Source: Bacteroidales bacterium
Lineage (GTDB): Bacteria; Bacteroidota; Bacteroidia; Bacteroidales; Marinilabiliaceae
DNA: 34,447 nucleotides
NCBI GenBank assembly: GCA_024401365.1
Contig: JAKSLE010000025.1
Span: 1 to 34,447, forward strand
Direction: 5' to 3'
A program made the translations under genes and the position numbers. The notes under the pieces are model-generated. The model was not told the DNA's origin, searched no databases, and saw nothing but the letters and a program-made list of their open reading frames with translations. Positions 1 to 34,447 of this stretch are shown here, piece by piece (the first letter of the stretch is position 1; the number at the start of each line of letters is the position of its first letter).

Positions 1-1
1 A

Positions 2-31
2 AGGTGAGTCGGGTTCCGGCTCACCTTTTTT
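2..31 (+). terminator. Rho-independent terminator of an upstream gene
   Basis: An 11-bp stem (2-12 pairs with 16-26, one G-T pair) closes a 3-nt loop and runs into a T tract. It must end a plus-strand gene lying before the window, so the GH97 gene that follows is probably transcribed separately. Confidence 0.8.
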
Positions 32-122
32 GTTTTGTGTATTTATATATTTCTGAGAATGTTATGGTCTGGATATAGTTTTTAGTGTTAAATTTACGGC
101 ATTCTACATAACTTGTTAAATT

Positions 123-2120
123 ATGAAATACAGTAAAGTAATATCACTATCCACTTTCATACTACTTTCGTGTTTGAGCGTGCAGGCTAAGGACTATGTC
201 GTGACCTCTCCAGATGGTCATCTTAAAGCCGTAGTCAATGATGATGTCAAAGTCTCATGGACCATTATGCGCGATAATCAGATTGTCCTAGCGCCTTCTG
301 CTATACGCATCCAGACCACAACAGGCAGTTGGGGCGAGAAGACCCGTGTGCAGAAAGCCCGTCAGCGTAGTATCAGTGAGACCATTCCTACTGTAACTTA
401 CAAGCGTGCAGAAGTCAAGAACGAGTGCAATGAGCTTTCGCTCGACTGCAGCGGTGAATTTAATCTAATTGTACGTGCCTATAATGACGGTTGCGCCTAT
501 CGCCTTGTCAGCAAGTCGAACAAGACCCTCCGCGTCATAAAAGAGTCGCCAGAATTCGCCTTCACAGCCGATTATCAAGCATTCGTACCCTACATCAATG
601 ACAATCGTGGAGGCGAGAGATATTGCTACAGCTTCGAGTCGTACTATGACGAGCAGAAGCTCTCAGCTATGTATAATGACTCCATAGCCATCACGCCACT
701 TGCTGTATGTTTGCCAGACGGCATGAAGGCAGTTATCATGGAGACCAGCGTAGAAGATTATCCAGGTATGTTCCTCTACCGCAACGAATCCTCTCCTGCC
801 AATACACTTCAGACCGATTTTGCCCCACTCCCAACCGAGACAGTTATCGGAGGCTTTGACAGACTGAACCTAGTGCCTGTCAAGCGTGCAGACTATATAG
901 CCGACCTACAGAAGAAGCAGGCTTTACCTTGGCGACTGGTGCTTGTCACAACTGCCGACACCCAGTTGCTCAATACAGATACACCTTACTGCCTTGCACC
1001 AGCCTGTCGTCTCACAGATACCTCGTGGATCAAGCCAGGCAAGGTAGCATGGGACTGGTGGAACAACTGGAATATCTCCGGAGTAGATTTCCGCGCAGGT
1101 ATCAACACCCAGACATACAAGCATTATATAGACTTCGCACATAAGAATGGCCTTGAGTACATCATCGTCGACGAAGGCTGGAGTGATGAGGAAGACCTCC
1201 TGAAATATAGCAACGACGAACTTAGCATACCAGAGCTTGTAGCATACGGTAAAGAGCGCAACGTCGGCGTCATTCTCTGGACATCATGGCGCAACCTTAT
1301 TAAGGATCTGGATCGCAACATGAGCCATTATGTAGCAGAAGGCGTCAAAGGATTTAAGATAGACTTCTTTGACCGCGACGATTACGAAGTAATTCACTCC
1401 ACATACGAGATTGCTGCCGCTGCAGCCAAGCACCATCTGCTAGTTGACTATCACGGACTCAAGCCATCAGGTATTCAGCGTGCTTATCCTAATGTCGTCA
1501 ACTTCGAAGGCGTAAAGGGTCTGGAGAATTGCAAGTGGGAGCCACGCAATGCAAATGGTCCTGTACACGACATGCCACGTTACGACGTATCTATCCCTTA
1601 TCTGCGTATGCTCCCTGGTCCGCTCGATTACACGCCAGGTGCTATGCACAATGCTACGCGAGACCATTTCTTCGGTAACAACAATCATCCGATGAGCATG
1701 GGTACCCGTGTGCACCAGATGGCCATGTATGTAATCTACGAGGCACCTCTTCAGATGTTGGCAGATAGTCCGACACACTACGAGCAAAATCAAGAGTGTA
1801 CCAACTTCATAGCAGCCGTACCTACTATATTTGACGAGACTATTCCACTCTGTGGAGAAATGGGAGAATATGTAGCCATTGCTCGTCGCAAGGGTAACAC
1901 CTGGTATGTAGCAGCCATGAACAACTGGTCGCCTCGCACATTGACCATTGATCTCTCTAAGTTCCTGACTTCTGAGATGAATATGGACAGCTACGCTGAT
2001 GGTATAAATGCCGATCGTGAGGCTACGGATTACAAGCACTTGACACGTAAGGTCAATCCTTCAGAAACCATCACACTCAACCTGGCACCTGCCGGTGGCT
2101 GGTGTGCTATCTTCAAATAG
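123..2120 (+). CDS. Secreted glycoside hydrolase family 97 (alpha-galactosidase/alpha-glucosidase)
   Basis: This 665-residue exo-acting alpha-glycosidase resembles SusB and the BT_1871 type of GH97. It has an N-terminal signal (residues 1-22; LLSC around Cys17 could also act as a lipobox), an N-terminal beta-sandwich, a central TIM barrel (about 300-540) and a C-terminal beta domain ending GGWCAIFK. GH97 contains inverting enzymes that use Glu bases and retaining enzymes that use an Asp nucleophile. The barrel segment GFKIDFFDRDD carries Asp414 where retaining members have the nucleophile, and Glu462 (NFEGVKG) fits the acid/base. A retaining, alpha-galactosidase-like activity is therefore inferred. 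Full length for the family. It acts in the periplasm or at the cell surface. No Sus transporter genes are adjacent in this window, so the substrate stays open. Confidence 0.93.
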   Translation: MKYSKVISLSTFILLSCLSVQAKDYVVTSPDGHLKAVVNDDVKVSWTIMRDNQIVLAPSAIRIQTTTGSWGEKTRVQKARQRSISETIPTVTYKRAEVKNECNELSLDCSGEFNLIVRAYNDGCAYRLVSKSNKTLRVIKESPEFAFTADYQAFVPYINDNRGGERYCYSFESYYDEQKLSAMYNDSIAITPLAVCLPDGMKAVIMETSVEDYPGMFLYRNESSPANTLQTDFAPLPTETVIGGFDRLNLVPVKRADYIADLQKKQALPWRLVLVTTADTQLLNTDTPYCLAPACRLTDTSWIKPGKVAWDWWNNWNISGVDFRAGINTQTYKHYIDFAHKNGLEYIIVDEGWSDEEDLLKYSNDELSIPELVAYGKERNVGVILWTSWRNLIKDLDRNMSHYVAEGVKGFKIDFFDRDDYEVIHSTYEIAAAAAKHHLLVDYHGLKPSGIQRAYPNVVNFEGVKGLENCKWEPRNANGPVHDMPRYDVSIPYLRMLPGPLDYTPGAMHNATRDHFFGNNNHPMSMGTRVHQMAMYVIYEAPLQMLADSPTHYEQNQECTNFIAAVPTIFDETIPLCGEMGEYVAIARRKGNTWYVAAMNNWSPRTLTIDLSKFLTSEMNMDSYADGINADREATDYKHLTRKVNPSETITLNLAPAGGWCAIFK

Positions 2121-2124
2121 CATT

Positions 2125-2187
2125 TAATTCCTAATTCCTAATTAGTAATTCCTAATACCTGATTCCTAGTTAATAATTACTAGGAAT
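2125..2187. repeat. 7-bp tandem repeat (TAATTCC) with terminal hairpin
   Basis: Directly after the GH97 stop, nine successive heptads from 2125 follow TAATTCC with decay (exact at 2125, 2132 and 2146; variants elsewhere). The last part forms a 9-bp hairpin, ATTCCTAGT (2162-2170) with ACTAGGAAT (2179-2187). No T tract follows, so it is a poor terminator. The rest of the gap to 2428 is a purine-rich stretch (about 2189-2260) and AT-rich sequence in which I see no gene. Confidence 0.7.
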
Positions 2188-2428
2188 TGGGAGAGGGAGT
2201 GTGTCTAGATGTATAGAGGCGCTAGAAGGGGTAGGGAGAGCTAGAGGAGGAAGAAGAGAAATATAAGGCTGCGTGCAGTCTTTGTCAATGGAGGGTAGCT
2301 GCTGGTACAATGGAAGTACCTTGTTCATCGTAATTTTTTTATTCGATAAGTGTAACCTTATATCGGTATGCTACGTAAAAGATGAAAAAAACAAATACAA
2401 ACACCTTACAATTAATACAGAACTCAAT

Positions 2429-2908
2429 ATGGGAAGAGTAACCATTCGTAAGAAATGCATTACGATTGCGCGCAAGGCGATGCGATCGGACAGTACTGCC
2501 AGAGTGGATGGCAAGAGTATCTTTATCAAGCGATATCCAGGTCATAACTATAAGCTTATCATGGTTCACGTTACTAAGAAGCAACGTGCTGTGAGAGATA
2601 TGTTTGCGGATGCCAATGTGCTTGCCAAAGAGGACATGAAGAGATGGAACAGAGTGAGACATTGGGAGAGGTATGCGCGCAAGCATAAGAAACTGGGCGC
2701 ATACAGAGCGGCGGTATCATATTACTACAAGATGATAAGAGAGCATGGGAAAGAGTTGAAGGAGATCAGGTTACAGAGCCGACGAGAGAAGGGCTTTGAC
2801 AATAGAGGGGTAGATATGCGAGTTTTCAAGGAGAGGGGTATGTTTTTCTGGGTGAAGTTTGAGAGTGTGGATGAGTATATGGGGGCTTTGGAGAGGTTGG
2901 CGGGGTAG
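2429..2908 (+). CDS. Hypothetical basic protein, 159 aa
   Basis: I do not recognise a family with certainty. The frame stays open upstream to 2273, but the ATG at 2429 (MGRVTIRKKC) is a better start because the upstream part reads like translated AT-rich leader. The protein is rich in Lys, Arg and Met. It has a beta-like N-terminal third (FIKRYPGHNYKLIMVHVTKKQ), a helical middle with many Arg/Lys and Tyr residues (about 60-125), and an aromatic C-terminal strand (GMFFWVKFESVDEYMGAL). There is no signal peptide or membrane segment. The coding strand is purine-rich (AGA/AGG Arg, GAG Glu) and differs from neighbouring core genes, which suggests a horizontally acquired or mobile-associated gene. 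Confidence 0.6.
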   Translation: MGRVTIRKKCITIARKAMRSDSTARVDGKSIFIKRYPGHNYKLIMVHVTKKQRAVRDMFADANVLAKEDMKRWNRVRHWERYARKHKKLGAYRAAVSYYYKMIREHGKELKEIRLQSRREKGFDNRGVDMRVFKERGMFFWVKFESVDEYMGALERLAG

Positions 2909-3020
2909 GCGTAACCATTGGTGACGATGTAACATAGGAGCAGGGGAAGGGTAGGAACAAAGGACGTAGATAAACGGAGTAAATTACGCTGAATAATGAT
3001 GGAAAATTTTGTTTATATAT

Positions 3021-3119
3021 TACATCCTATTGGATGTAGTTTAGCATTATGGACACAAAACTACATTAGATGTGATGTAAAATTAAAGAGAGTTTTTTAA
3101 ATTTGCATCCGAAAGGATG
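3021..3119. promoter_or_regulatory. Three phased HipB operators
   Basis: Site 1 is a perfect palindrome at 3021-3038, TACATCC-TATT-GGATGTA. Site 3 at 3103-3122 has CATCC-GAAA-GGATG as its core. Between them, 3062-3079 keeps the outer half-sites TACAT-N8-ATGTA in the same 18-bp frame. Centres lie near 3029.5, 3070.5 and 3112.5, which is 41 and 42 bp apart, about four helical turns. E. coli HipB binds TATCC-N8-GGATA repeats, so ATCC/GGAT half-sites in front of a hipB gene fit autoregulation. Confidence 0.75.
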
Positions 3120-3123
3120 TAAT

Positions 3124-3336
3124 ATGACAAAAAATACTATATCAATCACGTTGAAGGCTCTTAGAAAGGAGCATAATCTTACGCAGGTAGATTTGGCAAT
3201 GAAATCGGGCGTAGGACTTAATTTTGTGCGTGAACTTGAGCAAGGCAAAGCAACAGTGAGACTCGACAAAGTAGCTCAGGTATTTGCATTGTTTGATTAT
3301 GAATTGATTCCTCAAAAGAAAAAGGTTGAGCCATGA
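3124..3336 (+). CDS. hipB: HipB-type XRE antitoxin
   Basis: A 70-residue helix-turn-helix protein of the HipB/XRE type. The start is set at ATG 3124 (MTKNTISITL); the frame is open from 3103 but that would run through an operator. The HTH spans about residues 9-62: LRKEHNLTQVDLAMKSGVG is helices 1-2, NFVRELEQGKATVRLDKVA is the recognition region and helix 4, and a short tail ELIPQKKKVEP follows, as is typical of HipB. It binds its own promoter and normally neutralises HipA. Its stop overlaps the ATG of the hipA remnant by 4 bp (ATGA), the usual coupling in hipBA. The antitoxin looks intact although the toxin is broken. Confidence 0.88.
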   Translation: MTKNTISITLKALRKEHNLTQVDLAMKSGVGLNFVRELEQGKATVRLDKVAQVFALFDYELIPQKKKVEP

Positions 3337-4102
3337 AAAAGGCATTGATAAGATACAAGGAGACACCTGCCGGTTATCTGAGTGAAACAGATGAGGGATA
3401 TTCACAATTGTCGGGTTATGGGGCGACTACATTTTTAAGCCGCAGAGCAACAGGTTTGATCAGTTGCCTGAAAATGAAGACCTGACGATGCATTTGGCTG
3501 AAATAGCCAAGATAAAGGTAGTGCCTCACTGCCTGATAAGAATGAAAGACGGTTCACTAGGCTATCTGACTCGCAGAATAGATCGTACAGTGAAAGGAGA
3601 GAAGATTGCAATGGAAGATATGTGTCAGTTGACTGAACGGCAGACAGAACACAAGTACAAGAGTTCGTATGAGCAGATAGCTAAAGCAATAAGACAATAT
3701 TCATCTACACCACAACTGGATGTGACTAATTTCCTTGAAGTAGTCTATTTCTCATGGCTCACTGGCAACAACGACATGCATCTTAAAAACTTTTCCCTCT
3801 ATTGTCCTGCCAATGATTATCGGCTTACGCCTGCCTATGACATGCTTAATGTAGCCATTGCCAACCCTAAGGATGACGAGGAACTGGCGCTGACGTTAAA
3901 TGGTAAAAAAAAGAGGATCAAAGACACTGATTTCGAGAAGGCATTCGTTACATGTGGGATATTGCCAGGCATTTTTGAGAACATCAAATAGAAATACCTG
4001 CGCCTACTGCCCAAATTCCTCGTCGCAATAGATGATTCATTCCTCAATGCCGAGCAGAAAGATAATTACAAGCAACTATTGGCTGAGAGACTTGGCAGAT
4101 AG
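3333..4102 (+). pseudogene. hipA: hipA toxin kinase, decayed (deletion, frameshift, stop)
   Basis: The ATG at 3333 starts a clear HipA N-terminal segment (MKKALIRYKETPAGYLSETD), but that frame ends at TGA 3483 after 50 residues. The HipA-C kinase begins in another frame near 3422 with GDYIFKPQSN, keeps the catalytic loop GNNDMHLKNFSL and the LTPAYDML segment, meets an in-frame TAG at 3989-3991, and continues in the same frame as LLPKFLVAIDDSFLNAEQK to a natural end at 4102. Most of the N-terminal domain and the beginning of the kinase lobe (roughly 100 residues or more) are missing between the two parts. A full HipA is about 420 residues. A TTG at 3464 could still open a 175-aa kinase fragment, but it would lack the nucleotide-binding lobe. 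HipA is a Ser/Thr kinase whose known E. coli target is glutamyl-tRNA synthetase; this copy should be inactive. Confidence 0.88.
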
Positions 4103-4137
4103 AAAGTAGTAAGAAATTGTATTTAATATATAGTTAG

Positions 4138-4174
4138 AGCCACTCTCTTGATGGGGAGTGGCTTTCTTTTTTGT
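4138..4174 (+). terminator. Terminator after the hipBA locus
   Basis: The 8-bp stem AGCCACTC (4138-4145) / GAGTGGCT (4156-4163) is followed by a T-rich run to 4174. It closes the hipBA unit. Confidence 0.75.
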
Positions 4175-4238
4175 GGAGATTTGTTTTGATTTGTTTTTTT
4201 TTTACAAACTTTGCATGGAATATTTAAATGTATAAAAT

Positions 4239-5105
4239 ATGAATAGACTTTTTACACTTTTTGCTGCCCTTTTGGTGGGTGTTGCGGCTTCGGCACAACT
4301 TCATATATTTGAAGCTTTAAATGCGAATAACAATTTTGCTCTAACTAAATGTAATATGTATGAAGGTGATACATATTGGGACGTTGCGTTATTTTATGAT
4401 TTAAATGGGAAAATTTCGGAAATGACAAGCAGTTACGAATGCGAGGAGCATGGCAGAGATGTGTATAATAGAACTTACCAATACGACGAGAAAGGGAATT
4501 TGACAAGTGAAGTGGAGCTTATGGGAAAAAATGAGGAATGGGAAATGAAATCTCTATACGAAAATAATTATGAAATGGGGATTTTGACAGGTTATGTAAT
4601 AACAAGTTATGACCATGGTGATTATGTGACAACTGAAACCCACACGTTGACATATGACGGAAACGGTAACATTATAAAGGATGAAATAAATTGTATTGGC
4701 GAGTGGGTTCATTCAAATACAGAATTATTTGAGTATAATAGCAAGAATATTATTACATTTTCAACATCATATTCTGATACAGAACGCTACACTTATGATG
4801 AAAACGACCGATTGATACAAGTAGAACATGGTTGTGTAGAGAACGACTGTGATGTTATCATTGAGAAAATAACATACAATGCTGACGGCACAGAGGCAGT
4901 TGGCAAGCATTATGAGGCAGATGGTGTGACACTTAAGACAGACAAGACTGACAGCAAGTATTTCTTCACAAAGAAGACGGCAACACCTTCAAGACGTACG
5001 GAGCTTGACCATGTTGGCGCATACAACTTCAAGACTGTGGAGAACGGTCAGATTGTCATTGTCAGGGACGGAGAGAAGTTCGACATCTCGGGACGAAAAT
5101 TGTAA
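4239..5105 (+). CDS. Secreted YD-repeat-like protein
   Basis: A 288-residue protein with a clear signal peptide (MNRLFTLFAALLVGVAASAQ, cleavage near 20). The mature part consists of irregular beta repeats built on Y-D-x-N/K-G-N/K-I/L (YDLNGKISEM, YDEKGNLTSE, YDGNGNIIKD, YDENDRLIQV), similar to YD/RHS-type or MORN-like beta strands found in secreted Bacteroidota proteins. It ends in ENGQIVIVRDGEKFDISGRKL, which looks like the first half of a T9SS sorting domain, cut short. It is probably periplasmic or at the surface. No enzymatic motif is visible. The AT-rich N-terminal two thirds change to a more GC-rich C-terminal part near 4900, which may mark a composite gene. The function is unknown. Confidence 0.7.
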   Translation: MNRLFTLFAALLVGVAASAQLHIFEALNANNNFALTKCNMYEGDTYWDVALFYDLNGKISEMTSSYECEEHGRDVYNRTYQYDEKGNLTSEVELMGKNEEWEMKSLYENNYEMGILTGYVITSYDHGDYVTTETHTLTYDGNGNIIKDEINCIGEWVHSNTELFEYNSKNIITFSTSYSDTERYTYDENDRLIQVEHGCVENDCDVIIEKITYNADGTEAVGKHYEADGVTLKTDKTDSKYFFTKKTATPSRRTELDHVGAYNFKTVENGQIVIVRDGEKFDISGRKL

Positions 5106-5114
5106 TACATGGGC

Positions 5115-5142
5115 TTAGAGTCGCGATGAATCGCGTCTCTAC
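5115..5142 (-). repeat. REP palindrome, distal copy
   Basis: This 28-bp palindrome differs at two positions from the reverse complement of the REP found beside the RAYT gene at 32917-32944 (arms GTAGAGACGCGAT and ATCGCGTCTCTAC). It lies just after the secreted protein gene and 14 bp before a terminator. The copy is 27 kb from the RAYT, so the family is dispersed in this chromosome. Confidence 0.8.
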
Positions 5143-5156
5143 GGTATAAACAAAAA

Positions 5157-5187
5157 AGACGTTGCTTGTGGGCAGCGTCTCTTTTTT
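5157..5187 (+). terminator. Terminator after the secreted protein gene
   Basis: AGACGTTGC (5157-5165) pairs with GCAGCGTCT (5172-5180, one G-T), flanked by A and T runs. The stem sequence resembles the second REP type seen at 32686-32713, so it may derive from one. The rest of the gap to 5631 is AT-rich, and apart from the ftsY promoter I see no gene in it. Confidence 0.75.
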
Positions 5188-5590
5188 GTATCTATAATTT
5201 CATCAAAACAAATCTGACATTGTAGTCATTGTATTGTGCTTTTCTGCGAATGTATAAATATTTCTGTAAAAACAAAAATACAACCATCCCTTTGTCACTC
5301 ACTTAGTCCCTTTAGGCAAATAATCAATGGTTTTTGTATTGTTACATGCTTATTTGATATACTTATGGATTGCTTTATGGAACTGATTTAACCTTATATA
5401 ACTCTAACATATTCTATCTTCTGAACTTCTGGGCGCAGAACGTGGAGTAACAGAATAACCATAAGAAACTACCCTCAAAAATAAATAGCTTCACAAAAAG
5501 GTTGAGCAAAGAGCTTATAAAATAGCGTTCAAAAAATATAGCGCATAGATATAACGCGAAATAATATCCAACTAATCCAATTATTATTGC

Positions 5591-5598
5591 TAATTTTG
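5591..5598 (+). promoter_or_regulatory. Putative -7 box of ftsY promoter
   Basis: TAATTTTG matches the Bacteroidota -7 consensus TAnnTTTG and lies 33 bp before the ftsY ATG. No clear -33 TTTG was found at the expected distance. Confidence 0.45.
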
Positions 5599-5631
5599 CA
5601 GAAATGCACAATTAAAAATTAAGTATAGAGA

Positions 5632-6585
5632 ATGGGATTATTCGGCCTATTTAATAAGCAGAAGAAGGAAAGCCTCGACAAAGGTCTAGAGAAGACCAAA
5701 CAGGGTTTGTTCCAGCGTCTTGGTCGTCTCTTTACGGCAAAGCGTAAGGTAGATGATGATATATTAGACGAATTGGAGGAGATTCTCATCACTTCCGATG
5801 TAGGCGTTGATACTACCCTCAAAATTATTGAGCGCATACAGAATCGAGTAAAGCAAGATGCCTATGCAGGTACAGACGAACTGAATACTATTCTCCGCGA
5901 AGAGATAGCAGCTCTCTTGGCCGAGAATCATAATACAGATGTCTCCGATTTCGACCTCCCTGATACCGGCGAACCATACGTAATTATGGTCGTGGGCGTC
6001 AACGGCGTGGGTAAGACTACCACTATCGGTAAGTTGGCTTATCAGTTCAAAAAGGCTGGTAAAAAAGTGGTACTCGGTGCAGCCGATACTTTCCGCGCCG
6101 CAGCTATCGAACAACTCTCCGTATGGGCCGATCGCGTCGGTGTGCCTATCGTAAAGCAACAGATGGGGTCCGATCCAGCTTCAGTGGCTTTCGATACTCT
6201 CTCGTCTGCTAAGGCCCAGGGCGCCGATGTCGTTATCATCGATACTGCCGGCCGTCTGCATAATAAGATAAACCTCATGAACGAGCTCTCTAAAATTAAG
6301 AACGTAATGCAAAAGGTCGTTCCTACAGCTCCTAATGAGATTCTCCTCGTCCTCGATGGCTCTACAGGTCAAAACGCTTTCGAACAGGCCCGCCAGTTCA
6401 CCAAGGCTACTCAGGTTACCGCCTTGGCTATCACTAAATTGGACGGTACAGCTAAGGGCGGCGTCGTTATCGGCGTGTCCGATCAGTTCAGTATCCCTGT
6501 AAAGTATATCGGAATAGGCGAGGGTATAGAGGATATGCAACTTTTTAATAAGGAACAGTTCGTAGATTCTCTCTTTTCTAAGTAA
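5632..6585 (+). CDS. ftsY: Signal recognition particle receptor FtsY
   Basis: A 317-residue SRP-family GTPase that docks SRP-ribosome complexes at the inner membrane. It has a short N-terminal basic segment (MGLFGLFNKQKK, membrane binding), a four-helix N domain (about 15-95) and a G domain: G1 GVNGVGKTT (122-130), the insertion-box motif DTFRAAAIEQL, G3 DTAGRL (204-209), G4 TKLD (268-271) and GIGEGIEDM near the end. The long acidic A domain of E. coli FtsY is absent, as is normal in Bacteroidota. It is followed 18 bp later by rimO, a common pair in this phylum. Codon choice and context are those of a core gene. Confidence 0.97.
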   Translation: MGLFGLFNKQKKESLDKGLEKTKQGLFQRLGRLFTAKRKVDDDILDELEEILITSDVGVDTTLKIIERIQNRVKQDAYAGTDELNTILREEIAALLAENHNTDVSDFDLPDTGEPYVIMVVGVNGVGKTTTIGKLAYQFKKAGKKVVLGAADTFRAAAIEQLSVWADRVGVPIVKQQMGSDPASVAFDTLSSAKAQGADVVIIDTAGRLHNKINLMNELSKIKNVMQKVVPTAPNEILLVLDGSTGQNAFEQARQFTKATQVTALAITKLDGTAKGGVVIGVSDQFSIPVKYIGIGEGIEDMQLFNKEQFVDSLFSK

Positions 6586-6603
6586 ATTACATCGTAAGCT
6601 AAA

Positions 6604-7908
6604 TTGGAAACCGTAGATATCATTTCTCTTGGCTGTTCTAAGAACTTGGTCGATTCCGAGGCTCTGATGACTCAACTTAAAGCAGCGGGTATGGAGGTGC
6701 ATCACGACCCTAAACGCCCCACAGGTAAAACGGTCGTTATCAATACTTGCGGCTTTATAGGCGACGCAAAGGAGGAGTCTATCGATACTATCCTCCAATT
6801 CGCTGAGGCTAAAAAACGTGGCAAGATCGACCGTCTCTTGGTTATGGGTTGTCTCTCCGAACGTTACGCTCCAGAACTGAAAGAGGCTCTGCCCGAGGTG
6901 GATAAGTTCTATGGCAAGTTCAAATGGCAGGATATCGTCACCGACCTCGGTCATGGTTTCCGCCGCGATCTTCTCACCGAACGCAGCCTTACAACGCCTA
7001 AACATTACGCCTACCTCAAAATATCTGAGGGGTGCAACCGTTTCTGCTCTTACTGCGCTATCCCATTGATTACAGGACGCCATACGTCTCGCCCAATGGA
7101 GGAACTTATCGAAGAGGCAGAGAAATTGTGCGATAAGGGCGTTCGTGAACTCCAAATAATAGCACAAGACCTCTCTTCTTATGGTCTCGACCTATATAAG
7201 GAGAGTAAATTGGCCGAGCTTACTCAGAAATTGTCCGAAATAGAGGGCATTGATTGGATTCGCCTTCACTACGCTTATCCAGCCGATTTCCCTATGGATA
7301 TTCTCCCAGTTATAGCTAATAACCCCAAGGTTTGCTGCTATCTCGACCTCGCGCTCCAACATATAAGCGATAATATGCTCTCGTTGATGCGACGCCATAT
7401 TACTAAGGAGAAAACTCTCTCTCTCCTCAAGTCTATCCGTACTCAAGTGCCAGGAATACATATCCGTACAACGCTTATTACCGGACACCCAGGAGAAACA
7501 GAGGAGGATTTCAGGGAACTTGTGGAGTTCGTCCGCGAAGCTCGTTTCGAACGCCTCGGCGTATTCCCTTACTCTCATGAGGAGGATACTTACGCCTATA
7601 AACACTACGAGGATAATATACCCGACGAGGTTAAGCAGGCTAGGGCAGAGGAGATAATGGCACTACAGTCCGAAATATCTCACGAGATACAGTCATCAAA
7701 AATAGGTACAGTACTGAACGTAATAATCGACCGCAAAGAGGGCGATAACTTTATCGGACGTACAGAATACGACTCCCCAGAGGTTGACCCAGAGGTAATT
7801 ATACCTGCTACTTCCGAAAATAAAAAACTGGTCAAAATAGGTAAAATATTGCCAGTAAAGATAGTATCTGCCGAAGATTATGACCTTTTTGCAGAGCCTG
7901 TAAAATAG
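6604..7908 (+). CDS. rimO: Ribosomal protein S12 methylthiotransferase RimO
   Basis: A radical-SAM enzyme of 434 residues that adds a methylthio group to an aspartate of ribosomal protein S12. The N-terminal UPF0004 domain has Cys11, Cys49 and Cys83 for the auxiliary 4Fe-4S cluster (SLGCSKN, INTCGFI, MGCLSER). The radical-SAM motif CNRFCSYC places Cys144, Cys148 and Cys151. A C-terminal TRAM-like domain (about 365-434) binds substrate. The first codon is TTG at 6604: no ATG lies in a suitable place and the family N-terminus aligns from here. It probably shares a transcript with ftsY. Confidence 0.95.
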   Translation: METVDIISLGCSKNLVDSEALMTQLKAAGMEVHHDPKRPTGKTVVINTCGFIGDAKEESIDTILQFAEAKKRGKIDRLLVMGCLSERYAPELKEALPEVDKFYGKFKWQDIVTDLGHGFRRDLLTERSLTTPKHYAYLKISEGCNRFCSYCAIPLITGRHTSRPMEELIEEAEKLCDKGVRELQIIAQDLSSYGLDLYKESKLAELTQKLSEIEGIDWIRLHYAYPADFPMDILPVIANNPKVCCYLDLALQHISDNMLSLMRRHITKEKTLSLLKSIRTQVPGIHIRTTLITGHPGETEEDFRELVEFVREARFERLGVFPYSHEEDTYAYKHYEDNIPDEVKQARAEEIMALQSEISHEIQSSKIGTVLNVIIDRKEGDNFIGRTEYDSPEVDPEVIIPATSENKKLVKIGKILPVKIVSAEDYDLFAEPVK

Positions 7909-7967
7909 TCCTATTTTAGACAGATTTCAAATTGATATTTAGGGTGTACAACGTAAAGAAAATGTAA

Positions 7968-7975
7968 TATCTTTG
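7968..7975 (+). promoter_or_regulatory. Putative -7 box of the ferredoxin promoter
   Basis: TATCTTTG fits TAnnTTTG and lies 43 bp upstream of the ferredoxin ATG, beyond the rimO stop. The very short, highly expressed-type gene therefore probably has its own promoter. Confidence 0.5.
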
Positions 7976-8017
7976 CAGTAAAATTTTTGAATAAAACAAT
8001 ACCAAATAGTTACTAAA

Positions 8018-8188
8018 ATGGCTTACAAAATTAGCGATGAGTGTCTTGCATGTGGTACATGTAAGGGCGAGTGCCCAGTAGAGGCTATCTCTGAGGGCGA
8101 GAAGTATTCTATCAACCCAGACGTATGCATCGATTGCGGTACATGCGCAGGCGTTTGCCCAGTTGAGGCTATTTCTCCAGCAGAGTAA
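8018..8188 (+). CDS. 2[4Fe-4S] ferredoxin, 56 aa
   Basis: A bacterial (clostridial-type) ferredoxin with two clusters. It begins MAYKISDECLACGTCKGECP. Cluster motifs are C-x2-C-x2-C-x3-CP at Cys9-12-15-19 and the same pattern at Cys38-41-44-48 (CIDCGTCAGVCP). It is a soluble low-potential electron carrier, for example for pyruvate:ferredoxin oxidoreductase and radical-SAM enzymes. Length is normal for the family. Codon use is strongly biased (GAG, GTA, TGC), which suggests high expression. It is monocistronic, with its own terminator directly downstream. Confidence 0.95.
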   Translation: MAYKISDECLACGTCKGECPVEAISEGEKYSINPDVCIDCGTCAGVCPVEAISPAE

Positions 8189-8217
8189 TTGATAGATTAC
8201 AATTTCTCAACATTATT

Positions 8218-8252
8218 AAAGCCTATCGTTCCTAGAACGATAGGCTTTCCTT
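8218..8252. terminator. Strong terminator after ferredoxin
   Basis: A perfect 13-bp stem, AAAGCCTATCGTT (8218-8230) with AACGATAGGCTTT (8236-8248), closes a 5-nt loop. The A and T flanks on both sides mean it could also serve the converging minus-strand operon. Confidence 0.85.
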
Positions 8253-8389
8253 ATTTCGTATATTAAAAAAATTGCGAGCAAACACTACTCTCCCTTATAT
8301 CAGCATATCTCTTCCAACTACTTTCCCTCTCTTCTCTGACGTCTGTCTCGCCAAATAAAGAGGGAGTCCCAACCGTATTAGTTGTTCCG

Positions 8390-10174
8390 TCAAATAGCTT
8401 CTGTAGCCCCCTTGAGCCACTCTCTTACATCTTCACTTACAAGTGGACTAAGTGTCTCATATACAATAGAATGGTAGTCGTTGAGCCACTCTTTCTCTTC
8501 TTGCGTAAGCATCTCTACTACTATAGGCCTCTTGTCTATAGGACACATGGTGATAGGGTAGAAGCCTAGAAATCTTCCAAATTCCGATTGCCCTACTTCT
8601 TTGCAGACTACTACATTCTCTATTCTGACACCCCATTTGCCTTCTCTGTAAATGCCTGGTTCATCGGTAGTTACATATCCTGCTTTTATTTCACTGCCGT
8701 TGTCTTTCTTGCTGATCCTTTGCGGCCCTTCGTGTACATTGAGGTTGAAACCTACTCCGTGTCCCGTACCATGACCAAAATCTATCTGATTCTGCCACAT
8801 GAATACCCTCGCAAGGGTGTCTAATTGCGATCCATGGGTCCCTTCAGGGAAAATAGCCCTCGAAACGGCAATGTGCCCCTTCAAAACAAGGGTATAGTCC
8901 ACACAGGCTTGCTTGTCTTTTATTGCACCCATGGCTATCGTACGGGTGATGTCGGTGGTTCCTCCTACGTACTGACCTCCAGTGTCCATCAGTAGAAAAC
9001 CATCACCGATCCTGGTATTTGTCTCTATTGTAGGAGCATAGTGACACGATGCCGCATTCTCACCAAAGGCAGAAATGGCTCCGAACGACTCACAAAGGAA
9101 TCCTTCTTGCTGCTTCCTGAATTCTAGGAGCTTGTCCGCAACAGATAATTCAGTGAGTTCTTCCGTGGCATACGCCCATTGCAGCCAATGAAGGAAATTG
9201 ACTATAGCTACACCGTCTTTTACATGTGCAGCTGTTATATGCTTTATCTCATTTTCTGTCTTTACGGCTTTTAACGCCTCCACAACACTCGGTGCCTCTA
9301 CTTTTACTGTGTCATCTCTCAACGCCTTGACTATTCTCGCATTTATCTTGTTGGGATCGTAGAGAACTCTCGCCCCAGCTGGCAGATTGCTGACATTCTT
9401 CTCAAAATGGTCATATAGCGATACCTTGATGCCGTCTTCGTCCAAACGCTTGCTGATAATGCTGGTCAACTTATGGGGATTTATATATAGGTGCTCTTCT
9501 GTCGGCGTGATAATCATATGTGCATAAAAAACAGGATTGTATGGCACATCTGTACCTCGTAGGTTGGTCAGCCACGCTATATCGTCTAATGAACTGAGTA
9601 AATAGTGCGTCGCGTTCAACTTTAGCATCTCTTCTCGTACTTGGGCCAACTTTTCTTGCCTTGTTTTCTGATTGAGCGAGAAGTCCATCTCTGTGACCTC
9701 GTCAAGGGGCAGTTCCGTACGCGCCAAATATAGCTCGTCTATTATGTTAACCACATATTCCATCTTTATGCCAAAATCGGCAAGCTTCTTCTCTATCTTC
9801 AGATACTCGGCGTATGGAACTGTGAACCCATCTATACCACAGGTGCTGTCGGATGGTAGGGTATAGGTCAACCAATCAATGTAACTTGGTACTCCGGGCA
9901 TACCGTCTTTGAAAACCTCAATGCTTATCCCCCTGGTTTGCTTCTCAGCTTGAATATAATACCTTGAATCAACCCAAAGACCAATGTGCTGCTTCGTAAT
10001 GACTAATACTCCTGCCGACCCATTAAAGCCGGATAGATATTCCCTGAATTTCCAATGTTCTGCAGGGTATTCACTGCAATGCGGATCTTCTGTCCTGACA
10101 ATCAATGCATCAAGACCTAGTCTGCTCATCTCTGTGCGTACCTGGATCAGCCTGTCATTCTGTACCATATTCAT
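8390..10174 (-). CDS. pepP: Xaa-Pro aminopeptidase (aminopeptidase P, M24B)
   Basis: A 594-residue three-domain aminopeptidase P, which removes N-terminal residues preceding proline. Two creatinase-like N-terminal domains (about 1-150 and 160-305) precede the pita-bread catalytic domain. The five metal ligands are visible: Asp397 and Asp408 (MDTGGQYVGGTTDITRT), His472 (HGTGHGVG), Glu505 (DEPGIY) and Glu519 (RIENVV). The length matches the long eukaryotic/Bacteroidota APP1 type rather than the 440-aa E. coli PepP. There is no signal peptide, so it is cytoplasmic. It is last in a minus-strand run after the secreted protease and menA, 27 bp from menA. Confidence 0.94.
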   Translation of the reverse strand: MNMVQNDRLIQVRTEMSRLGLDALIVRTEDPHCSEYPAEHWKFREYLSGFNGSAGVLVITKQHIGLWVDSRYYIQAEKQTRGISIEVFKDGMPGVPSYIDWLTYTLPSDSTCGIDGFTVPYAEYLKIEKKLADFGIKMEYVVNIIDELYLARTELPLDEVTEMDFSLNQKTRQEKLAQVREEMLKLNATHYLLSSLDDIAWLTNLRGTDVPYNPVFYAHMIITPTEEHLYINPHKLTSIISKRLDEDGIKVSLYDHFEKNVSNLPAGARVLYDPNKINARIVKALRDDTVKVEAPSVVEALKAVKTENEIKHITAAHVKDGVAIVNFLHWLQWAYATEELTELSVADKLLEFRKQQEGFLCESFGAISAFGENAASCHYAPTIETNTRIGDGFLLMDTGGQYVGGTTDITRTIAMGAIKDKQACVDYTLVLKGHIAVSRAIFPEGTHGSQLDTLARVFMWQNQIDFGHGTGHGVGFNLNVHEGPQRISKKDNGSEIKAGYVTTDEPGIYREGKWGVRIENVVVCKEVGQSEFGRFLGFYPITMCPIDKRPIVVEMLTQEEKEWLNDYHSIVYETLSPLVSEDVREWLKGATEAI

Positions 10175-10201
10175 AGCTTAACCCTCCTGTAATATTTCTG
10201 T

Positions 10202-11089
10202 TTATATCAATGTGCCAATCACAAAGAGCATTACCGTGACAAATGTGCCCATGGCAATGAAGGGCAACTGCTTGTCTAGTTCTTTGTGCTTGTGTCTACA
10301 TACAAATAGCGCATTCTTAATGAATAATGGAATGGTCAATAGCGAAATGTATTGCCCACTCTTGCCATATATCGCAATATACGATGCCAAACATACAAAG
10401 GATACTGCCAATATTAATATATGGTATACCCTGGCAGCTGGAATGCCCATCATAACTACCAATGTCTTCTTCCCCGATGCCTTGTCTCCATTGTAATCCC
10501 TCATATTGTTCATATTCAAAACCCCAACAGACAACAACCCTATACTGCTGGCTGGTAATAACGCCGGAATCCACAACGATCCTTCATACAACGCCTCTGA
10601 TCCTGCAACGCCAACTAACCCGAAAAAGATAAAAACAGATAAGTCACCAAGGCCCATATACCCGTAAGGCTTCTTGCCCATAGTATATGTTATGGCAGCT
10701 CCAATACATAATAATCCTATCCCAAACAACGTCATCAACCCTTCAAATCCTATTCTAGGATAGGCCACAATCAGCAGTAATATGCCGCTTATCAAGGCCC
10801 CAAATCCCCACCCAATAATGGCTCTTTTCATCTCCTTTGGCGTGATGGCTCCACTCTGAATGGCTCGCGTAGGACCCACTCTTTCTGCGTTGTCAACCCC
10901 CTTTTCAGAGTCTCCAAAATCATTACATAGATTCGAAAGTATTTGAAGCGCTAGGGTAGTAAGTAGCGCTAAAACGCATATTTCCCATGCGAATATGCCA
11001 CGTTGAAAGGCAATAATACTACCCATCGCTATTAATGATAGCGATAATGGCAACGTTCTTAGCCTGTATGCTTCAATCCATCTTTTCAT
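10202..11089 (-). CDS. menA: 1,4-dihydroxy-2-naphthoate prenyltransferase MenA
   Basis: A UbiA-superfamily integral membrane prenyltransferase of 295 residues that joins a polyprenyl chain to 1,4-dihydroxy-2-naphthoate in menaquinone synthesis. The first Asp-rich motif lies in NLCNDFGDSEKGVDNAER (N56, D57, D60), followed by GPTRAIQSG. The second is in NMRDYNGDKASGKKT. Eight to nine hydrophobic helices are visible. The hydrophobic N-terminus PLSLSLIAMGSIIAF suits MenA rather than UbiA. It starts 11 bp after the protease stop and is followed by pepP, so the three may share a transcript. Other men genes are not in the window. Confidence 0.93.
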   Translation of the reverse strand: MKRWIEAYRLRTLPLSLSLIAMGSIIAFQRGIFAWEICVLALLTTLALQILSNLCNDFGDSEKGVDNAERVGPTRAIQSGAITPKEMKRAIIGWGFGALISGILLLIVAYPRIGFEGLMTLFGIGLLCIGAAITYTMGKKPYGYMGLGDLSVFIFFGLVGVAGSEALYEGSLWIPALLPASSIGLLSVGVLNMNNMRDYNGDKASGKKTLVVMMGIPAARVYHILILAVSFVCLASYIAIYGKSGQYISLLTIPLFIKNALFVCRHKHKELDKQLPFIAMGTFVTVMLFVIGTLI

Positions 11090-11100
11090 TGTTTACGTGT

Positions 11101-12639
11101 TTATTTGGCAATAAGTTTAATGGAACTCTCTTTTCTGTTGCCGTAGCGTATCACAAATATCAATAGTTTATTGGTCCACTTTGAGGTGTTTACATCTAGC
11201 GTATTTTGCCCATCTGTTTTAATCGTGTAGAGCATACGACCGTCGCTGCTGTATACCTTTACTTCGGTTATACTGTCGGCTGTAATCGTCACACTTCCAC
11301 AATGCCTCGAAACGTCATATCCGCTGTCGCCAACCACAGTCGTAACACTGCTCTCTGTCGAATTTATATGCCTACCAGTCATGACTAATGTCCCTGTGTT
11401 GTCGGGGTCTAATAGTTCTTTTAATGAATAATACCCCTTGGCCTTAACATCCCACGCCTTGGCTAGCGACGAGAAATAGTCATTTTGCGGTGTCTTGCAG
11501 TTTGCCTTGCCTCCCGATAGTATACCTATTATCTTACGATCGTTGTTCCATAATGCCGATCCCGAGGAACCGCCCTCTGTTGTGCCTTGATCCCATAGGT
11601 TGACTTTATAGTGTACGTTTTTCTCAAAACTTCCGCCAGCAGGGGGAGAGTCCATCCCAGAATAGTCGCCATAGCCTATATCTGTGCTTACAGATACCTT
11701 TTTGACATCTCCCCATGGATGGTGAATGCATTTATATGTCTCATTCGATACTATATCATTCCTGATATCCCATCCTGCCCAATATGGATCTACTTCAAAT
11801 TTAGGAAGCTTATTTAGCGTAAATACGGCTATGTCGTAACTTGGCAAATAACAGAGTAGCTCATCCTTGTAACATAGGTCCACTTTCTCTTTAGAGGGAT
11901 GCTCAAAGTTTGTACATAAATCTGTCTCAAAACCAAATAGAACATTGACAGCATAATTCGAATTGGTGTCAAAAACGTGGGCAGCCGTAATAATGTATGG
12001 CTGCATGTCTTCACTGGTAGTGTTTATCAATTGCCCAGTTCCAAGATGTGTGCCTCCTACTATAAGCCTGCAGACGCTTTTCTTGGTATCTATAATGTCT
12101 TTGTCACATACAACGTTGACTTCACACCTGCCCGACGCCCTGTATTGCGTGTCTTGTCCATTCGAACTTGAACTCGTATTGAATGGCGAACCAGCATCTG
12201 CTATCTTGATAAAGCCGCTTGTGACGTACTCAATGTCAATCTTTGCTTGCTTGCCATAGTATCGTACACTTATCTTGTCTCCTCCAACGGGTAGAGGAAG
12301 CAATCCTTGGTTAACATAATCTTCTCGTCTATACGTCCGTGTAGCAAAATTTCCAATCACAAGTACGCTGTCAACCAATTTTTCGTCAATTCCCTTAATA
12401 TAGCATCCCATGTTCTTGGCTCCTTTCGAAATGAAAGTGACCACGCTGTCTCTTTTCAGAGCGACATTCGTATCTATCCTGTCAGCAAATTGAATAGGCC
12501 TATCTTCTAGATCTTTGACCATGTCCAATATCCGAATATCGCTGTTAAAGCTTCTGGCAGAGGGTAGTAGTACAATCTGCCCATAGGCTGTCAACGTAAA
12601 TAGTGCAAATAATGCTGTATATATATACTTCTTGAACAT
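11101..12639 (-). CDS. Secreted trypsin-like serine protease with T9SS tail
   Basis: A 512-residue protein when started at ATG 12639 (MFKKYIYTALFALFTLTAYGQ, a signal peptide); the frame opens 42 bp earlier but that would precede the signal. An N-terminal beta region (about 20-165) leads to a chymotrypsin-fold domain with the triad His221 (ITAAHV), Asp269 (LPSYDIAVF) and Ser359 (GGSSGSALW), similar to bacterial lysyl-endopeptidase-type enzymes. The last 70 residues (VKVYSSDGRMLYTI ... SSIKLIAK) match the pattern of a T9SS type A sorting domain, so export through the outer membrane is likely. Several Cys could form disulfides. Specificity is not deducible. It lies upstream of menA-pepP on the same strand. 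Confidence 0.88.
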   Translation of the reverse strand: MFKKYIYTALFALFTLTAYGQIVLLPSARSFNSDIRILDMVKDLEDRPIQFADRIDTNVALKRDSVVTFISKGAKNMGCYIKGIDEKLVDSVLVIGNFATRTYRREDYVNQGLLPLPVGGDKISVRYYGKQAKIDIEYVTSGFIKIADAGSPFNTSSSSNGQDTQYRASGRCEVNVVCDKDIIDTKKSVCRLIVGGTHLGTGQLINTTSEDMQPYIITAAHVFDTNSNYAVNVLFGFETDLCTNFEHPSKEKVDLCYKDELLCYLPSYDIAVFTLNKLPKFEVDPYWAGWDIRNDIVSNETYKCIHHPWGDVKKVSVSTDIGYGDYSGMDSPPAGGSFEKNVHYKVNLWDQGTTEGGSSGSALWNNDRKIIGILSGGKANCKTPQNDYFSSLAKAWDVKAKGYYSLKELLDPDNTGTLVMTGRHINSTESSVTTVVGDSGYDVSRHCGSVTITADSITEVKVYSSDGRMLYTIKTDGQNTLDVNTSKWTNKLLIFVIRYGNRKESSIKLIAK

Positions 12640-12665
12640 TCTATCCTTAAATACCGTTTCCTTTA

Positions 12666-12673
12666 CAAAGATA
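12666..12673 (-). promoter_or_regulatory. Putative -7 box of the protease promoter
   Basis: Read on the minus strand this is TATCTTTG (TAnnTTTG), 26 bp before the protease start at 12639. It supports starting the protein at the signal peptide rather than at 12681. Confidence 0.45.
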
Positions 12674-13203
12674 GTGAACAATTCAACACCATAGTGCTTA
12701 TTTGGGAGTGTTAACTATCAATTTGATAGCATTTTTGGGTAGGGTAGAGGTGTATACTTGTATGTTTACTGTTGTTTTGTCTGCTTTGTTGCATGTAAAC
12801 ACGTGTAACCGTGCATTATATACGCCATTTTCTCTATATACATATATACAATAAACACTAAGTTAGAGCACATAAAGTACACATTATCAGTCTTTTAATA
12901 GCATGGACATAAAGTAAATATGTAGACATATAGTGTATATTTATTCAGATAGGGTATTGTTAGTATCTATGCATATAGATAAGTATCTAATAATCAGTTG
13001 TTTGTCTAATTTACCTAAATCTCTTTTATATGGTAATTGTTCTAATTGGCTGATTTTCAATGCTTAGTATAAGTACCCTCTAATTGGCTTTTATTAACCT
13101 ATTTTTTATTCGTTAACATAGTTGCTGTATATTTTAACTGACGGATTATCAGCTAGTTACGCAAAAGAAGCTGGTGCTGTATTCTTGTTTTTGACAATAA
13201 ATA
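12674..13203. other. Long AT-rich intergenic region, no gene seen
   Basis: I find no convincing open frame on either strand. It contains GTATAC at 12752, GTTTAC at 12764 and GTAAAC at 12795, the edge of the hexamer field described below, then sequence of very low GC with many TATA-like words. It separates the protease operon from the XRE regulator gene, both on the minus strand. Confidence 0.5.
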
Positions 13204-13236
13204 AAGCACCAATTAAGTCTCTCTTAACTGGTGCTT
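13204..13236 (-). terminator. Hairpin terminator downstream of the XRE gene
   Basis: AAGCACCAATTAAG (13204-13217) pairs with CTTAACTGGTGCTT (13223-13236) over 14 bp with one mismatch. On the minus strand it is followed by a T-rich stretch. It lies about 90 bp after the XRE stop codon. Confidence 0.65.
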
Positions 13237-13327
13237 ATAGCTATGAATAGCTTATGTGATCTTACCTAACCTATTATTATATTTTTGCGCTGTCTTGATG
13301 TTGTCCTTATTATAGCCTTGTTGTTCC

Positions 13328-13819
13328 TTATTCTGGCCTGTAATCCTTGAAAGTGCCGTCTGTATATAGTATAATTATCTTCTCTATCTGCTTGTTTGCA
13401 CGATTCTCAGGTGCTTTGTCTTCTTCTTTCTTGTTTATATGCACAACTCGCTTTGTACGTGTCACTTGTGGCATCTCTTCATTTGGCTCCTGAGCTGTAG
13501 GCTGCTCTTCTGTCTGTTCTTCGTTTTCTTGCGAGAAGAGGGTCGATTCTGGAGCAACGTGCAACTGTTGTGGCTGATTGAAGAGCGTGGCTTCTTCGTC
13601 GCTTTGTGGGGCATTCCCAGTACCGTATACCAACCAATTGATATCCACGCTAGGAAACGCTCTCTGTATGGCCTCAATGGTCTCTGGCTTGAAGCTGCCT
13701 CCTCGTCCTCCTTCCGACATAATATGGGATATAGTCATCTTTGAAACGCCTATTTTTACCGCTAGTTCGCTCTGATTTATGCCGTATAGTTGCATTAAGG
13801 TTCTTAAACGTTCTTTCAT
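13328..13819 (-). CDS. XRE-family regulator with acidic linker
   Basis: A 163-residue protein with an N-terminal HTH (about 1-62: LRTLMQLYGINQSELAVKIGVSKMTISHIMSEG, then a helix and NWLVYGTG), typical of phage-repressor-like XRE domains. A long Gln/Glu/Pro-rich disordered linker follows (about 68-118), then a basic patch (TRTKRVVHINKK), and it ends with a short conserved-looking strand (KIIILYTDGTFKDYRPE). It is a DNA-binding regulator with no peptidase or ligand domain. It is transcribed divergently from pyrK-pyrD, and the shared 270-bp region is filled with GTAAAC/GTATAC words, so autoregulation and control of the pyr genes are likely. It lies at the heart of the hexamer field but contains only one such word itself. 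Confidence 0.85.
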   Translation of the reverse strand: MKERLRTLMQLYGINQSELAVKIGVSKMTISHIMSEGGRGGSFKPETIEAIQRAFPSVDINWLVYGTGNAPQSDEEATLFNQPQQLHVAPESTLFSQENEEQTEEQPTAQEPNEEMPQVTRTKRVVHINKKEEDKAPENRANKQIEKIIILYTDGTFKDYRPE

Positions 13820-13827
13820 TTTTAGGT

Positions 13828-14039
13828 GTATACTTTGGTTTACCCTGCAAAGATAAACATATTATCTCGTGTTTACAAGTCTCTATGTGTTAAATAATTG
13901 TTTATTAAATACATGTTTACAACTCTTGATTAATCAAGTAAACTTGTATGGTAAACTATAGTATACATTGAGTTGTATTATTGTAAACGTATATGGTTGT
14001 GTTTACTGATAATTATTCTAATCTTTGAGTTAGGTATAC
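13828..14039. promoter_or_regulatory. Divergent control region with ten GTwwAC operators
   Basis: Ten hexamers start at 13828, 13838, 13871, 13915, 13938, 13951, 13961, 13983, 14001 and 14034. The minus-strand promoter of the XRE gene is visible as a -7 box TATCTTTG (complement of 13848-13855) with a CTTG -33 about 20 bp upstream. GTTTAC at 13871 overlaps that -33, and GTTTAC at 13838 lies just past the -7. On the other side GTATAC at 14034 sits between the -33 and -7 of pyrK. Confidence 0.65.
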
Positions 14040-14058
14040 AAATAAAATCGTACCTTTG
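14024..14058 (+). promoter_or_regulatory. pyrK promoter
   Basis: TTTG at 14024-14027 and TACCTTTG at 14051-14058 match the Bacteroidota -33 and -7 elements, with a spacer of 23 bp, slightly longer than the usual 19-21. The ATG of pyrK follows at 14090. Confidence 0.6.
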
Positions 14059-14089
14059 CATGATAATTTGATTCTAATAACAATAAGAT

Positions 14090-14875
14090 ATGCATAAACG
14101 TTATTCGACGGACTTCAAGGTCGCTGATATCCGTACCGTGAATAGTAGCTGCTATCAGCTCGTTCTCCAACATCCGGATACCTTGCCAGAGGTCGCTCCA
14201 GGTCAGTTTGTTCAGGTTCAACTGCCTGATAGCGCTACTTCTTATCTTCGACGCCCTATATCTATTCATGACGCTGATTTTAAGGCTAATACAATGACTC
14301 TCCTTATCCGAAGAGTCGGAAATGGTACCGAGTTGTTGTCTCACGTAAAGCCTGGAGATACTGTCAATCTTTTGTATCCTCTTGGAAATGGCTTCAATTT
14401 GGATACTAAACAGATAGGTAATTCTCCTTTGCTTATCGGCGGTGGCGTGGGTATTGCCCCTCTTTTTATGGCTGCTAAGCATCTGAAGGCTGTCGGCGCT
14501 AATCCTACAGTTCTTTTGGGCGCTCGTAATGTCGAGGATCTGCTCAAAAAGGATGATTTCGCAGCTGTTACTACTACTGAGTGTACAACTGAGGATGCGT
14601 CTTTTGGTACTAAGGGGTTTGTTACTGACCATGTTTACATGAAGGATGAGCTTAAGAGGTTTACTTCTATTATTGTTTGTGGTCCTATGCCTATGATGCG
14701 TGCTATTGCTCGTGTGGCTGAGGCTAATAATATCCCTTGTCAGGTCTCTCTCGAAAATAAGATGGCTTGCGGTATCGGTGCTTGCCTTTGCTGTGTGACC
14801 GAGACTATAGATGGTCATAATACTTGTGTTTGTACAGGTGGTCCTGTGTTTGATTCAAAGAGCGTAAAATGGTAG
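14090..14875 (+). CDS. pyrK: Dihydroorotate dehydrogenase B, electron-transfer subunit
   Basis: A 261-residue FAD and [2Fe-2S] protein that passes electrons from PyrD to NAD+ in de novo pyrimidine synthesis. The FAD-binding motif is [10 protein letters not shown] (Arg54-Ser58). The NAD-binding Rossmann part starts with [12 protein letters not shown] (about 114-125) and includes [10 protein letters not shown]. The C-terminal cluster ligands are Cys227, Cys232, Cys235 and Cys248 (CGIGACLCC and CTGGPVF). Length is normal. It overlaps pyrD by 7 bp (ATGGTAG), so the two subunits are translationally coupled. It is the first gene after the operator-rich region shared with the XRE regulator. Confidence 0.95.
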
Positions 14876-15786
14876 ATCTTAAAGTAAACTTGGGGAACAA
14901 TCTTGTCCTCAATAATCCAGTAATGACCGCATCTGGTACTTTCGGATATGGTCTGGAATATGACGATTTTACTGATGTTGATCGTCTCGGTGGTATCATC
15001 GTTAAAGGTACAACTCTCAACCCTCGCGAGGGTAACGCCTATCCTCGTCTTGCCGAGACTCGCCAGGGTATGATCAATGCCGTGGGTTTACAGAATAAGG
15101 GCGTTGACCATTTTTGTAAGGTTATTTACCCTGAATTGAAGAAGTATACCAAGACTAAGGTGCTGGTAAACGTCTCTGGTAGTTGTATCGAGGATTATGT
15201 GGCTTGCGCCGAACGTATCGCTGCTCTTGACCATATTCCAGGTATCGAGCTGAATATCTCTTGCCCTAACGTTAAACAGGGTGGTATGTCTTTCGGTACA
15301 GTTCCTGAAATGGCTGCTAAGGTCGTGGAGGCTGTACGTAAAGTTTACCCTAAGCATCTTATCGTTAAGATGACTCCTAATGTTACGTCTGTAGTGGATA
15401 TCGCTAAGGCTATCGAGGGGGCTGGCGCTGATAGCGTCTCTTTGGTAAACACATTCTTGTCTATGGCTATCGATATCAAGACTCGACGCCCAATATTGTC
15501 TACTATTACTGGTGGTATGTCGGGCGCAGCTATCAAACCTATCGCTCTCCGTATGGTATGGCAGGTCGCTAATGCTGTCAAAATACCTGTAGTGGGCCTT
15601 GGCGGTATCAGTAGCGCTTCTGATGCTATCGAGTTTATTATCGCTGGCGCTTCTGCTATCGAAATAGGTACTGCCAACTTTATCAACCCAAATATCGGTA
15701 ACGAGGTGGTGGATGGTATAGCCGATTACTTGGCAGCTAATAATATGAAGTCGGTTAGCGAACTTCGTGGTAGCTTGATTATCTAG
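14869..15786 (+). CDS. pyrD: Dihydroorotate dehydrogenase B, catalytic subunit
   Basis: A 305-residue FMN-containing TIM barrel of the class 1B type that oxidises dihydroorotate to orotate. Visible family features are [13 protein letters not shown] near the N-terminus, the substrate loop region [43 protein letters not shown] and the phosphate-binding end [29 protein letters not shown]. Class 1B enzymes use a Cys base; Cys130 or Cys137 in the region [14 protein letters not shown] is the candidate. It forms a heterotetramer with PyrK. It contains six of the GTAAAC/GTTTAC/GTATAC words. It is followed after 28 bp by the DUF4105 gene. Confidence 0.96.
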
Positions 15787-15814
15787 CTTTTTAGTAAACT
15801 CTCAGTAATAAACT

Positions 15815-16987
15815 ATGAGGTGCTTCTTACTAATTATTGTTAGTATACTTTTAGGCGTGTTTACTACAGTTAGGGCTGATGATGAGCCTTTTGAATTGAG
15901 TAAACACGCTCAATTTAGTTTACTAACGTGTGGTCCGGGCGAGGAGTTGTATACTGCTTTTGGTCATACTGCTATTCGTTTACAGGATGATTCAGTAAAC
16001 ATCGATATCACGTTCAACTATGGTACTTTCGATTTTAACACGCCTAATTTCTACCTGAAATTTATGAATGGCGAACTGGATTATCTCTTGTCTGTATCTC
16101 AAACCGAACGCTTTTTTAAATCGTATCAACGCGAAAATCGTGAGGTACGCGAGGCTGTAATTCTTCTTAGCCCTGAGGAGAAGTCCGATTTGTGGGAGCG
16201 CTTGTATACTAATATGTTGCCTGAGAATCGTGCTTATAGGTACGACTTCTTTTTCGATAATTGCGCAACTCGCGTGAGGGACTTGCTATTCAGTATCAAG
16301 GGATTACCTCTCGATTATGAGTCTACTGGCGTGACTTATCGCGAACTTATCCACGAGAAAAATACCTCTGATAGCTGGTCGGCTCAGGGTATCGACCTCC
16401 TCTTGGGCGCTAATACCGATTCTATAGCTTCCAAAAATGGTAGAACTTTCTTGCCAGATTACCTCGAAGCTATGTGCTTGGAAAAGGGTATCATAGATCA
16501 ACCTAAAACTATATTGCCTCAGGGTGGTTTTGTGGAGGAAGAGACGGTAAACATTCCTAATTTGTTGTTCTTTTCGTTGTTTATACTTACAGTTGCTTAC
16601 ACTGTTTACCAATTTGTAAGGAGGTCAACTGATAAAGTGTATGATTATGTCTTGTTTACTGCCACTATTTTGCTTTCTTTGTTGTTCGCTTACATGTGGT
16701 TCGTCTCTAGCCACCTTATTTGTAAGTGGAACTGGAACGTATTGTGGGCTTCCCCATTGCTTATTTTATTGCTAATTGACATAATTCGCGAGAATCCGAT
16801 AAAACGTATCGTAGTCAACATTTGTTTGCTAGACGCCTCTCTCGTCGCGTTTATTATGTTAAGTGCTTTTTCAGTTGAATCCTTCTCTAATATAGCATGG
16901 TTCTCTGCTGGAGCTATCGCAGTGCGTATCAACTATATTCTTTACTATACTTGTAGACAAAGTATATGCACATTTAGCAAAAAATAA
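15815..16987 (+). CDS. DUF4105 membrane protein
   Basis: A 390-residue envelope protein. It has a signal peptide (1-21, MRCFLLIIVSILLGVFTTVRA), a periplasmic DUF4105 domain (about 28-240) and five hydrophobic helices in the C-terminal 140 residues. The domain has the conserved His51 (TAFGHTAIRL) and Cys150 (YDFFFDNCATRVRD), which resemble a thiol-hydrolase pair of an NlpC/P60-like fold. DUF4105 is related to the N-terminal part of the maturation factor for Bifidobacterium lacto-N-biosidase. Its function in Bacteroidota is not established. It has an unusually high density of GTwwAC words, about thirteen in 1.2 kb, and lower GC than pyrD. It probably shares the pyrK-pyrD transcript. Confidence 0.87.
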   Translation: MRCFLLIIVSILLGVFTTVRADDEPFELSKHAQFSLLTCGPGEELYTAFGHTAIRLQDDSVNIDITFNYGTFDFNTPNFYLKFMNGELDYLLSVSQTERFFKSYQRENREVREAVILLSPEEKSDLWERLYTNMLPENRAYRYDFFFDNCATRVRDLLFSIKGLPLDYESTGVTYRELIHEKNTSDSWSAQGIDLLLGANTDSIASKNGRTFLPDYLEAMCLEKGIIDQPKTILPQGGFVEEETVNIPNLLFFSLFILTVAYTVYQFVRRSTDKVYDYVLFTATILLSLLFAYMWFVSSHLICKWNWNVLWASPLLILLLIDIIRENPIKRIVVNICLLDASLVAFIMLSAFSVESFSNIAWFSAGAIAVRINYILYYTCRQSICTFSKK

Positions 16988-16997
16988 CAAAACCTAC

Positions 16998-17029
16998 TTT
17001 GTATATAATAGTTGAGTGTCGTAATTTTG
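16998..17029 (+). promoter_or_regulatory. aroQ promoter
   Basis: TTTG (16998-17001), a 20-bp spacer and TAATTTTG (17022-17029) form a textbook Bacteroidota promoter, 26 bp before the aroQ ATG. Confidence 0.75.
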
Positions 17030-17055
17030 CACAATCAAAATAAGATCTTTAATCG

Positions 17056-17490
17056 ATGAAAGTGCTAATTATCAATGGTCCTAACTTGAACCTCCTAGGC
17101 GTACGTGAGCCCGGCATCTATGGTGCAAGAGGATTTGAAGAATATCTTGCTGAACTTAACAGCAGATATGCTGACGTGTTATCTATAGAGTACTTTCAGA
17201 GTAATCACGAAGGTAGTATTATCGACAAACTACACGAGAATGGCTTCGGCCAGGTAGATGGTATCGTCCTCAATGCTGGTGCTTATACCCATACTTCAGT
17301 AGCTATTGCCGACGCTATCTCAGCTATCAATACTCCTGTGATAGAGGTACATATATCAAACGTACATAGGCGCGAGGAGTTCCGTCGCCATTCTTATATT
17401 TCACCTTCATGCGTCGGTGTTATAGCTGGTTTCGGCCTCGATTCTTATAGATTAGGTATCGAAGCTATCCGTGAGCGCGCCAAAAAATAA
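17056..17490 (+). CDS. aroQ: 3-dehydroquinate dehydratase, type II
   Basis: A 144-residue type II dehydroquinase, which removes water from 3-dehydroquinate in the shikimate pathway. It forms dodecamers in the cytoplasm. Family motifs are INGPNLNLLGVREPGIYG (including the catalytic Tyr23 and flexible loop), FQSNHEGSIID, LNAGAYTHTSVAI and EVHISNVHRREEFR (His for substrate binding). Length is typical. It has its own promoter, and pyruvate kinase follows 39 bp downstream. The two could be cotranscribed, but pyk has much stronger codon bias. Confidence 0.97.
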   Translation: MKVLIINGPNLNLLGVREPGIYGARGFEEYLAELNSRYADVLSIEYFQSNHEGSIIDKLHENGFGQVDGIVLNAGAYTHTSVAIADAISAINTPVIEVHISNVHRREEFRRHSYISPSCVGVIAGFGLDSYRLGIEAIRERAKK

Positions 17491-17529
17491 TTCATACAAA
17501 AGACAATAAAAGACTTTAAAGCATACAAA

Positions 17530-18963
17530 ATGACAAAGAAGTTAACCAAAATCGTAGCTACGATTGCAGATAACAAGTGTGATGTAGAGTTCATCCGTTC
17601 TCTACACAATGCTGGTATGAACGTTGTTCGTATGAACACAGCACACCAGATGCCAGAGACATCAGAGGAGATCGTTAAGAACGTTCGTAAGGTCTCTAAC
17701 AAGATTGCTATCCTCGTTGATACAAAGGGCCCAGAGGTACGTACAGTTGCTGGCGACGGTCCTATCGAGTTCGTAGCAGGTAACAAGATTATCGTTAAGG
17801 GTGAGCCAAATACAAAGTCTACTAACGAGTGCCTTTGCGTTTCTTACGAGGGCTTCGTAAACGACCTCGAGGTTGGTAAGCGTATTCTTATCGACGATGG
17901 TGATGTTTCACTCGTTGTTGAGGAGAAGAAGGCAGATCACCTCGTATGTTCTATCGAAAACACAGGTTCAATCAACGGCCGTAAGTCAGTTAACGTTCCA
18001 GGCGTTTCTATCAAGCTCCCTTCATTGACAGAGAAGGACCGCAAGTTCGTTGAGTGGGCTATCAAGGTTAAGCTTGACTTCATTGCACACTCTTTCGTTC
18101 GTTCTGCAAAGGACGTTAAGGAGATTCAGGATATTCTCGACGCACACAACTCACCAATCAAGATCATCTCTAAGATTGAGAACCAGGAGGGTGTTGATAA
18201 CATCGACGAGATCATCGAGGCTTCATACGGTATCATGGTAGCTCGTGGTGATATGGGTATCGAGATTCCTTACCAGAAGGTTCCATTCATTCAGCGTGCT
18301 CTTATCCGTAAGTGTATCGAGGCTAAGAAGCCAGTTATCGTGGCTACTCAGATGCTTCACACAATGATCAAGAACCCTCGTCCTACTCGTGCCGAGATCT
18401 CGGATATCGCAAACGCTATCTATAGCCGTACCGACGCTATCATGCTTTCAGGTGAGACAGCTTACGGTAACTACCCAGTTGAGGCTGTTACAGTAATGAA
18501 CAATATCGCTCGTGAGTCTGAGTCTTACAAGGATACTCGTAACGATATCCCAGTTCCTTCTTCAAAGAACGAGGTTACAACTTACTTGGCTGAGACTGCT
18601 GTAGGTGCTTCTCGCAACCTCCCAATCAAGGCTATCTTGACAGACTCTTTCACAGGTAAGGCTGCTCGCTATATCGCTGCTTTTCGTTCTGCAGTTCCTG
18701 TATACGCATTGGCATATGAGGAGCGTGTAGCACGTGAGCTCTCTCTCTCATTCGGTGTATTTGCTGAGTATATCGGCGAGGGTCACAACAAGAGCGAGAT
18801 GTTGAAGCAGACTATCGAGCGTCTCTTGGCTAACAACGAGCTCTCTAATTCAGACCTCGTTTCTTACATCGGTGGTTCATACGGTATCGGTGGTGGTACA
18901 ACATTCGTTGAAATCCTCACTGTAGAAAACCTCCTCAAGAAGATCGATAGCTACATGAACTAA
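17530..18963 (+). CDS. pyk: Pyruvate kinase
   Basis: A 477-residue glycolytic enzyme that converts phosphoenolpyruvate and ADP to pyruvate and ATP. The barrel and B domain are seen from KIVATIADNKCDVEFIRSL through VRMNTAHQ, LVDTKGPEVRT, KIENQEGVDNIDEI, VARGDMGIEIP and the signature KKPVIVATQMLHTMIKNPRPTRAE. The C-terminal regulatory domain ends at VENLLKKIDSYMN. The sequence uses a narrow set of codons (GAG, AAG, CGT, ATC), which suggests very high expression. A strong terminator follows. Confidence 0.97.
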   Translation: MTKKLTKIVATIADNKCDVEFIRSLHNAGMNVVRMNTAHQMPETSEEIVKNVRKVSNKIAILVDTKGPEVRTVAGDGPIEFVAGNKIIVKGEPNTKSTNECLCVSYEGFVNDLEVGKRILIDDGDVSLVVEEKKADHLVCSIENTGSINGRKSVNVPGVSIKLPSLTEKDRKFVEWAIKVKLDFIAHSFVRSAKDVKEIQDILDAHNSPIKIISKIENQEGVDNIDEIIEASYGIMVARGDMGIEIPYQKVPFIQRALIRKCIEAKKPVIVATQMLHTMIKNPRPTRAEISDIANAIYSRTDAIMLSGETAYGNYPVEAVTVMNNIARESESYKDTRNDIPVPSSKNEVTTYLAETAVGASRNLPIKAILTDSFTGKAARYIAAFRSAVPVYALAYEERVARELSLSFGVFAEYIGEGHNKSEMLKQTIERLLANNELSNSDLVSYIGGSYGIGGGTTFVEILTVENLLKKIDSYMN

Positions 18964-18993
18964 TCAAAGTCCATAGTAGTACGACAGATAATC

Positions 18994-19035
18994 AAAACCG
19001 TTCCAAGTACCCTTGGGACGGTTTTCTTATTTTTA
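18994..19035 (+). terminator. Terminator of pyk
   Basis: A 14-bp stem, AAAACCGTTCCAAG (18994-19007) with CTTGGGACGGTTTT (19012-19025, one G-T), is followed by a T-rich tail. Confidence 0.85.
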
Positions 19036-19052
19036 TATACCTTATATAAAAC

Positions 19053-19084
19053 ACAAAAAAAGGCGCATCCCATAAAGATGCGCC
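19053..19084 (-). terminator. Terminator of the DUF4301 gene
   Basis: On the minus strand GGCGCATC (complement of 19077-19084) pairs with GATGCGCC (complement of 19062-19069), followed by seven T. It faces the pyk terminator and insulates the two converging genes. Confidence 0.85.
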
Positions 19085-19110
19085 TATATAATTTAAGGTT
19101 TATACCCAAA

Positions 19111-20574
19111 TTATGCTGGCTGATGCTGTGGACGAAGAAGATCCATAACAGTCTTCACAGGATTGAATGTCTCAACTGGAACCTCAACAAAGAATGTCAA
19201 CCAGTTAGCCATAGCACCATTCCAAAGTCCAGGAAGCTCCATAGCCTTCAAATCCTTGCCATTCAAACTCTTGTATGAGATAAATCCAGCATTCTTATCC
19301 ACAAACTGCTTCAGGTCATACTTCTTGCCTTTCCTGTCTGTAATGCAGCAGAACAAATCAACTGGATTGAAGTGTGTGCTCTGCTTCATCAAATCAGCAT
19401 CCTTAGGATCAATCTGCGCACTCTCTACAACTTGTAGCGTTACCTTGCCATCAGAACCCTTTGTCCAGAATGGACCTCCACCTGGCTCACCTTCATTCTT
19501 TACCATGCCACAAACTCGCAATGGCCTGTCAAGTATCTCATATACAGCCTTGGCATCAAGATTCTCTGTAGGCAGTTTCAACTCCTTAGCAATGAAATCT
19601 TGTGCCTCTTTCAACGCACCATTCTCTCCCTTGTCCAACTTCAGAAGTATAGCGTCAACCATTTTTTTGCGAGCAACCGCATAGCCGGCTATAACCTTCT
19701 TGTACTTTGTCGTAATAGGCAAAAGATGCTGCTGAGCTACATTGTCTATATTTTTTATAAATACATAGTCCGCATTTATGTCACCAAGATTCTCTATCAA
19801 CGCACCATGACCACCCGGACGGAATACAAGATTTCCATTCTCATCCCTGAATGGCTCATTCTCCATAGTCGCAGCTAATGTGTCTGTCGATGGCTTCTGG
19901 AACGAATATGTGATATTCACCTTCTTGTTCATGTGCTCCTCAACAAACTTCTGCGTAGGCTTCAATGCCTCTTTGAACAAGTCAAGATGTTGTGGTGATA
20001 CTGTAAAATGCAAATTCACTTCAGCACCGGAACTAGCATAGTTTACACCCTCAATAATGTGCTCTTCAGCAGCCGTAAGGTTGCCTGTAGGGTAGTGATG
20101 GAACAACAAAACACCCTTCGGCTTCTGCCCATAGCCTAGTCCGTCTGCATCAAGCATAAGTCTGATTTTATCAGCCTCACTTGTAGGCTTTTTCGCCTCT
20201 ATATCAGCACCAAACGCAAATTTATCCGTGCTTGCCAAGAATTGCGCATAAGGCTTGTCTTTCGCCATATCTGCCTGCTTCGCAGCATCTGCATTCCTGA
20301 ATTCAAACATCTGCTTGAACATTCTTGTAGCAGCACCAGAAGCCGGTATAAACTTCACTACTTTCTTGCCATCTTTAGCAAGACTGTTCTCATAAATCTC
20401 AGCATATGACACCGCTTGAGCCTCGTCTACTCGCGCTATGCCATCTCCAATAGTCGCTGCACGCTTAATATCTGCAAACGGAAAACCACTCTTGAACTGC
20501 GCAAGCTGTTGCTCTACCTGCGCAACCTCAATTCCCTTCTGCTTGAGAAGTTCTCTATCCTTATCTGTCAACAT
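19111..20574 (-). CDS. DUF4301 family protein
   Basis: A 487-residue cytoplasmic protein of the Bacteroidota DUF4301 family, recognised from its start (DKDRELLKQKGIEVAQVEQQLAQFKSGFP) and the conserved FIPASGAATRMFK segment (about 84-96). That segment resembles the G-rich nucleotide loop of sugar nucleotidyltransferases (GxGxRM...K). Further features are LLFHHYP, NLVFRPGGHGALIENL and EPGGGPFW. These would suit a UTP/sugar-phosphate-binding nucleotidyltransferase-like fold, but the reaction is not known to me. No signal peptide. It is transcribed alone with its own terminator, convergent with pyk and divergent from HU. Confidence 0.85.
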   Translation of the reverse strand: MLTDKDRELLKQKGIEVAQVEQQLAQFKSGFPFADIKRAATIGDGIARVDEAQAVSYAEIYENSLAKDGKKVVKFIPASGAATRMFKQMFEFRNADAAKQADMAKDKPYAQFLASTDKFAFGADIEAKKPTSEADKIRLMLDADGLGYGQKPKGVLLFHHYPTGNLTAAEEHIIEGVNYASSGAEVNLHFTVSPQHLDLFKEALKPTQKFVEEHMNKKVNITYSFQKPSTDTLAATMENEPFRDENGNLVFRPGGHGALIENLGDINADYVFIKNIDNVAQQHLLPITTKYKKVIAGYAVARKKMVDAILLKLDKGENGALKEAQDFIAKELKLPTENLDAKAVYEILDRPLRVCGMVKNEGEPGGGPFWTKGSDGKVTLQVVESAQIDPKDADLMKQSTHFNPVDLFCCITDRKGKKYDLKQFVDKNAGFISYKSLNGKDLKAMELPGLWNGAMANWLTFFVEVPVETFNPVKTVMDLLRPQHQPA

Positions 20575-20697
20575 ACCTCTTAGTTTAAGTCATTGTTAAT
20601 AACTCTTAAAGTTAAGTATTTTGTCAATACCTTATCTCTAATTTACTCTTAATAACGAAAAAAATTCAAAAACGTTTCTTTTTTGGATAAAGGTTTG

Positions 20698-20705
20698 TAC
20701 CTTTG
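20698..20705 (+). promoter_or_regulatory. Putative -7 box of the HU promoter
   Basis: TACCTTTG fits TAnnTTTG, 54 bp before the HU start. The 179 bp between the DUF4301 and HU starts hold both divergent promoters. Confidence 0.5.
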
Positions 20706-20759
20706 TGCGCTCTTTTAGAGCAAACAACGTAAAGTACACATTATTAACATATACAAGAG

Positions 20760-21053
20760 ATGACAAAAGCAGATATTGTTAACGAAGTAGCTAAAGGTAC
20801 CGGAATTGAGAAGGTAATGGTTCAGAAGATTATTGAGGCTTTCATGGACTCAGTTAAGACTTCTATGGAGAACGGTAATGATGTATTCCTCCGTGGATTC
20901 GGTAGCTTCGTTATCACAAAGCGTGCAGCTAAGACAGCACGAAACATTTCAAAGAATACAACTATCGTAATCCCAGAGCGTTTCGTTCCTGTGTTCAAGC
21001 CTTCTAAGGAGTTCGCCGAAGAAGTTACTAAGAGCAACGCAAAGAAGAAGTAA
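20760..21053 (+). CDS. HU-family DNA-binding protein
   Basis: A 97-residue HU/IHF-type nucleoid protein that bends and compacts DNA as a dimer. It begins MTKADIVNEVAKGTGIEKVMVQ, has the family signature around FLRGFGSFVITKRAAKTARNI (about 42-64), and ends VFKPSKEFAEEVTKSNAKKK. The beta-arm segment NISKNTTIVIPERFVPVFKPS replaces the usual NPxTG core with SKNTTIVIPE, so the arm tip lacks the intercalating NP proline in its standard context. This is common in Bacteroidota HU paralogues. It lies upstream of the small basic protein and RNase G. Confidence 0.95.
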   Translation: MTKADIVNEVAKGTGIEKVMVQKIIEAFMDSVKTSMENGNDVFLRGFGSFVITKRAAKTARNISKNTTIVIPERFVPVFKPSKEFAEEVTKSNAKKK

Positions 21054-21188
21054 TTATCAACTTCATTTTTTTAGAAATATTGTCCCATCATAGGGTGCCG
21101 TCAAAAGTAGGGTAGTCCCCTGCACGACTCACTCTTCACGGGTCAAGATAATATTAACTGATTGTTTAACCCCATAAATCTAAGTGTC

Positions 21189-21275
21189 ATGCCAAACGGT
21201 AAGAAGCATAAGAGACATAAGATGGCAACTCACAAGCGTAAAAAGAGATTGAGATTGAACCGCCACAAGCATTAA
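21189..21275 (+). CDS. AURKAIP1/COX24-like basic mini-protein, 28 aa
   Basis: The frame encodes MPNGKKHKRHKMATHKRK followed by KRLRLNRHKH; almost two thirds of the residues are Lys, Arg or His. The pattern matches the very short Bacteroidota proteins annotated with an AURKAIP1/COX24 C-terminal domain, which in mitochondria belongs to ribosomal protein mS38. A ribosome-associated role is inferred. It lies between HU and RNase G, 135 bp after HU. It is too short for most gene finders and easy to miss. Confidence 0.82.
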   Translation: MPNGKKHKRHKMATHKRKKRLRLNRHKH

Positions 21276-21317
21276 TCAATCAATCCTTTTCACACTAGTG
21301 CAACTAGCATCTAATGT

Positions 21318-21381
21318 AAAAAGATCTAGAAGAGCTTCGGTTGGCCAAATCTTTTTGACAAAGCACTACTGAAGCTTTTCT
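21318..21381 (+). promoter_or_regulatory. Structured RNase G leader, possible pseudoknot
   Basis: Two helices can form in the 143-nt region before the rng start: AAAAAGAT (21318-21325) with ATCTTTTT (21349-21356), and AGAAGAGCTTC (21328-21338) with GAAGCTTTTCT (21371-21381, 10 of 11 Watson-Crick plus one G-T). The second helix begins inside the loop of the first and ends outside it. They therefore either form an H-type pseudoknot or are alternatives. Known RNase E genes control themselves through 5-prime hairpins. Confidence 0.45.
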
Positions 21382-21418
21382 TGTTTTAAAAACGTTCTTT
21401 GAAATAATTGAGATTAAC

Positions 21419-22954
21419 GTGAACGCAGAACTATTTATTCATGTTAGTCCCGAGGAGATGACTATCGCTCTCCTTGAGGACAAACGATTGGTGGAATTGC
21501 GTAAAGAGAAACGTAACGTTCAATTCGAAGTGGGTGATATCTACGTCGGTAAAGTACGTAAACTTATGCCTGGCCTCAACGCCGCATTCGTTAACGTAGG
21601 ATACGAAAAAGACGCCTTCCTCCATTACCTCGACCTTGGACAACAGTTCCGTACTCAACAGAAATTCCTTAAGCAGGTCATCGATCAGCGCAATCGTAAT
21701 CAGAATGAGTTGCCTCACGTGCGTCGTGAAAACGACATCGACAAAAACGGAACAATTACCGATGTACTCCAACCTGGTGAAGAGGTTTTGGTCCAAGTAG
21801 CAAAAGAGCCTATATCAACTAAGGGTCCTAGACTGACTTCCGAAATTTCTCTCGCAGGCAGAAATCTTGTCCTAATGCCTTTCTGTGACAAGATATCTGT
21901 AAGTAAAAAAATTAAATCAGGAGCAGAGCGCAACAGACTCCGTTCAATCCTTCAAAAGGTTAAGGCCAAAGATATGGGTATGATTATTCGTACAGTGGCC
22001 GAAAACGCTACAGAGGAGGATTTGGTAGGGGAGTATGAATTGTTGTACCAAAGGTGGGTTAAATGTGCCAATAAAGTAGGCGAGGTGCGTCCTCCAGCTT
22101 TGGCACTAAGCGAAATGGAACGAGCTAATGCCATGCTTCGCGACCTTCTTAGCCCCGATTTCAACACAATTTACGTCGACGACGAGGATGTTTATGAGCA
22201 GGTTCGTAATTATGTGGCTCAAATCGATCCCGATCGCCTGAATATCGTAAAATCGTACAGCGGTACCGTCTCAATGTTCGATGCCTTCAATATCGAAAAG
22301 CAGATTCGCCAATCTTGCGGTAAAGCCGTATCTTTCAAAAGTGGCGCTTATCTGATTATCGAAACGACAGAGGCCCTCAATGTAATTGACGTTAATAGCG
22401 GTAATAAGTCCAAAAGCGCGTCAGATCAGGAGAATAACGCTCTCGAAGTAAATCTGGCAGCCGCCGACGAAATCGCTCGCCAACTTCGTCTGCGCGATAT
22501 GGGTGGTATAGTAGTGGTCGACTTCATTGATATGCAGTCTAGCGAAAACCGTACTAAATTGTACGAACGCATGAAAACCGCTATGGCCAACGATAAAACT
22601 AAGCACAATATTCTCCCGCTTAGCAAATTCGGCCTCATGCAGATCACCCGCCAACGCGTACGCCCTGTCATGAATATCGATACTACCGAGGTTTGCCCAA
22701 CTTGTATGGGTAAAGGTCATATCGAGACGTCTGTTAACTTGCCCGAGATGATTGAAAACGCAATCAAACAAGAGGCCGCCCATAAGGACGCTAAGGGACG
22801 CTTGGAGGTCGTATGTAATCCTTTTATATACGCTTACCTCAAAAAGGGATTCCCAAGCACAATCCTTAAGTGGAAATGGAGATACTCCTTGAGCCTCAAA
22901 GTGCGACCATCAGCTTCTTTGGGTATTGTCGAATACAAAATTTCACGAGGCTGA
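21419..22954 (+). CDS. rng: Ribonuclease G/E family endoribonuclease
   Basis: A 511-residue single-strand endoribonuclease of the RNase G type, acting in rRNA maturation and mRNA decay. The start is GTG 21419, which gives the family N-terminus MNAELFIHVSPEEMTIALLEDKRLVEL. An S1 domain (about 36-130) follows, with an insertion of charged residues, then 5-prime sensor and DNase I-like catalytic domains with VIDVNSGNK and GGIVVVDFIDM holding the two Mg-binding Asp residues. The zinc link CPTCMGKGH has both cysteines. The length is that of RNase G; the long RNase E scaffold is absent. It is preceded by a long structured leader and followed by a strong terminator. Confidence 0.95.
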   Translation: MNAELFIHVSPEEMTIALLEDKRLVELRKEKRNVQFEVGDIYVGKVRKLMPGLNAAFVNVGYEKDAFLHYLDLGQQFRTQQKFLKQVIDQRNRNQNELPHVRRENDIDKNGTITDVLQPGEEVLVQVAKEPISTKGPRLTSEISLAGRNLVLMPFCDKISVSKKIKSGAERNRLRSILQKVKAKDMGMIIRTVAENATEEDLVGEYELLYQRWVKCANKVGEVRPPALALSEMERANAMLRDLLSPDFNTIYVDDEDVYEQVRNYVAQIDPDRLNIVKSYSGTVSMFDAFNIEKQIRQSCGKAVSFKSGAYLIIETTEALNVIDVNSGNKSKSASDQENNALEVNLAAADEIARQLRLRDMGGIVVVDFIDMQSSENRTKLYERMKTAMANDKTKHNILPLSKFGLMQITRQRVRPVMNIDTTEVCPTCMGKGHIETSVNLPEMIENAIKQEAAHKDAKGRLEVVCNPFIYAYLKKGFPSTILKWKWRYSLSLKVRPSASLGIVEYKISRG

Positions 22955-22990
22955 CGTTTTTTCTAAACGAATGCAACTCTAACTTTTTCT

Positions 22991-23029
22991 AGCACCATAT
23001 AAGAGCAATATCTTATATGGTGCTTTTTT
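22991..23029 (+). terminator. Terminator of rng
   Basis: A perfect 14-bp stem, AGCACCATATAAGA (22991-23004) with TCTTATATGGTGCT (23011-23024), closes a 6-nt loop and is followed by T6. The remaining gap to 23250 holds only the next promoter. Confidence 0.9.
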
Positions 23030-23206
23030 ATTCGATCATTCGCACGTGCCACTACCCTCATTATCAGGATATTAACTCTAAGAATTTGTATTATGTTAAC
23101 CAGGGTGTCCGAATAACATAGGGGAGTGCTATATTCACTTCATTATTCTCCTATTTCACCATAGTTAATAAATATAAACGCTCTTCTTTATAAAACACAA
23201 ATTGTA

Positions 23207-23214
23207 TAATTTTG
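23207..23214 (+). promoter_or_regulatory. Putative -7 box of the sugar kinase promoter
   Basis: TAATTTTG, 36 bp before the kinase ATG, matches TAnnTTTG. No good -33 was seen. Confidence 0.45.
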
Positions 23215-23250
23215 TACTGTTCTATAAAACAATGAACAGCAACAAATAAA

Positions 23251-24297
23251 ATGAAAACGCGCATAGTAACTTTCGGCGAGATTCTTCTCAGACTCACACC
23301 TCCTGGCTACCTTAGATTCCAACAGAGCCAGATGCTCGCCGCTACATTCGGCGGCAGCGAAACCAACGTGGCTGTCTCTTTGGCTCATTTCGGCATGAAT
23401 TCGTCTTTCGTGACCCGTATGCCTCAAAACAACGATATCGCTGAGTCTTGTATATCAAATCTCCGTTCTCATAATGTAGATACTTCCGATATCGTCTACG
23501 GCGGAGAACGTTTGGGACTGTATTATATGGAGAGCACAGCTTCTATGCGTGCTACTAGAGTCGTGTACGACCGCGCTCACTCGTCTTTCTGCACAGTCGC
23601 TCCAGGTATGATCGACTGGAAAAAGGTATTCCAGGGCGCTCAGTGGTTCCACTGGTCGGGTATTGCTCCTTCTGTATCCCAGTCGGCTGCCGATGTTACC
23701 ATGGAGGCTATGGATGTAGCTAAATCTATGGGCGTACGTATTTCGTCCGATCTCAATTTCCGCAAAAACTTGTGGAAATATGGCAAGGAGGCCGACGAAA
23801 TCATGCCAGCTTTGGCTCGTAAGTGTAACGTCCTCTTCGGAACCGAAACAGAGTACCAAAAAGCATTTGGCACTACCCCAGTCGGTTTCAATGTCTATAA
23901 GGAAGGCGATACCCTTAATCCTGAGCACTATCGCGCTAATTGCGAGAAGATTATGTCAATGGCCCCAGATTGCTCTCATATGTTCATAGCATTGCGTAAC
24001 GTTCTGGACGCTAAACGACATATCCTTACAGGTCTTCTATATACTCGAGAAGGCAAACTCTACCAATCCCCTATCTATTTCATCCAGCATGTCGTAGATT
24101 GTGTGGGCGTGGGCGACGCTTTTGCCGCAGGTATCATCTATGCTCTCGATACCTACCCTACCGAGCCTCAGAAGGTGCTTAATTTTGCAGTCGCAGCTGC
24201 AACATTAAAGAATTCTATCACAGGCGATTTCAATCTGGTTACTGCATCAGAGGTTGAAACACTTATGGAGGGAGAATCAGGAAATATCTCTCGATAA
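23251..24297 (+). CDS. kdgK: PfkB-family kinase, probable 2-keto-3-deoxygluconate kinase
   Basis: A 348-residue ribokinase-fold sugar kinase. The N-terminal motif FGGSETNVAVSLAHFG (about 33-48) and the C-terminal signature DCVGVGDAFAAG with the catalytic Asp are clear. The start VTFGEILLRLTPPGYLRFQQ and the long middle insertion with FGTETEYQKAF are typical of Bacteroidota proteins annotated as 2-dehydro-3-deoxygluconokinase, which phosphorylate KDG from uronate degradation for cleavage by KDPG aldolase. The aldolase gene, often its neighbour, is not here, and a terminator follows directly, so substrate assignment rests on similarity alone. Other sugars are possible. Confidence 0.85.
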   Translation: MKTRIVTFGEILLRLTPPGYLRFQQSQMLAATFGGSETNVAVSLAHFGMNSSFVTRMPQNNDIAESCISNLRSHNVDTSDIVYGGERLGLYYMESTASMRATRVVYDRAHSSFCTVAPGMIDWKKVFQGAQWFHWSGIAPSVSQSAADVTMEAMDVAKSMGVRISSDLNFRKNLWKYGKEADEIMPALARKCNVLFGTETEYQKAFGTTPVGFNVYKEGDTLNPEHYRANCEKIMSMAPDCSHMFIALRNVLDAKRHILTGLLYTREGKLYQSPIYFIQHVVDCVGVGDAFAAGIIYALDTYPTEPQKVLNFAVAAATLKNSITGDFNLVTASEVETLMEGESGNISR

Positions 24298-24318
24298 CCC
24301 CCATTTTTACAATACCAA

Positions 24319-24358
24319 CGTCCCATAACAGATTTTTTTGTTGTGGGACGCTTTTTTT
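24319..24358 (+). terminator. Terminator of the sugar kinase gene
   Basis: CGTCCCATAACA (24319-24330) pairs with TGTTGTGGGACG (24339-24350, one G-T) and is followed by T7. Confidence 0.88.
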
Positions 24359-24396
24359 ACTCCCTTTATCATAGTGAAACTCTAGCACAAATACGC

Positions 24397-24404
24397 TATC
24401 TTTG
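24397..24404 (+). promoter_or_regulatory. Putative -7 box of the ybaK promoter
   Basis: TATCTTTG lies 36 bp before the chosen ATG at 24441. It supports that start over the in-frame ATG at 24420. Confidence 0.5.
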
Positions 24405-24440
24405 TACAACTTTTGAGTATTGTGCTTCAGAGTATTTATC

Positions 24441-24929
24441 ATGAAAATTACAAAGACAAACGCAGCGCGTCTACTAGATAAAGCCAAAATCAATTACACA
24501 CTTGTCCCTTACGAAGTGGATGAGAATAATCTGGCTGCCGACCATATCGCAGAGGTTCTCGGCGAGGATATAAACCAAGTATTTAAGACACTGACCCTAA
24601 AAGGCGATAAATCAGGTGTTTTCGTATGTGTCATCCCAGGCAATCGCGAGGTGGATCTCAAAAAGGCTGCTAAGGCGTCTGGCAACAAAAAATGCGATAT
24701 GTTGCCTCTCAAAGAACTGCTCCCTACTACCGGTTATATCCGAGGAGGGTGCTCCCCTATCGGTCTTAAAAAGCCTTTTCCAGTATATATAGATCAGACA
24801 GCTCTGCAGTACGAGAAGGTATATATATCAGCCGGCCAGCGCGGTCTTCAGCTATATATGGCCCCTACAGATATCCAAAAGGCTGTAAATGCCTCAATAG
24901 CCGACGTTTCAACTGATATAATCGATTAA
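24441..24929 (+). CDS. ybaK: Cys-tRNA(Pro) deacylase, YbaK/EbsC family
   Basis: A 162-residue trans-editing protein that hydrolyses Cys-tRNA(Pro) formed by misacylation. The start at ATG 24441 (MKITKTNAARLLDKAKINY) matches the family; the upstream in-frame ATG at 24420 adds seven unrelated residues. Conserved features are HIAEVLGEDINQVFKTL (residues 33-49, the VFKTL of YbaK), the Lys in that motif, CVIPGNREVDLKKAAKASG and GYIRGGCSPIGLKKPFPVYID. It is cytoplasmic. It is followed after 6 bp by an LRR protein gene, with which it very probably forms an operon. Confidence 0.93.
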   Translation: MKITKTNAARLLDKAKINYTLVPYEVDENNLAADHIAEVLGEDINQVFKTLTLKGDKSGVFVCVIPGNREVDLKKAAKASGNKKCDMLPLKELLPTTGYIRGGCSPIGLKKPFPVYIDQTALQYEKVYISAGQRGLQLYMAPTDIQKAVNASIADVSTDIID

Positions 24930-24935
24930 GCCCTC

Positions 24936-26318
24936 ATGTTCACTATCAATAATGGAGTTCTGATCAAGTGCAACGATACGTCGTCAGCATCTGTCACTAT
25001 ACCTGAGGGCGTAACCGCAATCGGTAATGCAGCTTTTGCCGGGAATAAGGCAGTTCGTATGGTCATAATCCCTATGGGAGTGACCGAAATACACAACGGC
25101 GCATTCTTCCATTGCACCTCTTTGTCCGAGGTGGTACTACCCTCTTCTCTTGCCTCTATCGGTGACGATGTGTTCGCCCATTGTACATCTTTGAGACATA
25201 TCCAACTCCCGGCTCATCTTTCGTCTATTGGTAATAACGCATTCCGTCTTTGCCTGAAACTTGAATCTCTCTCTATTCCAGATAAATGCGATTTCGGCTC
25301 GGGTATCATAGACGATTGTTCTTCTTTGCGATCAATCACAATTCCATCTGATACATCATATATAGATGCTCTTCTTTTCGCCGAGTGCCCAGCTCTCGAG
25401 AATATCATCATCAATTCAAAGGACGATTCTAATTACGTCTCTGAGGATGGTATTTTGTATACGGCCGACCGCCAGTGCCTAGTCCGTATGCCATCGGCTT
25501 TGGCTAAGAAAAACGTCGTTATACCCGAGGGTGTTACGTCAATAGGCGATAGCGCTTTCGCTGGCTGCTCTCTCTTGGAGTCTATCCTGATTCCTTCTTC
25601 TCTGGAGGATATCGGCCAGGATGCCTTCAAGGGATGTTCTGCTTTGTCTGAATATCAGATAGATAACGGATATCTCACAACTATAGATGGACTCTTGCTG
25701 CGTGGTCACCGACTCTTGTCTTGCCCCCCAGCATGGAAATCCAAGGATAATATCGTCAGAGTGCCCGATTATGTGGAGGAAATTCTCCCATACGCTTTCG
25801 CTAATTGTCACAATGTTTCTAAGGTCATCCTCCCTAAGCATCTTATGGAACTCCCACAGGGTATCTTTGCTAGGTGTAGCTCGCTGACCGACGTCGAAAT
25901 ACCTTTCGAGTGCGAGTCAATACCTGCTCACGCTTTCCAGGGGTGTAAATCTCTGATGAATATAGTGTTGCCCGATGGGGTGACTACTATCAGCGATTCT
26001 GCTTTCGAGGGGTGTACTTCTCTTTGTAATGTCGATATGCCAGATGATATCACAACTATCGGACAGTTCGCTTTCGCAGATTGCACTTCTCTGACAAATA
26101 TCGACTTGTCTACGTCTCTTACCGAGATTGGCGGAGGGGCTTTCGCTTATAGCGCATTAGTATCCGTGGCTATCCCATATACCGTTAAATCAATGGGCAA
26201 ATGTGCCTTCGCTTGTTGCCCAGATCTGACTACAGTATCCTTGGCTCCTCATTTGTCTGCTAATGCCGATTCAACATGGTTTTGGGAGTGCCCAAACATA
26301 ATGGCTGAAACGATTTAG
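24936..26318 (+). CDS. BspA-type leucine-rich repeat protein without signal peptide
   Basis: A 460-residue protein made almost wholly of LRR_5 (BspA/TpLRR) repeats of about 23 residues with the pattern I-G-x-x-A-F-x-x-C-x-x-L-x-x-I-x-I-P-x-x-V-T, from VTIPEGVTAIGNAAFAG to the C-terminus, with a short break near 155-185. Roughly 16 to 18 repeats can be counted. BspA-type proteins are usually secreted adhesins with a signal peptide and T9SS or anchoring domains. This one starts MFTINNGVLIKCND directly on the first strand and has no export signal or C-terminal sorting domain, so it should be cytoplasmic unless exported by an unusual route. The partner or ligand is unknown. Confidence 0.88.
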   Translation: MFTINNGVLIKCNDTSSASVTIPEGVTAIGNAAFAGNKAVRMVIIPMGVTEIHNGAFFHCTSLSEVVLPSSLASIGDDVFAHCTSLRHIQLPAHLSSIGNNAFRLCLKLESLSIPDKCDFGSGIIDDCSSLRSITIPSDTSYIDALLFAECPALENIIINSKDDSNYVSEDGILYTADRQCLVRMPSALAKKNVVIPEGVTSIGDSAFAGCSLLESILIPSSLEDIGQDAFKGCSALSEYQIDNGYLTTIDGLLLRGHRLLSCPPAWKSKDNIVRVPDYVEEILPYAFANCHNVSKVILPKHLMELPQGIFARCSSLTDVEIPFECESIPAHAFQGCKSLMNIVLPDGVTTISDSAFEGCTSLCNVDMPDDITTIGQFAFADCTSLTNIDLSTSLTEIGGGAFAYSALVSVAIPYTVKSMGKCAFACCPDLTTVSLAPHLSANADSTWFWECPNIMAETI

Positions 26319-26338
26319 CAGAATAGCCTTTATTTTAT

Positions 26339-26346
26339 TATCTTTG
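26339..26346 (+). promoter_or_regulatory. Putative -7 box of the MBL-rarA operon
   Basis: TATCTTTG lies 20 bp before the MBL-fold ATG, so the transcript leader would be very short. Confidence 0.45.
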
Positions 26347-26366
26347 TTGTAGATATATTTGAGCGT

Positions 26367-27134
26367 ATGAGATTGCATTTCTTGGGCACAGGTACTTCAA
26401 CAGGCATACCGGTTATCGGATGTCAATGCCGTACTTGTCTCTCTACCGACCGCCGCGACGATCGCCTCCGTACATCTGCCTTGTTGGAAGTCAATGGTTA
26501 TAATATCCTCATAGATGTAGGACCGGATTTCCGTACTCAGATGATTCGCGCTCATATCAACCGCGTAAATGCTATCTTGGTTACCCACCAGCATTACGAC
26601 CACGTAGGTGGACTTGACGATGTTCGTGGATTGAACTACTCTATGGGTCAGTCTATAAATGTCTTCGCCGAACCTAATGTAGCAGCAGCATTTAGACACA
26701 ATCTCTCTTATATCTTCGCCGAAAATAAATACCCAGGAGTACCGGAAATCGGACTTCACGAGATAGATGTCAACAAACCTTTCGAGGCTTGCCCAGGTAT
26801 AGTCGTATCACCTATCCGTGTAATGCATGGTAAAATTCCAATCGTAGGATTCCGTATAAATAATTGGGCATATATTACCGATGCATCGTTTATCTCGGAT
26901 GAATCCCTGTCACAACTTAAAGGATTGGATGTCTTGGTACTTAATGCCTTGAGATTCGAGGAGCATATGTCTCATTTCTCTTTGTCCGAGGCTCTCGATG
27001 TCGTGGCTAAGGTGCAACCTAAACGTGCTTACCTTACCCATATAGCGCATCACATGCCTCCTCAAGCCGAGGTCGAGCCTACTCTTCCCGAAAATGTTTT
27101 TATGGCCTACGATGGCTTGATTGTCAACGAATAA
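26367..27134 (+). CDS. MBL-fold metallohydrolase, PhnP-like
   Basis: A 255-residue metallo-beta-lactamase-fold phosphodiesterase-like enzyme. It begins MRLHFLGTGTSTGIPVIGCQCRTC, as in PhnP and related proteins, with the Cys pair that binds a structural zinc in PhnP. The catalytic metal motif is THQHYDHVGGLDD, with a further ligand His in VMHGKIPIVGF, the Asp in YITDAS and the His in LTHIAHH near the end. PhnP cleaves cyclic ribose phosphate in phosphonate use, but there are no phn genes here, so the substrate is probably a different cyclic or nucleic-acid phosphodiester. It is the first gene of a run with rarA and a histidine phosphatase. Confidence 0.88.
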   Translation: MRLHFLGTGTSTGIPVIGCQCRTCLSTDRRDDRLRTSALLEVNGYNILIDVGPDFRTQMIRAHINRVNAILVTHQHYDHVGGLDDVRGLNYSMGQSINVFAEPNVAAAFRHNLSYIFAENKYPGVPEIGLHEIDVNKPFEACPGIVVSPIRVMHGKIPIVGFRINNWAYITDASFISDESLSQLKGLDVLVLNALRFEEHMSHFSLSEALDVVAKVQPKRAYLTHIAHHMPPQAEVEPTLPENVFMAYDGLIVNE

Positions 27135-27144
27135 TACAACCTCG

Positions 27145-28419
27145 ATGAACCCACTGGCAGAACGAATGCGACCCGACTCGCTCGATAATTATATCGGGCA
27201 GCAGCATCTGATAGGCGAGAACGCTATCCTTCGTAAGATGATAGAGAGCGGCCGTATATCGTCTATTATCCTCTGGGGACCTCCAGGCGTGGGCAAGACT
27301 ACCTTGGCGCATATCATTTCTAAGCGCCTGGAACGACCTTTCTATACATTGTCTGCTATCTCTTCGGGCGTCAAGGATGTTCGCGATGTTATCGACCGTG
27401 CCGCTAAGGCCCGTTTCTTTAACCCTGCTTCGCCAATATTGTTCATCGACGAGATCCATCGCTTTTCTAAGGCACAACAGGATTCTCTCTTGGCTGCCGT
27501 GGAGGAGGGTACGGTTACGCTTATAGGTGCAACTACCGAAAATCCTTCTTTCGAGGTCATCTCTCCCCTATTGTCTCGCTGCCAGGTCTACGTCCTTAAG
27601 TCGTTGGAACACGAGGACTTGATGCGCTTGGCACGATTGGCTATCGAGAAGGACGAGGTGCTGTCACAACTGAATATCAATATCACCGAGGAATCGGCCC
27701 TAGTCAGATATTCTGGCGGCGATGCTCGCAAACTTCTCAATATCCTCGAGATGGTATGCAACGCCCAGTCTGGCGCCAATGAGATAATAATCGATGATCA
27801 GCATATAACAGAGACTCTCCAGCAGTCTCCAGCATTCTACGACAAGAATGGCGAGATGCACTACGATATCATATCGGCTTTCATCAAGTCTATTCGTGGT
27901 TCCGACCCCGATGCCGCAGTATATTGGCTGGCTCGAATGATCGAAGGGGGCGAAGATCCTAAGTTCATCGCTCGCCGAGTACTTATTTCTGCAGCCGAGG
28001 ATATTGGCCTCGCAAATCCTAATGCCCTTCTGATGGCTAATCAGGCGTTCGATGCCGTAAATAAAATCGGATGGCCAGAGGGGCGTATAGTCCTCTCCGA
28101 GGCTGTGATTTATCTCGCAACTTCTCCTAAAAGTAATTCGGCTTATTGCGCTATAAATGACGCACTTGCATTTGTCAAGCAGACTGGCAATCTTCCTGTC
28201 CCTCTGCACTTGCGCAATGCTCCTACTAAACTGATGGAGAAACTGAATTATGGTCGCGAGTATATGTATGCTCACGACTACCCTGGCCATTTTGTCCAGC
28301 AGCAGTATCTCCCAGATGCCATACAGACCAATATGTTCTGGCACCCGCAGGATAACCCAGCTGAGGTCAATATGGCGGAGCGAATGAGGGCATTATGGCG
28401 TAATATCAAAGTCTATTAG
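27145..28419 (+). CDS. rarA: Replication-associated recombination protein RarA
   Basis: A 424-residue AAA+ ATPase (RarA/MgsA, related to clamp loaders and Werner-interacting protein) acting at stalled forks. The start at ATG 27145 (MNPLAERMRPDSLDNYIGQQHL) is preferred to the TTG at 27121, which lies inside the preceding gene. Walker A is GPPGVGKTTL, Walker B LFIDEIHRF, sensor 1 IGATTENPSF and sensor 2 YSGGDARKLLN. The C-terminal tetramerisation domain is seen from DIISAFIKSIRGSDPDAAVYW to the end. It follows the MBL gene by 10 bp and is followed after 1 bp by the phosphatase gene. Confidence 0.96.
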   Translation: MNPLAERMRPDSLDNYIGQQHLIGENAILRKMIESGRISSIILWGPPGVGKTTLAHIISKRLERPFYTLSAISSGVKDVRDVIDRAAKARFFNPASPILFIDEIHRFSKAQQDSLLAAVEEGTVTLIGATTENPSFEVISPLLSRCQVYVLKSLEHEDLMRLARLAIEKDEVLSQLNINITEESALVRYSGGDARKLLNILEMVCNAQSGANEIIIDDQHITETLQQSPAFYDKNGEMHYDIISAFIKSIRGSDPDAAVYWLARMIEGGEDPKFIARRVLISAAEDIGLANPNALLMANQAFDAVNKIGWPEGRIVLSEAVIYLATSPKSNSAYCAINDALAFVKQTGNLPVPLHLRNAPTKLMEKLNYGREYMYAHDYPGHFVQQQYLPDAIQTNMFWHPQDNPAEVNMAERMRALWRNIKVY

Positions 28420-28420
28420 A

Positions 28421-28981
28421 ATGATTAGTCTATACCTCTGCCGTCACGGACAGACCGTTGAGAATCAGTCCCGTATCCTTCAAGGTCAAATGCCAGGCCA
28501 CCTCAATGAGGAGGGTAAGCAACAGGCTGTCCAAATGGGTATCATCCTTAGAAAAATCAAGGCCGATGTCGTAATATGCAGCGACCTCCAGCGTTGTATA
28601 GATACCGCCCACCTCGCACTGGGTGATGATGTCTCGTTGGTATTGGAACCTCTCTTGCGTGAGCGTGATTGGGGACCACTGACGGGTAAAACTATCGAAG
28701 AGGCTCGCCTACACCCTGATATTGATAATTGCGGCGAGACAATAGCCGACCTCTACAAACGCACAGAGTCTCTTCTCCGCAAATGGGAGTCAGAATACGA
28801 CGGCAAAACTATCATAGCCATCGGCCACGGCATGACCAACCGTGTTCTCCAAGCAGCGTATAAAGGTGTTTCTGTCCGTGAGATCGAAAAGATGGACAAC
28901 GCCGAAGTGCGTCATATAGAGATTATTACACCTATCAACTTCAACTACAACGTAGATAGTGCCGAGGCTTCAGCGAATTAG
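28421..28981 (+). CDS. Histidine phosphatase family protein
   Basis: A 186-residue phosphoglycerate-mutase-like (histidine phosphatase) enzyme. The phosphohistidine motif is LCRHGQTVEN (His9). The second basic pocket Arg lies in SDLQRCIDTAH, the acid Glu in LRERDWG, and the second catalytic His in AIGHGMTNR. The short length and lack of mutase insertions suggest a phosphatase (alpha-ribazole phosphatase CobC-like or a broad-specificity sugar-phosphate phosphatase) rather than a glycolytic mutase. Its ATG is 1 bp past the rarA stop. It converges with hsdR, leaving only 11 bp, and no terminator is visible there. Confidence 0.9.
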   Translation: MISLYLCRHGQTVENQSRILQGQMPGHLNEEGKQQAVQMGIILRKIKADVVICSDLQRCIDTAHLALGDDVSLVLEPLLRERDWGPLTGKTIEEARLHPDIDNCGETIADLYKRTESLLRKWESEYDGKTIIAIGHGMTNRVLQAAYKGVSVREIEKMDNAEVRHIEIITPINFNYNVDSAEASAN

Positions 28982-28992
28982 AAATTATCGCA

Positions 28993-31900
28993 TTATTCAG
29001 CATACTTCTTGAAATTCTCAGCTTGCTCTATCACCTTGTTGTATACTGCCTCTGGATGGTCCTTAGCTGGCGGATAACCATGCATGGCCATAATAACTAC
29101 AAGGTCAAACTGCATCTCTGCCATAATATCGGCACGTTTGAAGCAGTCGGTGTAGTGGCTCTTGTCTGCAATTTTGGCTTTCATCTCTTTGGCAATCTCT
29201 ATCATCTTGTCTTCTGGATAGTCGAAGCCTCTTTCGTCACGTACTGACTTAAGGATATCAAAGAATGCTTTCTCTTCATAATCAATACCCATCGCCTCGT
29301 GGCTCTTACGCTCCTTCTCCAGCTCTTCCATCATCTTCTTTATCTTGTCGACAACCTCTTGCATTGCCTTGCTGACCTCCTTCGCATCGTCACTGCGGTC
29401 GTTATACTCGCGAATAATATCATTCAGTCGGTTTGTGAACTCGACAGACTTTACCTTATTGACCTTGCCAAACTCAGATATCTGCTGCTTTATCAAACGC
29501 TCAAGCATACGCAGACGTATATTAGGTAATGGAATCTTATCTATCAATAAAATATGGTCTTTATTGAATATATCTAAATCGCCATTTGTATCTTCAACTA
29601 TCTTTATTACCTCTTCTACCCCACTGCTTTGCAACGCCTCGGCAACCAGTTCGCGCACCTTGGCGTTCATTTCTGCCACGTCAGGAGCCTCGCCCTTTGT
29701 CATCTTGAAAACAATAGAACGTACGGCTGTGAAGAACATTACCTTCTCTCGAGCATCCTTATTTAACTTATCGCTGGATGAGCACATATTAAATGCCTGT
29801 CGCATACGCTTTGCATGGCGCATATAAAGGTTTTTGCGCTCCTCTTCTTCGATTACAAAGTTGGCGCCGCCATTTAATGTCTGTAATTGCGCAAGGGCAT
29901 TCTTGCCGAAGAAACCGGAATAGTCGTACTTGTGCATAATATTATCAAGCACATCTATCTCATCCTTTACTATCGCTACTAGTTCTTCAATGCCCTCTGT
30001 TGGGTCGTCATCCTCTCCGTCGCCTCCATATTGCTTAAGGGCCTTATTCATCTTGCGCTTTATGCCTAGGTAGTCCACTACAAGACCCTTCTCCTTGCCT
30101 GGACATACTCTGTTGACGCGACTGATTGTCTGGATAAGTGTATGTTTTTGCAATGGCTTATCTACGTACATCGTGTCCAGACTAGGTACATCAAACCCTG
30201 TGAGCCACATATCAACAACTATCACTATCTTGAAGTTGGAGTCTTGCTCCTTGAACTGCACAGCCCATTCTTGTCTGTCTGCCCTATTGCCAAGGAGAGT
30301 TGCCAGTTCTGGCACATCGTCCTTATTGCTGGTCATTACCATCTTTATTCGCTCTATTGGCAACAGCTTGTCGTTGTGACTATTCTTGGCCTCTGGGGCA
30401 CATGGCAACTTAACAGCCCATTCTGGTCGCAATGCTACTATACGTTTATATAGTTCAAATGCTATCTCGCGTGATGTACACACCACCATAGCCTTTCCGC
30501 AAACTGTGGCACCTTCAGCTATTCGCTGCTCATAGTGAGCCACCATATCTTCTGCCACAGCCTGCAGGCGCTTTGGATCTCCTATGATAGCTTCCATTGT
30601 TGCACTCTGCTGCTTGCTCTTGTTTATCTGCTCTTCTGTACTACCCTGCTCTTCGCACTCCTCGTAGTATTTCTCAATGGCAGCAAGTTTGTCATTGTCG
30701 GCAAATACTTTAGCAGCTCGACCTTCGTAGACTATCCTGACCGTGATACCGTCGTTCACCGAATCCACCATGGTGTATTTGTCTATCACGCCACCGAATA
30801 CTTCTATGGTCTGGTCAACAGGCGTACCAGTGAAGCCTACGTATATAGCATTAGGCAGCGACTGGTGCAGATACTGAGCAAAGCCGTATGTCTTCTTCAT
30901 GGCAGTAGCTATGCCGTCTTCGTTGAAGACTATCTTGGTGGTCTCTTCTAGGTTTGTCTGCGTGCGGTGTGCCTCGTCGCTGATGCAGATAATATTATTT
31001 CTCTTCGAGAGCAGGTCTATATCTTCACTGAACTTCTGTATGGTGGTCAGAAACACGCCACCGCTCTCACGGCCTTCTAGCTTCTGTTTCAGAGCCTCAC
31101 GACTGTCTATCTGTTCTATTACTTCGTCTCCAATAAACTTCTTGGCACGTATAAATTGTCCCGAGAGCTGGTCGTCTAGGTCTGTACGGTCTGTAATGAG
31201 CAGTATGGTAGGCGACCCCAGTTTCTGCGAGCGCATAAGCATACGGCTCAGGAAAAGCATAGCGAGGCTCTTGCCACAACCGGTAGCACCAAAATATGTA
31301 CCGCCTTTATGTCCGCCCTTGTCGTGCTCCTGAAGTATATTGGCATAGAGCATTGTAGCCGCAAAATACTGCGGATAGCGGCAGACTATCTTCTCTTCTT
31401 TGGTGGATGTGTCTGGGAAATAGATAAAATTCTTTATCACCTCCAGCAGTCGCTCCTTGCGGAATAGACCGTGAATCATGGTAAAGAGCGAGTCTATGCC
31501 ATTGCTTGGCTTGTCTTCTGGCTCTACTCGATTCCATGCGTAGAAATACTCGTATGGAGTAAATAACGAACCGAATTTATTCTGTACCCCATCGCTAATG
31601 ACTACGAAAGCATTGTAGCGGAAGAGGCTGGGAATATCTTTGCGGTAGCGGACCGTAATCTGAGTAAAGGCATCTTTTATGGTACAGTGCTCTTTCACAG
31701 CGCTCTTGAACTCCATAACTACAAGCGGAATACCGTTTATGTAGATTATGGCATCTGGACGGCGGTTGCATACCTCAACAATCTCTACCTGATTGACAGC
31801 CTTGAATATATTCGCCTTTGGATTCTCGAAGTCTATCAGCCTTATCCACAGATTCTGCTTTGTCTGATCTTCACGTTTCAATGGGAATCCATCCACCAGC

Positions 31901-32145
31901 ATACCAAACACACGGCGGTTCTCATCATAGAGGCTCTGAGTCTTCTGAGCCTTTAGCGCGAGAATAACTTGCTGAATTTCAGCAGGAGTAATATCGGCAT
32001 ACTTAGTTTTTAGATATGCCTCAATATCCTCTACAAGTAGAACCTCCGCCAGGTTCTTATGTATCTGCTCGCCAAGCTTATGTGTGTATCGCTCCTGCTC
32101 CAGCAGCTGCATTATGGCCGTCTCTAAGGTGGACTCGTTGAACAT
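28993..32145 (-). CDS. hsdR: Type I restriction enzyme, R subunit
   Basis: A 1050-residue motor-nuclease subunit that translocates DNA and cuts unmethylated targets together with HsdM and HsdS. The N-terminal PD-(D/E)xK nuclease has Asp131, Glu145 and Lys147 (RPDAIIYINGIPLVVMEFKSA). The SF2 motor has Walker A GATGCGKS (286-293), motif Ia LLITDRTDLDDQL, motif II DEAH (390-393), motif III GFTGTPVDQ and motif VI ISRVNRV. A helical C-terminal region (about 760-1050) mediates assembly. Length is complete and no frame damage is seen. It is the last gene of the restriction operon, separated from the rest by the RAYT and a nuclease gene. Confidence 0.96.
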   Translation of the reverse strand: MFNESTLETAIMQLLEQERYTHKLGEQIHKNLAEVLLVEDIEAYLKTKYADITPAEIQQVILALKAQKTQSLYDENRRVFGMLVDGFPLKREDQTKQNLWIRLIDFENPKANIFKAVNQVEIVEVCNRRPDAIIYINGIPLVVMEFKSAVKEHCTIKDAFTQITVRYRKDIPSLFRYNAFVVISDGVQNKFGSLFTPYEYFYAWNRVEPEDKPSNGIDSLFTMIHGLFRKERLLEVIKNFIYFPDTSTKEEKIVCRYPQYFAATMLYANILQEHDKGGHKGGTYFGATGCGKSLAMLFLSRMLMRSQKLGSPTILLITDRTDLDDQLSGQFIRAKKFIGDEVIEQIDSREALKQKLEGRESGGVFLTTIQKFSEDIDLLSKRNNIICISDEAHRTQTNLEETTKIVFNEDGIATAMKKTYGFAQYLHQSLPNAIYVGFTGTPVDQTIEVFGGVIDKYTMVDSVNDGITVRIVYEGRAAKVFADNDKLAAIEKYYEECEEQGSTEEQINKSKQQSATMEAIIGDPKRLQAVAEDMVAHYEQRIAEGATVCGKAMVVCTSREIAFELYKRIVALRPEWAVKLPCAPEAKNSHNDKLLPIERIKMVMTSNKDDVPELATLLGNRADRQEWAVQFKEQDSNFKIVIVVDMWLTGFDVPSLDTMYVDKPLQKHTLIQTISRVNRVCPGKEKGLVVDYLGIKRKMNKALKQYGGDGEDDDPTEGIEELVAIVKDEIDVLDNIMHKYDYSGFFGKNALAQLQTLNGGANFVIEEEERKNLYMRHAKRMRQAFNMCSSSDKLNKDAREKVMFFTAVRSIVFKMTKGEAPDVAEMNAKVRELVAEALQSSGVEEVIKIVEDTNGDLDIFNKDHILLIDKIPLPNIRLRMLERLIKQQISEFGKVNKVKSVEFTNRLNDIIREYNDRSDDAKEVSKAMQEVVDKIKKMMEELEKERKSHEAMGIDYEEKAFFDILKSVRDERGFDYPEDKMIEIAKEMKAKIADKSHYTDCFKRADIMAEMQFDLVVIMAMHGYPPAKDHPEAVYNKVIEQAENFKKYAE

Positions 32146-32457
32146 AAGGTTACTTGTTATTTATTTAATTGCTGACTGGCAACAATTCTTTCTGCTCCAT
32201 GACAACTGGTATCGGATATGTATTTATTTAATTCATCCGTTTGCCAATTGGCAACGTTGTTTTCTATGTATCCCGCTATGCGGTTCAGTTCATTTTGGTC
32301 ACGCACAATACGATCGTAAAATCGCGCCTGCCAAGCAAATATAATATTTTTTTCATTTGCGTAATGGGTTATGCGTGCCTTCAGTCCGCGAATAACTGTT
32401 CCTAAACATTTTTGCAACATGGGGTTATTATTTCCTGTAATTCCACCCCCTGTACCT

Positions 32458-32509
32458 GTAGAGACGCGATTCATCGCGTCTCTTATCGCGTCTCTTATCG
32501 CGTCTCTAC
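32458..32509. repeat. REP palindrome with triplicated arm inside the RAYT gene
   Basis: GTAGAGACGCGAT, the loop TC and ATCGCGTCTCT form the REP. Two further 12-bp copies of the right arm, TATCGCGTCTCT, follow at 32484 and 32496, before the closing AC. Because the length is a multiple of three, the RAYT frame stays open and reads RDAI repeats. Confidence 0.88.
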
Positions 32510-32685
32510 CACGCACACCGTCTCTAAAATCACAATTATCCACCCCGTCAATCACCACAATCGCATGAATATGGTTCGGCATAACCACAAACAATGGTAT
32601 TTCAGCATACGGATAATGCGTTTTCACGTTTACAAATTGTTCGTGGGCATATTGTCCTATTGGGGATAATTGCATTTGTGGTTCG

Positions 32686-32713
32686 GTAGAGACGTTGCGC
32701 CCCACGTCTGTAC
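32686..32713. repeat. REP variant inside the RAYT gene
   Basis: GTAGAGACGT (32686-32695) pairs with ACGTCTGTAC (32704-32713) with one mismatch, around the 8-nt loop TGCGCCCC. It shares the outer GTAGAGACG with the main REP but has a different centre, so it is a second REP subtype. Confidence 0.7.
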
Positions 32714-32916
32714 AATGACAACACGTAATTTCCCCGAAAAAATGTTCCCTATTTTTGGTGCAGATGGTTACAAAATACACACCTCCATCATACCCATGCC
32801 AATTGGCACGGGCGGACGGGATTCGATATGTATTTTGAAATCTGTCCATTAAATCATCGTTTTACACATTAACACCATTATTTGTTCCACATACACCGAT
32901 TGTTTTTCATCGTACC

Positions 32917-32944
32917 GTAGAGACGCGATTCATCGCGTCTCTAC
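32917..32944. repeat. Perfect REP palindrome upstream of RAYT
   Basis: The arms GTAGAGACGCGAT (32917-32929) and ATCGCGTCTCTAC (32932-32944) match perfectly around a TC loop. It lies between the RAYT start and the stop of the nuclease gene, and is the intact reference copy for the other REPs in the window. Confidence 0.9.
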
Positions 32945-32983
32945 AAAACACGTAAACAATTTAATTTATATGATTGTAATAAT

Positions 32984-33829
32984 TTATTTAGATACAACCT
33001 TTAATGGTATTGCATTATTTAATACAAAACATAATTTTTCAAGATCTCTATTAATCATGTTGTCTGGACAAAACAAAACCCCATATAATATAAAATCTTC
33101 AAAATCTTTATACCCAGTTATTTCAATTGTCGGATAATTTTTTATGACAGCTTCTCTTATTTGCAGGTTTTCCTTTTCAAAAACATGAATTCTAGCATTA
33201 GAATCATCCGTCAATATATTATTGTTCTGATATTCTATCAATAACGGAATTGTATTTATAGAATCATTTTTATCCCAAAATTCTAAATACATCCATTCTT
33301 TTTTCAAGCCGGCATCCTTTAAGTCTCCGCCTCTCGCATATAACGTAGCTGGAGCAAAACCACGATACGTTCCGTCTACAATCCAACCAAATGGAGGTTT
33401 TATAGTAACACCATGGCCTCCTTGATATGCTATTGCACCATAAGATTGAAATTGCATTAGATCTTTAATGCTCAAAATATCAACCTCAAAATTATCCTCT
33501 CCCAAATGAGCTCTACTAATTGCAGACTTAGAGAATGCTTTTTGTGTTATTAACATGCCTTTATTAGCCCCTATATCCTTTAACATCGATATACAAGACT
33601 CTACCTCTTTTATGTCAACATTTTTGTTATAAAATTTTGCGTCTACAACTATTGTTTCTCCGTTTTTTAATTTTATCCAAACGTCTACTTGTCTACTTGT
33701 ACCTGAATACTTGCCTTTTATATGATAGTCTTTAATTATTTCTACTGCATCTCTTTCATAAATCCTCAAACATTCGTCGTAGACACTATCTTCATATAAT
33801 TTCCACTTGGGGTTATTAGAAGTTTTCAT
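32984..33829 (-). CDS. Mrr-like restriction endonuclease with unknown C-terminal domain
   Basis: A 281-residue protein. Its N-terminal half (about 10-125) has the Mrr_cat PD-(D/E)xK pattern: helix ECLRIYERDAVEIIKDYHIKGKYSG, then RQVDVWIKL (Asp49), then TIVVDAKFYNK (Asp63, Lys65), then a helix and strand with ANKGMLITQKAFSKSAISRA. The C-terminal half (about 140-281: PPFGWIVDGTYRGFAPATLYARGGDL, LEFWDKNDS, IEITGYKDFEDFILYGVLF) is not a domain I recognise. Its GC content is clearly lower than that of hsdR. It sits between hsdS and the RAYT-hsdR pair on the same strand, 60 bp after hsdS. A role as an accessory DNA nuclease in defence is inferred from motif and place. Confidence 0.72.
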   Translation of the reverse strand: MKTSNNPKWKLYEDSVYDECLRIYERDAVEIIKDYHIKGKYSGTSRQVDVWIKLKNGETIVVDAKFYNKNVDIKEVESCISMLKDIGANKGMLITQKAFSKSAISRAHLGEDNFEVDILSIKDLMQFQSYGAIAYQGGHGVTIKPPFGWIVDGTYRGFAPATLYARGGDLKDAGLKKEWMYLEFWDKNDSINTIPLLIEYQNNNILTDDSNARIHVFEKENLQIREAVIKNYPTIEITGYKDFEDFILYGVLFCPDNMINRDLEKLCFVLNNAIPLKVVSK

Positions 33830-33889
33830 ACTAGATTCCTTTTTTTGAGTTTTTACAAGTATTGGCTATCCTCTCATAAACTAATCTCG

Positions 33890-34447
33890 CTACGCCATCA
33901 CCATCGACAGCATTTCCGTTAATTTATTATTTTCTTGTTCTTTAGTTCTTATCATTGAAAAGATTTGTGATACTTTCCCATTGAAGATCTTTAAAGATTT
34001 ATCGTCTGGTACTAATACTTCAATACCACACATATTATCTTGATTGATTTTAGGTTGAGCAGCACCTGTAACCAAATCCGCAACGTTTTTCTTTTTTAAA
34101 GCCAAATACAGATATTCTGTAGATAAATCTCCTTTACCTTGTAAAATATGTGCATGATTATTTAACCAGAACTTACCATAAACATATTGTAAAGCAGGGA
34201 ACCCGTTTTCATCAACAACATTAGCGCCATCTTCCGAAAACAACAAATAAATTCCATCAAACAAGAAAGAATCAATATAATCAACAATAGACATTGCTCC
34301 ATAATAAGGATACTCGCCTTTCATCCCTGCACGTTCTTCAGAACTTAATGGTTTGCGCTTATAATCAAGAATCTCGCACACCTCCCCCAGCGTCCCCATT
34401 CTCCACCCCTCCGGCAGCCTCTCAACATCAATCCCATCCACAAACAT
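33890..34447 (-). CDS. hsdS: Type I restriction enzyme, specificity subunit (partial)
   Basis: The last 185 residues of an S subunit, running off the window. The visible part starts at the linker FVDGIDVERLPEGWRMGTLGEV, which normally joins the first half to the second target-recognition domain. A TRD follows (YPYYGAMSIVDYIDSF, FSEDGANV, FWLNNHAHIL, AQPKINQDNM), then the C-terminal conserved helix (IFSMIRTKEQENNKLTEMLSMVMA). The Met at the window edge is probably internal, because HsdS proteins usually have WFVD in this linker. The TRD recognises half of the bipartite DNA target; HsdM should lie beyond the edge. GC is low, as is usual for exchangeable TRDs. Confidence 0.9.
   Translation of the reverse strand: MFVDGIDVERLPEGWRMGTLGEVCEILDYKRKPLSSEERAGMKGEYPYYGAMSIVDYIDSFLFDGIYLLFSEDGANVVDENGFPALQYVYGKFWLNNHAHILQGKGDLSTEYLYLALKKKNVADLVTGAAQPKINQDNMCGIEVLVPDDKSLKIFNGKVSQIFSMIRTKEQENNKLTEMLSMVMA

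Follow-up and report, generated by a model that had tools for sequence, protein, structure and literature searches.

A dense array of short DNA words around an XRE-family gene suggests a terminus-marking system in many Bacteroidales

The word field and the genes within it

The window (the whole stretch of 34,447 nucleotides analysed here) contains a gene for an XRE protein of 163 amino acids, made up of a helix-turn-helix (HTH), a linker and a C-terminal motif, on the minus strand (13328..13819), and on the plus strand pyrK (14090..14875), pyrD (14869..15786) and a Lnb_N/5TMH_Lnb gene of the DUF4105 type (15815..16987; here Lnb). An HU-type gene is found further along, at 20760-21053. Across the XRE–Lnb region lies a field of 34 words in both orientations (12752..16659), comprising 11 GTAAAC, 14 GTTTAC and 9 GTATAC word starts (that is, 11 forward, 14 reverse and 9 palindromic), against 13 such words in the remaining 30.5 kb. 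The earlier note had counted about 34 and about a dozen, and had seen the words both in intergenic DNA and inside pyrK, pyrD and the DUF4105 gene; our counts agree on both points, the three genes containing 2, 6 and 11 words, respectively. The densest part is the XRE–pyrK intergenic region (13820..14089), with 10 words in 13828-14039, and sparser shoulders extend the words from 11091 to 17862. The fourth GTWWAC word, GTTAAC, is not enriched (1 within 12752-16659, 9 outside). Of all hexamers, GTAAAC (counted on both strands) stands out with a Poisson p far below any other, about 1e-25, for 25 copies in 12701-17000 vs 6 in the window minus 12001-18000.

How local is the field? The best 3.9 kb of the window holds 33 words, whereas 20 stretches of this genome, 395,184 bases in total, gave a mean of 2.97 and a maximum of 8 per 3.9 kb; GTAAAC occurs genome-wide in 1105 copies per 3.05 Mb. 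For close pairs (GTAWAC..GTAWAC with at most 30 bases between), 12 of the 70 matches listed fall in 12752-15983, the rest being scattered over the genome. Similar peaks at many loci, which the earlier note had named as evidence that would count against it, were therefore looked for in vain, no second peak being seen in the 395 kb or among the genome-wide close-pair matches listed; the regions of two XRE paralogues in the same genome (C17 and C56) likewise lack one. No fixed spacing or orientation bias was found in the fields, and the words were of mixed orientation in the window and in the 12 other fields counted, except for one (L040) with five words all one way; polar words of the fork-trap kind and KOPS-like skewed words are rejected on this ground. 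Longer repeats as carriers of the words are also ruled out, the flanking positions carrying less than 0.2 bit each.

About 20 of the window's words sit within coding sequences, in mixed orientation, and all three reading phases are used in pyrK, pyrD and Lnb. Such words might have arisen as a codon effect, and the earlier note had argued instead for selection on the words as DNA. Compared with synonymous-codon shuffles, there are 45 words vs 13.8 in pyrK and 42 vs 16.2 in pyrD (13 genomes each), and 98 vs 26.8 in Lnb (12 genomes), a 2.6- to 3.7-fold excess, each total being reached by none of 500 shuffles; four of five flanking genes given the same test had no excess. This excess, at synonymous sites that include those of pyrD and the DUF4105 gene which the note had proposed to check, rules out a codon effect and bears out the earlier argument, though individual positions turn over: of 92 word positions across the three genes, 54 were each found in one genome only, so that density has been kept while individual sites changed. 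The array is a case of DNA words of the protein-binding type being kept within coding genes through synonymous choice, with single sites turning over at constant density.

The array in relatives and its place on the chromosome

The XRE gene is present in 54 of 56 genomes of the family, and in relatives the word peak accompanies it (a check that the earlier note had proposed), both where it points away from pyrK and where the two genes run in the same direction. In the rest of the class, this zone holds TTACAnnTGTAA palindromes, with 67 exact copies inside vs 2 outside (27 loci). In 18 loci from other genera of the family there are one to five exact copies, or 2-16 if one mismatch is allowed; in one genome, G021, 8 of the 11 exact palindromes genome-wide fall outside the 3-kb cluster. 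In these other genera the strongest half-site peak is upstream of XRE, where TGTAA reaches 11.3 per kb (the reversed control AATGT is also raised there, at 6.5 vs about 2-5 elsewhere), and the palindromes of the XRE promoter region share the GTAA half-site, which lends support to the XRE protein as the natural candidate for reading the words, as suggested earlier.

The chromosomal setting, absent from the earlier note, is close to dif. A dif-like XerCD site on the plus strand of the window (23074..23101; weight-matrix match 23080-23102, score 25.2) is flanked by genes for RNase E/G and PfkB; its 28-bp limits are those that we assume from the usual layout of dif. Among 66 genomes, 32 have a match to the dif pattern within 20 kb of XRE vs 1.34 expected, at a distance of 4.9-10.3 kb in 29 of the 32. 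There is partial circularity in this count, the pattern having been built partly from sites near XRE loci: without the seven seed genomes it becomes 25 of 59, and 23 of 57 once G000 and G019 are also removed. None of the 13 genomes of genus g12 has a match within 20 kb, and in G074, the one of these read through, 86 kb separate XRE from the dif-like site. Nor was there a match on the XRE contig in any of five further genomes of the class with shorter XRE matches. GC skew is higher before than after the dif-like site in all 14 loci with both flanks, changing from plus to minus in 10. On the 4.1-Mb contig of G021, the XRE gene is at 4.001 Mb, within the plus-to-minus skew turn at 3.81-4.09 Mb, and parS-like sites are at 2.10 Mb, opposite XRE. 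Sequence and skew are both consistent with what is expected of an XerCD dif site, 28 bp long with a conserved XerD arm and near the skew switch; recombination at the site is putative.

The XRE protein and known systems

The N-terminal part of the XRE protein (about residues 1-68) is a 434-Cro-like HTH, joined by a variable linker of low confidence to a conserved C-terminal beta-hairpin motif ending in F/L-Y-x-D-G-T-F-x-x-Y-x-P. Pfam gave HTH domains only (HTH_3: E 1e-6, 29.1 bits vs a curated cut-off of 23 bits), with no MatP, ParB/Noc or MerR match, and a search of NCBIfam at E 0.01 assigned the protein to no family. The fold resembles 434 Cro/repressor and SinR (TM, target, 0.73-0.82, with no E of 0.001 or below), and the eight PDB sequence matches are, by name, HTH-type regulators, antitoxins, repressors and a designed DNA-binding protein.

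The 434 Cro and CI proteins, SinR and the controller proteins of restriction–modification systems bind palindromic operators that are few and at promoters. HTH fold and palindromic operators are shared with the present case, but here tens of words run on into coding genes close to the terminus, and the XRE protein adds a conserved C-terminal hairpin. ParB on parS, and Noc, mark a region of the chromosome by a nucleoprotein patch assembled on clustered sites, and a patch of that kind is putatively formed here; but parS marks the origin (in G021, XRE at 4.00 Mb and parS-like sites at 2.10 Mb), and the Pfam matches of the XRE protein set it apart from ParB and Noc. An origin array of the parS type is ruled out by the position of the locus in the opposite skew switch from the parS-like sites. 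Thus, where the earlier note had compared the field with parS, matS and Noc-type arrays, parS turns out to be a misleading parallel and matS the apt one in function, given that the locus sits close to dif in the terminus of replication. MatP, a ribbon-helix-helix protein, is alike in binding DNA at a short site that is present in many copies and limited to the region of the terminus, and such a concentration is found here (67 palindromes in the zone vs 2 outside, dif and skew); it differs in that our protein gives HTH families only and the array is packed into 4-6.5 kb near dif, partly in coding DNA. According to PMC3330122, E. coli matS is a 13-bp site with 23 copies over 800 kb. Wide dispersal of that kind is rejected for G074, in which half-sites are not raised across about 420 kb around XRE (21 stretches vs 10 control stretches); exact palindromes there (7 in the 16 stretches that follow the XRE locus, none in the 4 that precede it or in the 10 controls) are too few to rely on. 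ZapT of Caulobacter likewise binds the terminus and has a separate C-terminal region for binding a partner. It is, however, a MerR protein with a binding preference for genome positions 1.3 to 2.2 Mb (PMC7858052), in contrast to the 434-Cro-like HTH (no MerR match in Pfam) and compact array of the present case.

How the array may work

The array, the selection on it, the way it is conserved together with the XRE gene, and its closeness to dif and to the change in GC skew can be read directly from the genomes, and this conserved feature near the replication terminus of many Bacteroidales suggests an undescribed system for marking or organising the terminus. The earlier note's interpretation is, overall, partly supported. 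We think it fairly probable that the XRE-family protein and the array form a terminus-marking system, working like MatP/matS or ZapT but drawn from another family; binding of the words, action on the terminus and the identity of any partner are what we infer. The XRE protein would bind many TGTAA(A)C-type half-sites in a stretch of about 4-6.5 kb that surrounds its own gene and lies close to dif, and the palindromes seen in other genera would in this genus have become about 30 dense 6-bp GTAWAC words. The nucleoprotein patch so formed would mark the terminus, and the flexible linker and conserved hairpin might recruit a partner (divisome, FtsK/XerCD or SMC) or hold sister termini together until dif recombination. 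A more specific version, which we put forward tentatively, is a Bacteroidales terminus 'centromere', in which the protein coats a compact array near dif and its hairpin tethers the terminus to the division/dimer-resolution machinery, and in which this genus has adopted a density code, made up of some 30 words of a minimal 6 bp, partly at synonymous sites of metabolic genes, word number rather than any single site being selected. With a conserved protein, its site and a place near dif, the question is directly testable in Bacteroides.

The main rival is that XRE is a local transcription regulator of itself, pyrKD and Lnb acting through many weak sites, with its nearness to dif due to chance or to inherited gene order of no function. 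The operator peak upstream of XRE would suit autoregulation, and pyrK adjoins XRE in 33 of 41 loci, as does a PyrD of the DHO_dh type in G035 and G085 (a PyrD-like gene is about 2 kb off in G160). We nevertheless consider this rather unlikely, as the words within coding sequence are held against synonymous drift in mixed orientation, and six genomes from outside the order, in which a full-length XRE has no adjacent pyrKD, keep the near-palindromes (25 in the zone, 3 outside), five of them with a dif match on the XRE contig, 5-80 kb away, among unrelated neighbours such as ParA, gyrA, proline dehydrogenase and peptidases. The position of the array close to dif and the skew switch would also suit a replication fork trap in which bound protein halts forks, as in Tus-Ter or RTP; this is very improbable, since the polar flanking sites of those systems are not seen, the words being of mixed orientation and, in the window, all on one side of the dif-like site. 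Hardly more credible, and if anything slightly less so, is that another protein (a nucleoid protein, methylase or SMC loader) reads the words and XRE is a passenger. The case for XRE as reader is built on array–gene linkage, and the HU-type gene is nearby, but in relatives the peak accompanies the XRE gene, and in other genera its centre is just upstream of that gene.

The word field and its recurrence around the XRE gene

The claim of about 34 GTAAAC, GTTTAC or GTATAC words at 12752–16659 agrees with a direct count, which places 34 of the window's 47 there (GTTAAC was not a member of the field by the same count), and the sharpness claimed for the peak is likewise borne out, as it reaches 33 words per 3.9 kb against a mean of 2.97 and a maximum of 8 over 395 kb of the same genome. 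GTAAAC, with 1105 occurrences in the whole genome, is the most enriched hexamer in the window (25 vs. 6). A scan for close word pairs gave 70 rows genome-wide, 12 inside the field and the others dispersed. Field words occur in both orientations and at variable spacing, each flanking base carrying less than 0.2 bit.

Of 61 relatives, 46 gave a match to the XRE gene (13328–13819, minus strand) at E 0.001, and a profile search detected it in 54 of 56 family genomes, with no match in G071 and G081; the match in G024 was weak and interrupted by stops. Among 21 loci (the window and 20 fetched loci of 20 kb), GTAAAC is enriched around XRE–pyrKD at p ~1e-6 or lower in 12, and the field persists where the orientation of the XRE gene relative to pyrK is reversed, so the suggestion that the peak follows XRE holds. 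No GTAAAC peak at this level was present in L042–L044 and L046–L049, which come from other genera, or in L050. The dominant word differs by locus, being TGTAAA in L036, L037, L040 and L045, GTGTAA in L050, and GTATAC in L034 (18 vs. 1). The L034 field (genome G009) is thus mostly GTATAC (18 in, 1 out) rather than GTAAAC, and the helix-turn-helix encoded there is slightly divergent; the two may possibly be a co-evolving recognition pair.

Are the words inside genes merely a codon effect? In synonymous-codon shuffles (500 per gene, preserving protein and codon usage, over the matched coding span only) of 13 related loci (the window, L031–L041 and L045), pyrK had 45 words against 13.8 expected and pyrD 42 against 16.2 (13 genomes each), and Lnb 98 against 26.8 (12 genomes, L035 being left out because its matched span was not an open codon series). 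No shuffle of the 500 was as high for any of the three, which upholds the earlier note's preference for selection, the counts being taken across kin and hence non-independent. Flanking genes showed no excess in the same test: aroQ (0 observed, 0.1 expected; five genomes), PK (5, 7.5; five genomes), M24 (0, 2.3; four genomes) and DUF4301 (1, 2.8; six genomes). The exception was UbiA, with 11 words against 4.0 expected (four genomes, 0/500 shuffles); L032 and L033 supply 10 of the 11, five each, so the shoulder of the field extends into UbiA in these two loci. When words in pyrK, pyrD and Lnb were aligned, they occupied 92 positions, spread over all three phases, of which 54 were unique to one genome and the remainder common to up to eight. 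Word density in the three genes is thus maintained although individual sites turn over.

Palindromes in other genera and the association with pyrKD

Words near XRE pooled over seven loci featured GTTTACA (39 vs. 12), TACATA and ATGTAA, and inverted TTACA..TGTAA occurs in upstream regions of other-genus loci. In 27 loci (these seven plus 20 more, some from other families), exact copies of the spaced palindrome TTACAnnTGTAA number 67 in a zone reaching from −2 to +4.5 kb relative to the XRE start, and 2 outside it (0.387 vs. 0.005 per kb), a ratio somewhat flattered because the zone limits were read off the profile of these very loci; with one mismatch allowed, the figures are 189 and 30. At least one exact copy lies in the zone at 22 of the 27 loci. 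Tested locus by locus in the 600 bases around the XRE start, the weak word TGTAA reached p<0.01 in 13 of 27; just upstream of XRE a reversed control word was also elevated (6.5 per kb, vs. 11.3 for TGTAA). The half-site TGTAA[AC] of other genera resembles the GTAAAC of the window's genus, in which the spaced palindrome is nearly lost (two exact copies in 14 window-type loci). Exact palindromes at XRE account for 3 of 3 in the whole genome in G034, 3 of 11 in G021, 5 of 16 in G016, 3 of 13 in G019, 3 of 23 in G074 and 1 of 5 in G078. Contig C1 of G074 has eight further exact copies in about 270 kb to one side of XRE (4.580–4.847 Mb), a palindrome density above that expected from the rest of the genome, with half-sites not elevated.

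Full-length XRE profile matches were found in eight genomes of the class outside the family. pyrKD adjoins XRE in G159 and G121, but not in G094, G110, G117, G123, G161 and G152, where PyrD-like matches are either weak and on other contigs or missing. The neighbours of XRE vary among these six (ParA, M14 and M1 peptidases, proline dehydrogenase, enoyl-CoA hydratase, gyrA, DUF6580), near-palindromes number 25 in the zone against 3 outside, and five have a dif match on the XRE contig (16.9, 80.0, 46.1, 5.0 and 31.5 kb away), G152 having none there by pattern search. Against this stand five class genomes with shorter XRE matches (G141, G160, G145, G142, G122), none with a dif match on the XRE contig; two loci at which a divergent DHO_dh-type PyrD takes the place of pyrKD next to XRE, L042 (G035, where a dif match lies 41 kb from XRE) and L076 (G085); and, in G160, a PyrD-like gene at a distance of about 2 kb from XRE. 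In the distant relative G094, a gene for a ParA/MinD-type ATPase lies near XRE (L081, 76–957).

Position relative to the replication terminus

A dif-like sequence was first spotted in loci near XRE, and a weight matrix was made from eight seeds. The window, not itself a seed, has such a site at 23080 (score 25.2); the maximum over 20 sampled stretches of G021 was 17.1. Searched with a pattern, 60 of 66 genomes yielded 139 dif matches in total, and in 32 of the 66 a match lay within 20 kb of XRE (1.34 expected); this became 25 of 59 without the seven seed genomes, and 23 of 57 when G000 and G019, whose sites had also shaped the pattern, were omitted too. Exact matches, present in 32 genomes, were on the XRE contig in 24 and within 20 kb in 20. 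No match within 20 kb was found in the 13 genomes of genus g12.

GC skew in the 4.1-Mb contig of G021 (20 sampled stretches) is negative to 1.92 Mb, positive at 2.11–3.81 Mb and back to negative at 4.09 Mb; three exact parS-like sites lie at 2.097–2.112 Mb, and XRE, at 4.001 Mb, falls within the second change. G078 and G074 fit this pattern with ten stretches each, the plus-to-minus switch of skew falling at 1.52–1.80 Mb in G078 (XRE at 1.705 Mb) and at 4.43–5.04 Mb in G074 (XRE at 4.570 Mb); finer stretches of the latter are negative from 4.48 Mb onward, with a dif-like site (score 25.4) at about 4.484 Mb, 86 kb away from XRE. The matrix found sites scoring at least 23 in 25 of 41 loci; at all 14 where each flank measured 2.5 kb or more, skew as read was higher before the site than after, passing from plus to minus in 10. 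In the window it changes from −0.03 to −0.08.

In G003, contig C18 carries a dnaA domain at 283182–283667, a dif-like site at 271395 and XRE at 279720–280286; the dnaA gene, separated from XRE by about 3 kb and from the dif-like site by about 12 kb, thus seems to be at the terminus.

The XRE protein and its possible mode of action

In an alignment of 30 sequences, the helix-turn-helix (an HTH_3 domain) is followed by a variable linker and a C-terminal motif, which in most of them ends F-Y-x-D-G-T-F-x-x-Y-x-P. An AlphaFold2 model (mean pLDDT 78, pTM 0.48) scores 83–96 by block over the first 70 residues and 55–77 in the linker, and predicts a hairpin (strands 148–151 and 157–160) in blocks of 80–89. 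The nearest solved folds, 434 Cro/repressor and SinR, match the HTH part only, none at E ≤0.001. Most likely, the protein would bind half-sites in the observed word patch, perhaps cooperatively in the window's genus, since a lone 6-bp word is too frequent; bound protein would form a patch near dif, from which the tethered hairpin might recruit a putative partner acting on the terminus during division.

MatP/matS (PMC3330122) and ZapT (PMC7858052) do a comparable job, but belong to other protein families and have more widely spread sites; two papers on the Bacteroidetes terminus (PMC3091885, PMC3025954) deal with dif only. Among the matches listed from open-licence literature no such terminus protein was found, an absence that is not proof. 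Elsewhere in the window, one ORF at 3464–5105 has a HipA C-terminal domain and another there a weak RHS-repeat match, and 28993–34447 holds an Mrr-type nuclease gene and type I restriction genes, with HsdR and a specificity subunit at the contig end.
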